DNA of 64,000 nucleotides from contig DASVOS010000010.1 of NCBI GenBank assembly GCA_036383255.1, positions 1-64,000 of the forward strand, in the 5' to 3' direction. The position numbers and the translations under genes are program-made. Source of the DNA: Gammaproteobacteria bacterium (GTDB lineage Bacteria; Pseudomonadota; Gammaproteobacteria; Natronospirales; REEB76). The notes below the pieces were generated by a model that did no database searches, was not told the origin of the DNA, and saw only the letters and a program-made list of their open reading frames with translations. Positions within the stretch are counted from its first letter, which is position 1. The number at the start of each line of letters is the position of its first letter. Of the stretch, positions 1-64,000 are shown one piece after another.

Positions 1-180
1 GGCGGGCGCGGCCGGCGCGGGCTGCGGCGCGGCCATCATGGGGGCCTGCATCATCATCGGCGCGGGCGCGGCGCTGTGGCGGCTGATGCGCACCGACTCC
101 TCGCCCTCGGTGATCTCGATCTCGGCGATGCCCGATTCCTCGAGCAGTTCGATGAGCTTCTTGACCTTGCGGATATCCAT
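1..180 (-). CDS. accB: Biotin carboxyl carrier protein of acetyl-CoA carboxylase (N-terminal part)
   Basis: Minus-strand start at 180; the gene runs off the left edge, so only about 60 N-terminal residues are present. They read [20 protein letters not shown], then a short acidic strand, then an Ala/Pro/Met-rich linker. That is the usual AccB layout ahead of the C-terminal biotinyl domain, which would carry the biotinylated lysine and is outside the window. AccB carries biotin between carboxylase and carboxyltransferase in the first step of fatty-acid synthesis. aroQ lies 43 bases upstream on the same strand, the common accB-aroQ pairing of gammaproteobacteria. Confidence 0.9.
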
Positions 181-223
181 GCGTCACCCCGTCGGGTTGG
201 TTCTTTATAGGAAAGGCGAAGGG

Positions 224-691
224 TCAGTTCTTGCCCTGGGCCGCGGGCGGCATCTGCTGCAGGCGGCGCGCCGCCGCCGTCAGGGCCAGCTCGTAACCCA
301 GGGCACCGCAGCCGCTGATGCAGCCGACCGCGATGTCCGTGAAATAGGAATGGCGGCGGAAGTGCTCGCGCCGGTAAGGGTTGCTGATGTGCACTTCGAT
401 GAAGGGCAGGGCCACCGCCAGCAGCGCGTCCCGCAGGGCGACGCTGGTGTGGGTGTAGCCGCCGGGGTTGAACAGCATCATGGCGGTGCCGTCGGAAGCC
501 GCCTTCTGGATGCGGTCGATCAGCTCGCCCTCGTGGTTGCTCTGGTAGCTGTCCAGCTCGTGGCCTAGCCCCGAGGCGAGCCCCTTGAGGTGCTTCTCGA
601 TGGCGGCGAGGGTGTCCGGCCCGTAGAGATGGGGCTCCCGCTTGCCCAACAGGTTAAGGTTGGGGCCATTGAGTAACAGGATCTGGGCCAC
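224..691 (-). CDS. aroQ: Type II 3-dehydroquinate dehydratase
   Basis: 155 residues, normal length for the small dodecameric type II enzyme, which dehydrates 3-dehydroquinate to 3-dehydroshikimate in the shikimate pathway. Family landmarks are present: the N-terminal [16 protein letters not shown] loop with the catalytic-region arginine, [11 protein letters not shown], the [16 protein letters not shown] segment, and [14 protein letters not shown] with the conserved His near the active site. It is cytoplasmic. The gene precedes accB on the same strand and probably shares its transcript. No other family fits this motif set. Confidence 0.95.
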
Positions 692-1025
692 GACTACCTC
701 GTTTTTGTACGACTTGGCGGCACGTTCGCCGCCGATCGGAACAGGCTCCCTTTCACTCCGGAGCCTATCCGAGGCCGCTGGTTTTTAGGGGCGGCCCGTC
801 TTCGGGACCTGCATTCTAGGGCAGGCCCTCTCTTACCAAGATTTCGGAGGTTATCCGAAGATAGCCCGATTTAACAGCTCATTTGCCCCGTTTTGGCTGG
901 AGCTTCATGGCTGTGGCGGAGGTCTCCCACCCCCTTGAGCCGGGCCAGGATTAATTGTGGGTCATGGCAGGGGATTTGTCTACCCACGAACCTGAAGAAA
1001 GCCGTCCGTTCGTGGAAGATAGGTG
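692..1025. other. Intergenic stretch upstream of aroQ
   Basis: About 330 bases between the aroQ start and the end of the TlpA-like gene. No reading frame with a credible protein or ribosome binding site was seen. It probably contains the aroQ-accB promoter on the minus strand, but no unambiguous -35/-10 pair could be picked. Confidence 0.4.
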
Positions 1026-1694
1026 TTATTTAGCCGTGGTTCGGGTTTCGGTGGCCGGCATGGGCGCCACATGGGTGGCGGCGGGCACGTTGCCGGCGCC
1101 CACCGGCACCAGGGCCATCCGCACCAGCTGTTCCGCCTCCTTGGGGTCCAGCTGGCCCGGGTAGAGCTTCAGCACGTGGCCCTGGCGATCCAGCAGCACG
1201 CTGAAGGGCAGGCCGATCAGGTTGCCGCCGAAGCCCGCCACCATGCGGTTCACGCTCTCGTCCCCCATCAGCATCGGGTAGTTCACCACCGCGATCTTGT
1301 CGAGGTAGGCCTTCACGTCCTTCTCCGCCACCTCGTCCGTGGCGATGCCCACCACCTGCAGCCCCTGGGCGGAGTATTCCGCCTGCAGGTGCACCAAGAG
1401 CGGGATCTCCTCGCGGCAGGGCGCGCACCAGGTGGCCCAGTAGTTCACCAGCAGCACCTTGCCGTGCCACTCGTTCAGCGCGTGGTTGCCGCTCTGGTTC
1501 AGGCCCTCGTACTTCGCGCCCAGCGCCTCGTCCATGGTCATGGGGCGCACCGCCGTCTGCGGCTGCGCCACCGGCGTGCCGTCGGTGGGGGCGGGGCCGG
1601 TCATGGGCGCGAGCCACTGGTACACGCCGAAGCCGGCGGCCGCGGCGGCCACCAGCAGGAGCACGATCAGGGGCATGTGGCGGGGCTGCTGCAT
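1026..1694 (-). CDS. TlpA-family membrane-anchored thioredoxin-like protein
   Basis: 222 residues. An N-terminal hydrophobic segment (about residues 8-28) acts as signal anchor, so the body is periplasmic. The thioredoxin-like domain holds the redox motif WCAPC in the context NYWATWCAPCREEIP, followed by a conserved cis-proline-type region near IGLPFSVLLD. TlpA/ResA proteins use reducing power to keep periplasmic cysteines reduced, for example in cytochrome c assembly. It lies directly downstream of dsbD on the same strand; DsbD is the usual electron donor for such proteins. The start at 1694 has an AGGGA ribosome site. Substrate unknown. Confidence 0.85.
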   Translation of the reverse strand: MQQPRHMPLIVLLLVAAAAAGFGVYQWLAPMTGPAPTDGTPVAQPQTAVRPMTMDEALGAKYEGLNQSGNHALNEWHGKVLLVNYWATWCAPCREEIPLLVHLQAEYSAQGLQVVGIATDEVAEKDVKAYLDKIAVVNYPMLMGDESVNRMVAGFGGNLIGLPFSVLLDRQGHVLKLYPGQLDPKEAEQLVRMALVPVGAGNVPAATHVAPMPATETRTTAK

Positions 1695-1749
1695 ACGGGG
1701 TCCCTAGGTTGCGATGCGGGAAATTAGCACAGGCGGCAAATCACCAGCA

Positions 1750-1771
1750 CACCGCGGCCAGCGCCGCGGTG
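1750..1771 (-). terminator. GC-rich hairpin between dsbD and the TlpA-like gene
   Basis: Nine-base perfect stem CACCGCGGC / GCCGCGGTG with a CAGC loop, 21 bases beyond the dsbD stop. No T-run follows on the minus strand, so it may be an attenuator or processing hairpin and not a full terminator. Confidence 0.3.
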
Positions 1772-1791
1772 CAGCAGCGTCTGCCCGGAGG

Positions 1792-4050
1792 TCAGCGGTT
1801 GGCGCCTAGCGCGGCGTCCACCCGCTTCATGAAGTCGTCCGCGTCCAGGTAACCGACCACGCGGTAGTCCTTGAGTTCCAGGCCGTCGGTGCCGAAGAAC
1901 ATCACGCTCGGCGGGCCGAAGATGCCGAAGCGCTTGTAGAGCGCCTTGTCGTCCTCGTCGTTCGCCGTCACGTCCGCCTGCAGCAGCACCGCGTCCTTCA
2001 GCGCCGCCTGCACCCTGGGGTCGCTGTAGGTCTGGTGGTCCAGCTCCTTGCAGGAGACGCACCAGTCCGCATAGAAATCCAGCATCACCGGCTTGCCGGC
2101 GGCGGCAGCGATGGCGATCTCCCGGTCCAGGTCCCCGGTGCTCTTGATGCGCTTGAAAGGCAGCGGGCTCTCGCTAGTGGGCCCGGCCGTCGCGCCGGCA
2201 GGCGCCTGCGCGGCCGCCGCCACCGTGCCCGGCACCGCGAACCGCGCCAGCGGGCGGAAGGGATCGTCCGCGCCCATGGCCGCGCCCACCAAGAGGATCA
2301 GGCCGTACAGCAGCGCCAGGAGGCCGAGGCCCTTCCACAGGTGCTTCCAGCCGGCCTTGGCCTGCACCGGCTCCAGCGCGCCGAGGTAGATGCCGCACAC
2401 GATGGCGAGCGCCGCCCACAGGGCCAGCGTCACCGGGCCCGGCACCACCCGCGCCACGAACCAGATCGCGAGCGCCAGCATCACCACGCCGAACACGTGC
2501 TTCACCGTGTTCATCCAGGCGCCGGTCTTGGGCATCAGCCGCCCGGCGGAGGTGCCCACGATCAGCAGCGGCACGCCCATGCCGAGGCCCAGCGCGAACA
2601 GCGCGAGCCCGCCGCGCAGCGCCGAGCCCGTCTCGCCGATGAACACCAGCGCCGCCACTAGCGGCGCCGTGATGCAGGGGCCGCAGATCAGCGCCGAGAG
2701 CACGCCCATCACCGCCACGCCCACGAAGGCGCCGGACTTCTGCGCGTTGCTGTGGCGCGTGAGGTGGGTCTGGATGAATCCCGGCACCTGCAGCTCATAG
2801 AGGCCGAACATCGCCAGCGCCAGCGCCACGAACAGCGCGGCGAACGCGCCCAGCACCCAGGGGTTCTGCAGCGCGAGCTGGATGTTCGCGCCCAGGAGCC
2901 CCACGATCACGCCCGCCAGCGCGTAGGCCGAGGCCATGGCCAGCACGTAGGTGACCGAGAGGGCGAAGGCGCGGCCGGTGCTGATCTTGCCCTGGCCCAC
3001 GATGATGCCCGAGATGATCGGGATCATCGGCAGCACGCAGGGCGTGAACGTGAGCAGCATGCCCACGCCCAGGAACGTCAGCATCACCAGCAGCAGGCTG
3101 CCGTCCTTCAGGAGGTACGCGAGCCGGTCCTGCTCGGCCATCTGCGGCGCGCCGCCCGGGGCGGCGGCAGTGGTCTCGGTCGCCGTCCCGCCGGCGAGGT
3201 CGATGTCCTGGGTCTTGGTGATGGGCGGGTAGCAGAAGCCCGCTTCCGCGCAGCCCTGGTACACCGCCGTGAGGTTGAAGCGCGTGGCGCCGTTGCTCAG
3301 CGTCACCGGGACCAGCACGTCCACGTCGCTCTTGTAGATCTCGCTGGTGCCGAGGTAGGGATCGTTCTTGATCTCCCCCTCCGGGAAGTCCGGCGTGCCG
3401 AGCTGCACGTCCGGGTTGTCGCTCTTGATGCTGAACTTCTGCCGGTAGAGGTAGTAGCCCGGTGTCACCGCCCACTTCAGCTCCAGCGTGTTCGCGTCCT
3501 TGGTGGCGGCGCTGAACTTGAACACCTGGTCCGGCGGCGGGAAGCTGTTCTGGTCCGCCCCGCCGGAGACGAGGTCCGCCAGGTTAGGCGGGCTCACCTT
3601 GGAAGCGGCCGGCCCCGTGTCCGCGCCCGGCACTGCGTCCGGCGCCTCCAGCATCAGGTTCACGTGCTTGCGCTGGGGCGGGTAGCAGAAGCCCACCTCC
3701 GCGCAGCCCTGGTACACGAGCTCGAGGTCCAGCTTGCCGTCGCCCGTGTAGGGCATCGTGACCGTCACGCCCTTGTGGTAGACCGTCTGCTTGCCGAAGA
3801 ACTGATCGTTCTTGACCTCACCCTCCGGGAACTTCGGCTTGCCGAGACGGATGCCCGTGATGTGGCTCACGAACTGGAACTTGTCCTTATATAGGTAGTA
3901 TCCGGGCAGGATGTCCCAGTGCACCGAGAGCATGCCCGGCGTCGCGCTGGCGCTCACCTTATATACCTGGTCCGGGGGAAGTGGCTCGGTGCTCGCGGCG
4001 GAAGCGAGCAGGGGAAACAGGGCCAGCAGGGCGAGCAGCAGCTTTCTCAT
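1792..4050 (-). CDS. dsbD: Thiol:disulfide interchange protein DsbD with two N-terminal alpha domains
   Basis: 752 residues, longer than the usual roughly 570-600. Order: signal peptide (1-19); first DsbD-alpha domain (about 24-133) with QGCAEVGFCYPP near 114; second alpha domain (about 171-283) with QGCAEAGFCYPP near 254; an eight-segment membrane domain (about 315-590) with FTPCVLPMIP and a CGPCITAP segment; and a C-terminal thioredoxin domain with DFYADWCVSCKEL (C664/C667). DsbD passes electrons from cytoplasmic thioredoxin to periplasmic thiol proteins. Both alpha copies keep both redox cysteines. Upstream is cutA and downstream a TlpA-like partner. A fused duplicated alpha domain is the notable feature. 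Confidence 0.95.
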   Translation of the reverse strand: MRKLLLALLALFPLLASAASTEPLPPDQVYKVSASATPGMLSVHWDILPGYYLYKDKFQFVSHITGIRLGKPKFPEGEVKNDQFFGKQTVYHKGVTVTMPYTGDGKLDLELVYQGCAEVGFCYPPQRKHVNLMLEAPDAVPGADTGPAASKVSPPNLADLVSGGADQNSFPPPDQVFKFSAATKDANTLELKWAVTPGYYLYRQKFSIKSDNPDVQLGTPDFPEGEIKNDPYLGTSEIYKSDVDVLVPVTLSNGATRFNLTAVYQGCAEAGFCYPPITKTQDIDLAGGTATETTAAAPGGAPQMAEQDRLAYLLKDGSLLLVMLTFLGVGMLLTFTPCVLPMIPIISGIIVGQGKISTGRAFALSVTYVLAMASAYALAGVIVGLLGANIQLALQNPWVLGAFAALFVALALAMFGLYELQVPGFIQTHLTRHSNAQKSGAFVGVAVMGVLSALICGPCITAPLVAALVFIGETGSALRGGLALFALGLGMGVPLLIVGTSAGRLMPKTGAWMNTVKHVFGVVMLALAIWFVARVVPGPVTLALWAALAIVCGIYLGALEPVQAKAGWKHLWKGLGLLALLYGLILLVGAAMGADDPFRPLARFAVPGTVAAAAQAPAGATAGPTSESPLPFKRIKSTGDLDREIAIAAAAGKPVMLDFYADWCVSCKELDHQTYSDPRVQAALKDAVLLQADVTANDEDDKALYKRFGIFGPPSVMFFGTDGLELKDYRVVGYLDADDFMKRVDAALGANR

Positions 4051-4157
4051 CGGGGCCTTCCGTACACCCGGCAGGCCGGATGTGTAATGAGTGATACCTA
4101 TCTGAGGCTATGGGCCAAGCGTTTCAAGCCATTAGAGAGACAGCCGAAAGGCCGGTT

Positions 4158-4478
4158 TCATTTCGAGTTTTCCGTCAGCCACTTGAGATAGTCGGCGGAA
4201 GCGTGGGTGATGGGCATGGCGATGATCTCGGCCACGTCGTAAGGGTGCCTCGCCAGGATGCATTCCTTCACCTTCTCGAACTGGGACTCGGTGGTCTTGA
4301 TGATCAGCAGGCATTCCTGCTCCCGCTCCACCTTGCCCTCCCAGCGGAAGATCGAGGTCACGCCGGGCAGGAGGTTCACGCAGGCCGCCAGATGTTCCTC
4401 CACCAGAGCCTGGGCGATGGTCTCTCCTGACCCCAGGTCAGGGGTGGTGCAATGCATAAGTATATGATTTTCAGGCAT
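4158..4478 (-). CDS. cutA: Divalent-cation tolerance protein CutA
   Basis: 106 residues, typical of the small trimeric CutA family. Conserved landmarks: ETIAQALVEEHLAACVNLLPG, SIFRWEGKVEREQECLLIIKT, and the C-terminal HPYDVAEIIAMPI stretch. It is cytoplasmic; CutA is linked to copper tolerance but its biochemical role is not settled. The start at 4478 is preceded by GGGAGG at good spacing. It is the first gene of the minus-strand cutA-dsbD-tlpA block and is divergent from groES across a shared promoter region. Confidence 0.93.
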   Translation of the reverse strand: MPENHILMHCTTPDLGSGETIAQALVEEHLAACVNLLPGVTSIFRWEGKVEREQECLLIIKTTESQFEKVKECILARHPYDVAEIIAMPITHASADYLKWLTENSK

Positions 4479-4520
4479 ATATGCCTCCCGCGCCTCTAAG
4501 GGCGCCTCCCTGATAACCCC

Positions 4521-4548
4521 TTGACTCTCCAGGATTTGCCACTATTAT
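4521..4548 (+). promoter_or_regulatory. Sigma-70-type promoter of groES-groEL
   Basis: TTGACT (4521-4526) and TATTAT (4543-4548) are separated by 16 bases. This is close to the vegetative consensus and lies about 100 bases before groES. Its -10 box abuts the CIRCE operator. Confidence 0.75.
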
Positions 4549-4574
4549 TAGCACTCCGTTGAGGTGAGTGCCAA
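4548..4574 (+). promoter_or_regulatory. CIRCE operator (HrcA binding site)
   Basis: TTAGCACTC, nine bases, then GAGTGCCAA: the CIRCE inverted repeat with a single mismatch in the right arm (C for T). HrcA represses groESL through this element in bacteria that have it. The site overlaps the transcription start region of the promoter at 4521-4548. The hrcA gene itself is not in this window. Confidence 0.88.
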
Positions 4575-4644
4575 GGCAGTCCCTCAAGACCATTATGACC
4601 CCTTTAACCTGAAATTGATTTTGCTCTTTAAGGAGTTCGAGGCC

Positions 4645-4941
4645 ATGAAGATTCGTCCACTGCATGACCGGGTGATTATCAAGCGCCTGGAGTCGGAAAC
4701 CAAATCCGCCGGCGGCATCCTGATCCCCGACAGCGCCACCGAGAAGCCGAGCCGCGGCAAGGTCCTGGCCGTGGGCAAGGGCAAGGTGCTGGAGGACGGC
4801 AGCGTGCGTCCGCTCGACGTGAAGGTCGGCGACGAGGTGCTGTTCGGCAAGTACAGCGGCAACGAGATCAAGGACGGCAAGGATGAGCTGGTCGTCCTGC
4901 GCGAGGAAGACATCATGGGCGTGATCGAGGGCGGCAAGTAA
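4645..4941 (+). CDS. groES: Co-chaperonin GroES
   Basis: 98 residues starting [14 protein letters not shown] at 4645, with AAGGAG ten bases upstream. An in-frame upstream codon would give an extension with no family match, so it was rejected. The mobile loop ([21 protein letters not shown]) and roof-loop region are normal. Seven copies cap the GroEL ring and promote folding of cytoplasmic proteins. Transcribed with groEL, 51 bases downstream, from a CIRCE-controlled promoter. Confidence 0.97.
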
Positions 4942-6624
<1,683 letters not shown>

Positions 6625-6677
6625 CGAAGTCCAGTCGCTCCCAAAACAGACCGAGAAATTCGGCTGTGAAGAAAGAC

Positions 6678-6709
6678 AAGAAGCCCAGCGAAAGCTGGGC
6701 TTCTTTTTT
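6678..6709 (+). terminator. Rho-independent terminator of groES-groEL
   Basis: Twelve-base perfect stem AAGAAGCCCAGC / GCTGGGCTTCTT with a GAAA loop, ending in a T-run. It lies 54 bases after the groEL stop. Confidence 0.93.
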
Positions 6710-6741
6710 CTCTATAAGAAATTCGGGATTTATTTCCCGTC

Positions 6742-6761
6742 ATACCGGCGAAGGCCGGTAT
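6742..6761. repeat. REP-like palindrome
   Basis: ATACCGGC, GAAG loop, GCCGGTAT: a perfect eight-base stem embedded in GTCATACCGGCGAAGGCC, a form scattered between genes in many proteobacteria. Only one copy was noticed in this window, so its repeat status rests on known examples elsewhere. Confidence 0.5.
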
Positions 6762-6828
6762 CCAGCTTCAGATAGATTCTTAGACCTCGACATCCCTGTC
6801 CTGTTTTCGCCCCCTCCGGGCGGGGCGA

Positions 6829-6854
6829 GGCACCTTTGTTTCGGTAAAGGTGCC
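6829..6854. repeat. Inverted repeat in the island border
   Basis: GGCACCTTT and AAAGGTGCC, nine-base perfect arms around an eight-base loop. No T-run follows, so it is more likely part of a dispersed intergenic repeat than a terminator. Confidence 0.4.
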
Positions 6855-7222
6855 CCAAACCACTCTCCCGGAGCGCGGGCCGCCGAAGCGGCAGCTACCC
6901 TGCGCGCTGGACTTCGCTACGGAGTCCCGCATACGGCATATCCCTATACCGCGTACGGGAGCGCCGCCATCCTTGGGCGGCGCCCCTGCCGGGCTGCCCG
7001 TGCTCAGCCCAGTGCTCGGCGCGCGCTACGGGCGGGAGCTCTGCCATAATCTATTCTCACTGAAACTTAACCTGTATCTAATTACAGCTACTAATATAAG
7101 CTATTGATTTAATTGAATATTAAATGATTATTTTCGCAACACATTGAGAATTTTATCAAGGTTCCCCAATATAGCTCACATGGTTGCTGGCGGGAGGCCG
7201 CAATGGTCATACTGCGCGTCCA

Positions 7223-7729
7223 ATGAGCGACAAGAAGCCCTTCTCCCCCCACCATGTCCGGGAGGCGTTCAGCCTAACCGAGCATGAACTTCGCCTTTGG
7301 CGGACCGCACTTCCCCCCTTTGCTCATATTCAGCTTAAGGCGGGGCAAGACCTGGGTTTTTCTTACGGCCAATTACTTGGATTTGGAATCATTACTCGTT
7401 TGGTCAAGAAAATTGGGCTATCCCCCAATCAATTGACCGAAGTGTCAGCCGCAATATTTGAGCACTGCAGTTCAACGCTCTGGGAACAGATTGCCCGTGA
7501 GTCGCTTCGCCTCACGATAGATCTGGAAAATGGAAATGCGACGACTGTCGGTTTCATCACAGGAAGAGATAGAAATGCCTTGACTGCAGCTCCTGCAGCA
7601 GTTTTGTCATTACCATTGGGCGCGGTAATCGTGGCCGTGCAGGATTATCTGTATCACGCTGGATTTACGCCAATTAAACAACAACTTGACTTGCGCTATT
7701 TGAACTCCGTAACGGGGGCAAAGCCATGA
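7223..7729 (+). CDS. MerR-like winged-helix protein, first gene of the restriction-modification unit
   Basis: 168 residues from ATG 7223; an upstream TTG start would add 13 residues with no support. The N-terminal 70 residues follow a MerR-like plan: FSPHHVREAFSLTEHELRLW (entry helices), a short hairpin, then FSYGQLLGFGIITRLVKKIG and an LSPNQL turn. The remainder is unassigned. Its stop overlaps the methyltransferase start (ATGA at 7726), implying co-translation. A regulator or controller for the unit is inferred; classical controllers are XRE-type, so this would be atypical. AT-rich like its neighbours. No close family was recognised with certainty. Confidence 0.7.
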   Translation: MSDKKPFSPHHVREAFSLTEHELRLWRTALPPFAHIQLKAGQDLGFSYGQLLGFGIITRLVKKIGLSPNQLTEVSAAIFEHCSSTLWEQIARESLRLTIDLENGNATTVGFITGRDRNALTAAPAAVLSLPLGAVIVAVQDYLYHAGFTPIKQQLDLRYLNSVTGAKP

Positions 7730-10700
7730 AGCAAGTCACCGCAGCGCTCCTACAAAGATTGGGTTACTCCGGGTCTCGAGGATTCGTCCCATCGGAACGC
7801 TTTGGCACAATGCGAGCAAATCGACACGTGCTGCTTCAGGCTCAAGAGCGAGTCGGTGTTATTGGCGTATTCGGAATATTTGGAAAACGAGAGGATACGC
7901 ACGAGTATTTCACGCCCATTGTATACATAGCCGAATGTGAGTCAGCGAAAGCGCGGGAACACCATAAGGCGGTGTGGAATCAAGGCGTGGTTCCTTATCT
8001 GTTGCTGATTACAGATGAGGAAATTTTGCTCTGCGAAGGATTCCGGTTCTCAAATAGAGAAATTGGCAACAACAATTGGCCGGGTCTACTGGAGCGTACT
8101 TCTCACAATTCTCTGTATCTACAGTCGGGATTGCCCTCGTACTTGAAGTGGCTGTCTGCTTACGAGCTTCAGTCTTCAATCTTCTGGCGCGATAGACAGG
8201 TAGGAAATATAGACATTTCCGGCCGTGTTGATTATCAGCTGCTTAATGGTCTCGACGCGCTCACTGACTGCCTTACCAAAGCAGAAGGAGTCCTTGCGGA
8301 CCGCAATTTGCGACCGCTAGATGTTGAATCAGCACACGCTTTAATTGGGCGAGTTCTCTATTTGTATTTTTTGCATGATAAAGGCCTTCTTTCTAACAAT
8401 TGGAGAGCAGACGCCTTTCCTGGAATTAATTTTGATCAAGCGTCCGGCTGGGATGCCGAACAATTCTGGCAATTATCAGACGAAATTGATTCAGTGTTTA
8501 ATGGCAGTGTATTTCCGTTGTCAGCGTCAAAGAGAAAGCGCATTGAGAAAGGGCATATTGAGTTTGCACAAATAGGCCTGAGATATGCAGATAGTTTGGG
8601 AACGGCTGGTTTTCAAAACCGTCTAGACCTATTTGACTACGATTTTTCAACCCTTCGAATTGAGACCTTGTCTTCGGTCTATGAGCAATTCTTACGTGGC
8701 TACGGTGAAGATGCGCAGAGAAAACTCGGGGCCTACTACACGCCGCCATTCTTAGTTGACTATGTCCTTAGCACGGTAGAGGAAAACGTACCTCTCGAGA
8801 GAGGCGTAAGAATCCTGGACGGGGCGGCTGGCTCAGGCGCCTTCCTGGTCGCCGCTTATCGCCGAATAATCGAGTCGACACTTGGGGCAAGTCGACACTC
8901 GCTGCCAATTCGCGATCTTCAATCTATTCTCAAAGAAAGTATCTTTGGTTACGAGTTATCGGCCGATGCATGTCATGTCACATGTTTCAACTTGTATCTG
9001 ACGCTCCTGGACTATGTAGAAGAAGCTGACCTGCGCCAGTTGCTATCTCAGAAAGGCCGCAAGAAAGTTTTTCCAGCTTTACTTGACACGAATGTTGTAA
9101 ACGCTGATTTCTTTGATCGGCGCAACGAGAATCGATCTAAGTTTGACGTTGTCGTTGGAAATCCGCCCTGGAAGGCCATTGATGCTAACCAAGACAAAGT
9201 GGCTGACCGATACCTAAAGATTCATTTCGCAGAGCAACCCATCGGAGAGCGGCAACTAGCAGAGTTATTCGTTTGGCGATATTTAACTACGTTTCTTAGC
9301 AAAAATGGTGTTGCCGGACTATTGATGCCGAGCAAATCATTCTACAACCCAGCATCTCGAGCATTTCGTACTGCTTTGGCGAGAGCGAGCACACTAATAG
9401 GTGTCGCGGACTTTTCTAATCTCCGGCATGTAATGTTTGAACGCGCGGTGCATCCTACGATGGCGCTTTTCTTTAGGAAAAAGGATCCCGCCACAGACGA
9501 TTCGGTGTGGCACTTTTCTCCTATACGAGCAGAGCAACCAGGCGCCGTAGCTCGTTCTAATGACAAGACGCGGATGTGGACTCTTTTCATTGACGAGGCC
9601 GCGGTTCAAGTCACCCCATATTCGGCAATCGAAAGGGAGCCAGACATCTGGTCTCGCCTTGCTTGGCAAAAACCTATTGACAGGCTATTAATGAATTATT
9701 TTTGCGACTTGGCGGCGCATCGCTATTCAAACTTAGAAACCTGCGCTAGGAAATTAGATATCTCGATAGCCCGCGGAGGAAACTCCTCTGATACAGGAGT
9801 GCCAGATAAATATATTCTGACTGCAAGACCCAGTGATGATACCTACTTCCTTCATCATCTAAAGCTGAAGTCGGTAACACGGTCTCTTTTCCCCGCGTCG
9901 TCATCAAGTATTGTGCCGCTACCACAAATCATATCGAGACGAGCGAGAGGAACCTACAAGCAAAAATTCCAAGGACCTCTTATTTTGTTGCCCCGCTCGC
10001 TTGCTGACGTCTATTACGTTGACGCCGACATAGCCTATAACAGCTCTTTTATTGGCTTGAGTACGAAAACAAGCTCCAGCCACGAGTTTTTGGAAGCGCT
10101 GAGCAAATACTTGAGTTCAAAAGTTGCCAAATATTTCCTTATCCTTCGTTCAACTCGCTTCCTGGTCGACAGACCGAATATTGAGCCAATGATACTTGGG
10201 CAATTGCCCATCCCCTTTGCAGAGGACGGGGTTTTGCAACAACAGTTAATTGCAGCAGATAGGTCTCAGGTAGATCAGATTGTATTTGACGCTTTGAAAC
10301 TCACCCCTGAGTACCGTCTCGCAGTTGATGAATTTTTGAAATTGCGTTCTCAATTTGCGGATGGTCGAATACCCGACGAAGCCACACGCCAAGTCACGTC
10401 TGCCGAATTGCATGAATACTCCAAGTTTCTCAGTTCAGATTTGGATCGGTGGTTGGGCCGAGAAGCTAGCTATACCATCCGGATAATTGAAGCTCGGAAT
10501 CGAGGTGTATGTTTGGTCAAGGCCGCCTACAGAGATGCGGGGGGCGGACGCAGAAATGACATTGCTGCGGATGCCGATTTAGAAGCCTGGCTTGATCAAC
10601 ATATCCGAAATGGTTTGAGCTCACTCAGCAATAGCAGTGCTGTAATTCGGGATCAAAGTAGTGCGTCGATTTACCTCGTAAAGCCGCTTGAATTTATGCA

Positions 10701-10773
10701 CTGGACGGTGGAGCGCGCCTTTGCCGACAGCCAGAAGATGGTTCGCGCTGTTATGGCGGGAGCTGCGGCTTAG
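7726..10773 (+). CDS. Eco57I-type N6-adenine DNA methyltransferase (restriction-modification)
   Basis: 1015 residues. An N-terminal domain of about 300 residues is of uncertain fold; it includes CESAKAREHHKAVWNQGVVP and a strand reading YLLLITDEEILLCEGF. Then follow the gamma-class N6-adenine methyltransferase landmarks: GAYYTPPFLVDYVL near 335, the SAM-binding motif ILDGAAGSGAFLVA near 363 (DGAAGSG in place of DPACGSG), and the catalytic NPPW in VVGNPPWKA near 478. The C-terminal half probably holds target recognition. It modifies adenine in a specific DNA sequence. Overlaps the MerR-like gene by four bases and precedes a nuclease gene by three bases. Could be a type IIG-like enzyme if the N-terminus is itself a nuclease, but no clear catalytic triad was seen there. 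Confidence 0.85.
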   Translation: MKQVTAALLQRLGYSGSRGFVPSERFGTMRANRHVLLQAQERVGVIGVFGIFGKREDTHEYFTPIVYIAECESAKAREHHKAVWNQGVVPYLLLITDEEILLCEGFRFSNREIGNNNWPGLLERTSHNSLYLQSGLPSYLKWLSAYELQSSIFWRDRQVGNIDISGRVDYQLLNGLDALTDCLTKAEGVLADRNLRPLDVESAHALIGRVLYLYFLHDKGLLSNNWRADAFPGINFDQASGWDAEQFWQLSDEIDSVFNGSVFPLSASKRKRIEKGHIEFAQIGLRYADSLGTAGFQNRLDLFDYDFSTLRIETLSSVYEQFLRGYGEDAQRKLGAYYTPPFLVDYVLSTVEENVPLERGVRILDGAAGSGAFLVAAYRRIIESTLGASRHSLPIRDLQSILKESIFGYELSADACHVTCFNLYLTLLDYVEEADLRQLLSQKGRKKVFPALLDTNVVNADFFDRRNENRSKFDVVVGNPPWKAIDANQDKVADRYLKIHFAEQPIGERQLAELFVWRYLTTFLSKNGVAGLLMPSKSFYNPASRAFRTALARASTLIGVADFSNLRHVMFERAVHPTMALFFRKKDPATDDSVWHFSPIRAEQPGAVARSNDKTRMWTLFIDEAAVQVTPYSAIEREPDIWSRLAWQKPIDRLLMNYFCDLAAHRYSNLETCARKLDISIARGGNSSDTGVPDKYILTARPSDDTYFLHHLKLKSVTRSLFPASSSSIVPLPQIISRRARGTYKQKFQGPLILLPRSLADVYYVDADIAYNSSFIGLSTKTSSSHEFLEALSKYLSSKVAKYFLILRSTRFLVDRPNIEPMILGQLPIPFAEDGVLQQQLIAADRSQVDQIVFDALKLTPEYRLAVDEFLKLRSQFADGRIPDEATRQVTSAELHEYSKFLSSDLDRWLGREASYTIRIIEARNRGVCLVKAAYRDAGGGRRNDIAADADLEAWLDQHIRNGLSSLSNSSAVIRDQSSASIYLVKPLEFMHWTVERAFADSQKMVRAVMAGAAA

Positions 10774-10776
10774 CTT

Positions 10777-11553
10777 ATGACGGAAGGGATTCCGGCACAA
10801 AACGAAGAAGCTTTCCTGAAGACGCTTATTAGTCGTGGGTTAGCACCCGATGAAGCGCAACTCTGGTTGCAGCTTTGTACTATTTCCATAAGATATATCC
10901 ATGGTGCCGAGGGGTTGTTGAAAGACGGTTGGCAAGAATTTCTGGCAAAAATAGAAGCTCAGAGAGTCGCGGCCAAAGATAAAGCAAAGAGGACGACTAG
11001 GAAGAGAGCTCCCAAGGGAGTAGCAAAAGCTCGTTTGCCAGAAGAAACAGATATTACTGTCGAGCTATACCACCACATGGATGTCGTTAGGGGAAGAAGT
11101 GAGCTGACTGATGGGTTGAGACAAATCGAGCCAAAATGTGACGATCCCATTCCGGCTCCGACCAGAACCGGAAAATATTCTCGGAAGCCTGATCTCACTT
11201 TTATTCATATGGCGACGCGTGAGAAAGTTGTTTTTGAAGCAAAGCGGTTGCTAGATGGATCGTCTATACAGGCATATAGGGGGTTAGAAGGTATGGGCTG
11301 CTTCAGCTCTACTGATAGTCCCTATTCGACTGGTCCAATTGTCGGAATGTTGGGCTATGTTTTAGAAGATAACGTTATCAATTGGCATACGAAGCTCAAA
11401 GACAGTGGAATCGTTTTTGCTGCAATATTTGGTCCGGTGACTCTGCCCGTGTCGGTTCCATACTCGTGGTACGACAGAACCGCGCTAAAGCTAAACGAGG
11501 CAGCGATGTTTCATTACTTGGCCGACTTTACCCCGTCGTCTGCAAAGAGCTGA
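10777..11553 (+). CDS. Putative PD-(D/E)XK restriction endonuclease
   Basis: 258 residues. A Lys/Arg-rich stretch lies at about 68-87. The centre carries a PD-(D/E)XK-type active site: KPD at 138-139 then, 14 residues on, E154-A-K156 in VVFEAKRL, with a possible earlier acidic residue in the helix before. The spacing and the hydrophobic strands around it are typical of restriction nucleases. The gene starts three bases after the methyltransferase stop, so the two are co-transcribed and form an inferred restriction-modification pair. No full-length family was recognised. AT-rich composition matches the rest of the unit and suggests transfer. Confidence 0.72.
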   Translation: MTEGIPAQNEEAFLKTLISRGLAPDEAQLWLQLCTISIRYIHGAEGLLKDGWQEFLAKIEAQRVAAKDKAKRTTRKRAPKGVAKARLPEETDITVELYHHMDVVRGRSELTDGLRQIEPKCDDPIPAPTRTGKYSRKPDLTFIHMATREKVVFEAKRLLDGSSIQAYRGLEGMGCFSSTDSPYSTGPIVGMLGYVLEDNVINWHTKLKDSGIVFAAIFGPVTLPVSVPYSWYDRTALKLNEAAMFHYLADFTPSSAKS

Positions 11554-11639
11554 TAGAAGCGTACTTTGCAGCGATAAGCAGCAATAAGGGAAAAGGAATC
11601 AGGTCCTGACTTAATACAATAACGGCGACGCAGGATTTC

Positions 11640-12359
11640 TCATGCAGGGGTGTATTTCTTTTCAAATAGCCGCTGCTTCTTCTTATCAATTGTCCAAGCT
11701 TCCATCTCTCTTTGCCGCTCTTCTAGATCTGCTAGATGAATCCAATAGTCACGCGGATGAGCCTTGTTAGGTGACTTGATCAGGTCTTCAAGCATCGCTG
11801 AAAGCTTGTCTAATGCCGATTTCTTCTTGTACAGGTCAATGACTGTTATCGCTTCTATTTCCGCCGTAGCATCCGCGTTTATATCTGTATTGTCGGAATT
11901 CAATGCTGAAACCCACTGACCATGAGCTAATTTATTGCGAATTAAACTAGGGTCGAAAATATAGTCGTTAATTAATTGCTCTAGTTTCTTTTTGACGTTA
12001 GGAATGTGATTGCTTCGTTGACTTGCTACGCGTGCTAAAGCTAAGTCAGAGGCTTTTAGCCACCCTTCTTTGATGCCTTTAGCGTTTATGCGTCTCTTAA
12101 TTTGAGATATTGAATTCAAATCCAAGCCATTTGGCGTGTGGATTATTTTTGAGAAGAGAGATTCAGCAAGTCCGCAGTAGATAAGAGCGAGAAGCTTTGA
12201 TTGAATTACGATTCCATTCTCATCATTTTTGGCTATCAATACATTTAACTGACGATTAATATGTGTCCATGTTTTTTCTAGTTGCCTGACATTTCTAGTT
12301 TGTGCTTTGAAAACTTCAACCCTTTGAGGGTCGCTCATATCTTTCTTAAAGATATTCAA
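11640..12359 (-). CDS. HEPN-motif protein, possible RNase of a defence island
   Basis: 239 residues, mostly alpha-helical by composition and rich in Lys, Asn and Ile. The key sight is R141-N-K-L-A-H146 followed by GQW: the RX4-6H motif of HEPN RNases, placed after a helix as in MAE_28990-like and related HEPN proteins. HEPN proteins often cleave RNA in toxin-antitoxin, abortive infection or restriction-linked systems. It is convergent with the restriction-modification unit, 86 bases from its end. No obvious antitoxin partner lies next to it. Assignment to a specific HEPN family is not possible by eye. Confidence 0.65.
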   Translation of the reverse strand: MNIFKKDMSDPQRVEVFKAQTRNVRQLEKTWTHINRQLNVLIAKNDENGIVIQSKLLALIYCGLAESLFSKIIHTPNGLDLNSISQIKRRINAKGIKEGWLKASDLALARVASQRSNHIPNVKKKLEQLINDYIFDPSLIRNKLAHGQWVSALNSDNTDINADATAEIEAITVIDLYKKKSALDKLSAMLEDLIKSPNKAHPRDYWIHLADLEERQREMEAWTIDKKKQRLFEKKYTPA

Positions 12360-12382
12360 AGCACATTACTCCCTCAATGTAC

Positions 12383-12452
12383 TTCACCCGCCCGGAATCG
12401 AACCGGGATCACCGAGTTACCGGTGGTCTTAGCCTAGTTAAACGACAGGTCA
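12383..12452 (-). tRNA. Degenerate tRNA-like gene (probable tRNA remnant)
   Basis: Read on the minus strand, 70 bases fold as a near-cloverleaf. The T-arm is perfect (CCCGG, loop TTCGATT, CCGGG). The D-arm is GTTT/AGAC with loop AACTAGGCTA containing GG. The anticodon stem is CACCG/CGGTG, and the acceptor is TGACCTG against CGGGTGA with one G-G mismatch and one wobble pair, then discriminator A. Defects: six-base anticodon loop (GTAACT), two-base variable region, base 26 missing, no CCA. It is more likely a decayed tRNA or old attachment site than a working tRNA. Confidence 0.4.
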
Positions 12453-12476
12453 ACAATAGTATTGCACCAAATCGCG

Positions 12477-12506
12477 ATAGGAGACAGACCACGATTAATT
12501 CGGCGG
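12477..12506 (+). repeat. 30-base direct repeat, left copy
   Basis: ATAG plus GAGACAGACCACGATTAA plus TTCGGCGG; an identical copy lies at 13086-13115. The two copies bracket the Rap1a-like gene. The repeat begins 24 bases from the tRNA-like remnant. Confidence 0.85.
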
Positions 12507-12642
12507 TGGCGCGGCCGCTCCGCGCCAGCGTTCGGCGGGGGCCTTTATATAGTGAGTGAACAGGTAGGGCCACGAAAGGAAAGGAAATAGAGGACAAACC
12601 CCAATTGTTAGCCTAGCACGTAGTATTCAAGGGAGATAACCA

Positions 12643-13089
12643 ATGAGTAGATCATTTCTATGCACACTGGTATTTGTTGGGATTATGGCGCTAAAACAAG
12701 CGACAGCGGGCGATATTGAAAAAACTGACGGAGGTGGCGCGTCCCTAGCGTCTTTCTGCAACCAAGCTAATCACGATAAAGACAACTACGAGTGGGGGAG
12801 TTGCATAGCCTACGTAACAGGTGTGACAAATGGCTTTGATCAAGCCATTATCACCCTCGCAAATGCTAGCGGCGGTAAGGCTTTAAAACCCGAAGATGCC
12901 AAAGCATACAAAGAGAGCGCCGAACTTCTATATCATGTTAGCTGCAGACCTATTGGTTCTACACCAGAACAAACGGCGTTGGTCGTCGCCAAGTACCTGG
13001 CTGACAACCCGCAGGACCTTCACCTGAACTCGAGCGTTCTTATCATGAGCGCAATCGCGCAAGCATGGCCGTGCTCAGGCAAAGAATAG
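12643..13089 (+). CDS. Rap1a/Tai-family immunity-like secreted protein
   Basis: 148 residues with a signal peptide (1-22) ending near TAG. The mature part shows the Rap1a/Tai pattern: an early FCN segment, WGSCIAYVTGVTNGFDQA, a mid-chain SCRPIG, and the end KYLADNPQDLHLNSSVLI with a final WPC. Cysteines are paired as in the family, whose known members are periplasmic inhibitors of type VI secretion amidase toxins. No toxin gene is adjacent, so it may be an orphan immunity gene. The gene is flanked by a 30-base direct repeat whose right copy begins within its stop codon. Function as immunity is inferred from family resemblance. Confidence 0.7.
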   Translation: MSRSFLCTLVFVGIMALKQATAGDIEKTDGGGASLASFCNQANHDKDNYEWGSCIAYVTGVTNGFDQAIITLANASGGKALKPEDAKAYKESAELLYHVSCRPIGSTPEQTALVVAKYLADNPQDLHLNSSVLIMSAIAQAWPCSGKE

Positions 13090-13115
13090 GAGACAGACCA
13101 CGATTAATTCGGCGG
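13086..13115 (+). repeat. 30-base direct repeat, right copy
   Basis: Identical to 12477-12506 over 30 bases, starting inside the stop codon of the Rap1a-like gene. The GC-rich sequence after both copies is also similar (CGCGG). Confidence 0.85.
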
Positions 13116-13150
13116 CGCGGCAGGGCCCAGGTTTTGAGTTACAAAGGCAT

Positions 13151-13444
13151 CTATGGATTCCACGAGAGATGCGCCTTTGGGTCCTCTCCGAAACCGGCAG
13201 CCATTAATACGTCTCGCCAGTCAATTTGTGCCTCGCGCACGGTCTGCCTAAGTTTGGTTAAGTCTCCACCTGAAAGCTTAAGTACGGCTAGGTGGATTCT
13301 TTCGTTGCCAGCGACGTCACCAGGCACGGAAAATGGGAGAGTGTCTCCACACTCGGCACGCAGGTATTCCTCAACTTCCGCAACGTAGGCGGGTTGGAAT
13401 AACTTTCTAATCCGAGACTTTGTGCCTTCGCTTAGCTCAGTCAT
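13151..13444 (-). CDS. Conserved hypothetical protein
   Basis: 97 residues, soluble and with no signal peptide. Its centre reads RIHLAVLKLSGGDLTKLRQ and its end DWRDVLMAAGF. These resemble a small family of uncharacterised proteins often seen next to phage or immunity genes, in which the Leu-Ser-Gly-Gly-Asp and Asp-Trp-Arg-Asp-Leu pieces are conserved. That resemblance is from memory and function is unknown. On the minus strand with the next two genes, so it may be the last gene of a short operon starting at 14016. Confidence 0.6.
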   Translation of the reverse strand: MTELSEGTKSRIRKLFQPAYVAEVEEYLRAECGDTLPFSVPGDVAGNERIHLAVLKLSGGDLTKLRQTVREAQIDWRDVLMAAGFGEDPKAHLSWNP

Positions 13445-13453
13445 TTTTGTCTC

Positions 13454-13570
13454 TCAAATATTCGGAAGTCGTGGCGGCGGCGGAGCCGTACCGGGGTCTG
13501 GAGCCGGGGGCAGATCGGGAGTCGGCGGCGCAGTTCCAAGATCCGGAGGAGGAAATGCCGTGCGGTTCAT
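13454..13570 (-). CDS. Possible small proline-rich protein
   Basis: 38 residues starting MNRTAFPPPDLGTAPP, with internally repeated Pro/Asp/Gly-Thr-Ala units. The start lies two bases after the stop of the lipoprotein gene, so translation could be coupled, but no ribosome site is evident. Low-complexity GC-rich sequence can give such a frame by chance. Confidence 0.25.
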   Translation of the reverse strand: MNRTAFPPPDLGTAPPTPDLPPAPDPGTAPPPPRLPNI

Positions 13571-13572
13571 GG

Positions 13573-14016
13573 CTAATACTCCGTGAACATCAGTACTTCG
13601 GAATAACGGATGAATGTCTGCCCGGCGTGGTCGGTGCCGCAATCTAGCAGGTAGTAGCTAACCTTTTCAGATTCAATCTTGAAGGTGTAGGTGCGGTCTT
13701 CAGGGAGAAGGTCGCCGTTCTTGATCGCGTCAAGCATTCCTTCGTCACCGGTTTGCCGACGACATTGCAGGGTCGCGATGTACTCGCCGGGACGTAGCCA
13801 TAAGGCGGTCGTGGTCGATGATGGTTTGAAGGGCGAACTACCGTCGTCTTTCTTGCCTATCTCTTGTATCTGGACGGCGGGGCTAGAATCAGGAAGGGTC
13901 GCGATCTTCAATTGCACGTACATATTGAAAGCAGGAGGCGTATCTCTTATGGGCGCACAGCCATATAGGGCGGCAATTCCAGCCACCAATAGATAGACGA
14001 GCGGATATCCCCTCAT
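13573..14016 (-). CDS. Small lipoprotein of unknown function
   Basis: 147 residues from ATG 14016, which has AGGGA six bases upstream; an ATG six bases earlier lies too close to that site. The signal peptide MRGYPLVYLLVAGIAALYGC ends in a lipobox, so the mature protein is membrane-anchored by lipid. The body has a beta-rich look with TTTALWLRPGEYIATLQCRR and a Cys near the end (LLDCGTDHAGQTF). The signal peptide and its DNA closely resemble those of the gene at 16892-17371, although the mature parts differ. Divergent from the gene at 14167 across leader copy 1. No family recognised. Confidence 0.7.
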   Translation of the reverse strand: MRGYPLVYLLVAGIAALYGCAPIRDTPPAFNMYVQLKIATLPDSSPAVQIQEIGKKDDGSSPFKPSSTTTALWLRPGEYIATLQCRRQTGDEGMLDAIKNGDLLPEDRTYTFKIESEKVSYYLLDCGTDHAGQTFIRYSEVLMFTEY

Positions 14017-14082
14017 AGACATTCCCTGTAATCCCTGTCCTGTTTCCCGTCTCAAGTATAAGCGCACTCTTGCCCACCTGAA

Positions 14083-14159
14083 GGGGCTATAGAATCCCCG
14101 GTTTTATCGCTAGGATTAGGCTGTCTTAGCGCGCCAGGGATTTGGGAAAGGGGTACACG
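14083..14159 (+). repeat. Leader repeat, copy 1
   Basis: Begins GGGG-CTATAGAAT-CCCC (hairpin), then GGTTTTATCGCTAGGATT, AGGCTGTCTTAGCGCG, and ends TTGGGAAAGGGGTACACG. It is nearly identical to copies at 14585, 18334 and 21505 and shared in part with those at 15350 and 19562. A TTGCCC box lies 12 bases before TATAGA here and in copies 4 and 6. Probably promoter plus 5-prime leader and ribosome site (AAAGGGG). Confidence 0.85.
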
Positions 14160-14166
14160 GAATCTC

Positions 14167-14571
14167 ATGGAAATCGTATTGCAGACCAATAAGGAAAACC
14201 CAAGTCTTGTGTTCCAGAACGTGACCCGGTTTCGTGACTCATCTGGATATGCAGTAGACCTGTCCATCGCTTCGGGTGCCTTTTCGGCGATTTATCCGTT
14301 CTATTTCGAAGAGTATCCTCTGACTGAATTCATCTCCTCACTATCTGCTATGGATGAGACCCTGTCGGGGAAGGCGACGCTTAAGCCCATGTGGGAGAAA
14401 CAATTCATAGAGTTCATCGCGGGTAATAGCGGGCATGTCACCGTACGAGGCGAGCTGCTGGAGCACGGCGCATTTACGCAGAAACTGGCTTTCGGATTCA
14501 AAACCGACCAGACCTGCCTGGGACCCTTCATAAGGGCATTGAAGTCTATGCAAACCATGGACCCGGAATGA
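14167..14571 (+). CDS. WapI-like immunity family protein
   Basis: 134 residues, cytoplasmic, with no signal peptide. The second half reads EKQFIEFIAGNSGHVTVRGELLEHG, then FGFKTDQTCLGPFIRAL: the pattern of WapI-family immunity proteins (beta-strand, GHVTVRG turn, FKTDQT-LGPF helix). Such proteins neutralise contact-dependent toxins of the WapA/Rhs type. No toxin gene adjoins it, so it would be an orphan immunity gene. Preceded by leader copy 1; its ATG lies seven bases after the conserved leader end, so unlike other units the leader is not fused exactly at the start codon. Family call from memory of the pattern. Confidence 0.6.
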   Translation: MEIVLQTNKENPSLVFQNVTRFRDSSGYAVDLSIASGAFSAIYPFYFEEYPLTEFISSLSAMDETLSGKATLKPMWEKQFIEFIAGNSGHVTVRGELLEHGAFTQKLAFGFKTDQTCLGPFIRALKSMQTMDPE

Positions 14572-14584
14572 TCGCGGTGGCGCT

Positions 14585-14665
14585 GGGGCTATAGAATCCC
14601 CAGTTTTATCGCTAGGATTAGGCTGTCTTAGCGCGCTCTCTTGGAAATTTGGGAAAGGGGTACAC
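14585..14665 (+). repeat. Leader repeat, copy 2
   Basis: Starts GGGG-CTATAGAAT-CCCC 13 bases after the previous stop and continues through the same core to GGGAAAGGGGTACAC, ending exactly at the GTG start of the next gene. The TTGCCC box seen ahead of copies 1, 4 and 6 is missing. Confidence 0.85.
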
Positions 14666-15310
14666 GTGAATCGTCATTTGGGTTTTTGCGCACTGACTAT
14701 TGCGCTTAGCGCGACCGGTTGTACGTCTACGCCTTCCATGCCAGTGGCGCGGGCTCCGATCGGGGCCAGCTGCGCGATAGCGGAGTGGGTGCCCATATGT
14801 GACGCAGACATCCGGAAGCGCTTTCCCGAGATATTACCGTCGGACAAGATTCTGGATAAGGATTTCGATGATTCAGCCGAGCCTGTCACGGCCACGGTGA
14901 CCTATACACCAGAGATCACCGGTCCGCACACCGTGAAGGCGAAAGTGCTGATCTGTTCCGAGTACGGCGAAGGACAGGATTTCGACTGTCACTTGACCCG
15001 GCCGGTGGGCTATTACGACACCGACCCAAACCTCTATTTACGGATCTCCAAGCAGGTAAGTACCGATTTTGCTCAACAGGTTATCCATCTATGGTCACAA
15101 GGCAAAGTGACCGTTGAGCGAAGCGACTGGCTGCTCTCTTTGCGGCTAACGGACGTTCGGAACTTCATATTGGACTACCACCTGCACGGCGTGTACGTGC
15201 TGATGATGATTTCCAGCGGGTGCAATGGTCCGATATATATCAGAATCGAAGGGCAAGCCGATTCAGAACAACTTCGGGTGACTAGGCCTCCTGAGGTTAT
15301 GTGCATCTGA
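14666..15310 (+). CDS. Lipoprotein of unknown function
   Basis: 214 residues from GTG 14666, which directly follows leader copy 2 (AAAGGGG at good spacing). The signal peptide MNRHLGFCALTIALSATGC has a lipobox (SATGC), so the mature protein is lipid-anchored. The middle contains a beta-rich part with VTATVTYTPEITGPHTVKAK and paired cysteines (VLICSEYGEGQDFDCHL, later SSGCNGPIYIR). No enzyme motif was seen and no family recognised. The context of immunity-like neighbours suggests a role at the envelope, which is inference only. Confidence 0.68.
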   Translation: MNRHLGFCALTIALSATGCTSTPSMPVARAPIGASCAIAEWVPICDADIRKRFPEILPSDKILDKDFDDSAEPVTATVTYTPEITGPHTVKAKVLICSEYGEGQDFDCHLTRPVGYYDTDPNLYLRISKQVSTDFAQQVIHLWSQGKVTVERSDWLLSLRLTDVRNFILDYHLHGVYVLMMISSGCNGPIYIRIEGQADSEQLRVTRPPEVMCI

Positions 15311-15349
15311 GCAAGAAATAGCGGTGGGAAAAAGAGGCGGTTCAGACTT

Positions 15350-15408
15350 ACACTCGGATGAGACTGTCTTAGCGCGCGCTTCTGGGGAATTTGGGGAAAG
15401 GGATGCAA
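15350..15408 (+). repeat. Leader repeat, copy 3 (truncated)
   Basis: Only the right part is present: CGGATGAGACTGTCTTAGCGCG through GGAATTTGGGGAAAGGGATGCAA; the hairpin is absent. Ends at the GTG that aligns with the start used after copies 2 and 4. Confidence 0.7.
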
Positions 15409-16047
15409 GTGAATCTTAAGAATTTTCTGGGGCTACTAACCTTACTAGGGTTGGCTACTGTTGCTATGGCTGCAGACCAACCAGCTTCCAACGGACCTGA
15501 CGAGTTAGTGTTCAAGGCGCCCGACCATCTCTTGCCTTTGGATGGAGGCGGTATTGGTTTGTATCAGGGATATCTAGATTTCCTGAAAGCCGTCACCCCC
15601 AGATCGGACAACCCGCAGTCTTCCGTATATATCTGGCCATCCTTCAAGCCCGCAATTTTCATGGCGATTTATCAGACAGGTGATGAGAAGAGTTATTACC
15701 TTCTGTACGCTTTGGCTACTAAGCCAAATCCCACAGTATCGACAATGCCCGTACCAGATGCCTTTGCTAAGGCGGTATCTGAGAAGCTTGAAAAAATTAT
15801 AAGGGCGAGTACGCACTACCCAAGTGCAAATCAGGTGTATATCGAATGTACTGATGGGACGAGCTATATATTCGAGAGTTATAACTTATATGGCGCGGCA
15901 GGTTGTCCTGCCGCAGGTGTCTCACTGCAATTGGAGCACGTGGCGAACGATCTTGTCGATTTAGCTGAATTGAGGCTGGCATCACAGCCAGAGCAGAAAG
16001 CGAAGATGGAAAAGATCCTGTCGGAGCTCGATGCGACGAGTTACTAG
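15409..16047 (+). CDS. Secreted protein of unknown function
   Basis: 212 residues from GTG 15409, chosen because it aligns with the GTG fused to leader copies 2 and 4; ATG 15403 two codons earlier is equally possible. The signal peptide VNLKNFLGLLTLLGLATVAMA ends just before ADQ, so the protein is periplasmic. The mature part holds LDGGGIGLYQGYLDFLKAV, YYLLYALATKP, and a YIECTDGTSYIFESY strand, with two cysteines (IECT, GCPAAG) that could pair. No known family was recognised. It may be a periplasmic immunity-like protein given its neighbours, but that is only inferred. Confidence 0.65.
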   Translation: MNLKNFLGLLTLLGLATVAMAADQPASNGPDELVFKAPDHLLPLDGGGIGLYQGYLDFLKAVTPRSDNPQSSVYIWPSFKPAIFMAIYQTGDEKSYYLLYALATKPNPTVSTMPVPDAFAKAVSEKLEKIIRASTHYPSANQVYIECTDGTSYIFESYNLYGAAGCPAAGVSLQLEHVANDLVDLAELRLASQPEQKAKMEKILSELDATSY

Positions 16048-16083
16048 AATTGGTCGTGTTGTATATATGAGTAAGGAAGGGAA

Positions 16084-16863
16084 GTGAAGGATCAACAAGA
16101 GAGCGAGCTTCACCTCACAAAGATGAACCTGACTTGGGCGAATCTTAAGCTATGGTTCATCCAGCATCATGTCTACATCGAAGTGAGTCTGCTACTCACG
16201 ATGCTGCTTTGGGCAGGGGTGGAATATTTCTATCACCCTAACGCGACTCTACCTGTCCCCGCAGATGGCAAGCTGGCTTGGGGTACCGCGGCCTCCTCAT
16301 TTCAAGTCATCCAGCAGGGGACGACCCTCACGCTTACGCGGTATCGTGGCGGCGCGCAGGTCTATCTCATGTTGTTCATGTTCTACCTCTGCGTCTACAC
16401 GACATTGGAGATGTTCGCTGTCGCCATCGGCAGGGATGACAAGCCGCCTATCCATCAGCGCATTATCTCCAAGAGAGGGAATTGGCTATCAATGCTGGGC
16501 TCCGTGCTGGTTAACCTCTTCCTGGTATTTGTTCTCGCGGTTCTTTGGTTGGGACTATTTTATCCGGAGTTCCGGGCGGTGACCTACACCGAGGTAATCA
16601 CCATTTCACCTGCGGATGATCTGATCAGTTGGGATGGTGAGCCATTTCTGAATATAAGCCAGGTGGGCTATTTCTACGGAGAGCGGCATGGCGGCCGCAT
16701 AAAGACATACGAGTGGGGCGTGTACCTCATGGATGGGCAGACCGTCGTATTCAACGATGATTCGACTATCACCTCAGATATCTACGATGAGGACCGGAAT
16801 TCTTCTCTAGTTGTGTTTTTGAACAATTATTTGGGCAAGACGCAACCCGGCAATCCAATGTAA
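16084..16863 (+). CDS. Membrane protein of unknown function
   Basis: 259 residues from GTG 16084, with GGAAGGG upstream. Three hydrophobic segments (about 24-45, 98-118 and 137-162) flank a short cytoplasmic loop with basic residues (DDKPPIHQRIISKRGNW). The C-terminal about 95 residues, rich in Tyr, Asp and Glu, are predicted outside the membrane. It follows the secreted protein gene by 36 bases on the same strand, so the pair may be co-transcribed from leader copy 3. No family recognised; it could be an inner-membrane immunity protein. Confidence 0.62.
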   Translation: MKDQQESELHLTKMNLTWANLKLWFIQHHVYIEVSLLLTMLLWAGVEYFYHPNATLPVPADGKLAWGTAASSFQVIQQGTTLTLTRYRGGAQVYLMLFMFYLCVYTTLEMFAVAIGRDDKPPIHQRIISKRGNWLSMLGSVLVNLFLVFVLAVLWLGLFYPEFRAVTYTEVITISPADDLISWDGEPFLNISQVGYFYGERHGGRIKTYEWGVYLMDGQTVVFNDDSTITSDIYDEDRNSSLVVFLNNYLGKTQPGNPM

Positions 16864-16891
16864 ATCGGACAAAATCTGAGTCCAAACCGGC

Positions 16892-17371
16892 CTAGTCCGA
16901 GGACGGAGCACACGCCTTCCGGCCCGCGATATCCGCAGTGAGCTGCATGAACCGCATGTAATCGGGATCGCCCCACGCTTTGTGGACCCGCTTGGGCGGG
17001 TCGGTGAGGGTGGCATCCACGAGGATCGTCCCCTTGCCGTCCAGCATCGCGTAGCGCCTTGCGGTATACCGCAGCGTGGCGCAATCCAGGCGCATCTCCA
17101 CCCATTCCTCCATCACCCCGTAGCGGCCGTGATGCTGCGGCTCGTCATAGATGAGCTTGCCCCACACGTCGAACTGGTCAGCCTGGGAGCTGTCCGCTAA
17201 TCCCAGCGGCTCGCTCAGGGCCACATAGAGCTTGCGGGCGGGGTCCTTCAGGACGTGGGGAGCCTTCTCCCATACCCCCAAGCCGGAGATGTCCGGCTCC
17301 GCCGCGGACGCGCCAAGGCCCGTCACGGCCATCCCCACTGCCAGCAGATAGATGAGCGGATACGTCTTCAT
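16892..17371 (-). CDS. Surface-adhesin E-like secreted protein
   Basis: 159 residues from ATG 17371. The signal peptide MKTYPLIYLLAVGMAVTGLG matches closely that of the lipoprotein at 13573-14016. The mature part resembles the surface-adhesin E family seen beside phage and immunity genes: VWGKLIYDEPQ, MEEWVEMRLDCATLRYTARR, then a final Cys (IAGRKAC) that would pair with the DCAT cysteine. Probably periplasmic or surface-exposed. The family call is tentative. Upstream sequence includes a TATATA box near 17399 for the minus strand. Confidence 0.58.
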   Translation of the reverse strand: MKTYPLIYLLAVGMAVTGLGASAAEPDISGLGVWEKAPHVLKDPARKLYVALSEPLGLADSSQADQFDVWGKLIYDEPQHHGRYGVMEEWVEMRLDCATLRYTARRYAMLDGKGTILVDATLTDPPKRVHKAWGDPDYMRFMQLTADIAGRKACAPSSD

Positions 17372-17462
17372 AGAGCCGGCCCTTTGGATACAGTCCACCT
17401 ATATAGACGGTGGGGCACAACCAAAGGTTTAAACCGACAAACGGAAGGGAAGTGCCCGCCGG

Positions 17463-18251
17463 TCAGCCTAGATTCACCGCCGTCGAGATGCCCTGGATCA
17501 GCGCCATGAGGCCGCCGACGATGAACCCGCGCTGCATGGCCTGGGCCACGGTGCGCCTGAGGTCAGGCTTGCCGGAAGCGTCGCCGGACAGCAGGCGCGT
17601 GGTGTAGCTGCGCACGCCGCCCTTCGTCGCCCCGGCCATGCCGAGGAGGATGAGGTGGAGCAGCAGGCTGCTCAGCGCCGCGACGATCAGGGTCAGGAAG
17701 AGGATCATCAATATGAGCATGATCACGCCCCAGAACCCGGGGCCGGGCCCGCCGAAGCCGCCGCCCGCGAAGGCCACGATGGGGGTCGCCGCGCCGAGCA
17801 CGCCGGCGGAGGCGTCGGACCATGCGGCGGGCAGCATGGTGACGCCCGCCGCGCCGGTCACGTAGCCGACCGCGATGCCGATCGCCCCGGTGAGCGCCAC
17901 CTGGCCGAAGAAGTGCGCGTCAAGTTCCGGTGCCGCGACGCGCCGGTTGAAGAGCGCGGAGACGAAAGACTCCACACCCGCGGCGGTCTTGACCGTGGAT
18001 CTCAGGACCGCGACGGCGACCCCGGCACAGAGGCCGAAGAACACGCTTTGGGCGACGTTCGCCGCCAGTCCGGGCAGGGTGTCCCAGGCCGCGTCGCTCA
18101 TCAGGAAACCGGTCGCGGCCAGCAGTATGCGCAGGGCGCTGATGAACCCCCACAGCCCCAAGCCGAACACGCCAAGGCCGATGAAGCCCATGAACCCGCC
18201 GGAGGCGGGCGTCGAACTCGAACCTGAATTGCTGGGATGGACGACAGTCAT
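17463..18251 (-). CDS. Glycine-rich polytopic membrane protein
   Basis: 262 residues from ATG 18251, which has GGAG eight bases upstream; an upstream GTG has no ribosome site. Four or five hydrophobic segments: about 18-45, 58-78, 103-135 and 145-195, with a Gly/Pro-rich turn FAGGGFGGPGPGFWG. Short basic loops face the cytoplasm. No transporter motif recognised. Its upstream region (AAGTATAGG near 18309) resembles that of the lipoprotein at 14016, and both genes are divergent from a leader repeat. Function unknown. Confidence 0.6.
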   Translation of the reverse strand: MTVVHPSNSGSSSTPASGGFMGFIGLGVFGLGLWGFISALRILLAATGFLMSDAAWDTLPGLAANVAQSVFFGLCAGVAVAVLRSTVKTAAGVESFVSALFNRRVAAPELDAHFFGQVALTGAIGIAVGYVTGAAGVTMLPAAWSDASAGVLGAATPIVAFAGGGFGGPGPGFWGVIMLILMILFLTLIVAALSSLLLHLILLGMAGATKGGVRSYTTRLLSGDASGKPDLRRTVAQAMQRGFIVGGLMALIQGISTAVNLG

Positions 18252-18333
18252 GGGCTGGACTCCGTTCCAGGGCACCTAGATCTGAAGACGCATCATTCCC
18301 CCGCCCCAAGTATAGGCAGCTTTTGCCCTCCCA

Positions 18334-18416
18334 GAGGGCTTACAAACCCTCCGGCTTTATCGCTAGGATGAGGCTGTCTTGACGCGCTCTCTCGGAAATT
18401 TGGGAAAGGGGTACAC
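18334..18416 (+). repeat. Leader repeat, copy 4
   Basis: The hairpin is GAGGG-CTTACAAA-CCCTC, a compensated variant of GGGG/CCCC in copies 1 and 2. The rest (GGCTTTATCGCTAGGATG, AGGCTGTCTTGACGCG, GGGAAAGGGGTACAC) follows the consensus and ends exactly at GTG 18417. A TTGCCC box lies ahead, as in copies 1 and 6. Confidence 0.85.
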
Positions 18417-19556
18417 GTGAAATCCAGGGCTTTAAGTGCGGCGTTGGTCGTGATGGCATCTCTTGCGTCGATTTGCGTTGATGCCGCTGCTGAGACTCCT
18501 CCGGACATCAAGACGCGTCCGTCTGACGATGGCGGCTATGTACTCACGCTAACGAGTGCCGCTATCACCAATGTGCCTGCCGCGCAGGCAGCGCTGGTCC
18601 CGGCAGCGCAGAAGGCCTGCGCCGGCAAGATCCCCCAGTTTGGGCACTACAGGTTCAAGTCGACAGAGCCTGTGAGCGCCGATGGTAAGGGTGACAGAGC
18701 GAAGACCAGTTTCGCGATAGACCAGGACATCACATGCGCAGACTCACCCGCACAGGTGGTGCAGCCGGCGCCTACTGACCCGAATTGGCGGCCGAGTCAG
18801 GCGGACCTCCAGGCAGTCACCGATACCATAAGGAAGTATTTCATCGCGAAAGACCGCGGGGACGTCGCCACCACCTACGCCCTGTTGGATGGCGGGATGG
18901 GTCTCTCCGTCGAGGAGTGGAAAAGCACTTCTCAGGAGTTCACCGCCCAGACGGGGGCGGCGATAAGCCATAAGGTCGTGAAGCTCACCTGGTACAAGGA
19001 TCCGCAGAACGCACCCGCACCTGGCGTCTATGCAGCCGCAGATTTTGTGGATCAGTATGAGAAAGCCACTGACTGCGGCTATCTGTCACTGCACCAGAGA
19101 TCCGATGGTTCGTTCCGGGTGATCCATGAGCAAGACGGATTCATGCCGAATCACTCCGATATGACTCCCGCCCAACTGGCCGATTTGAAGGCAAAGCTCG
19201 GCTGCGTAAGCGATGAGCCGGCACCGTTGCCTGAGACGAAAGCCGACGCCGTCGGCTATCCAGACGTGGATACGGCCCGCAAGGCACTATTGGCGAGGAA
19301 AGATGCCCAGTCACACACTGACAACGGCTGGCTGGTGGTCTATTTGCCGTCTGAATATACGCTCTGGTCGTTCTCGCCACCCAGCGACCCCTCTTACCCC
19401 GCGGCGGTTAAACGAGTCGTTACCAAGGGCGCGAACAACAATACGATGATCTCGATGAGTGTCTTGTGCCAGGCCTCGAAGCAGGCCTGCGACAACCTTG
19501 TCAGGCAGTTTCAGGAGCTCAACGAGCAGATTAAAGCTTCTCTGAACCATCAATAG
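18417..19556 (+). CDS. Secreted DUF4019-containing protein
   Basis: 379 residues from GTG 18417, fused to leader copy 4. Signal peptide about 1-25 (SICVDAAAE cleavage region). N-terminal domain to about 110 with cysteines in KACAGKIP and DITCADSP. Central domain about 130-250 matches the DUF4019 plan: a helix with AKDRGDVATTYALLD, VEEWKSTSQEF, VYAAADFVDQYEKATDCGY and GSFRVIHEQDG. The C-terminal part (from about 270) has a conserved-looking VYLPSEYTLWSFSPP and two cysteines (LCQAS, ACDNL). Periplasmic; function unknown. Confidence 0.7.
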   Translation: MKSRALSAALVVMASLASICVDAAAETPPDIKTRPSDDGGYVLTLTSAAITNVPAAQAALVPAAQKACAGKIPQFGHYRFKSTEPVSADGKGDRAKTSFAIDQDITCADSPAQVVQPAPTDPNWRPSQADLQAVTDTIRKYFIAKDRGDVATTYALLDGGMGLSVEEWKSTSQEFTAQTGAAISHKVVKLTWYKDPQNAPAPGVYAAADFVDQYEKATDCGYLSLHQRSDGSFRVIHEQDGFMPNHSDMTPAQLADLKAKLGCVSDEPAPLPETKADAVGYPDVDTARKALLARKDAQSHTDNGWLVVYLPSEYTLWSFSPPSDPSYPAAVKRVVTKGANNNTMISMSVLCQASKQACDNLVRQFQELNEQIKASLNHQ

Positions 19557-19561
19557 AATAT

Positions 19562-19598
19562 GGCGCGCTCTCTCTGAAAATTTTGGAAAGGGGTACAC
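19562..19598 (+). repeat. Leader repeat, copy 5 (truncated)
   Basis: Only the 3-prime third is present (GGCGCGCTCTCTCTGAAAA to GGAAAGGGGTACAC), six bases after the DUF4019 gene stop. The GTG that follows (19599) opens only a 16-codon frame ending at 19649, four bases before the next gene, so this leader looks cut off from its original gene. Confidence 0.75.
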
Positions 19599-19652
19599 GT
19601 GATCTGCAGAAGTCCGAGGGTGCAAACTTTCATGGCAGGGCATTCATAGATC

Positions 19653-19949
19653 ATGTGGGAATACATCGGACTTGCAGCTGGGGTACTAGTTGTTACCCTA
19701 ATTGCTTTCATGAGATTGAACTCTGGAAAGTTCCTTTTTGCCATCGATGCTGTCCTCATGTTCCTGGGCATGGCGGTCATGGTCGGTATTACAGTCGAAG
19801 ACTTTCTTGGCACAGTAGCAGGGTGGAGTGCTGCGGCCACGTATCTGGCAATTGTTGCTTCCGTGATATTCGTGTCTATAAGGAGCAAGCAAGAAGAGGA
19901 TCGGAAGAGAGCCTGGAAGTCTTGGGTGAAAGGTGGGCGCTACGATTAG
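19653..19949 (+). CDS. Small membrane protein of unknown function
   Basis: 98 residues starting MWEYIGLAAGVLVVTLIAFM. Three hydrophobic segments (about 3-20, 28-48 and 53-75) and a charged C-terminal tail (RSKQEEDRKRAWKSWVK), predicted cytoplasmic. It begins three bases after a 16-codon frame driven by leader copy 5, so translational coupling is possible. No ribosome site directly before its ATG is obvious (GGGCATTCATAG). No family recognised. Confidence 0.55.
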   Translation: MWEYIGLAAGVLVVTLIAFMRLNSGKFLFAIDAVLMFLGMAVMVGITVEDFLGTVAGWSAAATYLAIVASVIFVSIRSKQEEDRKRAWKSWVKGGRYD

Positions 19950-20020
19950 GGCACTGCTGGGTCGACTTTTCCCGGTCTGCTGCTACCTTTAATCCATAGG
20001 GCTGAAGGGAGCGGAAAACC

Positions 20021-20284
20021 ATGCGTACAAGTGGGTGGTGGGTATTCGCCGGCCTTGCCTTGCTCGGAGCCGTTCCCGGTCCCGCACAGGCCGATGTCTC
20101 CTGGACCGGCCCGGGCCGGTACGTGGAATCCACGGAGACGGGGTTCGACTCGTCCCTGGTCTCCGGCCCCTATGCGGACAAGGGCCAGTGCGAGTCCGCC
20201 AGGCCCGCCGACACCGATGACTACAGCTGCGACTGCGAATACGAGAGCACGGATCCAGACGCAGCAAGCCCGCCCCGGATCTAG
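20021..20284 (+). CDS. Small secreted acidic protein
   Basis: 87 residues with a clear signal peptide (1-24, ending AQA) and a GAAGGGAG ribosome site. The mature part of about 63 residues is acidic, with a GPYADKGQCESAR segment and a DYSCDCEYES cluster giving three cysteines. Periplasmic or exported; no family recognised. GC content is higher than in its neighbours. Confidence 0.55.
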   Translation: MRTSGWWVFAGLALLGAVPGPAQADVSWTGPGRYVESTETGFDSSLVSGPYADKGQCESARPADTDDYSCDCEYESTDPDAASPPRI

Positions 20285-20406
20285 GCGAGCGGACTACTTG
20301 CAGGGATAGAGCGCGTGCAGGGCAGCTTCGATGCCTTCCACGTCTTGCCTTTGGAAACCCCCGGCTTATCACTACTATTGGCAGGCAAGCAAAGCAGGGA
20401 TCGCGG

Positions 20407-21438
20407 ATGGATCTTCGAGAGTACGACTACATCATGCGCCGGCCTGATACCCTCCCTCGGAGCAGCCTTGTCTCCGTCAAAAGGGTGCTCGTGAGGCTTG
20501 GCTCCAGCAATGCTGCGTTGATCGATAAGGTCCTGGCGACGGGGTATCTTGAGCCTCCCCCAGGCTACAAATGGCATGGTTGCTACAAGATCAATCTGAC
20601 GCGGCGAGAGATCCAGGCTGTCATAGATGACCTGGTGAAGGCCCGGGACATGGGGGTTACAGGTGTAGCACCTGGCGATAAAGACGCTCTGCAGTATCTC
20701 GGGCAGTACATCAAATATGGCTACAGGCTCCTTGAGGAAGTGCCCGAATCCTATGAGGACTATAAGGCGAGGCAAGCCTATTACGACCTGAGGGATATCT
20801 CTTACGAAGCGTTTCTGAACCTGGTCTTTGACCATCCGGTTGCCCCCAAAGGCAACACGCGTGAGCAATGGTTCTGGAAAGTCGGAATCGACTTTTGGAT
20901 TGATTGGGATAAGGCACATATAGTGCGCCGGTATACCGAACTTTTCTCGCGGTCCGATGGCCTGCTTGCGCGCTATTCAAAAGACAAGCTGGAGCAAGGA
21001 TTCTGGTTCATGATGAGCGGCTCTTTGGACTTCAGCGTAGAGAAACTTCTCAATGATGATGAATTGGCGATAGAGTTTAAGGAAGAACTGATCGAGTCTA
21101 TGTACTTTTTGTATGAGAAGCTTTTTTTCGAAGAGCCTTTAGACACATCCAGCGACATGTGGTGGGATAACTTTTGTCATCCGTACTGTGTGCCCGGAGT
21201 AAAGGACCCAATCAACAACGAGGAACACCGGCGGCTGCAGGACACGCTGTTCCGTACGCTCAAGCGAGTACTCGCGTTGGATTCCGAGATATGCGAATGG
21301 GCTGCCTTGCATGGACTAGGCCACTTGATGCATCCGGATACTGAAAGGGTAATAAAGGATTTCATAAAGAAGCATCCGGAGTTGACCGAAAAGCAAATCG
21401 ACTACTGCAATAACTGCATCATGGGCGACATCATGTAG
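20407..21438 (+). CDS. Uncharacterised cytoplasmic protein, possibly immunity-type
   Basis: 343 residues with no signal peptide. The N-terminal 130 residues are basic (RRPDTLPRSSLVSVKRVLV; ARDMGVTGV). The rest is rich in aromatic and acidic residues: WFWKVGIDFWIDWDKAH, LFSRSDGLLARYSKDKLEQGFWFMM, a helical FKEELIESMYFLYEKLF, and an ending LHGLGHLMHPDTERVIKD with CNNCIMGDIM. The SKDKLEQGFWF style and final helices recall helical immunity proteins of polymorphic toxins, but no family can be named. Upstream, CCCCCGGCTTATCAC near 20357 is a weak relative of the leader repeat core. Confidence 0.6.
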   Translation: MDLREYDYIMRRPDTLPRSSLVSVKRVLVRLGSSNAALIDKVLATGYLEPPPGYKWHGCYKINLTRREIQAVIDDLVKARDMGVTGVAPGDKDALQYLGQYIKYGYRLLEEVPESYEDYKARQAYYDLRDISYEAFLNLVFDHPVAPKGNTREQWFWKVGIDFWIDWDKAHIVRRYTELFSRSDGLLARYSKDKLEQGFWFMMSGSLDFSVEKLLNDDELAIEFKEELIESMYFLYEKLFFEEPLDTSSDMWWDNFCHPYCVPGVKDPINNEEHRRLQDTLFRTLKRVLALDSEICEWAALHGLGHLMHPDTERVIKDFIKKHPELTEKQIDYCNNCIMGDIM

Positions 21439-21504
21439 AGGGAATATTAATAATCGAAAAGGGGTCGGAGCCCTTTTTGACTAGGGGCGCTTTTTGCCCA
21501 TCTG

Positions 21505-21580
21505 AAGCGACTACAGAATCTCCGGTTTTATCGCTAGGATTAGGCTGTCTTAGCGCGCTCTCTCTGAAATTTGGAAAAGT
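21505..21580 (+). repeat. Leader repeat, copy 6
   Basis: Follows the consensus from the CTACAGAATCTCCGG region through TTTTATCGCTAGGATTAGGC, TGTCTTAGCGCGCTCTCTCTG and AAATTTGGAAAAG, then diverges before the usual AAAGGGGTACACGTG end. A TTGCCC box lies ahead, as in copies 1 and 4. Confidence 0.82.
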
Positions 21581-21592
21581 ATTTCCGCAGTC

Positions 21593-22147
21593 ATGAGAAC
21601 ACTCCAACTGCCTTATTCCGCCAAGGCGCGTATCTGGATCGGGGATTTGCCGCGCGCGGGGTATCCGGCCAGGGATACGCTCCGACGCACCTATGCCGCA
21701 TTAGGAAGCGCCAATGGCACAAAGGCCGTCGGCGCCGTCGAAGTCATCAGGGCTGTTGGCCGGCCTTCCAGTTATGGCTTACTTGGCGGTGAACTGGTAC
21801 TGGATGCATCCAGTGACTTTAGAGTCACCGTGCACACGGCTATGCCTCATGGGTCCTCTTATGCCGACACCATTGCAGCCGGTCCAGAACATGTTCGTGT
21901 GGGATTGCTGGAGGAATATGCAGAGGGCGTCTTTGAAGGTGTGGAACTGGCAAAGAACCATGTTAGTTTTGATTTTGCCGGTGAACTGACGGTGAATCGG
22001 GCAGCGCACAGCGATGTTGAATCCTCGCAGATCATGTTCAAGCATCTGTCGCTGGTCCTCATGAAGATGCTTTGTATGCAAGAGCAGAGTCCTTCGGGTG
22101 ACGATCTGCTCGACCTATTTTGGGATAAGTTCGGGGAGTTCGACTGA
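21593..22147 (+). CDS. Uncharacterised protein downstream of leader copy 6
   Basis: 184 residues, soluble, no signal peptide. The start reads MRTLQLPYSAKARIWIGDLP; the middle holds VEVIRAVGRPSSYGLLGGEL and HTAMPHGSSYADTIAAGPEHV; and YAEGVFEGVELAKNHVSFDFAG leads to a C-terminal helix with LVLMKMLCMQ. The pattern suggests a mixed alpha/beta cytoplasmic protein of about the size of many immunity proteins; no family recognised. The ribosome site is weak because the conserved leader end (GGGGTACACGTG) is lost here. Confidence 0.6.
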   Translation: MRTLQLPYSAKARIWIGDLPRAGYPARDTLRRTYAALGSANGTKAVGAVEVIRAVGRPSSYGLLGGELVLDASSDFRVTVHTAMPHGSSYADTIAAGPEHVRVGLLEEYAEGVFEGVELAKNHVSFDFAGELTVNRAAHSDVESSQIMFKHLSLVLMKMLCMQEQSPSGDDLLDLFWDKFGEFD

Positions 22148-22175
22148 GCCCTCGGTAATACAATCATGAGGCTAT

Positions 22176-22523
22176 ATGGGTTTAGATGAATTCAGGGCTG
22201 AAATGAACGCGTATCGGCAAGATGCCGTTGCATACGCCGAATCCCAGAAGGAGATGCAGCTGGTCTCGGAGAGACTTGGGCGGCTGTACAAAAAGTTCGA
22301 TGCCGATGAACGCTTGATGGCCGACCAGATAGTGGGCGAATGGATTCTCTCCGATGATGAGAGCATTCGTTTTGACGCCATGGACCTCATAGAAGATTTC
22401 AAGATCGTCTCTGCTACATCAGCCTTAAGCCTTCTAGCTGACCGCCTGACTACAAGCAAATCACCTGGCGCGCCCTTTGAACGAAAGAAGATTGAAAGAA
22501 TCTTGCTGGAACTGGAGAAATAG
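22176..22523 (+). CDS. Small helical protein of unknown function
   Basis: 115 residues, all-helical in appearance and acidic. LVSERLGRLYKKFDADERLMAD and the repeated-helix region IRFDAMDLIEDFKIVSATSALSLLADRL look like one or two HEAT-type repeats. Starts 29 bases after the previous gene with ATGAGG upstream, so the two are probably co-transcribed. HEAT-like partners are common among immunity and phage-related proteins; no specific function can be given. Confidence 0.58.
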   Translation: MGLDEFRAEMNAYRQDAVAYAESQKEMQLVSERLGRLYKKFDADERLMADQIVGEWILSDDESIRFDAMDLIEDFKIVSATSALSLLADRLTTSKSPGAPFERKKIERILLELEK

Positions 22524-22596
22524 CAGGGGGGGGGTAGACCACGGTTTCCGGCACCATGCAATCCCCTCCCTTGTCACAAAAGATTCATACAAGTAG

Positions 22597-22612
22597 CCCC
22601 CCGAAAGGGGGG
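22597..22612. repeat. Short GC hairpin at the right end of the accessory region
   Basis: CCCCCC-GAAA-GGGGGG, a six-base stem with no T-run. It lies 74 bases after the last gene of the mosaic region and may mark its right border. Termination activity is uncertain. Confidence 0.35.
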
Positions 22613-22670
22613 ACTATCTAAGTCCACGCCAGCATCTCAGCATACGGTTTAAAAAAGGCGGGCGGTGGGT

Positions 22671-23336
22671 TCAGTGCGCGGCGCTGGCCTCGATGAACCG
22701 CAGCTTGCCCGGGTGGTCCAGGCGGTAGAAATGCCTGAGCTCCGGCAGGAGCGCGGGACTCACATCCGGGAAGCGGCGCATGAGGCTGTGGCAGTAGCGG
22801 GCGGCGCTGCGCCCCGCGTCCCGGTAGCGGCGGTGCAGGTCCGGGTCGAGGGCGGGATCGGGCCGCATCAGCTCGAAGAGCCGGTGATGCAGCGCGCGGG
22901 AGGAGGCGGGGGTGCTCTGGGCAAGCGCCAGCAGCGCCGTCACCACGAACTTGTCCACTTCCGCCTGCAGCTCCAGTTCCACCGGACGCACGCCGCGGTC
23001 GTGCTGGGCCTTGAAGGTGAGGTAGGTGAAGTGGCTCACGCCTTCCAGCACCGCCCAGAAGTCCTGCAGCTCCGCCCGCTGCAGCGATTCCAGGGGACGG
23101 GCGGCTTCGAGCCGCTGTAAGAGACCGGGTTCCAGGTAGAGCGAGAGCCGCAAGCCCTCCTCTTCCTCCTCCACCAGGAGCTTCTCTTCCACCGCGCGGA
23201 AATCCTCGCCCTCCAGCTCCCGCGCCACCGCCTCGTCGGTGAGCAGGAAGTCGTCCACCCGGAATGGGGTCTCCAGCGCGTACAGCCGGCTCAGGTAATC
23301 CTGCAGGGAGGAGACGGTGGCGGCCCCGGGCGCCAT
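22671..23336 (-). CDS. Conserved hypothetical protein (second gene of a pair)
   Basis: 221 residues, soluble. It is strongly helical and Glu/Leu/Arg-rich: a run of glutamates at about 55-60, SHFTYLTFKAQHDRGVRPVELELQAEVDKF in the middle, and a helical C-terminus with RYCHSLMRRFPDVSPALLPELRHFY. No signal peptide or enzyme motif. Starts 10 bases after the upstream gene on the same strand, so the two form an operon. High GC and normal codon use mark a return to core-like DNA. Function unknown. Confidence 0.72.
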   Translation of the reverse strand: MAPGAATVSSLQDYLSRLYALETPFRVDDFLLTDEAVARELEGEDFRAVEEKLLVEEEEEGLRLSLYLEPGLLQRLEAARPLESLQRAELQDFWAVLEGVSHFTYLTFKAQHDRGVRPVELELQAEVDKFVVTALLALAQSTPASSRALHHRLFELMRPDPALDPDLHRRYRDAGRSAARYCHSLMRRFPDVSPALLPELRHFYRLDHPGKLRFIEASAAH

Positions 23337-23346
23337 GTGCCGTGCG

Positions 23347-23964
23347 TCAGTGCGTGAAGCGGGTGCGGGCGGCTTCCGCGGGCTCGAGCCCGAGCGCGCG
23401 CAGCCGCTCGGCGGCGCGGGAGCTGCCGCTCTTCAGCCACTGCTCGTAGAGGCGCAGGAGGTCGCGCTCGTCCTCGGGGCGGGCCTGGCGGGCCATCTCG
23501 TTCAGCACGTCCACGAACTGGCGGAACTTGGCGGTGAGCTCGCCGAACACCTCCGCGAGCGCGCGGCCGCGCATGTCCGTCGCCGGCAGGTCGCTCAGCA
23601 TGCTGTAGGCAGTCTCGCCCATCTCGCTGTAGTAGCCCATGTCCACCGGCCGCCGGTGCACGTACTCCGAGAAGAAGCCGGCGATGAAGAGCGCGAGATC
23701 CCCGAGCCGCCGCAGCATCTGTTGCCGCTCCTCCAGCGAGGGCGCCTCCACCGCGTCGGCCATGATGCTGGCGAGCGGGCGCAGCTTGTACCCCGAGCCT
23801 TCCACGTATTCGTAGAAGCGGTCGGAGCGCGCGAAGCCGGTGAGCAGCTGCACCACGTAGTGCTCGGTGGGCGCCGCGGCTTCCACCTTGCGCTGCTGCC
23901 TGGCCTCGGCGAAGGACTGGCGGAACCAGTCTTCGAGACTCTCGACTGCGATGACGTGAGCCAT
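23347..23964 (-). CDS. Conserved hypothetical protein (first gene of a pair)
   Basis: 205 residues, helical, starting MAHVIAVESLEDWFRQSF. Notable pieces: YVVQLLTGFARSDRFYEY, LRRLGDLALFIAGFFSEYVHRRPVDMGYYSEMGETAY, and ELTAKFRQFVDVLNEM. The MGYYSEMGETAY stretch looks like a conserved site, but no family is recognised. The ribosome site is GGAGG-like (ACGGAGG). Operonic with the gene at 22671-23336. Confidence 0.72.
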   Translation of the reverse strand: MAHVIAVESLEDWFRQSFAEARQQRKVEAAAPTEHYVVQLLTGFARSDRFYEYVEGSGYKLRPLASIMADAVEAPSLEERQQMLRRLGDLALFIAGFFSEYVHRRPVDMGYYSEMGETAYSMLSDLPATDMRGRALAEVFGELTAKFRQFVDVLNEMARQARPEDERDLLRLYEQWLKSGSSRAAERLRALGLEPAEAARTRFTH

Positions 23965-24251
23965 GACGGACCTCCGTCTGATTCGATTGATCTTGTTTTT
24001 ATCCTAGCGCATGGCCGCGCCGATGCAAGATGCTGCATCACAAGGAAAGGAAGGGGACGATCCTGCTGACAACGCAAGTGGCATGTGCCGCGTTGACCGA
24101 GCGCTTCGCGGACGAAACACCTTGCCCGCCAGGGGATTACCGCGCGGTGTTGTGAGCGGAGTCCGCGAAATGGCTGCAGGAGCGGGTGATATACTGAGGA
24201 ATTCCCCGCCCCGACTGCCGTGACACCGACGCTGAGTTGAGAGGTAGCGCC

Positions 24252-24593
24252 GTGAGCAACGAAGAAGTACCCGAGACCCGGGGCGTCAAAGCCGAATTGC
24301 TCGCGACGGTGGACCTCGGTCCCGAGATCGAAGGCATGGCGGGGTATCAGCTACGCATGCGCAGGTTCACCCTGGAGCCCGGCGCCGTGTTCGGGCCTCT
24401 GCACGATCACAAGGGCAGGCCGGGCACCGTCTTCATCCTGCAAGGCACCATCACCGACCACCGGGACGGGAAAGCCACGGAGTATGGTCCGGGCGCGGGC
24501 TGGCCCGAGGACCGCAACACCCTGCACTGGCTGGAGAACCGGGGCACGGTCCCGGTGGTGGAGATCTCGGTGGATATCGTCCGCAAGGGCTGA
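24252..24593 (+). CDS. Small cupin-domain protein
   Basis: 113 residues from GTG 24252, with GAGAGG at proper spacing; an upstream TTG was rejected. A single cupin fold: FTLEPGAVFGPLHDHKGRPGTVFILQGT carries the first motif (H-x-H and a distal Glu-like position), and GPGAGWPEDRNTLHWLENRG the second, with a histidine. Probably binds a metal in a small beta-barrel; substrate unknown. Cytoplasmic. It stands alone between divergent and convergent neighbours. Confidence 0.8.
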   Translation: MSNEEVPETRGVKAELLATVDLGPEIEGMAGYQLRMRRFTLEPGAVFGPLHDHKGRPGTVFILQGTITDHRDGKATEYGPGAGWPEDRNTLHWLENRGTVPVVEISVDIVRKG

Positions 24594-24603
24594 TGCCCTT
24601 CGG

Positions 24604-25101
24604 CTAGAGTGTCTTCACGTCCTGCACCTTCAGGGTGACGGGAGAAGCCCCGGGATCGCTCGTGGCTTCGCCCTGCACCGACACCGCCGCGCCGGGCTTG
24701 AGGCCCGCGAGCTGGGCAGCGCTGAGGCCCGACAGCAGGTATTCCTCCTTGGAGCCGTCGGTCAGCACCAGCTTGTCGCCGCGCTGCGCCACGGTGCCCT
24801 GCACCGTGAGCACGATCTTCTCCGGCGTGAGGCCGCCGCGCAGCACCACGTCGTGGATGTCCGCGAGGGTGGTGGGGCTGTTCGGCGCGAAGTCGATGTA
24901 GGCCACGCCCTGCTCGATGCTCACGTTCACCTTGGCCACCCCCGCGAGCTTGCCCAGGTTCTTCTCCATGCCGTAGGCGCAGGGGGCGCAGTCCATGCCG
25001 AAGATGGTCTGCTCCACCTTCACCAGGCCGTCCGCCTGGACGGCGGAGCTTGAGGCCAGGAGCAGGACCGCGAGAGAGGCCGTTTTCAGGTTAGCACGCA
25101 T
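24604..25101 (-). CDS. Secreted heavy-metal-associated (HMA) domain protein
   Basis: 165 residues from ATG 25101, with GGAG upstream. Signal peptide about 1-23 (ending VQA). An HMA-like domain (about 25-90) with the metal-binding motif GMDCAPC, followed by a second beta-rich domain of about 65 residues. Periplasmic metal binding is inferred. It is last in a minus-strand cluster after an outer-membrane protein (14 bases away), a MerT-like membrane protein and a DUF2946-like protein, which together suggest handling of a soft metal such as copper or mercury. Confidence 0.82.
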   Translation of the reverse strand: MRANLKTASLAVLLLASSSAVQADGLVKVEQTIFGMDCAPCAYGMEKNLGKLAGVAKVNVSIEQGVAYIDFAPNSPTTLADIHDVVLRGGLTPEKIVLTVQGTVAQRGDKLVLTDGSKEEYLLSGLSAAQLAGLKPGAAVSVQGEATSDPGASPVTLKVQDVKTL

Positions 25102-25115
25102 GATTCGATCTCCGT

Positions 25116-25967
25116 TCAAAACCAATAGGTGAAGACAGCCTTGGCCCGGTAGCGGTCCTCAGGCTGGTTGCCGTTCAGGCTCTGGCTCACCGGGAAGAGC
25201 ACGCCTGCCTCGATCCCCCAGGCGCCGTAGAGCCCGAGCAGCGAAGGGCCGGCGAGCAGCTTGTGGCCGCCGCTGTTCGGATCGGCGTTGCCCGCGAGCT
25301 CGTTCTTCCGGGTGGATTCACCCAGCGCCTCGAAGAGCACCCGCCAATCCGAAGCTGGCGCGTCGCGCCGGAAGTAGTCCGGCCGCCATGCCCATACGGC
25401 GGTGACGTAATAGAGATCGCCGAGCCGGCCGCCGCCCTTGGGCAGGTAATGCTGCAGGCCGCCGCCCAGCCACCAGTAGGTGGAGCGGGAGGCATAACCC
25501 GTGACCGCGCCGAGCGCGATCCCCTGGCCGGCGCTCAGTCCTTCGGTGTCCGTGCCGCGCCCGTCCCACACGCTGAGGAGCAGCGAGCTCTCGCGCCGCG
25601 CGCCGAGCCCCGTGGCCTTGCGCTGGAAGCGCCACAAGAGCGAGCCCTCCAGGTCCTTGCCGCCGCCCAGCATGCCTTGCATGGCGCGCGTGCCGGTGGC
25701 GGGCGTGTTGCCTTGGGCGAGCGGGAAGGCGAAGGAAGCTTGCAGATCCTGGGTGATGCCATAGCCCACGAGCTCGCGGAAGCTCACGGTCGAGTCCGCG
25801 TCGTTGGACATGCTCAGGGCCGCCGTGTCGCTGCTCCACTGGCCCTGCGTCAGGGTCGGCGTCGCCAGCGCGAAGGCGGGACCATGGCCATCCGCCAGGG
25901 CCGCGCCGGGATGGACGGCGAATAGCACCGCCGCCGCGAGGAGGGGAAGAAGGTCGTTCGTTCTCAT
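25116..25967 (-). CDS. Outer-membrane channel-like protein of the metal cluster
   Basis: 283 residues from ATG 25967. Signal peptide 1-28 (GAALA). The mature protein has alternating strands with aromatic ends, LVGYGITQDLQASFAFPLAQ, YWWLGGGLQHYLPKGGGRLGDLYY, and a C-terminal strand ending AVFTYWF, as expected for an outer-membrane beta-barrel with terminal Phe. It resembles the MetA-pathway-of-phenol-degradation-like (PF13557-type) transporters found in metal clusters. Separated by two bases from the MerT-like gene. Substrate unknown. Confidence 0.75.
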   Translation of the reverse strand: MRTNDLLPLLAAAVLFAVHPGAALADGHGPAFALATPTLTQGQWSSDTAALSMSNDADSTVSFRELVGYGITQDLQASFAFPLAQGNTPATGTRAMQGMLGGGKDLEGSLLWRFQRKATGLGARRESSLLLSVWDGRGTDTEGLSAGQGIALGAVTGYASRSTYWWLGGGLQHYLPKGGGRLGDLYYVTAVWAWRPDYFRRDAPASDWRVLFEALGESTRKNELAGNADPNSGGHKLLAGPSLLGLYGAWGIEAGVLFPVSQSLNGNQPEDRYRAKAVFTYWF

Positions 25968-25969
25968 GT

Positions 25970-26365
25970 TCAGACTCCCAAGGCCATGCGCAGCGGCAGC
26001 CAGAGGTAGGCCATGAAGAAGCCCAGGGCGTACACCGCCACTGCCACCCACAGCACGATGCGGTTCAGCCGGTCCGCCCGCTGGCAGAGGTGCGCCAGCT
26101 CCGGATCCGTGGGGCAGCTGCGGCCGGGCCGGTAGATGAGCCAGCCCGTGAGCGCGAGATAGATCGCCGCGCCGGCGAATATCCACACCTTGTGGCGGCT
26201 CAGGGCCACCAGCCACGGGAAGCTGTGGGTGAGATAGGCGACGCTCGCGCCGAACCCCAGGCTCACCAGCAGGATCGGCAGGGCGCAACAGATGAGCGTG
26301 CTGCCCGAGAACAGCAGGGTGGCGACGCTCAAGACGGAATCCAAAGGCCGGGCGCGTAAAGACAT
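25970..26365 (-). CDS. MerT-like metal transport membrane protein
   Basis: 131 residues from ATG 26365, with GAGGAG upstream. Three hydrophobic segments; the first holds the vicinal pair CCALP in LICCALPILLVSLGFG, as in MerT-type importers of Hg(II). A middle loop reads SCPTDPELAHLCQRADR, with two more cysteines, and the last segment is VLWVAVAVYALGFFMAYLWLPL. Inner membrane. Together with the HMA and DUF2946-like genes it forms a metal-handling cluster; no mercuric reductase or merR gene lies nearby, so the substrate may be copper or another soft metal. Confidence 0.72.
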   Translation of the reverse strand: MSLRARPLDSVLSVATLLFSGSTLICCALPILLVSLGFGASVAYLTHSFPWLVALSRHKVWIFAGAAIYLALTGWLIYRPGRSCPTDPELAHLCQRADRLNRIVLWVAVAVYALGFFMAYLWLPLRMALGV

Positions 26366-26416
26366 GGCACTCCTCACAACCGCTAAGGAAGAAGACGGAC
26401 GGCGGTCAGGAGCGGG

Positions 26417-26797
26417 TCAGATCTGGAACGTGCAGAAGCGGATGTTGAGGCTTGTGACAGGTGGACGGTCAGAAACGGGCCCGGAATGCACTGGCGCGGT
26501 GGCGCGCGGCGCGTCGGCAGGGATGGCAGGCAGGGACGCGAGAGCGGGAGCCACGGCCTTGGCGAAGACCGGTGCCGACACCACGGCGGCCTGCATGGAA
26601 GCGGCGCAGTTCGCGGCAGCGGGACCGTGGGACGCGTCAGATCCGCAGGGGTAGGGGCAGTCCGGGCAATGGGCGTGTGTTGCGGCCTGGGCTGGGCTCG
26701 CCATGCAGGCCTGCGCAGGCAACATCCAAGCCGCCGCCAGGGCCAGGAGCAGGCCGGCGGCGAGGAGGCGTCTGTGTCTGCGGAACATCGCTGTCAT
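26417..26797 (-). CDS. DUF2946-like Cys/His-rich secreted protein
   Basis: 126 residues starting MTAMFRRHRRLLAAGLLLAL at 26797. A signal peptide or anchor is followed by a Cys-rich segment (HAHCPDCPYPCGSDASHG, then AANCAAS) and an Ala/Pro-rich stretch, and the end reads SLNIRFCTFQI. Small CPDCP-type proteins with such a tail are typical of DUF2946 and copper-cluster proteins. Upstream of the MerT-like gene in the same direction, 51 bases away. Metal binding is inferred from the Cys content. Confidence 0.62.
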   Translation of the reverse strand: MTAMFRRHRRLLAAGLLLALAAAWMLPAQACMASPAQAATHAHCPDCPYPCGSDASHGPAAANCAASMQAAVVSAPVFAKAVAPALASLPAIPADAPRATAPVHSGPVSDRPPVTSLNIRFCTFQI

Positions 26798-26897
26798 GGT
26801 TACCCGTGGCTGCCTGGACCGTAGCCCGTTCGGGCTGCCCATGCAAGCCAAGACCGGTGGACGGCGGGTTTTATTGCATCCCGCCGCCGCGCTCGTA

Positions 26898-27398
26898 TCA
26901 GTACGCTTCCGGTCCCATGTAGAGCGTGTAGAACTCCGTCTCCTCACGCTCCATCTGCCGGCTGAACTCCTCGCACACCCGTTCGACCTCGATCAGGAAG
27001 TCGTACATGCTGTCGTTGTCGACGGGCTTGTCCAGATAGCTGTCCAGGAATTTCTTGACGGTGCGTTCGATGCGCGCGCCGTTGGCTTGCATCTCGCGCA
27101 CCAGCTCCTCGCTGCCCTCGCCCCACAGGTGCTGGCTGAGATAGGGCATGAGCTGGCTGTTCTCGCGCATGAGGTGCGTGGTGAGGTCCGCCTTGAACTG
27201 CGCCAGGGCCTCGGTGGCCTCGGCGTAGTAGCACTGCTCGGCGGCGCTGCTGGCCTTGACGAGCAGCATCACCAGCTCACGGTGCTGGTGGGTGAGTGCG
27301 GTGATAAGGGTCGGGTCGTAGGGGATGCCGCGCTGGCGCGTGGCGGTCCTGGGCGCTTCCCGATCCTTGGGTCGCTTGCCTAAGAGTGTGAGTAACAT
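26898..27398 (-). CDS. Hemerythrin-like (HHE) domain protein, copy A
   Basis: 166 residues from ATG 27398. Histidines and carboxylates are set as in HHE proteins: LTHQHRELVMLLVKA (first His pair), THLMRENSQLMPYLSQHL (His-Glu), and a C-terminal ERVCEEFSRQMEREETEFYTLY. A di-iron four-helix bundle binding oxygen or sensing redox is inferred. It is a clear paralogue of 46179-46676, sharing the ALTHQHRELVMLLVKA block and the FYTLYM-PE-Y end. Cytoplasmic. Confidence 0.78.
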   Translation of the reverse strand: MLLTLLGKRPKDREAPRTATRQRGIPYDPTLITALTHQHRELVMLLVKASSAAEQCYYAEATEALAQFKADLTTHLMRENSQLMPYLSQHLWGEGSEELVREMQANGARIERTVKKFLDSYLDKPVDNDSMYDFLIEVERVCEEFSRQMEREETEFYTLYMGPEAY

Positions 27399-27638
27399 GG
27401 AAACCTCGACGTCCTTGTATCCCTCTTTCGTCTCCTGTGATCTTGCTTGCCGAACCCCGTGCCTCAAGTATGGCAGGAAATCCCCACCTGGGACTATCGG
27501 CGCCGTCCGGGGCCCAAACCCCGCGCCGGGCGCGGGTTTCCGGCGTGCCAGATTCCGCCCATCGCCGGCCTATCTGGCCGTTGCCGCGCGACGGCAGCCC
27601 GCGTAAAAGATGCCACCGGTTACGCGCTGGGAGGCGCG

Positions 27639-28234
27639 ATGGCAGACGGCAATATCATTCCGCTCGAACTGGAACTCCTGGGTGCATGGGACATCGCTGA
27701 TGCGACCGTGCTGTTGCAGCTCGCGTTCAACATGCCGAGACCCTATGGCGACGACTTGAAGCGCCACCTGGCGATGGATCCCGCGAGCTGGTGGCTGGGC
27801 CCGGCCGGGGACAGGTGCGGCGCGCCAAGCCGGAAGACTGCGCGGCGATCTCTGCCCTGGACGCACAGATGACCGGCGCCGACCGAGGCCGGCTCATGCG
27901 CTGCCTGCTGGAGGAGTTTCTGGACCGCAGCTTCGTCTCGACGGACGGGCAAGGCCGCATCACGGGCTACATCTTCGCCCAATCCCGGCGCATCGGTCCC
28001 TGGCTCGCGATGCAGCCGGCGGATGCCGAGGCCTTGTTGGCCGAAGTCCTGGCTCTCCCGTTCGCATCGCCTCCCGAGCTCATCGCTCCGCAGTCCAACG
28101 CCGCGGCGCGTCCCATGCTGGAGCGTCACGGCTTCCTCTATAGGAGGAGCACGCGGCACATGCGGCGGGGCGGGGAGGGGCTGTTATCCCGGCGCGCCTC
28201 CATCTATGGTTACGCCAGTTTCGCCCTGGGCTGA
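27639..28234 (+). pseudogene. Broken two-domain GNAT acetyltransferase gene
   Basis: ATG 27639 with GGGAGG opens MADGNIIPLELELLGAWDIA, then a first GNAT-like N-terminus (NMPRPYGDDLKRHLAMDPASWWLG). From about 27790 the homology continues in another frame as VRRAKPEDCAAISALDAQMTG, then GPWLAMQPADAEALLAEVLA, ERHGFLYRRSTRHMRRGG and an ending YGYASFALG, all typical of the second domain of double-GNAT proteins. The acetyl-CoA-binding half of domain one is missing and the frame changes at the junction. The original frame stops at 27872. An internal deletion plus frameshift is inferred. Confidence 0.65.
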
Positions 28235-28347
28235 GGCCGGCACGCTTACATTACAAAGCCGCGGTTTTACAGCGGGCGCCGATTGAGTAACTCGTGCGCC
28301 AGGCGGTTAATCTGGACTTCGGCAGATATGGACATCGTTTACAGCCC

Positions 28348-29622
28348 ATGGCTTCTTTCCGTGCGTTCTGGGAGCGCTGCAAGAGACACCCCCTGGCGAA
28401 GATCGGGCCGGGGCTGATCACCGGCGCGGCGGACGACGATCCGAGCGGCATCGCCACCTATTCCCAGGCGGGCGCCCGCTACGGCCTGGACATGCTCTGG
28501 ACCATACCGCTGGCCTTCCCCATGGTCGCGGCGGTCCAGTCCATGTGCGGGCGCATCGGCCGGGTCACGGGCAAGGGCCTTGCGGCCAACATGAAGGACA
28601 CGTTCCCGCCGCTGGTGCTGAAGTCCATGGTTGGGCTGCTGCTCGTCGCCAACACGCTCAACATCGGTTCCGACCTCGCGGCGATGGGCGACGTGGCGGG
28701 CCTCGTCACCGGCTTCAACCGCCACCTCATGACGCTGTTCTTCATCGGCGTCACGCTCACGTTGCAGCTGCTCGTGCCCTATCACCGCTACGTCTCGTAC
28801 CTGAAGTGGCTCACCCTCTCGCTGCTCGCCTACATCGCGGTGCTGTTCTTCGTGGACGTGCCCTGGGGCCAGGTGATCTCCCACACCCTGTGGCCCAGGT
28901 TCAGGTTCGATTCCAAGGCGGCCGACGTGATCATCGGCGTCTTCGGCACCACCATCAGCCCCTACCTCTTCTTCTGGCAGACCTCGGAGGAAGTGGAGGA
29001 CATGCGCACGCCGCCCCGCGCGGCCCCCCTGCTGCGGAACCCGGGCGCGGCGTCCAAGGAGCTCAAGCGCATCCGCATGGACACCTGGCGCGGCATGTTC
29101 GTGGCCAACATCACGGCTTACTTCATCATCCTGGCCACTGCCATCACCCTGCACATGACTGGCGTCACTGACATAGACACGGCCACCCAGGCGGCGGGGG
29201 CGCTGAAGCCGGCTGCCGGCACCTATGCCTACTGGCTGTTCGCCGCCGGCATCATCGGCACCGGCCTCATGGGCGTGCCGGTGCTGGCCGCATCCGGCGC
29301 CTACGCGCTCTGCGAGACCGTGGGCTGGAAGTGCAGCCTGGAGCACAAGCCGCGCGAGGCGCGCGGGTTCTACGGCATCATCACGGCCAGCGTGTTCGCG
29401 GGGCTGGCCCTGCAGTTCGTGCACATCAGCCCCATGAAGGCGCTGTTCTGGAGCGCCGTCATCAACGGCGTCGTCTCGGTGCCGCTGCTGGCCATCGTCG
29501 TATTGCTGGCGTCGAAGAAGTCGGTGATGGGGAAGTTCACCGCGAAGCGCTGGGTCACCGTCATCGGCTGGATCGCCACCACCGTCATGGGTGCGGCGGC
29601 CGTCTGGATGTTCATCCCCTAG
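28348..29622 (+). CDS. NRAMP-family divalent-metal transporter, non-canonical site
   Basis: 424 residues from ATG 28348, giving MASFRAFWERCKRHPLAKIG; no strong ribosome site, so a GTG start at 28294 remains possible. Eleven or so membrane segments in NRAMP order. Segment one has DPSG (D31) where transporters of Mn/Fe carry DPGN, and the segment-six region reads TTISPYLFFWQTSEEVED in place of the usual metal-coordinating MPH. Both canonical ligands (Asn and Met) are therefore replaced, which points to a divergent clade with a different substrate. Inner membrane. Stands alone. Confidence 0.83.
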   Translation: MASFRAFWERCKRHPLAKIGPGLITGAADDDPSGIATYSQAGARYGLDMLWTIPLAFPMVAAVQSMCGRIGRVTGKGLAANMKDTFPPLVLKSMVGLLLVANTLNIGSDLAAMGDVAGLVTGFNRHLMTLFFIGVTLTLQLLVPYHRYVSYLKWLTLSLLAYIAVLFFVDVPWGQVISHTLWPRFRFDSKAADVIIGVFGTTISPYLFFWQTSEEVEDMRTPPRAAPLLRNPGAASKELKRIRMDTWRGMFVANITAYFIILATAITLHMTGVTDIDTATQAAGALKPAAGTYAYWLFAAGIIGTGLMGVPVLAASGAYALCETVGWKCSLEHKPREARGFYGIITASVFAGLALQFVHISPMKALFWSAVINGVVSVPLLAIVVLLASKKSVMGKFTAKRWVTVIGWIATTVMGAAAVWMFIP

Positions 29623-29708
29623 GAAGCGGATCCGGAGGCTGCGATATCCGCCGAAGCGTCACCACTCGCGATGACGGGCTTCGGCGATATCGTTTCGGGG
29701 GGGGCAGG

Positions 29709-30032
29709 TCAGCTGCAGGGAGCCATCCCGGTCGAAGCACCCGGTGCCGGCGTGGCCGGAGTGCGCGGCGCGCGCATCGAGGTCGAGGCGCCCGGAACAC
29801 GCATCGAAGTCGAGTTGCCCGGTGCATGGCTCATGCCCGGCGGACAGTGGGTGGTACCGCTCGGCGGCATGGTCGAGGGCATGGTGCTGTTGGGATAGGC
29901 CGGGTTGCTGGTCGGAGTGCTGCTCGGACTGCTGCTCGGACTGCTGCTCGGCGAGCTGCTGGTGGGTTGTGCGTTCGCGGCGAGCGCGGCGGCACCCAGG
30001 AGCATCCCACATAGCGTTGCGGACAATTTCAT
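29709..30032 (-). CDS. Small secreted Ser/Pro-rich protein
   Basis: 107 residues with AAGGAGG before ATG 30032. Signal peptide 1-21 (ANAQ cleavage). The mature part is low complexity: repeated SSSP units encoded by a near-perfect 12-base tandem repeat around 29915-29960, then Met/Pro/Thr-rich sequence with one Cys near the middle and one at the end. Disordered and exported; no function can be assigned. The repeat makes length variation by slippage likely. Confidence 0.55.
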   Translation of the reverse strand: MKLSATLCGMLLGAAALAANAQPTSSSPSSSPSSSPSSTPTSNPAYPNSTMPSTMPPSGTTHCPPGMSHAPGNSTSMRVPGASTSMRAPRTPATPAPGASTGMAPCS

Positions 30033-30198
30033 GGTTCCTCCTTGTCGGTTTTCGGCGGGTGAACCGGCAAGTTAGAGGTTTGCGCGCACCCAATCCGTGC
30101 GCCATGCCGCACTTCGGGTCGGCTTCAAGACCCCTTGTCATGCATCGGGAGATCAGACCATCGCGGCGCAGAGGTAACGCTTTCTCCGCGCGATCAGA

Positions 30199-31026
30199 CT
30201 AGCGGGCGAGCAGCGTCCTGAGGTCTCCGTAAGAGAGCACGTCCTCGGCGTTGCCATAGGTACCCTGTTCCAGCAGTTCCCGCACGCCGCGGCGCACCGC
30301 GGCGAAGGCGGCCTGGGTGAAGAGCGGCCCCACGCTCACGCGCGCCACGCCGAGTTCGCCGAGTTCCGCGACGCTCGGCGCGCCGGGCATCGCCATGATG
30401 TTGAGCGGACCCCTGATGCCGGACACCAGCGCCGCGATGGTCTCCCGGTCGATGACGCCGGGCACGAACACGCAGTCCGCGCCGGCGGAGAGGTACGCCG
30501 CCGCGCGGCGCAGCGTCTCCGCGAGCCAGGTCTTGGGGTCGCCTACTTCGAACATGAAGACGTCGATGCGCGCGTTGATGAAGAGCTCGCAGCCGGCGGC
30601 CTGCGCCGCTTCCCGGGCCGCCCCGATGCGGCTAGCTTGTTCCTGCGGTTCGAGCAACTTCTGCCCTTCGCGCCCGGGTGAGTCCTCGAGGTTGATGCCG
30701 GCGACGCCGAGGCCGCAGATCGTGCGCGCCGTCTCGGCCACCGCGCGAGGCGTCCCGCCGCCGTAGCCGCCTTCGATGTCCGCCGTCACCGGCACGGCGA
30801 CCCGGCGCACGATGCGGCCGATGACGGCGAGCATCTCGTCCCGCGTGAGCTTCTCGCCGTCGAGCAGGCCGTGGCTCCAGGAGACGCCGGCACTGGTGGT
30901 GGCGATGGCCTTGGCGCCGGCCTGCTCCAATAGCCGCGCGGAACCCGCGTCCCAGGCGTTGGGCAGCACCAGGGGGCGCTCGCCGTGGAGGCGGCGGAAC
31001 TCGGTGATCTTCGCTTGCTGGTCCAT
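30199..31026 (-). CDS. Isocitrate lyase/PEP mutase-family protein
   Basis: 275 residues, full length for the small PEP mutase/isocitrate lyase superfamily. Visible landmarks: LVLPNAWDAGSARLLEQAG, the SAGVSWSHGLLDG segment, VTADIEGGYGG (Asp/Glu metal ligands), GINLEDSPG, LFINARIDVF, and GADCVFVPG. The catalytic Cys loop of isocitrate and methylisocitrate lyases (KKCGH) is absent, so it is not PrpB or AceA proper; it resembles the PEP-phosphonomutase-like group of unknown substrate. Cytoplasmic (beta/alpha) barrel. Single gene with weak upstream signals. Confidence 0.83.
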   Translation of the reverse strand: MDQQAKITEFRRLHGERPLVLPNAWDAGSARLLEQAGAKAIATTSAGVSWSHGLLDGEKLTRDEMLAVIGRIVRRVAVPVTADIEGGYGGGTPRAVAETARTICGLGVAGINLEDSPGREGQKLLEPQEQASRIGAAREAAQAAGCELFINARIDVFMFEVGDPKTWLAETLRRAAAYLSAGADCVFVPGVIDRETIAALVSGIRGPLNIMAMPGAPSVAELGELGVARVSVGPLFTQAAFAAVRRGVRELLEQGTYGNAEDVLSYGDLRTLLAR

Positions 31027-31179
31027 GGCTCGTCTCGCAACGGTGGGCTGGAGCGCATTAAGCCATACCGCGCCGCGGGGGCGCTATCAGGATCCTGTGG
31101 ATGGGGGGTCGTGTACTGGGCTGTGGAGGGGGCTAAAATCCGGCATCAGAACTACAACGTACCGGCAAAAGGGGTATCC

Positions 31180-31707
31180 ATGAAGCGCCATATCTGGCTC
31201 TTGGGCAGTCTGTCCGCTTTACTGGCCATGGGCTGCAGCCACGGGCCGCCCAAGCCCCGCCACCCGCTGATCCCCGATGGCAGCACCGTGGCGGTGATCA
31301 TGTTCCGCGACTGCGTCATCCAGGACCAGGAAGATTGCGACGGATCCGGGAACACCGCAGGCTCCATCTTCGCCTCCAAGCTCAACGATTCGGACTTCAT
31401 CCACGCGGTGCCGCTGTCGCGCCCGGTGGGTCCCAAGGAAGAGCTGAACGATGACGCGGCGGTGGCCCTGGCCAAGGCCAAGGGCTATGCGTATGTGCTG
31501 AACGGAGAGGTGGCGGACTACTACCGGGTCGCGCCGATGACTTTCCGGGAAGAGCGGGCCGCGGCCAACATCCGCGTGCTGAGCACCGCGGACGGGAAGA
31601 TCGTGTACTTCCACGACGACAACGACACCGCCAACGACATGAGCTCCCCTCAGTCCATCCTGGAAGACATCGCGGAGGATGTCCGGGACGATCTGTCGGA
31701 CGATTGA
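31180..31707 (+). CDS. Small lipoprotein of unknown function
   Basis: 175 residues from ATG 31180 after AAAGGGG. The signal peptide MKRHIWLLGSLSALLAMGC has a lipobox (LAMGC). The mature part resembles DUF4823-type lipoproteins: VAVIMFRDCVIQDQEDCDG, DDAAVALAKAKGYAYVLNGEV, and VLSTADGKIVYFHDD, a strand-rich pattern seen in proteins of the TolB/LpoB style. Two Cys in the mature part may pair. A TAAAAT box near 31134 could be the -10. Ends 9 bases before a strong hairpin. Confidence 0.68.
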   Translation: MKRHIWLLGSLSALLAMGCSHGPPKPRHPLIPDGSTVAVIMFRDCVIQDQEDCDGSGNTAGSIFASKLNDSDFIHAVPLSRPVGPKEELNDDAAVALAKAKGYAYVLNGEVADYYRVAPMTFREERAAANIRVLSTADGKIVYFHDDNDTANDMSSPQSILEDIAEDVRDDLSDD

Positions 31708-31715
31708 GCGGTGAT

Positions 31716-31748
31716 CCGCCGCGGGAGGGCCGAGCCTTCCCGCGGCGG
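31716..31748. terminator. Bidirectional terminator-like hairpin
   Basis: Eleven-base perfect stem CCGCCGCGGGA / TCCCGCGGCGG with an 11-base loop, between convergent genes ending at 31707 and 31758. No long T-run on either side. Confidence 0.6.
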
Positions 31749-31757
31749 AGCTTCGAT

Positions 31758-32207
31758 TTAGACCGGGTAGACCTGGTCGTCCACGATCTTCACGCGCTGG
31801 CCGACGCGCAGGTCAGCCACGTCGCCCTTCTGGTTCACGTTGACCACCTGGCCGTCCTTCAGCTTCACGGCGATCTTGTACATCTGGTCGCCGCCGCGGT
31901 TGCCGACCTTGGTGCCGATCACCGCGCCGCCGACCGCGCCGGCCACGGTGGCCGCCGTCTGGCCGCGCCCGCCGCCGAACTGGTGACCCGCGACCGCGCC
32001 GATGGCGCCGCCGATGAGCGTGCCCACGTTAACGCCGCTCTGGGTCTCGGTGGTCTCGTTGATGGACTTCACCACGCCGTATTCAGCATTGGTGTCGGTC
32101 GTCGAAGCCACCGACCGGCCGGTGGTGCTCGTGTCGCTGGCGCAGCCGGTGAGGGACATGGAAGCAGAGAACAGGGCGAGGAAGAGTACGGATAGGATCT
32201 TTTTCAT
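31758..32207 (-). CDS. Glycine-zipper outer-membrane lipoprotein (SlyB-like)
   Basis: 149 residues from ATG 32207, which has GGAG nine bases upstream; an ATG nine bases earlier sits on the ribosome site and was rejected. Signal peptide with lipobox SLTGC. The centre is a glycine zipper of two membrane-like segments (GTLIGGAIGAVAGHQFGGG and VAGAVGGAVIGTKVGNRGG), the Rick_17kDa/2TM pattern. The C-terminal part KDGQVVNVNQKGDVADLRVG is soluble. Outer-membrane stability role inferred. Confidence 0.82.
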   Translation of the reverse strand: MKKILSVLFLALFSASMSLTGCASDTSTTGRSVASTTDTNAEYGVVKSINETTETQSGVNVGTLIGGAIGAVAGHQFGGGRGQTAATVAGAVGGAVIGTKVGNRGGDQMYKIAVKLKDGQVVNVNQKGDVADLRVGQRVKIVDDQVYPV

Positions 32208-32410
32208 GTTTGGCATCTCCTGAAACTGAGTCTTGCAGCATAGGAGAGCCGCGCGGCCCTTTCAGTGCACTGGCGCACAAGCGCGGCCACGGGTCACGGT
32301 GTTTCGCGTGGACTGCGCGACACGACGTTGTTGGAATCGTGATCGAGCTAGGGAGATGACGGTAGAGATCGGCGTGAAGACGTCAAATCCTGTTTGCGGC
32401 TCGCGCCTGT

Positions 32411-33376
32411 TCACCGCACCTGGATGATGAGCTTCCCGCGGGCGTGGCCTTCTTCTATATGACGGATCGCGTCCGGCACCTGGCTCAGCCCATAGCGCCT
32501 GTCTATCACGGGCGTGAGCCTGCCCGCGGCGAGCAGCCCCTGAAGGAACGTGAGATCCGCGGCATCGAAGCGCGTCGTCACGAGCTTGCTCCGCTTGCCG
32601 CCGAGGGAGAGCAGCGGCCCCAGCAGCATGAGCTGGAGTATCAGGCGGCCGCTGCCGCCGGTGCAGACGAACCTGCCGCGGGGCGCGAGCACGCCCCGGT
32701 AATCAGCGAGGGGGCGATACGCGTTGGCGCCGTACACGAAGTCGTAGCGCGCCGCTCCGAGGGCGAAATCCTCGTGCGTGTAATCCAGGACCTCGTCCGC
32801 GCCGAGTGCCCGGGCTTGCTCCACGTTGCGGGGGCTGCATACGGCGGTCACGCGCGCGCCCAGCGCCTTCGCTATCTGTATGGCGAGGCTGCCCACGCCG
32901 CCGGAGGCGCCGTCTATCAGCACGCTCTGGCCGGGCTGTAGCCCGCCCTCCTTGCGCAATGCCTGCAGCGCGGTGATGGAGGCGAGCGGGACCGCCGCGG
33001 CGGTCTCGAAAGAGGTCCCCGCCGGGATGATCGCGAGCCGCTCTTCCCCGGCACAGGCGCGTTCGGCGAAGCCGCCCCGGCCGATGCCGCCGAACACCCG
33101 GTCGCCCGGCTTGAAGCGGGTGACGTCCTTGCCCACCGACTCCACCACGCCCGCCACATCGCATCCCGGTACGATGCGGCGCTTGGGTCTCATCAGCCCG
33201 CCCAGCAGGAGACGGACGGGGAAGGGGCTGCCGCGCATGAAATGCCAATCCACCGGGTTCACGGAGGCCGCATGCACCCTCACCAGCACCTGGATGTCTC
33301 CAGGCTCGGGCTGCGGAAGCTCCCCATACTCCAGGACTTCCGGCGGCCCGTATTCGGTGAAGGAGATGGCTTTCAC
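32411..33376 (-). CDS. NADPH:quinone oxidoreductase-like zinc-independent MDR enzyme
   Basis: 321 residues from GTG 33376 (VKAISFTEYGPPEVLEYGEL); the family starts at this MKAI position, and longer frames add only unrelated residues. Medium-chain dehydrogenase fold: GroES-like domain with VHAASVNPVDWHFMRG and PGCDVAGVVESVGKDV, then the nucleotide-binding GASGGVGSLAIQIAKALGA with the NADPH signature. Structural zinc cysteines are absent, as in quinone oxidoreductases. Cytoplasmic; substrate unknown. It stands opposite the methyltransferase gene at 33567. Confidence 0.85.
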   Translation of the reverse strand: MKAISFTEYGPPEVLEYGELPQPEPGDIQVLVRVHAASVNPVDWHFMRGSPFPVRLLLGGLMRPKRRIVPGCDVAGVVESVGKDVTRFKPGDRVFGGIGRGGFAERACAGEERLAIIPAGTSFETAAAVPLASITALQALRKEGGLQPGQSVLIDGASGGVGSLAIQIAKALGARVTAVCSPRNVEQARALGADEVLDYTHEDFALGAARYDFVYGANAYRPLADYRGVLAPRGRFVCTGGSGRLILQLMLLGPLLSLGGKRSKLVTTRFDAADLTFLQGLLAAGRLTPVIDRRYGLSQVPDAIRHIEEGHARGKLIIQVR

Positions 33377-33566
33377 GGCCGTGCTCGGCTCCCGGTGCCG
33401 CGGTGGGGTGGACGCTCCATCATAGTCGAGTGGCCGGCATATCCTCGGGCCTGTCTTCATCTTCCTCTCACCACGAGAAGCACCGCAACGGAACGCTCGA
33501 TCCGCGGAATCATTCCGCCTGGTGCTGGTCTATAGGCAGCATCCCTTTCCATCAGGAGGCTCCTCC

Positions 33567-34325
33567 ATGCACCGCATATCCATCGCTTCGCTCGCATTCG
33601 TCGCCGCTTTTGCCGCATCCGTCGCGGTGGCGGCGGATTCCGTCCCTGCCTACGTGACGTCCGCCCTCGCAGCGCCGGACCGCAAGGCCGACGCGGCCGA
33701 TGACGCCCACCGCCAGGTAGCCGCCATCATGGCCTTCGCCCAGGTGAAGCCGGGGCAGAAGGTCGCCGAGCTCATCCCCGGCGAGGGTTATTGGACCCGC
33801 ATCTTCAGCGGCATCGTGGGCGCCCAGGGCCGCGTCTACACCGTCTGGCCGGACGGCTACCAGCAGTACGTGGAGAAGAGCTACGCCCACTGGCAGAAGC
33901 TTTCCGCGACCCAGTACAAGAACGTAAGCCTCATCCGCGGCGCTGCCGGAGACCTCAAGCTGCCGGAGCAGGTGGACCTGGTGTTCACCAACCAGAACTA
34001 CCACGACTACCACGATCCGTTCATGGGCCCGGTGGACATGAAGGCCTTCGACAAGAAGGTGTTCGATGCCCTCAAGCCCGGCGGCTACTTCGTGATTGTG
34101 GACAACGTGGCGCCGGCAGGCTCGGGGTTCGCGGACACGGATACCACGCACCGCATCGATCCTGAGGCGGTGAAGAAGGAAGTGGAATCGGCGGGCTTCG
34201 TGTTCGACGGCGCGAGCGATGCGCTCAAGAACCCGGACGACGACCACAAGCAGGTCTCATATCAGCCGCCCATGGCCGGCAAGAACGATCAGTTCATCTT
34301 CAGGTTCAAGAAGCCGGCGAAATGA
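33567..34325 (+). CDS. Secreted predicted methyltransferase, copy A
   Basis: 252 residues from ATG 33567 with AGGAGG upstream. Signal peptide 1-22 (AVAAD). The body is a class I SAM-methyltransferase-like fold: motif I VAELIPGEGYWTRIF, then YTVWPDGYQQYV, VDLVFTNQNYHDYHD, LKPGGYFVIVDNVAP, and a TDTTHRIDPE loop. This is the COG4798 type. It is 70 percent or so identical by eye with the copy at 45273-46049. A periplasmic location is puzzling for a SAM enzyme, so the fold may serve another role. Confidence 0.82.
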   Translation: MHRISIASLAFVAAFAASVAVAADSVPAYVTSALAAPDRKADAADDAHRQVAAIMAFAQVKPGQKVAELIPGEGYWTRIFSGIVGAQGRVYTVWPDGYQQYVEKSYAHWQKLSATQYKNVSLIRGAAGDLKLPEQVDLVFTNQNYHDYHDPFMGPVDMKAFDKKVFDALKPGGYFVIVDNVAPAGSGFADTDTTHRIDPEAVKKEVESAGFVFDGASDALKNPDDDHKQVSYQPPMAGKNDQFIFRFKKPAK

Positions 34326-34338
34326 ACTGAGTCTAAGC

Positions 34339-34364
34339 GGCAGCCCCGCGCGGGCGGGGCTGCC
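34339..34364 (+). terminator. Terminator-like hairpin after the methyltransferase
   Basis: Eleven-base perfect stem GGCAGCCCCGC / GCGGGGCTGCC with loop GCGG, 13 bases after the stop. Followed by GTCCCTTC only, so the T-tract is weak. Confidence 0.6.
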
Positions 34365-34504
34365 GTCCCTTCAGGATCGGGGGGCTTCACATAAGCCGCG
34401 CCGCGGCGTGATGGAGTGCGACACAATATCCGCCGCCGCTTGCTAGGATATCCCTATCCGCGTTTTTGCGGATGTGGCATGGACGCCAGGCAAGCGGGGT
34501 GGCA

Positions 34505-35263
34505 GTGAAAATCGGCATCCTCTCCGACCTCTATCTAGACGAATACGGCGCGCCCTCGGTCCCCCGCGATCAGCCTGACGTGCTCGTCCTCGCCGGCGAC
34601 ATCGGCGAAGGCTTCAAGGGTCTGACCTGGGCGAGCATCGCCTATCAGTGCCCCATCATCTACGTTGTGGGCAACTACTCCTACCGCGGCTGCAACCTCG
34701 ACACCTTCGACCAGGAGCTGCATTCGCGGGCCTGGGGGACGAACGTGCACGTGCTGCAGAACGAGAGCCTGGTGGTGCGCGGCGTGCGGTTCATCGGCAC
34801 CACCCTGTGGAGCGACTTCGAGCTGTTCGGCGATGCGGACACGGCGAAGACGCTGGCCCAGGAAGGTTGCGTGGACTACTACCGCATCAGCAAGGGCGGC
34901 GGCGAGCCGATCACCCCGGCAGACACCGCGGGACGGCACCGCGAAGCGGTGCGTTACCTGGAGGAGGTCGCCACCCAGTCCTTCGATGACGGCAGCACCG
35001 TGATCGTCACTCACCATGCGCCTTCCATGAAGTCCGTGCCGCCGCGCTATCGCGACGACCATATCGCCGCCTGCTATGCCTCCCACCTGGACAAGCTCGT
35101 GGAGCGCGTCGATGCGCGCTTCTGGGTGCATGGCAGCCAGCATGACGCCGTGGACTACATGCTCGGCGGCACGCGCGTGCTGGCGAACCCGCGGGGCCAT
35201 CCCAAGGAGGACGCCGCGCGCGAGATCGGTCCGTTCAGGCCCGAGTATCGCCTGGAGATCTAG
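34505..35263 (+). CDS. Metallophosphoesterase-like protein lacking key histidines
   Basis: 252 residues from GTG 34505 (VKIGILSDL, where the family usually reads MKIQILSDLHLE); GTG 34499 is also possible. The calcineurin-like fold is clear: LVLAGDIGEG (D32), VTHHAPSMKSVP, and GGTRVLANPRGHP. Three expected metal or catalytic histidines are changed: SDLH to SDLY (Y10), GNHE to GNYS (Y58-S59), and GHTH to GSQH. Asp32 and the HHAPS histidines remain. A changed or lost activity is likely. Cytoplasmic. Its tail overlaps the convergent gene at 35235. Confidence 0.8.
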   Translation: MKIGILSDLYLDEYGAPSVPRDQPDVLVLAGDIGEGFKGLTWASIAYQCPIIYVVGNYSYRGCNLDTFDQELHSRAWGTNVHVLQNESLVVRGVRFIGTTLWSDFELFGDADTAKTLAQEGCVDYYRISKGGGEPITPADTAGRHREAVRYLEEVATQSFDDGSTVIVTHHAPSMKSVPPRYRDDHIAACYASHLDKLVERVDARFWVHGSQHDAVDYMLGGTRVLANPRGHPKEDAAREIGPFRPEYRLEI

Positions 35264-35609
35264 GCGACCGGCGCCAGTCGAGCAGCACCAGCGTCAGCGC
35301 CCCGCCGCTCAGCAGCAGGATGATGAGCGTCATGGGCGTCATGAACAGGCACAGCGCGCCCACCGCGGAGAGAAACAGGGCCGCGGTCCAGCCGCGGTAA
35401 CCCCGGCGTCTTCCCCGCAGCGTGAACCCACCGGCACAGAACGCCACCGCCCACAGCGCGAGGCCCAGCGGGACCGTCGCCAGCCCGCGCGCGGCTCCAG
35501 GGGAAGTGACGTAGAAGATGAGCGAGACCGCGAGCAGCATGAGCAGCGCGCCGGCCAGCCACAATAAGGTGGAGGCGATGGCGATGTGGCGCGGCGCTGG
35601 CTTGTCCAT
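35235..35609 (-). CDS. Small membrane protein of unknown function
   Basis: 124 residues from ATG 35609, with GGAGAG upstream. Four hydrophobic segments (about 10-33, 44-62, 75-90 and 92-112), a charged GGFTLRGRRRGYRGWTA loop between the second and third, and a short basic tail. Inner membrane; no family recognised. Its end overlaps the end of the metallophosphoesterase-like gene by 29 bases in tail-to-tail fashion. Confidence 0.65.
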   Translation of the reverse strand: MDKPAPRHIAIASTLLWLAGALLMLLAVSLIFYVTSPGAARGLATVPLGLALWAVAFCAGGFTLRGRRRGYRGWTAALFLSAVGALCLFMTPMTLIILLLSGGALTLVLLDWRRSPRSPGDTRA

Positions 35610-35767
35610 CCCGGTGTCTCTCCAGTGTCGCGGCCGAGCATGAGCCCCACACGGGCCGTCCCGCAACCCCAGGCCCCCAGCGACGTGCGGCCCCGGGGGC
35701 CTTGCTGGTGGGCTGCCCGGCTTGGGTCTATATTCCCATACTGGACCGGGGCGATAGGGAACTTCGC

Positions 35768-38575
35768 ATGGGACGGCACCTCCGCATCCTGCACTTGGAG
35801 GATGACAAGGCACACGCGGAGCTTATCCGGCGCGCCATCGGCAAGCTCCCGTTGCCCTGCGAGGTGAGCGTCGCCGGCTCCCGCCGCGACTACCTCGCGG
35901 CGCTCGACGCGGGCCCGCCGGCTCTCATACTCTCCGACAGCCAAGGCTATGACCTTGATGGCCTGGAGGCGTTGCGCCTCGCACGCGCGCGCTATCCCGC
36001 CGTGCCTTTCCTGTTCGTGTGCAGCGGCTTCGACGATCCCGCCGCCCTCATGGCCGCGGGCGCGACGGACTGCCTGCTGAAGGCGGACCTGGACCAGGTC
36101 GCCGCGAAGGTCGGGACCCTGCTGGAGCGGGACGCCGCCGGCGCGGCACTGGATTTCAAGCGCCTGTTCGAGGCCTCACCGGACATCCTCTTGGTGCTGC
36201 TGCCGGACAGCCCGCGCTACACCATCGTCGGCGCCACGCGCGCGCGCCTCGACGCCACCCACACCGGGGATGAGCAGTACGGCCGCGGCCTGTTCGAGAT
36301 TTTCCCGGACAACCCCGACGACCCGGGCGCCAGCGGCACCGGCAACCTGCGCGCCTCGCTGGAGCGGGTGCTGGTGACCCGCGCGGCGGACACCATGGCG
36401 GTGCAGAAGTACGACATCCGCGACGAGAACGGGCACTTCGTCTCGAAGTACTGGAGCCCGAAGAACATCCCGGTGCTCTCGGACGCCGGCGAGATCCTCT
36501 ACATCCTGCACCGGGTGGAGGACGTCACCGAGTTGGTGCAGGCCACCGAGGCCGGCGAGGAGATGCGTGGCCGCACCCGGGAGATGGAGCGGGAGGTGGT
36601 GAGACGCAGCCAGGAGCTGGCGGCCGCCAACCTCGAGCTGCGCGCGGCCAACCTGAAGCTGGGCGAGCTCGATACGGCCAAGACCGTGTTCTTCAGCAAC
36701 ATCAGCCACGAGTTCCGCACGCCATTGACCCTGATGCTGGGCCCGCTGGAGGATGCGCTGGCCGAGCCGGCGGACGCGCTGCCGGCGCCGCAGCGGCACC
36801 GGCTGGAACTGATGCACCGCAACGCACTGCGCCTGTTCAAGCTGGTCAATGCGCTGCTGGACTTCTCGCGCCTGGAAGCCGGGCGCATGCGCGTGGCCTA
36901 CGCGCCCCTGGACCTCGGCCAGCGCACCCGTGAGCTGGCGAGCGCGTTCCAGTCCGCCGCAGTCAAGTCCGGGCTCAGCCTGGAGCTGGACTGTCCCGGG
37001 ATGGCGGAACCCGCCTGGGTGGATCCCGAGATGTGGGAGAAGATCGTCCTCAACCTCATCTCCAACGCCTTCAAGTTCACCTTCGAAGGCGGCATCCGCG
37101 TGCGGCTGCGGGACGCGGGCGACCGCTTCGAGCTGGAGGTGCGCGATACAGGCACAGGCATCCCGGAGCGGGACCTGCCCCACGTCTTCGAGCGCTTTCA
37201 CCGGGTCGAAGGCGCGCGCTCGCGCAGCCACGAGGGCAGCGGCATCGGCCTCGCCCTGGTGCACGAGCTCGCCCGTCTGCACGGCGGCGCGGTCTCGGCG
37301 GCGAGCACGGCGGGCAAGGGCAGCGCCTTCACCGTGTCCATCCCCAAGGGCAAGGCGCATCTGCCGAAGGACGCGGTACAGGCGGCGCCCGACCAGCCCG
37401 GCACAGGCGCCGGCCGCGTCTCGGTTTATCTGGACGAGGTGAGCCAGTGGACCGCCGGCGAGCAGGCCGGCCAAGAAGCCGCCACCAGCGCCCCGAACCA
37501 GGGGCGCGTGCTGCTGGTGGACGACAACCCGGACATGCGCCGCTACATCAGAGAGCTCCTGGAGCCGCACTACCAGGTGCAGGTGGCGGAGGACGGCCAG
37601 GCCGCGCTGGAGCACGCGCTGGCTTCGCCGCCGGACCTGGTATTGAGCGACGTGATGATGCCGCGCCTCGACGGCTTCGGCCTGTTGCGAGGGCTGCGCG
37701 GCGCGCCCTCGACCCGGGACGTGCCGGTGATCCTGCTCTCGGCCCGCGCCGGCGAGCAGGATTCGGTGGAGGGCCTGGACGCGGGCGCGGACGACTACCT
37801 GGTGAAGCCCTTCGCGGCACGGGAACTCATGGCCCGGGTGCGCACCCACCTGGAGCACACGCGCCTGCGGCGGCAGTGGGCGCGCGAGCTGGAGCAGATC
37901 AACCGCGAGCTCGAAGCCTTCAGCGTCTCGGTGTCCCACGACTTGCGCGGGCCGATACGCAGCATCAGCGGCTTCACCAAGCTCCTGGAAGAGGACTACG
38001 CGGACAAGCTGGACGAGGCCGGGCGCAGCTACCTGCAGTACGTGATCCAGAGCACCGCCAGGATGTCCCAGCTCATCGACGACCTCCTGGACCTGTCGCG
38101 GGTCACCCGCGCGCCCATGCAGCGCGGCCGGATCGACCTCGGGCGACTGGCCCAGGGGGTGTTCCAGGAGCTGCGCAAGCGGGAACCGGAGCGCCGCTGC
38201 GTCACGGAGGTGGATGACGGGCTCGAGGCGGAGGGCGATGCGAAGCTGGCGGCCATCCTGCTGGAGAACCTCCTGGGCAACGCCTGGAAGTTCACCGCCA
38301 AGAAGCCGGATGCCCGCATCGAGATCGGCAGCGAGATGCAGGAGGGCGAACGGGTGTTCTTCGTGCGGGACAACGGCGCCGGCTTCGACATGGACCAGTC
38401 CAGCCGGCTGTTCGCGCCGTTCCAGCGGCTGCACAGCGAACAGGAGTTCGAGGGTACCGGCATCGGGCTCGCCACGGTGCAGCGCATCATCGCGCGCCAC
38501 GGCGGGCGCATCTGGGTCGAGGCGGAAGAGGGCAGGGGCGCGGCGTTCTACTTCACGCTCGGCGGGCACCCCTAG
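35768..38575 (+). CDS. Hybrid sensor kinase with two receiver domains and two kinase cores
   Basis: 935 residues from ATG 35768, with AGGGA upstream. Order: receiver 1 (about 5-125; LHLEDD, D57, K105); PAS-like region (about 130-255); coiled helix; HisKA 1 with H314 in FFSNISHEFRTPL; HATPase 1 with FERFHRVEGARSRSHEGSGIGLAL; receiver 2 (about 580-700, acceptor D628 in LSDVMMPRLDG and lysine in YLVKPFAARE); HisKA 2 with H724 in SVSHDLRGPIRS; HATPase 2 with APFQRLHSEQEFEGTGIGLA. No membrane segment, so it is a cytoplasmic phosphorelay protein. No response regulator with a DNA-binding domain lies next to it. Confidence 0.9.
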   Translation: MGRHLRILHLEDDKAHAELIRRAIGKLPLPCEVSVAGSRRDYLAALDAGPPALILSDSQGYDLDGLEALRLARARYPAVPFLFVCSGFDDPAALMAAGATDCLLKADLDQVAAKVGTLLERDAAGAALDFKRLFEASPDILLVLLPDSPRYTIVGATRARLDATHTGDEQYGRGLFEIFPDNPDDPGASGTGNLRASLERVLVTRAADTMAVQKYDIRDENGHFVSKYWSPKNIPVLSDAGEILYILHRVEDVTELVQATEAGEEMRGRTREMEREVVRRSQELAAANLELRAANLKLGELDTAKTVFFSNISHEFRTPLTLMLGPLEDALAEPADALPAPQRHRLELMHRNALRLFKLVNALLDFSRLEAGRMRVAYAPLDLGQRTRELASAFQSAAVKSGLSLELDCPGMAEPAWVDPEMWEKIVLNLISNAFKFTFEGGIRVRLRDAGDRFELEVRDTGTGIPERDLPHVFERFHRVEGARSRSHEGSGIGLALVHELARLHGGAVSAASTAGKGSAFTVSIPKGKAHLPKDAVQAAPDQPGTGAGRVSVYLDEVSQWTAGEQAGQEAATSAPNQGRVLLVDDNPDMRRYIRELLEPHYQVQVAEDGQAALEHALASPPDLVLSDVMMPRLDGFGLLRGLRGAPSTRDVPVILLSARAGEQDSVEGLDAGADDYLVKPFAARELMARVRTHLEHTRLRRQWARELEQINRELEAFSVSVSHDLRGPIRSISGFTKLLEEDYADKLDEAGRSYLQYVIQSTARMSQLIDDLLDLSRVTRAPMQRGRIDLGRLAQGVFQELRKREPERRCVTEVDDGLEAEGDAKLAAILLENLLGNAWKFTAKKPDARIEIGSEMQEGERVFFVRDNGAGFDMDQSSRLFAPFQRLHSEQEFEGTGIGLATVQRIIARHGGRIWVEAEEGRGAAFYFTLGGHP

Positions 38576-38586
38576 CTGGAACGGGC

Positions 38587-39288
38587 TCAGCCCATGTCGA
38601 ACAGCAGGAACTCGGTGCCGTCCACTGCGGCGCTGACGGCGACCTCCCGCTCACCCTGTAGGGCAGCGCCGTCGCCGGCGGCGAGGCGCTGCCCGTTGAG
38701 CGTGAGCGCGCCGCGGGCCACCTGCAGCCATTGGCTGCGGCCGGGGGCCGGCGCGTGCCGCACGCCGTCGCCCTCGTCGAGCACGCAAGCGTAGAGGTCT
38801 GCGTCCAAGTGCACGGTGACGGAGCCCTCGCGCCCGTCCCGGGACGCGATGAGCCTCAATCGCCCGCGCTTGTCCGCGTCTTCGAAGCGCTTCTGCTCGT
38901 AGCCGGGCTGGATGCCGCGCCGTTCCGGGATGAGCCAGATCTGCAGGAAGTGCACAGGCTCGCTCTTGGAGTGGTTGAACTCGCTGTGCTGGATGCCGGT
39001 GCCGGCGGACATGCGCTGCACGTCGCCGGGGCGTATCACCGAGCCGGTGCCGATGCTGTCCTTGTGCTCCAGGGCACCCTCCAGCACGTAGGAGATGATC
39101 TCCATGTCCGCATGGCCGTGGGTGCCGAAGCCCTGGGCAGGCTGCACCTTGTCCTCGTTGATGACCCGCAGCGGGCCGAAGCCCATGTGGCGCGGGTCCA
39201 TGTACTGGCCGAAGGAGAAGGTGTGGCGGCTGTCGAGCCAGCCGAAGTCGGCTTTGCCGCGCTCGGCGGCGGGACGCAGGGTGATCAT
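38587..39288 (-). CDS. Pirin-family protein
   Basis: 233 residues from ATG 39288, giving [20 protein letters not shown]. Bicupin of the YhaK/pirin type: [19 protein letters not shown], the metal-binding [22 protein letters not shown], and [17 protein letters not shown]. The metal ligands (His, His, His, Glu) are in place in the N-terminal cupin, while the C-terminal half is degenerate. Some members have quercetinase activity; role here unknown. TATACT lies six bases before GGAGGC and the start codon, so the mRNA may be nearly leaderless. Confidence 0.88.
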
Positions 39289-39329
39289 GCCTCCAGTATA
39301 AGCCGCTTCCGCCGTATCCCGCCCCGCCA

Positions 39330-40139
39330 TCAATCGGAGCCCGGTTGTGCCAGCCTATAGCCGGACGGTACATCCGTCCTGAAGAGGGAAGGTTCAAGCG
39401 GCGCATCCAGCGTCAGCTTGATGTCCTGGGTGTAGTGCGGACCCCTGACGCCCTCCACGTTGACGGCATGGGGAACGCCGCCCCCGTCCGCCCAAAGCAC
39501 CACGTTCACGCCACCGAGCGACAGCGACCAGCCGCGCACCGGCACGCCGTCCAGGGTGCGGGTTTCCGCCAGCAGGGTGGCATGGCCCTTGAACTCCTGC
39601 ACCTGCTGCAGCCAGTCCAGAGAGTCGGATGCCTGCGCCTGCGCCTTCGCCTGGTCCGGCGCGATGCCCGTGAGCCGCATGGCCGTATGGTTCGCGTGCT
39701 GTAACACCAGCACCGTCTGCCCGCCGGCGTTGTAGACCACGCTGGTGGTATCGCCCACGTCCGTGTGCACGTCGCCGTCGTGGTCCGCCCAGATGCGGAT
39801 GGTAGGCATGGGCATGCCACCCATGCGCTGCTTCAGCGTCATGGACATGGTGTGGAAATCCCGCAGGTGGCGCTGCACGTCGGCGAAAGCCTCGCCCTGC
39901 CCGTGGAACAGGAGCGGCAGGAACAGTCCCAGCGCCAGCACCGCGACGATAGCCAGGGCGGCGGAAGCGAAGAGCAACCGGAAGCCGGGGCGCGTCATGC
40001 GGCCGGCCCGCCGGGACGCCAGCAGGCGGTCCAGCCTCTCCTGCGCGGCGTCGGCAGCGATGGGCTGCGCCACCCGCTCGCGCAGCGCTTGGACGTGATC
40101 CTCGAGTCCTGGGGAAAGACGGATGTCGGATGCGTTCAT
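39330..40139 (-). CDS. Membrane-anchored partner of the ECF sigma factor (putative anti-sigma)
   Basis: 269 residues. A cytoplasmic N-terminus of about 50 residues is followed by one membrane segment (about 54-78; [20 protein letters not shown]) and a periplasmic domain of about 190 residues. That domain has a LolA/RseB-like look ([44 protein letters not shown] at the end). Its start overlaps the sigma-factor stop (ATGA at 40136), which strongly suggests paired regulation. An anti-sigma role is inferred from layout and topology; no zinc motif was seen in the N-terminus. Confidence 0.72.
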
Positions 40140-40684
40140 GTATGGGTCTCCGGAAGCGTGTCGAAGAGGCGGCTGAGCCGGGACTCAAGCGTGCGCGTCG
40201 CCCGGTGCAGGCAGACCGCCACATGGTTGGTGCTGATCCCGGTGAGGGCCGCGATTTGGGCAACGTCCAGGCCCTGGATGCAGCGTAGCGTGAAGCATGC
40301 CGCTTCCCGAGGCCGCAGCCGGGCGATCTCCCGCCGCAGCCGCTCGGCTTTCTCGAGCTGCATGACCTCATCCTCGGCGCTGGCTGCGCTGAGCGGTTCG
40401 GCTACACGCCATAGTGGCTCCAGCCGCCGCCACCGGTTGCGGCGGCGCAGCCGGTCGATGGCGATGCGCGTCGCGAGCACCGTGAGGTATGCCGGCCAGG
40501 ACTTCACGGCGGCTGCGGGCCGTTCCAGCAGGCGCAGGAACACGTCCTGTTGCACATCCTCCGCCAGGGCGGCATCCCCCAGCATGCGGAAGGCTGTGCC
40601 GAACACGAGGCGGCCGTGCAGGCGAGCGAGTGTGGCCACGTCTTCGGGCGAGAGCCTGTCTTGGCCGTGGTGCTCTGTGGCCAT
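40136..40684 (-). CDS. ECF-type RNA polymerase sigma factor
   Basis: 182 residues from ATG 40684 with AGGAAGG upstream. Region 2 is visible as GTAFRMLGDAALAEDVQQDVFLRLL then SWPAYLTVLATRIAIDRLRRR, and region 4 as ARLRPREAACFTLRCIQGLDVAQIAALTGIS with the recognition helix NHVAVCLHRATRTLE. It directs transcription of an unknown stress regulon. Co-translated with the membrane partner at 39330-40139. Confidence 0.88.
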   Translation of the reverse strand: MATEHHGQDRLSPEDVATLARLHGRLVFGTAFRMLGDAALAEDVQQDVFLRLLERPAAAVKSWPAYLTVLATRIAIDRLRRRNRWRRLEPLWRVAEPLSAASAEDEVMQLEKAERLRREIARLRPREAACFTLRCIQGLDVAQIAALTGISTNHVAVCLHRATRTLESRLSRLFDTLPETHT

Positions 40685-40861
40685 CGGGGTCCTTCCTGGG
40701 TTGCCTATACTTGAAGACGCCCGGGGACCCCTAGACTTACAGGAAACTTCGGGCAGGCCCAAGCCGGCCAGTATAGGCCGGCCCGCCGAGCGCAAAGTAT
40801 TCATCGGCGCTACGCTGAATGTCTCCGGCTTTCTTTGATGTCTCTCACGTCAGTTCGCGCT

Positions 40862-41164
40862 TCATCGCCCACCGTCGCCTGCATGTCCAGCACCAGTCCT
40901 GACCAGGTGAAGTCCCGTGCTCCGTAACCTTCTCCTGAGAATGGATCGTAGTACTCCCCCGGCGAGCACGGCCGTCACCAGGCCGCCTGCGAGCAGCCAG
41001 CCGGAGGCCGTGACCAGGCCCGTGTCGCCGGTGCTGCGGAACGCGAGGTCGCAGATGAATACTGCGATGAAGAAGCTGATGGGGAACTGCACCAGCATCG
41101 GGTGGATGGGATGTCCGGCGATGCTCGCGATGCTGCGGGGGTTGCGCTCTAAGTGGGTTGCCAT
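40862..41164 (-). CDS. DUF2231-type membrane protein, possibly frameshifted
   Basis: 100 residues from ATG 41164, with AGGAAG upstream. The DUF2231 start is clear: IAGHPIHPMLVQFPISFFIA and a second segment GWLLAGGLVTAVLAG. After a run of five G (about 40969-40973 on the minus strand) the tail becomes Arg/Gly-rich. Shifting frame there gives EYYDPFSGEGYGARDFTWSG and a more protein-like sequence to about 40811. Either a short real protein or a frameshifted longer one. Confidence 0.6.
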   Translation of the reverse strand: MATHLERNPRSIASIAGHPIHPMLVQFPISFFIAVFICDLAFRSTGDTGLVTASGWLLAGGLVTAVLAGGVLRSILRRRLRSTGLHLVRTGAGHAGDGGR

Positions 41165-41292
41165 GGCTGCCGTCTTCCTGGGAAAGATGGATCCATGCTC
41201 TTCCCGCCGCCACCCCGCGACAGTGAGGCCAATCACAGCGCGATGTGCCTGCGCCGCATTATGGAACGCGGCGAGATATCGCTTCGCCGCAG

Positions 41293-41712
41293 TTACTCCG
41301 TTTCCCGTCGCTTCGGCCAGGTCCAGGCGAACCAGACCACCCCGAGCGTCATCGCGATCTCGATCACGCCATAGTAGATGTAGAAGCGCCAGCCCCACAT
41401 GGTGATGCAGATGATGACCGTGAACAGCACGCCGGCCACGAGGTTCAGCCAGCGGTTGAAGGCGGGCTTCAGCAGCAGTGAGAGCGCGATCATCAGCGCC
41501 GGGATGGACATCATGGCCGAGGTGCCGAGCAACACGCCCTGGGTGGTGGGACCGAGCGGGCCCATCTTGCCATCCAGCATGCTCTGCAGCATCCCCGGCA
41601 CGTAGAGGCCGAAGTAATCCGCGTAGATATAGCAGAACATCACCGCGGTCCACAGGCCCGCGAGCTTGAGCTTCACATTCACCGGCGTGTCTTGCAGCGT
41701 CTTCCCGTCCAT
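41293..41712 (-). CDS. DUF6326-type membrane protein
   Basis: 139 residues, with four membrane segments. LAGLWTAVMFCYIYADYFGLY is the family's first-segment signature, followed by a loop with MLDGKMGPLGPTTQG, then LGTSAMMSIPALMIALSLLL, and two further segments ending WFAWTWPKR. Inner membrane, function unknown. It is the second of three membrane-protein genes in a row on the minus strand. Confidence 0.75.
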   Translation of the reverse strand: MDGKTLQDTPVNVKLKLAGLWTAVMFCYIYADYFGLYVPGMLQSMLDGKMGPLGPTTQGVLLGTSAMMSIPALMIALSLLLKPAFNRWLNLVAGVLFTVIICITMWGWRFYIYYGVIEIAMTLGVVWFAWTWPKRRETE

Positions 41713-41734
41713 CCCATACCCCTTTTGTCGTGGA

Positions 41735-42436
41735 TCAGGCCGCCGCCGGCCGCGGGCTCTGCTGCCTCGCCCCGAATATCAGCAGCCATAGCGTGATGGC
41801 GACCTCCCCGAGCTGGAACGGGAAGCTCCAGGTGTTGATGGCATCCACGCGATCCGGCAGGAACATGTTGGCGAAACTGAGGGCGATCCAGGTCGCGCCG
41901 TCCAGGATCAGCCACCAGCCCAGCACCCGCGGGAACCAGCGGGACTTGAGGATGAGGATCGCCATGGGGAAGAGCCAGACACCCCACAGCACCTCGGCCG
42001 AGACCACGGACTGGTAGTGCAGCCGGGTGAAGAAGTAGGAGAGGGCGTAGCGCTGGGCTTGCGTGAACACGTCGAGGTAATCGGCGCCGCGCACCAGCAG
42101 CAGGGCGGCAGCGTCGGTCACGGTGTTGAGCAGGTAGTGGGCCGCCGGCAGGATGCCTCCGGCGATGACCAGGAACTGCGCCTGCCAGCGGTCCACATCC
42201 TTGAACAGGCGATAGAAGGCCAGCGCCAGGCATACGATCACCACCGCGCCCCAGCTGTCCATGAAGATGCCGAGCTGGAACAGGGTCTGATGGGCCAGGA
42301 TGTTGGCGGCGGTCGCGCCGGCATCCCCCGGCACGAACAGCTTGCTGGGGATGATGATGAGACGCAGCGGACCGATGAACACCAGCGCCAGGTACCAGAG
42401 GCCGGTGATGCGCGCGTTCTTGCTGAGCTCCGTCAT
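41735..42436 (-). CDS. DUF4386-domain membrane protein
   Basis: 233 residues with about six membrane segments. ITGLWYLALVFIGPLRLIIIP, AANILAHQTLFQLGIFMDSWG and LGWWLILDGATWIALSFANMF are typical of DUF4386. Short loops; inner membrane; function unknown. Start ATG 42436 with AGGAGGAA upstream. It lies 22 bases before the DUF6326-type gene and 24 bases after the TPR-protein gene, so the three are likely co-transcribed. Confidence 0.82.
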   Translation of the reverse strand: MTELSKNARITGLWYLALVFIGPLRLIIIPSKLFVPGDAGATAANILAHQTLFQLGIFMDSWGAVVIVCLALAFYRLFKDVDRWQAQFLVIAGGILPAAHYLLNTVTDAAALLLVRGADYLDVFTQAQRYALSYFFTRLHYQSVVSAEVLWGVWLFPMAILILKSRWFPRVLGWWLILDGATWIALSFANMFLPDRVDAINTWSFPFQLGEVAITLWLLIFGARQQSPRPAAA

Positions 42437-42460
42437 GGCATTCCTCCTCTTGCCCTTCGC

Positions 42461-43465
42461 TTACTTGAGGCGGCCCTGGGCATCCTTGAGCTTGGCGATG
42501 AGGATGGGATCGGCGCGCTCGTTCAGGGAGCCGGCGGTGGCGTACTCGGCCTTCGCCTGGTCCTTGTGGCCCTGGGCTTCGTAGATGTTGCCGAGGCGGA
42601 AATGAGCCCACGCATGCGAAGGCTGGGTGTCCGGCAGGTCCGTGAGCGCGAGGTACTGCTTCAGGGACGCGATGCCCTCGTCGTAGTTCGCCTTGGCGAT
42701 GCCGGCGGTCTTGCCGATCTGGTACCAGGCGGAATGATCGTTCGGGTCCTTGGCCTCAGCCTCATGGAAAGTCTTGAAGGCCTCGGGGTAGCGCTTGGCG
42801 CCCGCGTAGAACATGCCGAGCGCCATGAGGCTGTCGCTGGTCTTGTCCTGGGCGACGGCCTGCTGCAGGTAGCCCACTGCCTCATCGTCCTCGTCCTCGT
42901 GGCCCGCCTCGTTGGCGCGCACCCGCAGGGCCTGGATGGGGTCCAGTTTCTCGATGATCGCCTCCTGGTCATGGGCCTTGGAGGAACTGCCGCCCATGAG
43001 GCCGGGCACCATGATGTAGTACATGGCGAGGCTCACGTGGGCGTCCACGTCGTCCGGCTTGAGCTTGGCGGCTGACTCCCATTCGGCCTTGGCGGACTTC
43101 ATGAGGCCCAGCATGGCGAACATGCCGGTGGAACCGTCGGCCATGCCCTGTTGGGTCTTGAAGCCATAGGCCCCGCCGAGGGCGCTGTGATAGAGGCCAT
43201 TGTTGGGATCGAGAGCGACAGCGGTCTTGAAGGCGGCGATGGCGTCGTCCGCCTTGCCGAGCCCCAGGAGGGCCTGGCCATAGCGGTATTGGACCTCGGC
43301 GTCCTTGGCGTGGTCAGCCAGCAGCGGCTGGATCTGCGCCAGCGCCTTCTGGCAGTAACCGGCTTCCACGTCCTTGATGGCCTGCTCCGGCACTGTGCCC
43401 GCGGAGGCGGCCTGGGCCAGGATTCCCGCGACCAGGAGCGCTACAGTTTTGTAAGCCTGCTTCAT
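42461..43465 (-). CDS. Secreted TPR-repeat protein
   Basis: 334 residues from ATG 43465. Signal peptide 1-22 (ASAGT). The rest is built of tetratricopeptide-type helical pairs: YRYGQALLGLGKADDAIAAFKTAVALDPNN, LMALGMFYAGAKRYPEAFKTFHEAEAKDPN, and AHFRLGNIYEAQGHKDQAKAEYA are clear units. Periplasmic scaffold or adaptor role inferred. First gene of a minus-strand run with the DUF4386 and DUF6326 membrane proteins. Divergent from two TetR genes across a palindromic operator-like site (43481-43501). Confidence 0.82.
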   Translation of the reverse strand: MKQAYKTVALLVAGILAQAASAGTVPEQAIKDVEAGYCQKALAQIQPLLADHAKDAEVQYRYGQALLGLGKADDAIAAFKTAVALDPNNGLYHSALGGAYGFKTQQGMADGSTGMFAMLGLMKSAKAEWESAAKLKPDDVDAHVSLAMYYIMVPGLMGGSSSKAHDQEAIIEKLDPIQALRVRANEAGHEDEDDEAVGYLQQAVAQDKTSDSLMALGMFYAGAKRYPEAFKTFHEAEAKDPNDHSAWYQIGKTAGIAKANYDEGIASLKQYLALTDLPDTQPSHAWAHFRLGNIYEAQGHKDQAKAEYATAGSLNERADPILIAKLKDAQGRLK

Positions 43466-43480
43466 ACCCCAATCCCCGTC

Positions 43481-43501
43481 GTTATAATACTGTTCTATAA
43501 C
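43481..43501. promoter_or_regulatory. Operator-like palindrome between TPR protein and TetR genes
   Basis: GTTATAATACTGTTCTATAAC: outer arms GTTATA/TATAAC are perfect and the inner AC/GT also match. It includes TATAAT and lies 16 bases upstream of the TPR gene start and about 160 bases before the first TetR gene. Probably the TetR-type operator of this divergent pair. Confidence 0.6.
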
Positions 43502-43662
43502 ACTAAAACACCTGCTTGCATTTGGCAAGGGGTGCCTCGGGGATTTTTCAGGGCGCAGATACTAAGGCTTTATCGGCGCCGGGGACGGGTCATTACCTAA
43601 TAGTAATCATCCCCAGGGCGTGACAATTTGACCCTCCGCTCACCATGGTTCAGGGACGAGTC

Positions 43663-44307
43663 ATGCTCAAGACCGCGGAGCTTCCGGGCCGCAATGCGGC
43701 CATCGTGCGGGACCTGCTGCAGGCGGGCGAGATCCGTTCCAGCACCCGCCGCCACATCACCGCGACTGCCCGCCAGTGCTTCCTGCGCTGGGGCATCGAG
43801 GACACATCGCTCAGCGACGTGGCCCGCGCCGCCGGCCTGCCGCTGGCGGACCTTCGGGACCATTTCGACGACAAGCTCAACCTGCTGACGGCGGTATTCG
43901 ACGAGTGCTGGGACGTGCTGAACGCACGGCTCGTGGACGTCGCCGCCACCTCCCTCAGCGCCCGCGACGCGCTGCTCTCCATGCTGGGAGTGGTGCTGCG
44001 CTCGATGGTGCGGGACCGAGATCTCGCGCAGATCATGCTGCTGGAGAGCCACCGGAAGGAGGCCGCATCCTCGCAGGGTTACCGTCAGTTCATCGGTTTC
44101 TGCGGCGAGCTCTCCGCGCGCGGGCGCGAGGACGGCAGCTTCATCAGCACCTGCCGGCCGGAGTCCATCGCCTCCCAGCTCATCCGCGCCGCCGAGAGCG
44201 TGATGCAGTACCGCCGGGCCGCGGCCCAAGGCGGGGAGCTTCCCCTGTCTCCCTCGGCGGAACTGGCTCTCGCCTTCGATATGTTGACCACCGGCCTCAG
44301 GGCCTAG
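43663..44307 (+). CDS. TetR-family regulator A
   Basis: 214 residues from ATG 43663, which has AGGGA eight bases upstream; ATG 43645 lacks one. The N-terminal helix-turn-helix is STRRHITATARQCFLRWGIE, SLSDVARAAGLPLADLRDHFDDKLNLLTAVFD. The C-terminal ligand domain is helical (MLGVVLRSMVRDRDLAQIML). It is a paralogue of the next gene (same FDDK/FDGK-LL-AVFDE-W block). Likely represses the divergent TPR operon and itself; the inducer is unknown. Confidence 0.85.
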   Translation: MLKTAELPGRNAAIVRDLLQAGEIRSSTRRHITATARQCFLRWGIEDTSLSDVARAAGLPLADLRDHFDDKLNLLTAVFDECWDVLNARLVDVAATSLSARDALLSMLGVVLRSMVRDRDLAQIMLLESHRKEAASSQGYRQFIGFCGELSARGREDGSFISTCRPESIASQLIRAAESVMQYRRAAAQGGELPLSPSAELALAFDMLTTGLRA

Positions 44308-44441
44308 GTGCGGCGCGGGGCCTGGCAGTCCGCTCAGGTGTTTGCCAGCGCCGGTTGCGGTGAATCCCCAATGGCGCCGGTAAAACCCTATTAAGACAAT
44401 AGCGCCATGTTCCACGTATAGGGATTTCCCCGGAACAGGCC

Positions 44442-45104
44442 ATGTTGGATTCTCCCACCCCCAAACCGGCGCAGATCCCGCTGTTCAGCCACGGCGCGGA
44501 TGACATAAACCTCAGGCAGTCGGCGGTGCGCCGCCACATCCTCGAGGTCGCGAAGCAGCGCTTCGCGCGCCAGGGTTACGACGGTGTCACCTTCGCCACC
44601 ATCGCCCGCGCCGCGGACGTGCCCTTCGCGCAAGTGCTGATGCACTTCGACGGCAAGCCGAGCCTCCTCGCCGCGGTGTTCGACGAGGGCTGGGCCACCA
44701 TCAATCTGCGCTTCGCCGACATCGTGCTCACCTCGGTGACGGCCCGCGACGCGGTGCTGTCCATGCTGGTGGTCATGACCCACATCCTGGACCGGGACGA
44801 GGACCTGGCGCGCCTCCTGCTCCTCGAAAGCCGCCGCACCCACCCGGCCAACGGCCAGACCGTCTCCTCCAAGGGCTACCAGGACTTCGTGAAGCTGTGC
44901 GTGGACCTCGTCATGCGCGGCCAGAAGGACGGCAGCTTCAGGAACAACTGCCACCCCCGCGTGGCCGCTTCGCTGCTCATCGGCGCGGCGGAGAGCCTGT
45001 TGCGGGACCGGCTGATCGCAGACCAGGAGGGCGGGGCGCAGCCCTACTCCAAGGAGCAGATCGCCACGGTTTTCGAGGCGCTGGTGTCGTACCTGAAGCC
45101 TTGA
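44442..45104 (+). CDS. TetR-family regulator B
   Basis: 220 residues. Helix-turn-helix: RRHILEVAKQRFARQGYDGV, TFATIARAADVPFAQVLMHFDGKPSLLAAVFDEGW. The helical ligand domain (LTSVTARDAVLSMLVVMTHI, LARLLLLESRR) parallels regulator A, indicating tandem duplication. Regulator A ends 134 bases upstream. The start codon is preceded by CCGGAACAGG, a weak ribosome site. Target unknown; may act on the same operator family. Confidence 0.85.
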   Translation: MLDSPTPKPAQIPLFSHGADDINLRQSAVRRHILEVAKQRFARQGYDGVTFATIARAADVPFAQVLMHFDGKPSLLAAVFDEGWATINLRFADIVLTSVTARDAVLSMLVVMTHILDRDEDLARLLLLESRRTHPANGQTVSSKGYQDFVKLCVDLVMRGQKDGSFRNNCHPRVAASLLIGAAESLLRDRLIADQEGGAQPYSKEQIATVFEALVSYLKP

Positions 45105-45105
45105 A

Positions 45106-45129
45106 GCCCGGCGGGGAAATCCGCCGGGC
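45106..45129 (+). terminator. Hairpin after TetR regulator B
   Basis: Nine-base perfect stem GCCCGGCGG / CCGCCGGGC with a six-base loop GGAAAT, starting one base after the TetR stop. No T-run follows. Confidence 0.5.
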
Positions 45130-45272
45130 AACCCAATCGTTGCACCCTCTTTGAGCGGCTCATTTGACAGATGTCAGAGTCGCTCTTTTTTTACCGGCCT
45201 GATGTCACCACCGCTTCACCGGTCTCCAGCTACAATCCCGGACCTTCAATCCACCTTTGGGAGGGGAAGAAG

Positions 45273-46049
45273 ATGAAGACGAACCTCAGGATCTCCTTGC
45301 TCGCCATGGCGCTCGCTGCGCCGCTGGTGGCGTTCGCCGCCGCCTCCGGCGGCAAGGGCGCCACGCCGGCCTACGTGACCGCCGCCATCAACGACGCCGC
45401 CCGCAAGGACGATGCCGCCGATGACGCGCGCCGCAAGCTCGCCGAGGTGATGACCTTCGCCGAGGTGAAGCCGGGCCAGAAGGTGGCGGAACTGGTGCCG
45501 GGCCAGGGCTACTGGACCAAGGTGTTCAGCGGCATCGTGGGCCCCAGCGGCCAGGTCTACACCGTGTGGCCGAACGAGATGGACAAGTACTCGGCCGAGA
45601 GCTTCAAGAAGTGGCAGGACCTCGTCACCCGGGCGCCCTATACCAACGTCAAGCTGCTGCACCAGGCGGCTGCCAAGCTGGATCTGCCGGAGTCGGTGGA
45701 CCTGGTGTTCACCGTGCAGAACTACCACGACTACCACGACAAGTTCATGGGCCCCGTGGACATGGCCTCGTTCAACAAGCAGGTGTTCAGCGCGCTGAAG
45801 CCGGGCGGCCTGTACGTGATCGTGGACCACGTGGCGCCGGCGGGCTCGGGCTTCGCGGACACGGACACCACGCACCGCGTGGATCCGGAAGCGGTTAAGA
45901 AGGAAGTCGAGGCGGCGGGCTTCAAGTTCGAGGGCGCGAGCGATGCGCTCAGGAACCCGGCCGACAAGCACGAGGTGGGCGTGTTCGACAAGTCGATCCG
46001 CGGCCACACGGACCAGTTCATCTACAAGTTCAGGAAGCCGGCCCACTGA
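45273..46049 (+). CDS. Secreted predicted methyltransferase, copy B
   Basis: 258 residues from ATG 45273 with GGGAGGGG upstream. Signal peptide 1-22 or so (VAFAAAS). Same fold as the protein at 33567: VAELVPGQGYWTKVFSG, YTVWPNEMDKYSAESF, VDLVFTVQNYHDYHDKFMG, LKPGGLYVIVDHVAP and SGFADTDTTHRVDPE. COG4798 type. The strong conservation between copies (including the NYHDYHD and TDTTHR segments) suggests a kept function. A TACAAT box near 45231 may be the -10. Confidence 0.82.
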   Translation: MKTNLRISLLAMALAAPLVAFAAASGGKGATPAYVTAAINDAARKDDAADDARRKLAEVMTFAEVKPGQKVAELVPGQGYWTKVFSGIVGPSGQVYTVWPNEMDKYSAESFKKWQDLVTRAPYTNVKLLHQAAAKLDLPESVDLVFTVQNYHDYHDKFMGPVDMASFNKQVFSALKPGGLYVIVDHVAPAGSGFADTDTTHRVDPEAVKKEVEAAGFKFEGASDALRNPADKHEVGVFDKSIRGHTDQFIYKFRKPAH

Positions 46050-46072
46050 CGGGCCGCCAACCGTACCGGCGA

Positions 46073-46108
46073 CATGCCTGCCGGCTGCTAGGTCAGCCGG
46101 CAGGCATG
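46073..46108. terminator. Perfect 14-base hairpin between convergent genes
   Basis: CATGCCTGCCGGCT / AGCCGGCAGGCATG with loop GCTAGGTC. Lies between the methyltransferase stop (46049) and the hemerythrin stop (46179). No T-run on either side. Confidence 0.55.
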
Positions 46109-46178
46109 CCTCGGAACCCCCTAAACTGATCTCCCCATCGTCCAGGAACCCGGCGGGAGCCCGCCGGATCGAAGCCTT

Positions 46179-46676
46179 TCAATAAGTCTCGGGCGGCATG
46201 TAGAGCGTGTAGAAGGAGCCTTCCGCCCGCTCGACCCGCTCGCAGAACTCCTCGCTCACGCCGCTGATCTCGATGCCGAAGCGCATCGCGGTGCGCTCGG
46301 TCACCGGATAATTCAGATAGTGGTTCAGGAAGCTGTCCACCGCGCGCTCGATGTAGCTCGAGTTCGCGCGCATCTCCTTGAGCAGGTCCTTGGCGTCCGC
46401 GCCCTTGAGATGGCCGGAAAGGTAGTCCTGCAGCTCATCGTGCTCCTTCCTCAGGTGCACGACTAGCTCATCCTTGAACTGCTGCAGGGTACCCCGCACT
46501 TCTTCGTACCGGCCCTGTTGGGCGGCGCTATGGGCCTTCACCAGCAGCATCACGAGCTCGCGGTGCTGATGGGTGAGGGCCGCGACCAGGCTGGGATCAT
46601 AGGGGACTTCCGGCGCCGCCTCGGCGGAGGGCGGCACGCCTTTCTTGGGCTGCTTGCGGAAGAAGGCGTTGAGCAT
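46179..46676 (-). CDS. Hemerythrin-like (HHE) domain protein, copy B
   Basis: 165 residues from ATG 46676. ALTHQHRELVMLLVKAHSAA, VHLRKEHDELQDYLSGHL and RVERAEGSFYTLYMPPETY match copy A at 26898 position by position. Di-iron hemerythrin fold; oxygen, nitric oxide or redox sensing inferred. It starts MLNAFFRKQPKKG, a basic entry that is not a signal peptide. Monocistronic by spacing. Confidence 0.78.
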   Translation of the reverse strand: MLNAFFRKQPKKGVPPSAEAAPEVPYDPSLVAALTHQHRELVMLLVKAHSAAQQGRYEEVRGTLQQFKDELVVHLRKEHDELQDYLSGHLKGADAKDLLKEMRANSSYIERAVDSFLNHYLNYPVTERTAMRFGIEISGVSEEFCERVERAEGSFYTLYMPPETY

Positions 46677-46856
46677 GGATTCCCCGTCGTTCCTGACTGC
46701 GCTGCCGTGGTGGCCCAGGTGGTATTCCATGGGTCATAGCATCGCCAAGTGGCGGGGAAGGTTATGTAGGCGCCATCCTACTGGGCGTGTAATCCAGGCG
46801 CGGGACCGGGGGTAAGGCAGGTCCCGGCGGGCAGCCTGATTTTGGGAAGGAATTCC

Positions 46857-47186
46857 CTAATCCACGATGAACAGCTTCGCCCCTACGGGGGTGGAAGAAC
46901 GGTGAGGTTCGGCGTCGTCCGCCACCTGGTAGCTCATGCCGGGCTTCAAGGTGAACTCGCGGCCGTCCTCGAGCCGGGTGTGCAGCTCGCCCTCCAGGCA
47001 CAGGAGGATGTGGCCCTTCTTGCACCAGTGGTCGGAGACGTAGCCGGGGGTGTATTCCACCAGGCGCACGCGCAGGCTCCCGAACTGGCGGGTGCGCCAG
47101 TAGGCCTTGCCGCTTTCGGCGGGATGCTCGGTGCGCTCGATCTCGGACCAGTCGGTGGTGCCGAAGGGGATGCCGGACATCTGCAT
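46857..47186 (-). CDS. DHCW-type small cupin protein
   Basis: 109 residues. One cupin barrel: LRVRLVEYTPGYVSDHWCKKGHILLCLEGELHTRLEDGREF carries the first motif with the family's D-H-W-C cluster, and PGMSYQVADDAEPHRSST the second. The metal site probably uses the two histidines of the first motif and His in EPHRS. Cytoplasmic; substrate unknown. The gene follows the PhzF-like gene by two bases on the same strand, so they form an operon. Confidence 0.78.
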   Translation of the reverse strand: MQMSGIPFGTTDWSEIERTEHPAESGKAYWRTRQFGSLRVRLVEYTPGYVSDHWCKKGHILLCLEGELHTRLEDGREFTLKPGMSYQVADDAEPHRSSTPVGAKLFIVD

Positions 47187-47188
47187 GG

Positions 47189-47974
47189 TTATATCTCCGC
47201 CTCGCCTTCCATGTAGAAGACCGCGCTGCCCTCGAGTTCGACCCGCTCACCCTTCAGCCGGCACAGCACCTCGCCGCCCCGGGACGAGGCCTGGAAGGCG
47301 CGGAACGCGGTCTTGCCCAGGCGTTTCGCCCAATAGGGCGCCAGCATGCAGTGGGCGGCGCCGGTGACCGGATCCTCGGGGATGCCCTTGGCGGGGGCGA
47401 AGTAGCGGCTGATGAAGTCGTAGCCGCCGTCGCCCGGCGCGGTGGCGATGATGCCGGGGCGGTCGATGCGCGCCACCGCCGCCATGTCCGGCGCGAGCTT
47501 GCGCAGCTCGGCGGCGCTCTCCAGCACCGCGAGGTAGTTGAAGGCGTTGACGTAGACCTCCGCGACCTTCGCGCCCAGGGCGCCGGTGAGGCCGGCAGGC
47601 CCGGCGGTGCGCTCGCAGGGCCGCGCCGGGAAATCCAGCACGTAGCCGCTGGCGCCGCGCGCCACCGTGAGCGGTCCGCTGGCGGAATGGAACACCACGC
47701 GCTGGCGGCCGGGCTCGAGCTTCTCCATCACCACCGCAGCGCTCGCGAGCGTGCCGTGGCCGCAGAGCGGTACCTCCACGTGGGGCGTGAACCAGCGCAG
47801 CCTGTAGTCGCCGCCCTGCGGCACCAGGAACGCGGTCTCGGAAAGGTTGTTCTCGGCGGCGATGGCCTGCAGCACCGAGTCGGCCGGGAAGGCCGCGAGT
47901 GGCATCACCGCAGCGGGGTTGCCCGCGAAGCGGCGGCTGGTGAAGGCGTCGACCTGGTAGATGGGCGTGCGCAT
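47189..47974 (-). CDS. PhzF-family isomerase-like protein
   Basis: 261 residues, typical size. Landmarks: YQVDAFTSRRFAGNPAAV at the start with the catalytic-region Glu later in AENNLSETAFLVP, LRWFTPHVEVPLCGHGTLA, and FISRYFAPAKGIPEDPVTGAAHCMLAPYWA. Members catalyse proton-shift isomerisations (phenazine biosynthesis in the founder); the substrate here is unknown and no phenazine genes are present. Co-transcribed with the cupin gene downstream. Confidence 0.88.
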   Translation of the reverse strand: MRTPIYQVDAFTSRRFAGNPAAVMPLAAFPADSVLQAIAAENNLSETAFLVPQGGDYRLRWFTPHVEVPLCGHGTLASAAVVMEKLEPGRQRVVFHSASGPLTVARGASGYVLDFPARPCERTAGPAGLTGALGAKVAEVYVNAFNYLAVLESAAELRKLAPDMAAVARIDRPGIIATAPGDGGYDFISRYFAPAKGIPEDPVTGAAHCMLAPYWAKRLGKTAFRAFQASSRGGEVLCRLKGERVELEGSAVFYMEGEAEI

Positions 47975-48031
47975 GACGGCTCCCGTGTGGGGAGCGCAGA
48001 TTCTACCCGCGACCGGCCGCGGGGTGTGCCG

Positions 48032-48229
48032 CTATTCCTTCTGCTGCAGCAAGCCTTCCAGCGCCTCCTTGTCCACATGCACCACGACCGCCACGAGGCG
48101 CTCGGGGTCGATGGGGGGCGCCGTCTTCGCGTCGCCGTCCGGGTCCGTGGCAGGCGTCTCGGGTACGGCATGGGTGATACGGCCTGCCCGGTGGCTGATG
48201 ATGTGTTCCAGTCCGATCTTGGATTTCAT
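48032..48229 (-). CDS. Small acidic protein of unknown function
   Basis: 65 residues from ATG 48229 with GGGAGGG upstream, giving MKSKIGLEHIISHRAGRITH. The middle is Pro/Asp/Ala-rich and the end reads VAVVVHVDKEALEGLLQQKE, a possible helix. No signal peptide or family. The good ribosome site argues for a real gene. Confidence 0.5.
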   Translation of the reverse strand: MKSKIGLEHIISHRAGRITHAVPETPATDPDGDAKTAPPIDPERLVAVVVHVDKEALEGLLQQKE

Positions 48230-48324
48230 GGCGTTCCCTCCCTGGAGGTGCATGCCAGCTATATCAGCGCGCCGCTTCATACGCATCGGGCAAGCACCTC
48301 AATGGATGCCTTAGACTTGGGGCC

Positions 48325-49113
48325 ATGGATGCCTGCCCCAAATGCGCCTACGCCCGCCAGCCGAAGGACCTGGACCCTTATCTGGAGTGTCCGCGCTGCG
48401 GCATCGTGTTCGCGAAATACGCGAAGCACCATGCTGCGCCCGCGCCGGTGCCGGCTGAGGGGCCGGTGGAAGTGGCGGAGGAGGCGGAAGAGCTGCCCCT
48501 GACGTTCTGGCAAAGAGCGCACGACCGGCTGTTCGAGCTGCCGGAGAAGCCCGACCCGCTGGTGATGGCGGCCCAGGCGCTGGTGCTGGCGGTGATGGTG
48601 GCCTGGGGCATCAGGCTCATCACCTATAAGGTGATCACCGCCGAGATCATGTACTCCTTCCTGCACAACGTGGACCTGCCGATCCACGAGTTCGGCCACG
48701 TGCTGTTCCGGCCGCTGGGGGAGTGGATGATGTACCTGGGTGGCAGCCTGTTCCAATGCCTGCTGCCCGCTCTCATCGGCATGGTGTTCCTGTTCAGGCA
48801 GCGCAACCCCTTCGCTGCCGCGTTCTGCCTGTGGTGGACCGCGGAGAACGTGCTGGACGTGGCCCCCTACATCCGCGACGCGAAGCTGATGGCGATGCCG
48901 CTGGTGGGGGAATGGAACGACGAGGTGGCGGAGCTGCACGTGCTGCGCCACGACTGGCACAACATCCTGCTGAAGTTCAACGCGGTGGACGCGGCGCCGG
49001 TCCTGGGGTCCCTCGCGCATGCGCTGGGCGCGGGGCTGATGGCGCTGTCCTGGCTGTGGGGCGGCCTGTGGCTGTGGAAGGCCTGGCAGCAGCAGCGGGA
49101 CGCGGCCTACTGA
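48325..49113 (+). CDS. Zinc-ribbon membrane protein with a HEFGH motif
   Basis: 262 residues. The N-terminus is a zinc ribbon: C4-x2-C7 and C22-x2-C25 (CPKCAYA, ECPRCGIVFAKYAK). An acidic linker follows, then about five hydrophobic segments. In the first membrane block comes LPIHEFGHVLFRP, with H121-E-F-G-H125, an HExxH zinc-protease-type motif. The rest has no clear second ligand motif (the NPDG/LDG of site-2 proteases was not seen). Could be a membrane protease-like protein; function unknown. Confidence 0.72.
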   Translation: MDACPKCAYARQPKDLDPYLECPRCGIVFAKYAKHHAAPAPVPAEGPVEVAEEAEELPLTFWQRAHDRLFELPEKPDPLVMAAQALVLAVMVAWGIRLITYKVITAEIMYSFLHNVDLPIHEFGHVLFRPLGEWMMYLGGSLFQCLLPALIGMVFLFRQRNPFAAAFCLWWTAENVLDVAPYIRDAKLMAMPLVGEWNDEVAELHVLRHDWHNILLKFNAVDAAPVLGSLAHALGAGLMALSWLWGGLWLWKAWQQQRDAAY

Positions 49114-49114
49114 T

Positions 49115-50638
49115 TCATTCCTGTCCCATGCGCGCGGCGGTCTCGAGGCTCAGCTTGTCGCGGTAGATGGTGGCGAGCGCCATGAGCTTGCCGCCCAGCA
49201 GGTAGCTCACGGCGCAGTCCAGCCTGGCGGGATCGCCGTCCACCCGGATCTCGTCCCACTTCTCGGCATGGCCCACGTAGTTGATGGCCACGTCGTAATG
49301 CTGGCTCCAGAAGAACGGCACCGCCGTGAAGCGCTCGCGGTAGCCCAGCATGTTGCGTGCCGCCGTCTCGCCCTGGCGCTGCGCCACCACCCAGTGCTCG
49401 ACGCGGATGGGCGCGCCGCTATGCCGGTCCGGCCAGCGGGCGATGTCGCCGGCGGCGAAGATGCCGGGCTCGCTGGTCTCGAGGTACTCGTCCACCAGCA
49501 CGCCCTTGTCCTGCCTGAGCCCGAGCTTGTCCGCGAGCGCGGTGACGGGCCTGACGCCCACGCCGATGACCACCAGGTCCGCGGCGAGCCTGGCGCCGCC
49601 GCTCAGGGTGGCTTCGTCCTTGCCGATGGCGGTGACGGTCTGGCCCAGGTTGAACACCACGCCCTTCTGCTCGTGCAGGCCCCGCACGAAGTCGCCGAGC
49701 TGCGGCCCCAGCACCCGCTCCAGCGGGCGCGCCTCCGGCCCCACCACCTGCACCTCGAGGCCGCGCGCGCGCAACGAGGCGGCGGCTTCCAGGCCGATGA
49801 AGCTCGCGCCGATGACGAGCGCGCGCTTGGCGCCGGCCTCGATGCCCCTGACGATGCCTTCGCTGTCGGCGAGGGTGCGCAGGTAATGCACATGGGACTG
49901 GTCGGCGCCCGGCGTCGGCAGTCTCACGGGCTCGGCGCCGGTGGCGAGCAGCAGCGCACCGAAGCTGTGCTGCTGGCCATCGGCGGTGCGCAGGGTCTTC
50001 GCCGCCGCGTCGATGGAGTCCACGCGGGCATGCATGAGCGTGATGTCGTGCTGCTTGAAATGCTTCTCGCCATGCACCGGCACCCAGGCGGCGGGCGCGG
50101 TGCCGGCGAGGAAATCCTTGGAGAGGTTAGGCCGGTCCGGCGGCAGGCCTGCCTCGGCGCTGATGAGGGTGACGGGGCCCTGGTAGCCCGAGAAACGCAG
50201 GGTGGTGGCGGCTGCCTCGCCCGCCGCGCCGCCGCCCACAATGACCACCGACTCCGGCGGCTTCGCGTCCGCGGGCCGCTTGCGCGCGCTCACGCTCACG
50301 GGCGGCAGCTTCTCGCCCACGAACAGCTTGCCGTCACGCTGTTCCACCTTCCAGCGCGGCAGCGGGTTCAGGGCCGGCGCCGCCAGTGCTTCACCGTTGC
50401 GCAGGCTGAAGCAGGCGTGATGCCAGGGACAGCGCACCGTGTCGCCCACCACCAGCCCCTTCGCGAGCGGCCCGTGGTAGTGGCTGCACTCGGCACCGAT
50501 GGCTGAGTAGCCGTCGCCCAAGGCAGCGAGCAGCACCGCGTCCTTGTCCACGTGGCCGAGCAGGGGACTGCCGGGCTTCACCTCCGAAGCGGGCACGCCC
50601 TGGGTGAGGTCGGGACCGGAGGGCTTGGACTTGGCCAT
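49115..50638 (-). CDS. Rieske-ferredoxin plus FAD-dependent reductase (AIF-like)
   Basis: 507 residues from ATG 50638. The N-terminal Rieske domain (about 10-110) has ligands C-x-H in ECSHYHGPL and C-x2-H in CPWHHACF for a 2Fe-2S cluster. Then comes a two-dinucleotide FAD/NAD(P)H oxidoreductase: VVIVGGGAAGEAAA, GALLLATGAEPVRLP, RALVIGASFIGLEAA, and GIFAAGDIARWPD. The C-terminal domain is short. Resembles apoptosis-inducing-factor-like and ferredoxin reductase enzymes. Electron partner unknown; no ferredoxin gene adjoins. Cytoplasmic. Confidence 0.88.
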   Translation of the reverse strand: MAKSKPSGPDLTQGVPASEVKPGSPLLGHVDKDAVLLAALGDGYSAIGAECSHYHGPLAKGLVVGDTVRCPWHHACFSLRNGEALAAPALNPLPRWKVEQRDGKLFVGEKLPPVSVSARKRPADAKPPESVVIVGGGAAGEAAATTLRFSGYQGPVTLISAEAGLPPDRPNLSKDFLAGTAPAAWVPVHGEKHFKQHDITLMHARVDSIDAAAKTLRTADGQQHSFGALLLATGAEPVRLPTPGADQSHVHYLRTLADSEGIVRGIEAGAKRALVIGASFIGLEAAASLRARGLEVQVVGPEARPLERVLGPQLGDFVRGLHEQKGVVFNLGQTVTAIGKDEATLSGGARLAADLVVIGVGVRPVTALADKLGLRQDKGVLVDEYLETSEPGIFAAGDIARWPDRHSGAPIRVEHWVVAQRQGETAARNMLGYRERFTAVPFFWSQHYDVAINYVGHAEKWDEIRVDGDPARLDCAVSYLLGGKLMALATIYRDKLSLETAARMGQE

Positions 50639-50803
50639 GATATGTCTCGCTTGTCGTGGGTTTCTGGCAAGGCACCCCAATCTTACTACCGCGTCATGAC
50701 GGCGGCGCTTATGTAAATGGGAAGCGCGCGATGGGGGCGGACAGCGACGCGATTTGCGTGGCAGCGCACAGACGCGCCGCACACATCGCCGCAGTATCGG
50801 ACC

Positions 50804-51778
50804 ATGAACCCCGAATACCGCGAGACCACCATGGAACAAGTCAGCATCCATCCGCTGCAGGAAGACCAGTACCACGAAGCCTCGGGTACCGGCGCGCCCC
50901 TCGGCACTACGAGCGCCACCTCCTGGGGGGCGATCTTCGCCGGCGCCGCCGCAGCAGCCGGACTCTCACTGATACTGCTGTTCGTCGGCGCAGGCATCGG
51001 CCTTTCCTCCGTCTCCCCCTGGTCCCACAGCGGCGTGAGCGGCACCACCTTCGGCGTCTCGAGCATCCTCTGGATCACCTTCATGCAGCTCGCCGCCTCC
51101 GCGGTGGGCGGCTACCTCGCGGGCCGGCTGCGCACCAAGTGGACACGCGTTCACAGCCACGAGGTGTTCTTCCGCGACACGGCCCACGGCCTCTTGGCCT
51201 GGTGCGTGGCGACCCTCGCCACCGCCACGCTGCTCAGCTCCGCGGTGGGTACCATCGTGGATCGCGGCGTGCAGGCGGGTGCCACCGTCGCCGGCGGTGC
51301 CGCGACTGCGGCGGTGAGCGCCGCGGGCGCTGCGGCCACCAACAACGACAGGAGCGGCGGCAACGGCGGTCCGACCGGCTACTTCGTGGACCGCCTGTTC
51401 CGCAACACCGGCGCGCCGGGCGCGACCGCGGCACCGGCCAACGTCAGCGACTCCGAGGCCGCGGCGGAGGCGACGCGCATCTTCGCGAGCTCCGTGGGCG
51501 ACGTCGGCATGACCGCGGACGACACCCATTACCTGGGCCAGCTGGTGGCCCAGCGCACCGGCCTCTCACAGGAAGAGGCGGAGCGGCGCGTCAGCGACAC
51601 TTATGCGGCGCTGAAGGCCAAGGTCGGCGCGGCGGAGAACCAGGCCAAGGAGGCGGCCGACAAGGCCCGCAAGGCCTCCGCTTACGCGGCGCTGTGGTTC
51701 GCCGTGGCGCTGTTCATCGGCGCCTTCGTGGCGAGCTTCAGTGCCACCTTCGGCGGACGCCTGCGGGACGCCGTCTGA
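50804..51778 (+). CDS. Membrane protein of unknown function with Ala-rich middle
   Basis: 324 residues from ATG 50804 (MNPEYRETTMEQVSIHP); ATG 50831 is an alternative. Four membrane segments: about 36-60 (WGAIFAGAAAAAGLSLILLF), 78-100, 127-150, and 290-310 near the C-terminus. Between them lies an Ala/Gly-rich, low-complexity stretch and a helical segment with RTGLSQEEAERRVSDTYAALKAK ahead of the last membrane segment, the look of a coiled-coil. No family recognised with confidence. Followed by a 24-residue protein. Confidence 0.68.
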   Translation: MNPEYRETTMEQVSIHPLQEDQYHEASGTGAPLGTTSATSWGAIFAGAAAAAGLSLILLFVGAGIGLSSVSPWSHSGVSGTTFGVSSILWITFMQLAASAVGGYLAGRLRTKWTRVHSHEVFFRDTAHGLLAWCVATLATATLLSSAVGTIVDRGVQAGATVAGGAATAAVSAAGAAATNNDRSGGNGGPTGYFVDRLFRNTGAPGATAAPANVSDSEAAAEATRIFASSVGDVGMTADDTHYLGQLVAQRTGLSQEEAERRVSDTYAALKAKVGAAENQAKEAADKARKASAYAALWFAVALFIGAFVASFSATFGGRLRDAV

Positions 51779-51820
51779 TGAACCATGCCCGCGGTCGAAC
51801 CCGAGAGTGAGGAGAAGTTC

Positions 51821-51895
51821 ATGCGTTACCTGCTGCTATGGGTGCTGGGCGTACCCATCCCGATCCTGATCCTGATCGCGCTGCTCTGGCACTGA
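51821..51895 (+). CDS. 24-residue hydrophobic small protein
   Basis: [20 protein letters not shown] and four more residues, one membrane segment with a Pro-rich kink. The ribosome site GAGGAG lies six bases before ATG 51821. Two bases separate its stop from the ATG of the PQQ-type dehydrogenase. Similar 20-30 residue proteins of the form [10 protein letters not shown] sit beside stress genes in other proteobacteria (from memory). Confidence 0.6.
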
Positions 51896-51897
51896 GC

Positions 51898-53211
51898 ATG
51901 CGCCGGCTCGCGCCGCTCCTGGCCGGGCTGATGTTGCCGGCGCTCTGCGCCGGCGGTGCCGCGCTACCGGAGCAGGCGGGCTACGGCCCGCATCCCACGC
52001 TGCCGGAGCCGAGTCACACCCTCATCCCCACTGTGAAGATCGCGCCGGCCAAGGGCTGGGCGGCGGGCGCCAAGCCCACGCCGGCCCAGGGTCTCGCGGT
52101 GCAGGCCTTCGCCACGAAACTGCAGCACCCGCGCTGGCTCTACGTGCTGCCCAACGGCGACGTGCTGGTGGCGGAGACCGACGCGCCGCCCAAGCCCGAC
52201 GACCGCAAGGGCATCAAGGGCTGGGTGATGAAGAAAGAGATGAAGAAAGCGGGCTCCGGCGTGCAGGAGAGCCAGAACCGCATCACGCTCCTGCGCGACG
52301 CGGACGGCGATGGCCGGGCCGAGACCCGCAGCGTGTTCATCGGCGGCCTCAACTCGCCCTTCGGCATGGCACTGGTGGGCGACGCGCTCTACGTGGCCGA
52401 CACCGACGCGCTGCTGCGCTTCCCCTACAAGCCGGGCGAGACCGAGATCCGCGCGGACGGCGTCAAGGTCACCGACCTGCCGGCCGGCACCATCAACCAC
52501 CACTGGACCAAGAACGTGGTGGCGAGTCCCGACGGCAAGCACCTCTACGTGACGGTGGGCTCCAACAGCAACGTGGGCGAGAACGGCGAAGAGGCGGAAG
52601 AAGGCCGCGCCGCCATCTGGGAAGTGGACACCGCCACCGGCCAGAAGCGGCTCTACGCCACCGGCCTGCGCAACCCCAACGGCATGGATTTCCAGCCGGA
52701 CACGGGCGCGCTGTGGGCGGTGGTGAACGAGCGGGATGAGCTCGGCAACGACCTCGTGCCCGACTACATGACTGCGGTGAAGGAGGGCGCCTTCTACGGC
52801 TGGCCCTACAGCTACTACGGCCAGCATCCTGACGACCGGCCCAAGCCGCCGCGGCCGGACCTGGTGGCCAAGGCCATCGCGCCGGACTACGCGCTCGGCT
52901 CCCACACCGCCTCGCTGGGACTCATGTTCTACAAGGGCACGCTGCTTCCGGCGCGCTACAGGAACGGCGCGTTCATCGGCCAGCACGGCTCCTGGAACCG
53001 CGACCCGCCGGCGGGCTACCGGGTGGTCTTCGTGCCGTTCACCGGCGGCAAGCCCAACGGCTATCCGGAGGAGATCCTCAGCGGGTTCCTCGACAAGGAC
53101 GGCAACGCGCAGGGACGCCCGGTGGGCGTGGCGGCGGACAAGGCCGGCGCGCTGCTGGTGGCGGACGACGTGGGGAACACGGTATGGCGGGTGACGCCGC
53201 AAGGCCATTAG
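51898..53211 (+). CDS. PQQ-type sugar dehydrogenase (sorbosone-dehydrogenase-like)
   Basis: 437 residues from ATG 51898. Signal peptide 1-20 or so (GGAALPEQ). The six-bladed beta-propeller of soluble quinoprotein glucose/sorbosone dehydrogenases is recognisable: [79 protein letters not shown] and [22 protein letters not shown]. Periplasmic; likely oxidises an aldose or sorbosone using PQQ. No pqq biosynthesis genes nearby. Confidence 0.88.
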
Positions 53212-53221
53212 ACGGGACGCC

Positions 53222-54445
53222 CTAGATCGTCTGGCGGTGGCCGCTGGGCTTCCAAGAAGGTGAGATCACATCCGGCGTGGCGCTCTTATTGAGCATGCGC
53301 GCCGGCATCACGGTCCAGCGCCCGTACTTATCGTTGATGCGGTCCATCACCGCGTTCACCTGTGACTGCCGCTCCGGCGGAGCCTCGAAGAGGTCGCGCT
53401 GGTTGCCGGTCTGCTTGGGATCCAGCGCCCGCACCGCCACCTGGTAGGAAGGCTCGCCGCGCCAGCGCCGCTCCAGGAGGTGCGCGCAGAAGGCGTTGAT
53501 GGCGTGGCCGTCATCGGTGGGGCAGGGGGCCCGGTACTCGCCGCCGATCCAGCCTTCGCCTGTGGACAGGCCCACGCCGAAGCTGAGCGCCTGCAGGCCA
53601 TGGCGGCGCAGGCGCAGGGCCACGGTCTCGGCCATGTGCTGCAGGTAAGCCGCGAGGATCTCCTTATCCCGCGTCGCGGGCGGCAGCACCTTGCTCGCGC
53701 CCACGGACTTGGGCGCGGCCACCAGCGTCTCCACCTTGCTGGGGTCCTGCCCCTGGGCCATGAGCCAGATGCGCCTTCCCAGGTTGCCGAAGCGCCCGGC
53801 GAGCACGCTCACCGGAAGTTTCTGCATGTCGCCGCAGGTCTTCACGCCGCGCTGTGCCAGGAAGCCGCCGATGCCGCGGTTGATCCCGCAGAGCTCGGTG
53901 ACGGGCACCGGCCGCAGCCGCTCGCGCGCCTCCCAGGGCGGGATCACCACCAGGCCGTCCGGCTTCACCAGGCGCGCGGCGTACTTGGCGGTGGTCTTGT
54001 CGCCGGCGGCGCCGACGCTGCACTTGATCTGCGCCGTCTCCCACACGATGCGCTTGGTCATGTGCGCCATGTCTTCCGGCGTGCCGTGGAGGTGCTGCAC
54101 GCCGGTGACATCCAGGAAGGCCTCGTCGATGGAGAACACCTCGAGGTCCGGCGTCACCGCGTCCAGCGCCGCCATGATGGCGGTGGAGACCTTCACGTAC
54201 TCGGCGGGACGGGAGGCGCGCTTGACGATGTCCGGGCAGAGTCCGCGCGCCTCGCGGATGTGCATGCCGGTGCGCACGCCCTTGGCGCGTGCCTCGTAGC
54301 TCGCGGTGATGAGGGTGGTCCCTTGCTCGCCGTTGGTGACTCCCACCGGCCTGCCGCGCAGCTCCGGGAAGTCGCGCTGCTCCAGGGACGCGAAGAACGC
54401 GTTCATGTCCACGTGGAGGATGGCGCGGGGCCAGGGGGTGGACAT
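53222..54445 (-). CDS. Y-family DNA polymerase (DinB/UmuC-like), SOS-controlled
   Basis: 407 residues from ATG 54445, with AAGGA upstream; a TTG start at 54460 was rejected. Palm motifs: ILHVDMNAFFASLEQRDFPELRG (first catalytic Asp), SYEARAKGVRTGM, VFSIDEAFLDVTG (second Asp-Glu), and the little-finger region KSVGASKVLPP, with a C-terminal EPSYQVAVRALDPKQTG. Synthesises across DNA lesions at low fidelity. The LexA box at 54466-54481 sits 20 bases upstream. No imuA, dnaE2 or umuD neighbour. More DinB-like than ImuB-like. Confidence 0.88.
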   Translation of the reverse strand: MSTPWPRAILHVDMNAFFASLEQRDFPELRGRPVGVTNGEQGTTLITASYEARAKGVRTGMHIREARGLCPDIVKRASRPAEYVKVSTAIMAALDAVTPDLEVFSIDEAFLDVTGVQHLHGTPEDMAHMTKRIVWETAQIKCSVGAAGDKTTAKYAARLVKPDGLVVIPPWEARERLRPVPVTELCGINRGIGGFLAQRGVKTCGDMQKLPVSVLAGRFGNLGRRIWLMAQGQDPSKVETLVAAPKSVGASKVLPPATRDKEILAAYLQHMAETVALRLRRHGLQALSFGVGLSTGEGWIGGEYRAPCPTDDGHAINAFCAHLLERRWRGEPSYQVAVRALDPKQTGNQRDLFEAPPERQSQVNAVMDRINDKYGRWTVMPARMLNKSATPDVISPSWKPSGHRQTI

Positions 54446-54465
54446 GGGAGATTCCTTCAAGGTAA

Positions 54466-54481
54466 CTGTATATTTATACAG
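54466..54481 (-). promoter_or_regulatory. LexA (SOS) box upstream of the Y-family polymerase
   Basis: CTGTATATTTATACAG, matching CTGT-N8-ACAG exactly with an all-A/T centre, inside the longer near-palindrome AACTG...CAGTT. Lies 20 bases before the start codon, where repression of transcription is expected. Confidence 0.9.
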
Positions 54482-54656
54482 TTATTGTCTTTTGCCGTCA
54501 AAAGCCCTGTATTTCCCGGGACTTAGGTCAAATGAGCCTCAGGAAACCTTCGGTTCTGTGACCTAACCCCCAGCGTGAATGTCGCATGCGGCTTACCTTG
54601 GAACCATCGACGGGGGTTCCGCACCGTCGCGATAAGAAGAGGGAAGAAGAAGGTCC

Positions 54657-54911
54657 ATGTTCACCCTGACCGCACTGATCCTGATGCTCGTCATCGGCGC
54701 CATCGCCGGCTGGCTGGCGGGTGTCGTGATGAAGGGCCGCGGCTTCGGCGTCGCCGGCAACATCGTGATCGGCATCGTCGGCGCCGTCATCGGCGGCTTC
54801 CTGTTCGGAGCGGTGGGGATCATTTTCTGGGGTCTGTTGGGCACGTTGATCGAAGCCTTCATCGGCGCGGTGATCCTGCTGTTCATCGTCGGGCTGATCA
54901 AGAAGGCCTAG
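54657..54911 (+). CDS. GlsB/YeaQ/YmgE-family stress membrane protein
   Basis: 84 residues. Three hydrophobic segments with the family's Gly pattern: LTALILMLVIGAIAGWLAG, GVAGNIVIGIVGAVIGGFLFG, and EAFIGAVILLFIVGLIKKA, with the basic MKGRGFG turn. Inner membrane; part of general stress responses in relatives. ATG 54657 follows AAGAAGG. Ends 98 bases before a terminator. Confidence 0.88.
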   Translation: MFTLTALILMLVIGAIAGWLAGVVMKGRGFGVAGNIVIGIVGAVIGGFLFGAVGIIFWGLLGTLIEAFIGAVILLFIVGLIKKA

Positions 54912-55009
54912 GCCAGAGCTTGGCCAGGGATGGCACGCCTGCAAGGACGCGGGCGTCAGGGCACACTGGATGCCCGGAGCGAAAGCAGACGCAAAGCCCT
55001 CAAGACCCG

Positions 55010-55032
55010 GCCCCGCCTCCGCGGGGCTTTTT
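55010..55032 (+). terminator. Rho-independent terminator after the YeaQ-like gene
   Basis: Stem GCCCCGC / GCGGGGC with loop CTCC, followed by TTTTTATT. Confidence 0.85.
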
Positions 55033-55085
55033 ATTTGGGCAGGGCGGTTCCGGTATGCTCTGGCTTTCGGGGCAAGGGGGATGTC

Positions 55086-55613
55086 ATGACCGAAACGTCA
55101 CCGGATACCGCAGCGTCCGTGCCGAAGAAGCTGGAAGGCCTGGGCGGCTGGCTGATATTGCCGGCGATCGGCATGTTCTGGAACATGCTGGCGCTGAGCT
55201 ATGGGCTGTTGAGCGCAGTGGCGCTCAAGTTCAGCCCTGACATGGCGGAGGCGATGGCCGGGCGCGGCATCGATATCAATGATCCCGCCTGGCTGAGGCT
55301 CCTGAACTTCGAGCTCTTCACCTCGGTGCTGCTGCTGTGCCTGGTGATAGCTCTGCTCGTGTTGTTCTTCCTCAAGTCCTGGTGGTTCCCGCGGGCCTTC
55401 ATCGCCTTCCTGGTGGCGAGCGTCCTGGTCAAGGCGGGCGACGTGATGCTCGCCCATGGCGTGGCGACGCTGGACCTGAGCCAGACCGCGGGCAGCTCGT
55501 TCACGGAACTGATGCGGCCGGTGTTCGCATCGGTGATCTGGATACCGTATTTCCTGGTGTCGGAGCGGGTCAAGAACACCTTCGTGCGGCACCGTCCGGC
55601 GACGGCGACCTAG
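55086..55613 (+). CDS. DUF2569-domain membrane protein
   Basis: 175 residues from ATG 55086. The signature LEGLGGWLILPAIGMFWNML opens the first of four membrane segments, the DUF2569 hallmark. A loop with DPAWLRLLNFELFTSV, two further segments with LKSWWFPRAFIAFLVASVL, and ASVIWIPYFLVSERVKNTF near the end. Inner membrane, function unknown. Its stop overlaps the convergent DUF4442 gene by four bases. Confidence 0.85.
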   Translation: MTETSPDTAASVPKKLEGLGGWLILPAIGMFWNMLALSYGLLSAVALKFSPDMAEAMAGRGIDINDPAWLRLLNFELFTSVLLLCLVIALLVLFFLKSWWFPRAFIAFLVASVLVKAGDVMLAHGVATLDLSQTAGSSFTELMRPVFASVIWIPYFLVSERVKNTFVRHRPATAT

Positions 55614-56068
55614 GGTTTCGGCGGTTTCTTCCTGATGTAGAGCGTCTTCACCACCCGCGCCACCACGTCGCCGGCCTCGTCGGTGACCTCCACGGTGAAC
55701 TCCGGCAGGTATTTCTCGCCGCCCTCGGTGTGCGCCAGGATCTCCCGCACCCGTCCCTCCGTGAGGTAGAAGCGCGCGGTGACGCGGCCGCGGCCGGGCT
55801 TCAGGTACTCGATGGCGGCGCGCTGGTCCCACACGTAGTAGCCGCGCCCCAGCACGTGCAGCAGCATCACCGCGTAGCAGGCGTCGGTCATGGCGAACAG
55901 GCTGCCGCCGAAGTGGGTGCCCACGTAGTTGCGGTTGTACCAGTGCTGCTTGAGCGTGACCTCGGCCTCGCGGTAATCATCGTCGAGGCGCGTGACGCGG
56001 ATGCCCGCGAACAGGAACGGCGGCCACAGGTTGATGCCCCGGCGCAGGGTGCGGGCGCTGACGCGCAC
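55610..56068 (-). CDS. DUF4442 thioesterase-like protein
   Basis: 152 residues from GTG 56068 with GAGAG upstream. A single hotdog fold: LWPPFLFAGIRVTRLDDDYREAEVTLKQ, NYVGTHFGGSLFAMTDACYAVML (the family motif), AAIEYLKPGRGRVTARFYL, and an end strand VVARVVKTLYIRKK. Likely binds acyl thioesters; substrate unknown. The gene follows the MocR regulator by six bases on the same strand and may be co-transcribed. Confidence 0.85.
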   Translation of the reverse strand: MRVSARTLRRGINLWPPFLFAGIRVTRLDDDYREAEVTLKQHWYNRNYVGTHFGGSLFAMTDACYAVMLLHVLGRGYYVWDQRAAIEYLKPGRGRVTARFYLTEGRVREILAHTEGGEKYLPEFTVEVTDEAGDVVARVVKTLYIRKKPPKP

Positions 56069-56073
56069 CGCTC

Positions 56074-57564
56074 TCAGCCCGCCTTGCGCCGGCTGCTGCG
56101 CTGGGCCGCGGCGATCGCATCCATGAGCAGGCCCATGCCCTCATGCAGCTGCTGCGGGGCCTGGCTGGCATAGCCGAGGCGCAGGTGGGTGAGGCGGGAG
56201 GGCGGCGTCAGGTGGAACTCGGACTCGGGCGTGACGTACACGCCGGCCGCCTGCGCCCGCGCCACCACCGCGTCGCTGTCCACGCCGCAGTCGAACCACA
56301 ACGCCATGCCGCCGTCCGGCACGTTCCAGCTGAGGGGCAGGCCGCGGGCACGGCCCGCCTCCAGCGCCTGCACCATGGCGTCGCGCCGCTCCTGGTAGAC
56401 GCGGCGCATGCGTTTCAGGTGCCGCTCGAAGCCGCCGTTGTCCATCCAGCGCGCCACCGCGTCCTGCATGAAGATGCTGTTCTGGCGCGTGACCAGGGCG
56501 CGCAGCCGGGTCAGCGGCTCGAGCAGCTCCTCCGGCACCGCCATGAAGCCGATGCGGGCCGAGGGGAACATGATCTTGGAGAGCGTGGAGATGTAGATGA
56601 CGAGGCCGCAAGGGTCGCTGCTGGCCATGGGCGCGATGGGCTGCGAGCGGAAGTGGAACTCGTGGTCGTAGTCGTCTTCCAGGATCGGGATCTGGTGGCG
56701 GCTGGCGAGTTCGTAGATGCGCAGGCGCCGCGCCTTGGGCAGCGTCACCGTGGTGGGGTACTGGTGGTGGGGCGTTAGATAGATGAGGCGGAGGCGGTGC
56801 TGGCTGATCGCCTCCTCCAGGGAATCTGGGTCCATGCCCTGGGCGTCCACCTTGAGCGGCACCACCTCGCCGCCGGCGGCACGGATCGCGTCCCAGGCGG
56901 CGGCATAGCCGGGCGACTCCACCGCCACCTTGTCGCCGGGCATCACCAGCAGCTGGGCGGTGAGGAAGATCGCCTCCTGCGCGCCGTGGGTGATGATGAT
57001 CTTGCGCCCGGTGAGCGCGCGCACGCGCCGCAGGTACTCCTCCATGCAGGCGATGAACTCGGGATGCCCGGCCGGGCTGCCGTAGTCGCTGCGGCGGGAC
57101 GGGGAGCGGCGCAGCGTGTCGGCCACGCAGGCGCGGAACTCGTCGTAGGGGAAGAGCTGCAGGTCCGGCTGGCCGCCGAGGAACGCGTAGGGGTAGCTGC
57201 TGGTGTCCGTGACGCCGCACGGGAACACCGTGCCCTGGCGCGCGACGCGCCACTTGAACTTGCGCTCGAACGGCGAGGCTTTCTTGCCGCCGGTCTTGGG
57301 GCTGAAGAACGCGCTCGGCAGCACCTCGCAGACCCGGTGCGCGCGCCGCTCGCCGGCCTCCAGCCAGCCTTCGGCGACGAGCTCGTCCATGGCGGCGGTG
57401 ACGGTATGGCGGTGCACGCCGAGGGCCTGGGCCAGCACCCGGCTGGAAGGCAGCCGTTCACCGGGCTTCGCCTGGCCGGCCTGGATCGCGTTGCGCAGCG
57501 CCTCGGCGATGCGCAGGTAGCCCGGACGGGCGTCTTCGGGGACGGTCAGCACCAGGTCGAGCAT
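56074..57564 (-). CDS. MocR-type regulator (GntR DNA-binding plus aminotransferase domain)
   Basis: 496 residues from ATG 57564, with GGAGGGG upstream. N-terminal GntR winged helix (about 10-80): RPGYLRIAEALRNAIQAGQ, KPGERLPSSRVLAQALGVHRHTVTAAMDELVAEGWL. The rest is a fold-type I PLP-dependent domain: GAQEAIFLTAQLLV, LIYLTPHHQYPTTVTLPK, the PLP-binding lysine in ISTLSKIMFPSARIGFM, and RLTHLRLGYA. Such proteins sense PLP or amino compounds and activate divergent genes. Here the divergent gene is a LysE-type exporter (57756). Target operon inferred. Confidence 0.9.
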   Translation of the reverse strand: MLDLVLTVPEDARPGYLRIAEALRNAIQAGQAKPGERLPSSRVLAQALGVHRHTVTAAMDELVAEGWLEAGERRAHRVCEVLPSAFFSPKTGGKKASPFERKFKWRVARQGTVFPCGVTDTSSYPYAFLGGQPDLQLFPYDEFRACVADTLRRSPSRRSDYGSPAGHPEFIACMEEYLRRVRALTGRKIIITHGAQEAIFLTAQLLVMPGDKVAVESPGYAAAWDAIRAAGGEVVPLKVDAQGMDPDSLEEAISQHRLRLIYLTPHHQYPTTVTLPKARRLRIYELASRHQIPILEDDYDHEFHFRSQPIAPMASSDPCGLVIYISTLSKIMFPSARIGFMAVPEELLEPLTRLRALVTRQNSIFMQDAVARWMDNGGFERHLKRMRRVYQERRDAMVQALEAGRARGLPLSWNVPDGGMALWFDCGVDSDAVVARAQAAGVYVTPESEFHLTPPSRLTHLRLGYASQAPQQLHEGMGLLMDAIAAAQRSSRRKAG

Positions 57565-57602
57565 GGCTTGCACCCCTCCCTATGGCCCGCACAGGGCGGG
57601 AC

Positions 57603-57651
57603 ATCTGGTCTAGGAAAAAAGTGGAAACTGGCACTTAAAAGTGTACCAGAT
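57603..57651. promoter_or_regulatory. Operator-like repeats between MocR regulator and LysE exporter
   Basis: ATCTGGT at 57603-57609 and ACCAGAT at 57645-57651 are perfect inverted copies. CTGGCACTT and AAGTGTACCAG (57628-57649) form a second, inner inverted repeat. MocR regulators bind repeats of this kind in divergent promoters; no exact footprint can be set here. Confidence 0.55.
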
Positions 57652-57755
57652 AAACGCGATGATGCACGCCCACGGAGGCCCGCGCATGACCGGTCCGAAA
57701 ACGGCCGGTACCGGCAAAGGCTCACCGCTAGTCTTTGCCGCACACAGGAGACGCC

Positions 57756-58388
57756 ATGCCCAGCCTCGCCGCCATGACCGCGTTCGGGATCATCAGCTTC
57801 GGGTTCGCCATCACGCCGGGGCCGAACATGATGTACATCCTGTCGCGCTCCCTGAGCCAGGGCGCCGCGGCGGGCCTGATGTCGCTGGTGGGCGTGGCGG
57901 CGGGCTTCGTCGTGTACCTCCTGCTGTCGGCGTTCGGCATCACCGCGGTGGTGATGGCGGTGCCCGTCGCCTACGACGCGCTGCGCATCGCCGGTGCGGC
58001 TTACCTCCTATACCTCGCCTGGGGCGTACTCAAGCCCGGCGGCCGTTCGCCGTTCGAGACGCGCATGCTACCGCCCCACAGCGACCGGCGGCTCATCGCC
58101 ATGGGCTTCATGACCAACCTGTTGAACCCCAAGGCGGCGATGCTCTACCTCGCACTGCTGCCGCAGTTCATCGACCCCAGCCGGGGCAGCGTGCTGCTGC
58201 AGGCGCTGGTGCTGGGCTGCATCCATATCACCCTGAGCCTGCTCGCGAACGGCAGCGCCGCGCTCGCTGCCGGCGGCATCTCGCGCTTCCTGGCGAAGAG
58301 CCCCGTCTGGCTCAGGGTGCAGCGCTGGTTCATGGGCACGGTGCTGACCGCGCTCGCCGTCAACATGCTGCGCGAATCGCGCCGCTAG
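57756..58388 (+). CDS. LysE-family amino-acid/metabolite exporter
   Basis: 210 residues from ATG 57756, with CAGGAG upstream. Six membrane segments in LysE order: MTAFGIISFGFAITPGPNMM (motif AITPGPN), GLMSLVGVAAGFVVYLLLSAFG, AYLLYLAWGVLK, MGFMTNLLNPKAAMLYLALLPQFI (motif NLLNPKA), and two at the C-terminus. Inner membrane exporter; substrate unknown. First gene of the divergent run under probable MocR control. Confidence 0.9.
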   Translation: MPSLAAMTAFGIISFGFAITPGPNMMYILSRSLSQGAAAGLMSLVGVAAGFVVYLLLSAFGITAVVMAVPVAYDALRIAGAAYLLYLAWGVLKPGGRSPFETRMLPPHSDRRLIAMGFMTNLLNPKAAMLYLALLPQFIDPSRGSVLLQALVLGCIHITLSLLANGSAALAAGGISRFLAKSPVWLRVQRWFMGTVLTALAVNMLRESRR

Positions 58389-58398
58389 AGGAGTCTCC

Positions 58399-58569
58399 AT
58401 GCAGATCCCGCAGACCGAAGCCGAACGCGTGCAGTTCCTGATCTCCCTGGGCCGGCAGCCGGGCGTGGGCGCCTGGTTCACGGTCTGGCGCATCGCCACG
58501 CGGCGGCGCGAGCGGACGGCGCCCAGGCGCGCGGCGAAGCCGATGCCGCAGGGGAGCTGCGCCGCATGA
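58399..58569 (+). CDS. 56-residue basic protein between two exporter genes
   Basis: ATG 58399 after AGGAGTCTCC. Starts MQIPQTEAERVQFLISLGRQ, then a Trp-bearing WFTVWRIATRRR and a basic, Pro/Ala-rich tail. Its stop overlaps the EamA start (ATGA at 58566), a strong sign of a genuine co-translated gene. No family recognised. Confidence 0.5.
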   Translation: MQIPQTEAERVQFLISLGRQPGVGAWFTVWRIATRRRERTAPRRAAKPMPQGSCAA

Positions 58570-59480
58570 ACCTGCCCAAGCACTCGAGCCTGGCCTATTG
58601 GGCCGCGGGCCTCACGCTGCTGGTGTGGTCGTCCGCCTACGCGGCGATCTCCTACGGCCTCAAGCTGTTCACGCCCGGCGAGATCGCGCTGGTGCGCTTC
58701 GCGGTGGCGGCGTCGGTGTTCGCGGTGCCGGTCGCGCTCGGCCGCGTGAAGCTGCCGCCGCGCCAGGACTGGCCGGCGGTGATCCTGCTGGCGCTGGTCG
58801 GGCACACGCTGTACCAGCTCGCGCTCGGCTACTCCATGACGCGCCTGTCCGCAGGCGCGGCGGCGGTGGTGATCTCCACCGTGCCGAGCGTGACGGCGGT
58901 GCTCGCCATGCTGCGCCTGCAGGAACACATCAGTCCGCGCGCGGCGTCCGGCCTCGCGATCGCGTTCGCCGGCACGCTGCTGGTGACGCTGGGCCGCGGC
59001 CACGGCATCCACTTCGAGCCGCTCGCGTTCCTGGTGTTCGTGGCGGTCATGGCGAGCGCCGTGAACTTCGTGTTCCAGAAGCCCCTGCTGGCGCGTACCG
59101 ACGCGCTCGGCTTCACCGCGGCCAGCATGTTCGTGGCCACGCTCTCGTTCCTGCCGCTCGGCACCGCGCTGCCGGCCAAGCTCGCGGCGGCGCCCTGGCC
59201 GCAGCTCGCCTCGCTGCTCTACCTGGGGCTGTTCCCCACCGTGATCGGCTTCGTGTGCTGGTCCTTCGCGTTGGCGCGGGCGCCGGCCTCGCGGGTGGCG
59301 AGCTTCCTCTACCTGCAGCCGCTCATGGGCTGCGTCATCGCCTGGTTCTGGCTCGGCGAAGTCCCGACCTGGCTCACGGTGGTGGGCGGCACGCTCGCCG
59401 TCCTCGGCGTGGTGCTGGCCACGTTGCCGGGCCTCCGGGTGCCGGCCTGGAAGCGGCGGATAGAGCCCGAGACATGCTGA
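58566..59480 (+). CDS. EamA/DMT-family transporter
   Basis: 304 residues, ten membrane segments as two EamA halves. LTLLVWSSAYAAISYGLKLF, FTPGEIALVRFAVAASVFAV, AVVISTVPSVTAVLAM, and in the second half PLAFLVFVAVMASAVNFVFQKPLL and TVIGFVCWSFALARAP with LQPLMGCVIAWFWLGEVPT. Inner membrane; exports an unknown metabolite. Overlaps the upstream 56-residue gene by four bases. Confidence 0.9.
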   Translation: MNLPKHSSLAYWAAGLTLLVWSSAYAAISYGLKLFTPGEIALVRFAVAASVFAVPVALGRVKLPPRQDWPAVILLALVGHTLYQLALGYSMTRLSAGAAAVVISTVPSVTAVLAMLRLQEHISPRAASGLAIAFAGTLLVTLGRGHGIHFEPLAFLVFVAVMASAVNFVFQKPLLARTDALGFTAASMFVATLSFLPLGTALPAKLAAAPWPQLASLLYLGLFPTVIGFVCWSFALARAPASRVASFLYLQPLMGCVIAWFWLGEVPTWLTVVGGTLAVLGVVLATLPGLRVPAWKRRIEPETC

Positions 59481-59494
59481 ACGAGGGAGGTCCC

Positions 59495-60115
59495 ATGCCG
59501 ACTCTGAAGCGCGCATCGCTGTTCCTGCTGGCTTGGTGTCTCATCGTGGCGCTGTCGGAAGCCACGTCCGCGGCTGCCACCGCATCCGGCCAGGCCGCGG
59601 CGGCGGCGCGGGACGGGCAGCACGACTTCGACTGGGAATCCGGTAGCTGGCATACCCATGTGAAGCGCCGGCTGCATCCGCTGACGGGCAGCGATGCCTG
59701 GGCCGAGTACGACGGCACCAGCGTGCAGAGCCCGGTGTGGGGCGGAAAGGCCAACCTGCTGGAGCTGGAGGTGGACGGGCCGCAGGGCCACCTGGAACTG
59801 CTGTCGCTGCGGCTCTACGACCCGCAGACGCGGCAGTGGAGCCTGAACGTCGCCAGCAGCCGCGGCGGCGGCGTCGGGGTGCCCGCGGTGGGCGCCTTCG
59901 AGGAGGGCCGGGGCGAGTTCTACGACGAGGAGGACTTCGGCGGCAGGCCGGTGCGGGTGCGCTTCGTGATCTCGGACGTCAAGGCCGATTCCGCCCACTT
60001 CGAGCAGGCCTTCTCCGCCGACGGCGGCAAGACCTGGGAGACCAACTGGATCGCGGACGATCGGCGCATCACATCCCATCCCGGCGCGCTGCGCCCGCAA
60101 GGGTCCTCGCTCTGA
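59495..60115 (+). CDS. Secreted DUF1579-like protein
   Basis: 206 residues from ATG 59495, with GGGAGG upstream. Signal peptide 1-27 or so (SAAAT). The mature part is beta-rich: HDFDWESGSWHTHVKRRLHPL, WAEYDGTSVQSPVWGGKANLLELEVDG, LRLYDPQTRQWSLNVASSRG, and FSADGGKTWETNWIADDRR. The HDFDWE-G-W and DP-TRQW patterns resemble DUF1579-type lipocalin-like proteins. Periplasmic. Last gene in the plus-strand run. Confidence 0.72.
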   Translation: MPTLKRASLFLLAWCLIVALSEATSAAATASGQAAAAARDGQHDFDWESGSWHTHVKRRLHPLTGSDAWAEYDGTSVQSPVWGGKANLLELEVDGPQGHLELLSLRLYDPQTRQWSLNVASSRGGGVGVPAVGAFEEGRGEFYDEEDFGGRPVRVRFVISDVKADSAHFEQAFSADGGKTWETNWIADDRRITSHPGALRPQGSSL

Positions 60116-60165
60116 CGGGCCCTTGTCCCGCAGGCGCGCGTCCATGCGCGCCCGCGGGACTGTCC

Positions 60166-61881
60166 TCACATCAGCTCCGCGGTGGAGAAGGTCCAGCTGT
60201 AGTCGCTGCCCATGCGTATGCCTTCCAGGTCCTTGACGTCGCCCGAGACGGTAACGGTGTAGGTCTCACCCATGTCCAGCCTGTTGGCGGGCGTGAAGAC
60301 CACGGCGAAGGCCATGTAGGTGAAGGTGCCGGGTACCGGCGTGCCGTTCTCGTCAGTCACCTGGATGGTGCCGGCATCGAGCGTGCGCGGGTCCATCACC
60401 TCGTTGAACGCGATGCTGATCTTCTTGTAGGGCGAGACCATCGAATCGTTCACGGCCGGATCCGTGAACAGGATCTGCGGCGTACTGGCGGCATTGCCAC
60501 TGCCGGTGGTGAAGGTCCACACGTAGGAACTGGCCAGTGGCTCGCCGTTCAGGTCCGTGGCGGCGGTGCCGATGCGGCCGGTATAGGTGACGCCGGGCAG
60601 CAGTTGCGTGTCCGGCGTGAACACCGCGGTGGTACCAGTGTAGGTGACCACGCCCGACACCGGCTCGCCGGTGGCGGCCGTCACCGTGAAGCTCGCGGTG
60701 GTGAGGCTCAGGGGATCCATGGGCTCGTCGAAGATCGCGAGGATGGAGGTGTTGGGCGCCACGTCCTGGTCGCCGAAGGCGGGCAGGGTGTACAGCACCA
60801 CCGGCGGCGTGCCGGCCAGGTCCTCACCGGTGGTGAATGCGAACCGGTAGTCCGCGTCCATGGGGATGCCGTCCAGGCTCTTCACATCCTGGCTCACTTC
60901 GACGTCGTAGGTCGTGTCCGGCATCAGCGGGTTGGTGGGCGTGAACACCGCGGTGACGCCGGTGTAGCTCACGCTTCCCGGCACCGGCACGCCACCGGGC
61001 GCCAGCACCCGGAAGGTGCCGGCATCGATGGTGGTCGGGTCCATGGTCTGGCCGAAGGTGACGCTGATCTCGGTGCCAAGGAGTATGTCCGCTGCCTTAT
61101 CGGCCGGGAAGGTGGTAGTGACGCTGGTGTGCTTGCCGGTGAGCACCGAGATGTCCGGGGTGATGAAGGTCCAGGTCTTGCCCCTGAGGAGCGCGTTGCC
61201 GGCCACGTCGGTGGGGCCCGATCCGATGCTCGCGGTGTAGAGCGTGTTGGGCGCCAGCGACCCGGTCGGATAGAACAGCGCCGAGAAGCCGATGTACTTG
61301 ATGCTGCCCGGGACCTCCACACCGCCGGGGCCGTGCAGCTGGAAGTCCTGGGTATCGATGCTGTCCGGATCCATCGGCTCGTTGAAGAACGCCACTACCA
61401 CTCCCGTGTAGCGGTCCGGGAGCTGCTGGACGCCGAAGGCGGTGTCCATCAGTACGGGCGGTGTCATGTCTATGGTCTCGCCGGTGGTGAAGGTCCAGAC
61501 GTAGTCTTTCTCCATCGTCGCGCCGTCAAGGCAGCGGACGTCCTTGGACATCCGTGCGGTGTAGCGGGTGTTCGCCTCCAGCGGACTGGACGGATGGAAG
61601 GTGGCCGTGAGCCTCGAATAGCTGATGCTGCCTGCTACCGGCGCTCCGTGGGCCGTCACCTGGAAGTCGGAGGGGTGCATGCCGGCGAAATCCATCGCGT
61701 CGCTGAACATGATGGTGATGTAGGTGTTCTGCGCCACGCCCGACTTGCCGTCTGCGGGCGCCGTGCCCTCGACACGCACGTCGTAGCCTGCGTCGGCCAG
61801 CGCCGAAACGGTGGCGCCGCCGCAGCCCTGGAGCGCTGATCCGAGCAGGAGCACCGCGAAGATGGTGACCAGAGTTCTCAT
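60166..61881 (-). CDS. Lipoprotein with tandem SbsA-type Ig-like domains
   Basis: 571 residues from ATG 61881. Signal peptide with lipobox LQGC. Then five consecutive Ig-like (Big_5/SbsA) domains of about 100 residues, each reading like NTYITIMFSDAMD, or ISVTFGQTMDPTTIDAGTF, then a strand FHPSSPLEANTRYT and an end YVWTFTTGE. Repeats differ by substitutions, not length. Predicted cell-surface or periplasmic adhesive or structural role. A related partial gene lies at 63723. Confidence 0.85.
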   Translation of the reverse strand: MRTLVTIFAVLLLGSALQGCGGATVSALADAGYDVRVEGTAPADGKSGVAQNTYITIMFSDAMDFAGMHPSDFQVTAHGAPVAGSISYSRLTATFHPSSPLEANTRYTARMSKDVRCLDGATMEKDYVWTFTTGETIDMTPPVLMDTAFGVQQLPDRYTGVVVAFFNEPMDPDSIDTQDFQLHGPGGVEVPGSIKYIGFSALFYPTGSLAPNTLYTASIGSGPTDVAGNALLRGKTWTFITPDISVLTGKHTSVTTTFPADKAADILLGTEISVTFGQTMDPTTIDAGTFRVLAPGGVPVPGSVSYTGVTAVFTPTNPLMPDTTYDVEVSQDVKSLDGIPMDADYRFAFTTGEDLAGTPPVVLYTLPAFGDQDVAPNTSILAIFDEPMDPLSLTTASFTVTAATGEPVSGVVTYTGTTAVFTPDTQLLPGVTYTGRIGTAATDLNGEPLASSYVWTFTTGSGNAASTPQILFTDPAVNDSMVSPYKKISIAFNEVMDPRTLDAGTIQVTDENGTPVPGTFTYMAFAVVFTPANRLDMGETYTVTVSGDVKDLEGIRMGSDYSWTFSTAELM

Positions 61882-62138
61882 ATGCTTCTCCCTGATTCGT
61901 TCCCTGTATCGTCGTGCCGTGTGAAGACACACCCCTGCGCGACATGGGCGCCACGATAGGCGGCAGTACGCTTGGCGCGGTTGACCTGCATCAAGCCGCG
62001 GCGAGTGCGCGTACGAAGGGATCGCCCGCGAGCCCAATGGCGGCGCGGGGTCAGGGAATTTCCTAGGCGGATTTCAGGCGCAGGCTCGGCATGCTTCGGA
62101 CAGGAAACGTCCAGCGCCGCAGCGTGTCGGGAAGGGAT

Positions 62139-62651
62139 CTAGACGGGATTCAGGGAGAGGGTCGGCTTGGGCGTGCGCGCGGGATCCCGGAGCACTGCCA
62201 GGAGCTCATCCACGTCGTGCAGATGCTCCGCATCGTGATGGGTCCACATCTGCAGGAGCCGTGCGAGGCTTACCACGCCCACGTTCTCGAAGCGGCCCTC
62301 CCGCGTGAGGTCCGCCTCGTTGACCTGCTCCAGGCGCGTCAGGTTGCGCCGGCGGGCGGCGAGGAAGGCTTCCAGGGCCGGCGCGAGCGCCTGCTCCTGA
62401 TAGCGCCGCTCCCGCGCGAGCCGGGCCCCGTCCAGGTCCGGCAGCAGCGGGTCGGCCTCCGTCAGCAAGAGCTCCAGGCGCCGCATGTAGCCCTCCACCT
62501 CGATGTCCCGCAGGTGGCAGACGTTCTCCAGCAACGAGAAGCTCTCCGCCGCCGGTTTGAAGCGGAACTGCGCTTCGCTCAGGCCCGCGAGGCGGCGCCG
62601 CAGCTCGGCGGGGAAGCCGCCCAGGGCGGCGCGGGCGTGGTCGAGGCGCAT
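62139..62651 (-). CDS. DinB-superfamily protein
   Basis: 170 residues, a four-helix bundle of the DinB/YfiT-like type: LSEAQFRFKPAAESFSLLENVCHLRDIEVEGYMRRL, with the His of VCHLRD and later TRLEQVNEADLTREGRFENVG, then LLQMWTHHDAEHLHDVDEL, giving three histidines for a metal. Often induced by damage in Bacillus; substrate and role here unknown. Three bases separate it from the DoxX gene, so they are co-transcribed. Confidence 0.82.
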   Translation of the reverse strand: MRLDHARAALGGFPAELRRRLAGLSEAQFRFKPAAESFSLLENVCHLRDIEVEGYMRRLELLLTEADPLLPDLDGARLARERRYQEQALAPALEAFLAARRRNLTRLEQVNEADLTREGRFENVGVVSLARLLQMWTHHDAEHLHDVDELLAVLRDPARTPKPTLSLNPV

Positions 62652-62654
62652 CGC

Positions 62655-63053
62655 TCAGCCTCTCTTGCGCAGCATCGCATCCAGCGAGATCGGGCCGCCG
62701 CCGGCGGCCGCGAGGTACAGGAACACGAAGCAGTAGAACACCGCCGCCTCGCCGTGGTTCACGAACGGCAGGAAACCCTGGGGTGCGTGGGCCATGAAGT
62801 AGGCCACCGCCATCTCGCCGGAGAGGATGAAGGCCGCAGGCTTGGTGAAGAGGCCGACGCAGACCAGCGCGCCGCCCACGAGCTCGAGGATGCCGGCGAG
62901 GCCGATCAGCGACATGAGGTGGACGCCGTCCATGCCCGGCGGATAGCCCAGGAGCTTTGCGGAGCCGTGGCAGAGGAACAGGAAGCCCACCACGATGCGC
63001 AGCAGGCTCAGGATCTGGGGTGACCACCTATCCAGCAGCGTGAACTTGGCCAT
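62655..63053 (-). CDS. DoxX-family membrane protein
   Basis: 132 residues, four membrane segments. LLRIVVGFLFLCHGSAKLLGYPPG is the DoxX start, then GILELVGGALVCVGLFTKPAAFILSGEMAVAYF with the Glu and Gly of the family, and a final FVFLYLAAAGGGPISLDAML. Inner membrane; linked to thiosulfate or redox functions in relatives. ATG 63053. In an operon with the DinB-superfamily gene. Confidence 0.88.
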   Translation of the reverse strand: MAKFTLLDRWSPQILSLLRIVVGFLFLCHGSAKLLGYPPGMDGVHLMSLIGLAGILELVGGALVCVGLFTKPAAFILSGEMAVAYFMAHAPQGFLPFVNHGEAAVFYCFVFLYLAAAGGGPISLDAMLRKRG

Positions 63054-63088
63054 GACGACTCCTCGCGGTTGGAGATCAGTAGGGCAGG

Positions 63089-63592
63089 CTACATGGCCTG
63101 CATGCGCCGTTCCAGTTCCTTGGGCGTTACGTCCTCGATGTGGGTGGCGATCCACCACTGGTTGCCGCAGGGGTCCTGCACGCCGGCGTTGCGGTCGCCG
63201 TAGAACTGGTCCGCGGGCTCCATCAGGCTGATGCCGCCGGCCGCCATGGCGGCGGCATAGGCGGCGTCGGTGTCGGCCACGTAGAGATAGATCCCGCAGG
63301 GCATGGGTTTCCAGGGATCGCGCGGCTCCGAGAGCATGACCATAGAGTCGCCGATCTTGAGTAGCGCGTAGTTCACGGCGCCGTTCGGCCCTTCGTGGCA
63401 GGAGAGGAGCCTGGCGCCGAAGGCGGCCTTGAGGAACTCGATGAGGCGCTTGGCGCCGGGGACGAAGAGGTAGGAGGTGACGGTGCGGTAGCCGTCCGGC
63501 ACCGGCTTGACCTTGCGGCCCCTGGCGGCGCCCTTCCGGACGGGCTTGCGCGCGGGGGCCTTGGACTTCCTGCTGGGCTTCTTGGCGGCCAT
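63089..63592 (-). CDS. VOC/PhnB-like protein with a Lys-rich tail
   Basis: 167 residues. The N-terminal 30 residues are Lys/Arg/Pro/Ala-rich (MAAKKPSRKSKAPARKPV), like a histone-H1-type tail. The body is a VOC fold: [64 protein letters not shown], and FYGDRNAGVQDPCGNQWWIATH with the metal-type residues. PhnB-like but not functionally assigned. The tail may bind nucleic acid; inference only. Confidence 0.8.
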   Translation of the reverse strand: MAAKKPSRKSKAPARKPVRKGAARGRKVKPVPDGYRTVTSYLFVPGAKRLIEFLKAAFGARLLSCHEGPNGAVNYALLKIGDSMVMLSEPRDPWKPMPCGIYLYVADTDAAYAAAMAAGGISLMEPADQFYGDRNAGVQDPCGNQWWIATHIEDVTPKELERRMQAM

Positions 63593-63651
63593 GGCGTCCT
63601 CCGTACCGGCTGACGGGTAATTCTAGTCCAGCGGCGGGCCGGGGTGCGGGC

Positions 63652-63679
63652 AAAAAAAAGGGGAGGTTTGCACCTCCCC
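63652..63679 (-). terminator. Rho-independent terminator of the Ig-like gene at the right edge
   Basis: Read on the minus strand: GGGGAGGT, GCAA loop, ACCTCCCC, then eight T. It follows the stop at 63723 and a second hairpin GGTACCCC / GGGGTACC at 63690-63714. Confidence 0.9.
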
Positions 63680-63722
63680 CTCAAGCATCGGTACCCCGCC
63701 AGATATGGGGTACCGCGCTCCC

Positions 63723-64000
63723 TTACATGGGCATCGTGGTGGTGAAGGTCCAGCTGAGATCGGCGCCCATGGCCGTGCCAACTAGGCTCTGCACGCGGCC
63801 GCTCACGGTGACCGTGTAGGTGATGCCGCCCTGGAGCCGCGAAGCCGGCACGAAGAAGGCGGCGGAACCCTGGTAGCTCACCGTGCCCGCCACCGCGTTG
63901 CCGTCCTGATCCGTCACGCGGATGGTGTCGGTGGTCAGGGTGGTGGGGTCCATCTCCTCGCTGAACGCGATGCTGATCTTGGTGTTGGGGGCGACACCGG
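63723..64000 (-). CDS. Ig-like (SbsA-type) repeat protein, C-terminal part
   Basis: The 5-prime part lies beyond the right edge; about 91 residues are seen. GVAPNTKISIAFSEEMDPTT, then TIRVTDQDGNAVAG, FFVPASRLQGGITYTVTVSG and LSWTFTTTMPM are the last Ig-like unit, close to those of the lipoprotein at 60166-61881. Probably a paralogue of that gene. Ends with the 63652-63679 terminator downstream. Confidence 0.82.
   Translation of the reverse strand, partial: GVAPNTKISIAFSEEMDPTTLTTDTIRVTDQDGNAVAGTVSYQGSAAFFVPASRLQGGITYTVTVSGRVQSLVGTAMGADLSWTFTTTMPM

Follow-up and report, generated by a model that had tools for sequence, protein, structure and literature searches.

A sequence of 50–100 nt that recurs upstream within one genome at ~80% identity or more is regarded as a putative mobile promoter. 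Matus-Garcia et al. reportedly described such elements in 2012 as upstream repeats that stand ahead of non-homologous genes. Putative mobile promoters and the propagation of promoters are cited in PMC8049555 and in PMC11111574, and the latter presents promoter capture that activates transferred genes as a documented process. Polyimmunity genes, in the description of Zhang et al. 2012 (PMC3482391), are closely spaced, share one orientation and are probably polycistronic, and rAID arrays are described in PMC12247911 from a Bacteroidales setting and with an adjacent tyrosine recombinase. In the halovirus HF2, intergenic repeats are reported to bear promoters and to be conserved in position among related viruses (PMC8707807).

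Here we analysed the first 64,000 nucleotides (the window) of contig DASVOS010000010.1 from a gammaproteobacterial assembly, in which a leader of ~80 bases fronts at least five unrelated short genes, all of them in one foreign-looking island that seems to gather genes for immunity to the toxins of other bacteria. Like putative mobile promoters, the leader is an upstream sequence of 50–100 bases that is mostly ≥80% identical between copies in one genome, and the genes downstream of it are non-homologous; it differs in that all copies lie within 8 kb, in a single locus of immunity-type genes, and in that the copied piece extends to the start codon. The locus resembles heterogeneous polyimmunity loci in its cluster of unrelated genes of putative immunity type without recognised toxin genes, whereas here most genes are each preceded by a repeated leader of their own and some are oppositely oriented: in place of small gaps and a single orientation, we found leaders of ~80 bases between genes and minus-strand genes at 13573, 16892 and 17463. 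The preliminary description of this DNA, which knew of no described system of this form, was too strongly worded, since putative mobile promoters and the polyimmunity and rAID loci are close precedents.

The likeness to rAID lies in short genes of low GC that mostly run in one direction, in orphan immunities and in conserved intergenic motifs, and a motif does recur through the present array, with the minus-strand genes as exceptions. However, the motif here is a promoter- and RBS-like leader, and the locus is GroEL-flanked, lies outside Bacteroidales and has no tyrosine recombinase; because no recombinase is nearby, we rejected an assignment to rAID. Integron cassette arrays also consist of unrelated single genes with a repeat between them, but the present repeat lies 5′ of the genes and carries the start codon, and the genes are on both strands. 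An integron array was rejected on the absence of the GTTRRRY core of attC from the leader on either strand. HF2 resembles the locus in having intergenic repeats with a promoter role (a putative one in our case), but it is an archaeal virus.

Leader copies and their confinement to one locus

Leader copies were located by a repeat search, a genome BLAST and alignment, which recovered the six same-strand copies that had been reported previously (Table 1). Four are near full length and two are partial, all on the plus strand, and there is a weak seventh copy. In the genome BLAST, four copies matched the query leader at 82–100% over 86–102 nt. Against an expectation of 0.01, a 21-base core pattern matched four times in the window, and a 24-base block from the ribosome-site region matched three times where 0.00 matches were expected. 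When a profile of the left half of the leader was built from the four near-full copies, the seventh site ranked fifth-best among all window positions, and its end is 23 bases upstream of the ATG at 20407.

Table 1. Leader copies and genes of the array and its neighbours (window coordinates).
Feature	Position	Strand	Remarks
Leader copy 1	14062-14163	+	Left part full; short deletion in UTR
Leader copy 2	14585-14672	+	Near-full; terminates on GTG start
Leader copy 3	~15348-15416	+	Left part lost or diverged; terminates on GTG start
Leader copy 4	18314-18424	+	Full; terminates on GTG start
Leader copy 5	~19560-19602	+	UTR/RBS end only
Weak seventh copy	20350-20383	+	Left half only; before gene at 20407
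Leader copy 6	21485-21579	+	Right end lost
Rap1a-type immunity gene	12643-13089	+	Upstream, outside leader array proper
Lipoprotein-like gene	13573-14022	-	Divergent from copy 1
WapI-like immunity gene	14167-14571	+	PF24716, E 5.7e-10; behind copy 1
Lipoprotein gene	14666-15310	+	No family match; GTG start inside copy 2
Exported protein gene	15409-16047	+	No family match; behind copy 3
Membrane protein gene	16084-16863	+	Copy 3 unit; weak ABC2_membrane_3 match, under cut-off
Exported protein gene	16892-17371	-	GC 0.65
Membrane protein gene	17463-18251	-	GC 0.69; divergent from copy 4
Exported DUF4019 protein gene	18417-19556	+	PF13211; behind copy 4
Small membrane protein gene	19653-19949	+	First gene after copy 5
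343-aa protein gene	20407-21438	+	Distant plasmid homologue
Probable RHS-associated immunity gene	21593-22147	+	Behind copy 6

Copies 1 and 4, and in part copy 6, extend ~20–30 bases further to the left than had been delimited before, and in copies 1 and 4 this extension enters the divergent intergenic region. Left truncation had been proposed for copies 3 and 5; it holds for copy 5, whereas copy 3 is either truncated or strongly diverged, with traces that reach slightly further upstream, and the same account had overlooked copy 6, which is truncated on the right and lacks the GGGGTACACGTG end. The earlier observation that copies 2, 3 and 4 meet the next gene exactly at a GTG was confirmed, and each of these GTG codons opens a signal peptide. 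In copy 1 one base has been lost near the GTG, and an ATG that follows within a few bases serves as the start of its gene; the GTG of copy 5 starts a dead ORF of 16 codons, with the next gene beginning ~50 bases later.

No significant match to the leader was found by BLAST outside the locus in the genome (2,585,380 bases in 18 contigs), and a relaxed pattern run over the whole genome returned the same sites together with scattered matches that had three mismatches. The leader was also absent from the 11 other genomes of the family that were searched, and the class genomes searched gave nothing convincing; short matches there (16–31 bases, E 0.005–0.1) look like chance and were set aside. Two exact patterns, which diverged copies or copies in near-identical genomes may escape, had no match in GTDB genome contigs, three exact patterns, which diverged leaders would escape, had none in IMG/VR viral contigs, and BLAST found none in plasmids. 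Thus, the further copies that the preliminary description had proposed to look for in this genome and its relatives were not recognisable, and its suggestion of a common regulon, taken genome-wide, was rejected for want of copies elsewhere in the genome. Near homologues of the array genes in other genomes, we found no repeated leaders except in one attC-like array, where a WapI-like homologue in a relative lies among repeated attC-like spacers. By this array, WapI-like genes are mobile elsewhere.

Unrelated genes in a low-GC island

The island spans positions 7000–22600 and has a GC content of ~0.45–0.58 (~0.50) against 0.67 outside; host-like GC occurs inside it at 16.9–18.3 kb (genes 16892–18251) and in the gene at 20021–20284. 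It is bounded by groEL on one side and by a chromosomal gene pair on the other, and these flanking genes are not adjacent to each other in genomes of the family, which thus offer no empty site by which to date an insertion. A type IIG R-M gene (REase_MTase_IIG) lies inside the island. The island also contains a tRNA-like remnant. No recombinase was found beside the array, the nearest tyrosine recombinase being ~71 kb away (C10:92585), and PF00589 has three matches in the whole genome. The genome has no T6SS sheath protein; RHS-repeat proteins occur at three places, each adjoining a small low-GC gene, and no immunity DNA was found to be shared between the island and these RHS loci.

Immunity families at the locus comprise the Rap1a-type gene, which has a perfect 30-bp direct repeat on either side (12477–12506 and 13086–13115), the WapI-like gene, and the gene at 21593, a homologue of which, on the Methylosinus plasmid pOB3b3, has an Imm26 immunity gene on one side and RHS core genes on the other. 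The putative immunity function of these three genes rests on family or neighbourhood. Most others at the locus are unique sequences: most of the other array proteins had no family match, and most had no homologue in 370 class genomes at E 1e-6. The DUF4019 product has an extra C-terminal domain that is found alone elsewhere. Family searches, in which several of the proteins had no family match, placed none of the array proteins in a toxin family. For two orphan proteins, the AlphaFold models built from single sequences were too poor for use (mean pLDDT 34 and 42).

As had been claimed, the proteins behind the leaders are unrelated, with no BLASTP similarity among them, and at the DNA level the downstream genes gave just weak antisense-frame tblastx noise. 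The sole significant BLASTP match within the array joins the N-termini of the minus-strand products of 13573–14022 and 16892–17371, and the signal-peptide DNA common to these two genes is found nowhere else in the genome. One explanation for the clustering and same orientation of the leaders is that whole units were duplicated in tandem long ago, the genes having diverged past recognition while the leaders stayed similar. However, copies 1 and 2 agree at 98% across a stretch of 52 bases (44/45 over the hairpin and core), yet no homology could be detected between the genes that follow them, and these also differ in their family, length and localisation. A leader shared by non-homologous genes, which our data support, thus requires that the leader was copied without its gene or that the genes were replaced, and this argues against whole-unit duplication followed by divergence, which we consider highly improbable.

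Anatomy of the leader and its putative promoter

From left to right the leader consists of a left flank (in which TTGCCC is common to copies 1, 4 and 6), GC-rich DNA of poor conservation (the hairpin stretch), the core of 26 bases (TTTTATCGCTAGGATNAGGCTGTCTT) and then the UTR, the 3′ end of which, with the ribosome-site region, is AAATTTGGGAAAGGGGTACACGTG. The best-conserved parts are the core and the ribosome-site/start region. The core is identical at 24–26 of 26 positions in all pairs of near-full copies, compared with 11–18 of 19 for the hairpin stretch, the conservation of which is the lowest among the inner parts of the leader; conservation of the core above the hairpin is as expected under selection on a promoter and RBS. 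From this layout we infer that the leader comprises a promoter, a 5′UTR, a ribosome site and a start codon. The core would be the promoter, with TAGGAT as a −10-like element and transcription starting a few bases past it; the remainder would form a 5′UTR with GGGAAAGGGG as the ribosome site, so that each new gene would come under a ready-made leader. A simple sigma-70 scan found no consensus in the leader, and promoter activity is therefore putative. Copies 1 and 4, which lie between divergent genes, may drive both sides.

The lack of a good sigma-70 match would also suit a local regulon, in which a regulator or alternative sigma factor acts on the core to co-induce the array (for example, upon envelope attack) and selection keeps the copies similar. 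Consistent with this idea, the core is the best-conserved part of all near-full copies and has a weaker form at 20350, and several array products are exported. However, there is no site elsewhere in the genome, which is unusual for a regulon, and the similarity runs on through the UTR and RBS, which indicates copying beyond a mere shared binding site. We consider a local regulon distinctly unlikely.

The preliminary description had also proposed that the hairpin keeps pairing through different bases. When each copy was folded as DNA, copies 1, 2 and 4 gave a stem, and copy 6, where the stem is lost, gave nothing that deserves the name; the z-scores per copy were +0.1 to −2.0. The stem of copy 4 sits in a different register, and the two pairings that had been compared (GGGG/CCCC and GAGGG/CCCTC) are different pairs, the second one shifted. 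In an in-register comparison of the leader copies, 0 pairs were altered on both sides, and a partner slid by one column scored equally well or better than the true register. Covariance scoring, which had been suggested as a test, thus yielded no compensatory pair, and because conservation among the inner parts is lowest here, the covariation argument is unsupported and a conserved hairpin was rejected. A structured RNA leader was rejected on the same 0 compensatory pairs and on the absence of an Rfam match at the leaders.

Probable local reuse of the leader and proposed acquisition of immunity genes

We conclude that the locus is probably a horizontally acquired, heterogeneous orphan-immunity island of the polyimmunity type, in which captured genes were given a duplicated promoter, 5′UTR and RBS that form a local family of putative mobile promoters. 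This reading is supported by the confinement of the leaders to the locus, the near identity of copies 1 and 2 ahead of unrelated genes, the conservation of the core, the three GTG codons that open signal peptides, the immunity families, the low GC, the presence of RHS proteins and absence of a T6SS sheath in the genome, and the mobility of WapI-like genes elsewhere. Against it weigh the absence of a sigma-70 consensus, the assignment of putative immunity to three genes while most others are unique sequences, and the host-like GC of some island genes. The most economical account of the leader copying is short duplication or recombination. A newly arrived gene would be placed under, or would land beside, a ready-made expression leader, and short segmental duplication, or homologous recombination between leaders, would multiply the leader within the locus without a dedicated recombinase.

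Alternatively, the leader could itself be the recombination site of a cassette-exchange array, in which leader-gene units from other strains would integrate at existing leaders by homologous recombination (RecA, natural transformation) and whose content would turn over. The WapI-like gene does form a clean leader-gene-leader unit between copies 1 and 2, the copies share one direction, near-identical leaders precede unrelated genes, and the two minus-strand genes that share a head (the signal peptide) differ in their bodies. However, the leader was in no other genome searched, so that neither donor nor variant was seen, no recombinase lies alongside, and copies 3 and 4 have lost the integrity of the core's short inverted repeat (CGCTA/TAGCG). 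We regard such exchange as unlikely, and we give a similarly low chance to an array that captures immunity genes without a recombinase, where the promoter-RBS-start-codon leader would both express each new gene and double as insertion homology and content would turn over between strains.

Overall, the array looks like local reuse of a "mobile promoter" rather than a new gene-exchange machine. What is new is the combination of putative promoter reuse with immunity content, known from one genome, and the locus would join promoter propagation with interbacterial defence, topics that are usually handled apart. Acquired immunity genes are of no use until they are expressed; if leaders are supplied in the way that we propose for the orphan-immunity island, this would account for how orphan immunities come to work as soon as they arrive.

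Repeats around the Rap1a-type immunity gene, and a tRNA-like sequence nearby

A perfect 30-bp direct repeat, ATAGGAGACAGACCACGATTAATTCGGCGG, was found on either side of the Rap1a-type immunity gene, and these two copies were the only ones genome-wide. This gene represents a second instance of a repeat-bounded immunity gene, separate from the leader array. A tRNA-like match scored under the Rfam gathering cut-off (3′ half good, 24.5 bits) and is possibly an integration remnant.

Coordinates of the features described
Feature	Position	Strand
tRNA-like match	12383-12452	-
Direct repeat, copy 1	12477-12506	
Rap1a-type immunity gene	12643-13089	+
Direct repeat, copy 2	13086-13115	
Common 49-nt stretch, lipoprotein-like gene	13971-14019	-
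Common 49-nt stretch, exported protein gene	17326-17374	-
DUF4019 protein gene	18417-19556	+
WapI-like gene contig (L050)	1-3678	

Exported proteins of the island

Two unrelated exported proteins encoded on the minus strand have in common the DNA of their start codon and signal peptide (73% identity over 49 nt), of which no further copy was found elsewhere in the genome. The last 100 residues of the DUF4019 protein have free-standing counterparts: several other genomes encode this C-terminal segment as a small protein in its own right, as does a Pseudoalteromonas plasmid.

Probable immunity genes in other contexts

In another genome of the class, a WapI-like gene lies in a contig whose recurring spacers, with the pattern AACAAG...GTTAGGTG, resemble integron attC sites. 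Each RHS gene of the source genome (loci L103, L104 and L105) is adjoined by one small gene of GC 0.43-0.45, two of which carry export signals; this low-GC neighbor is probably the immunity gene of its RHS gene.
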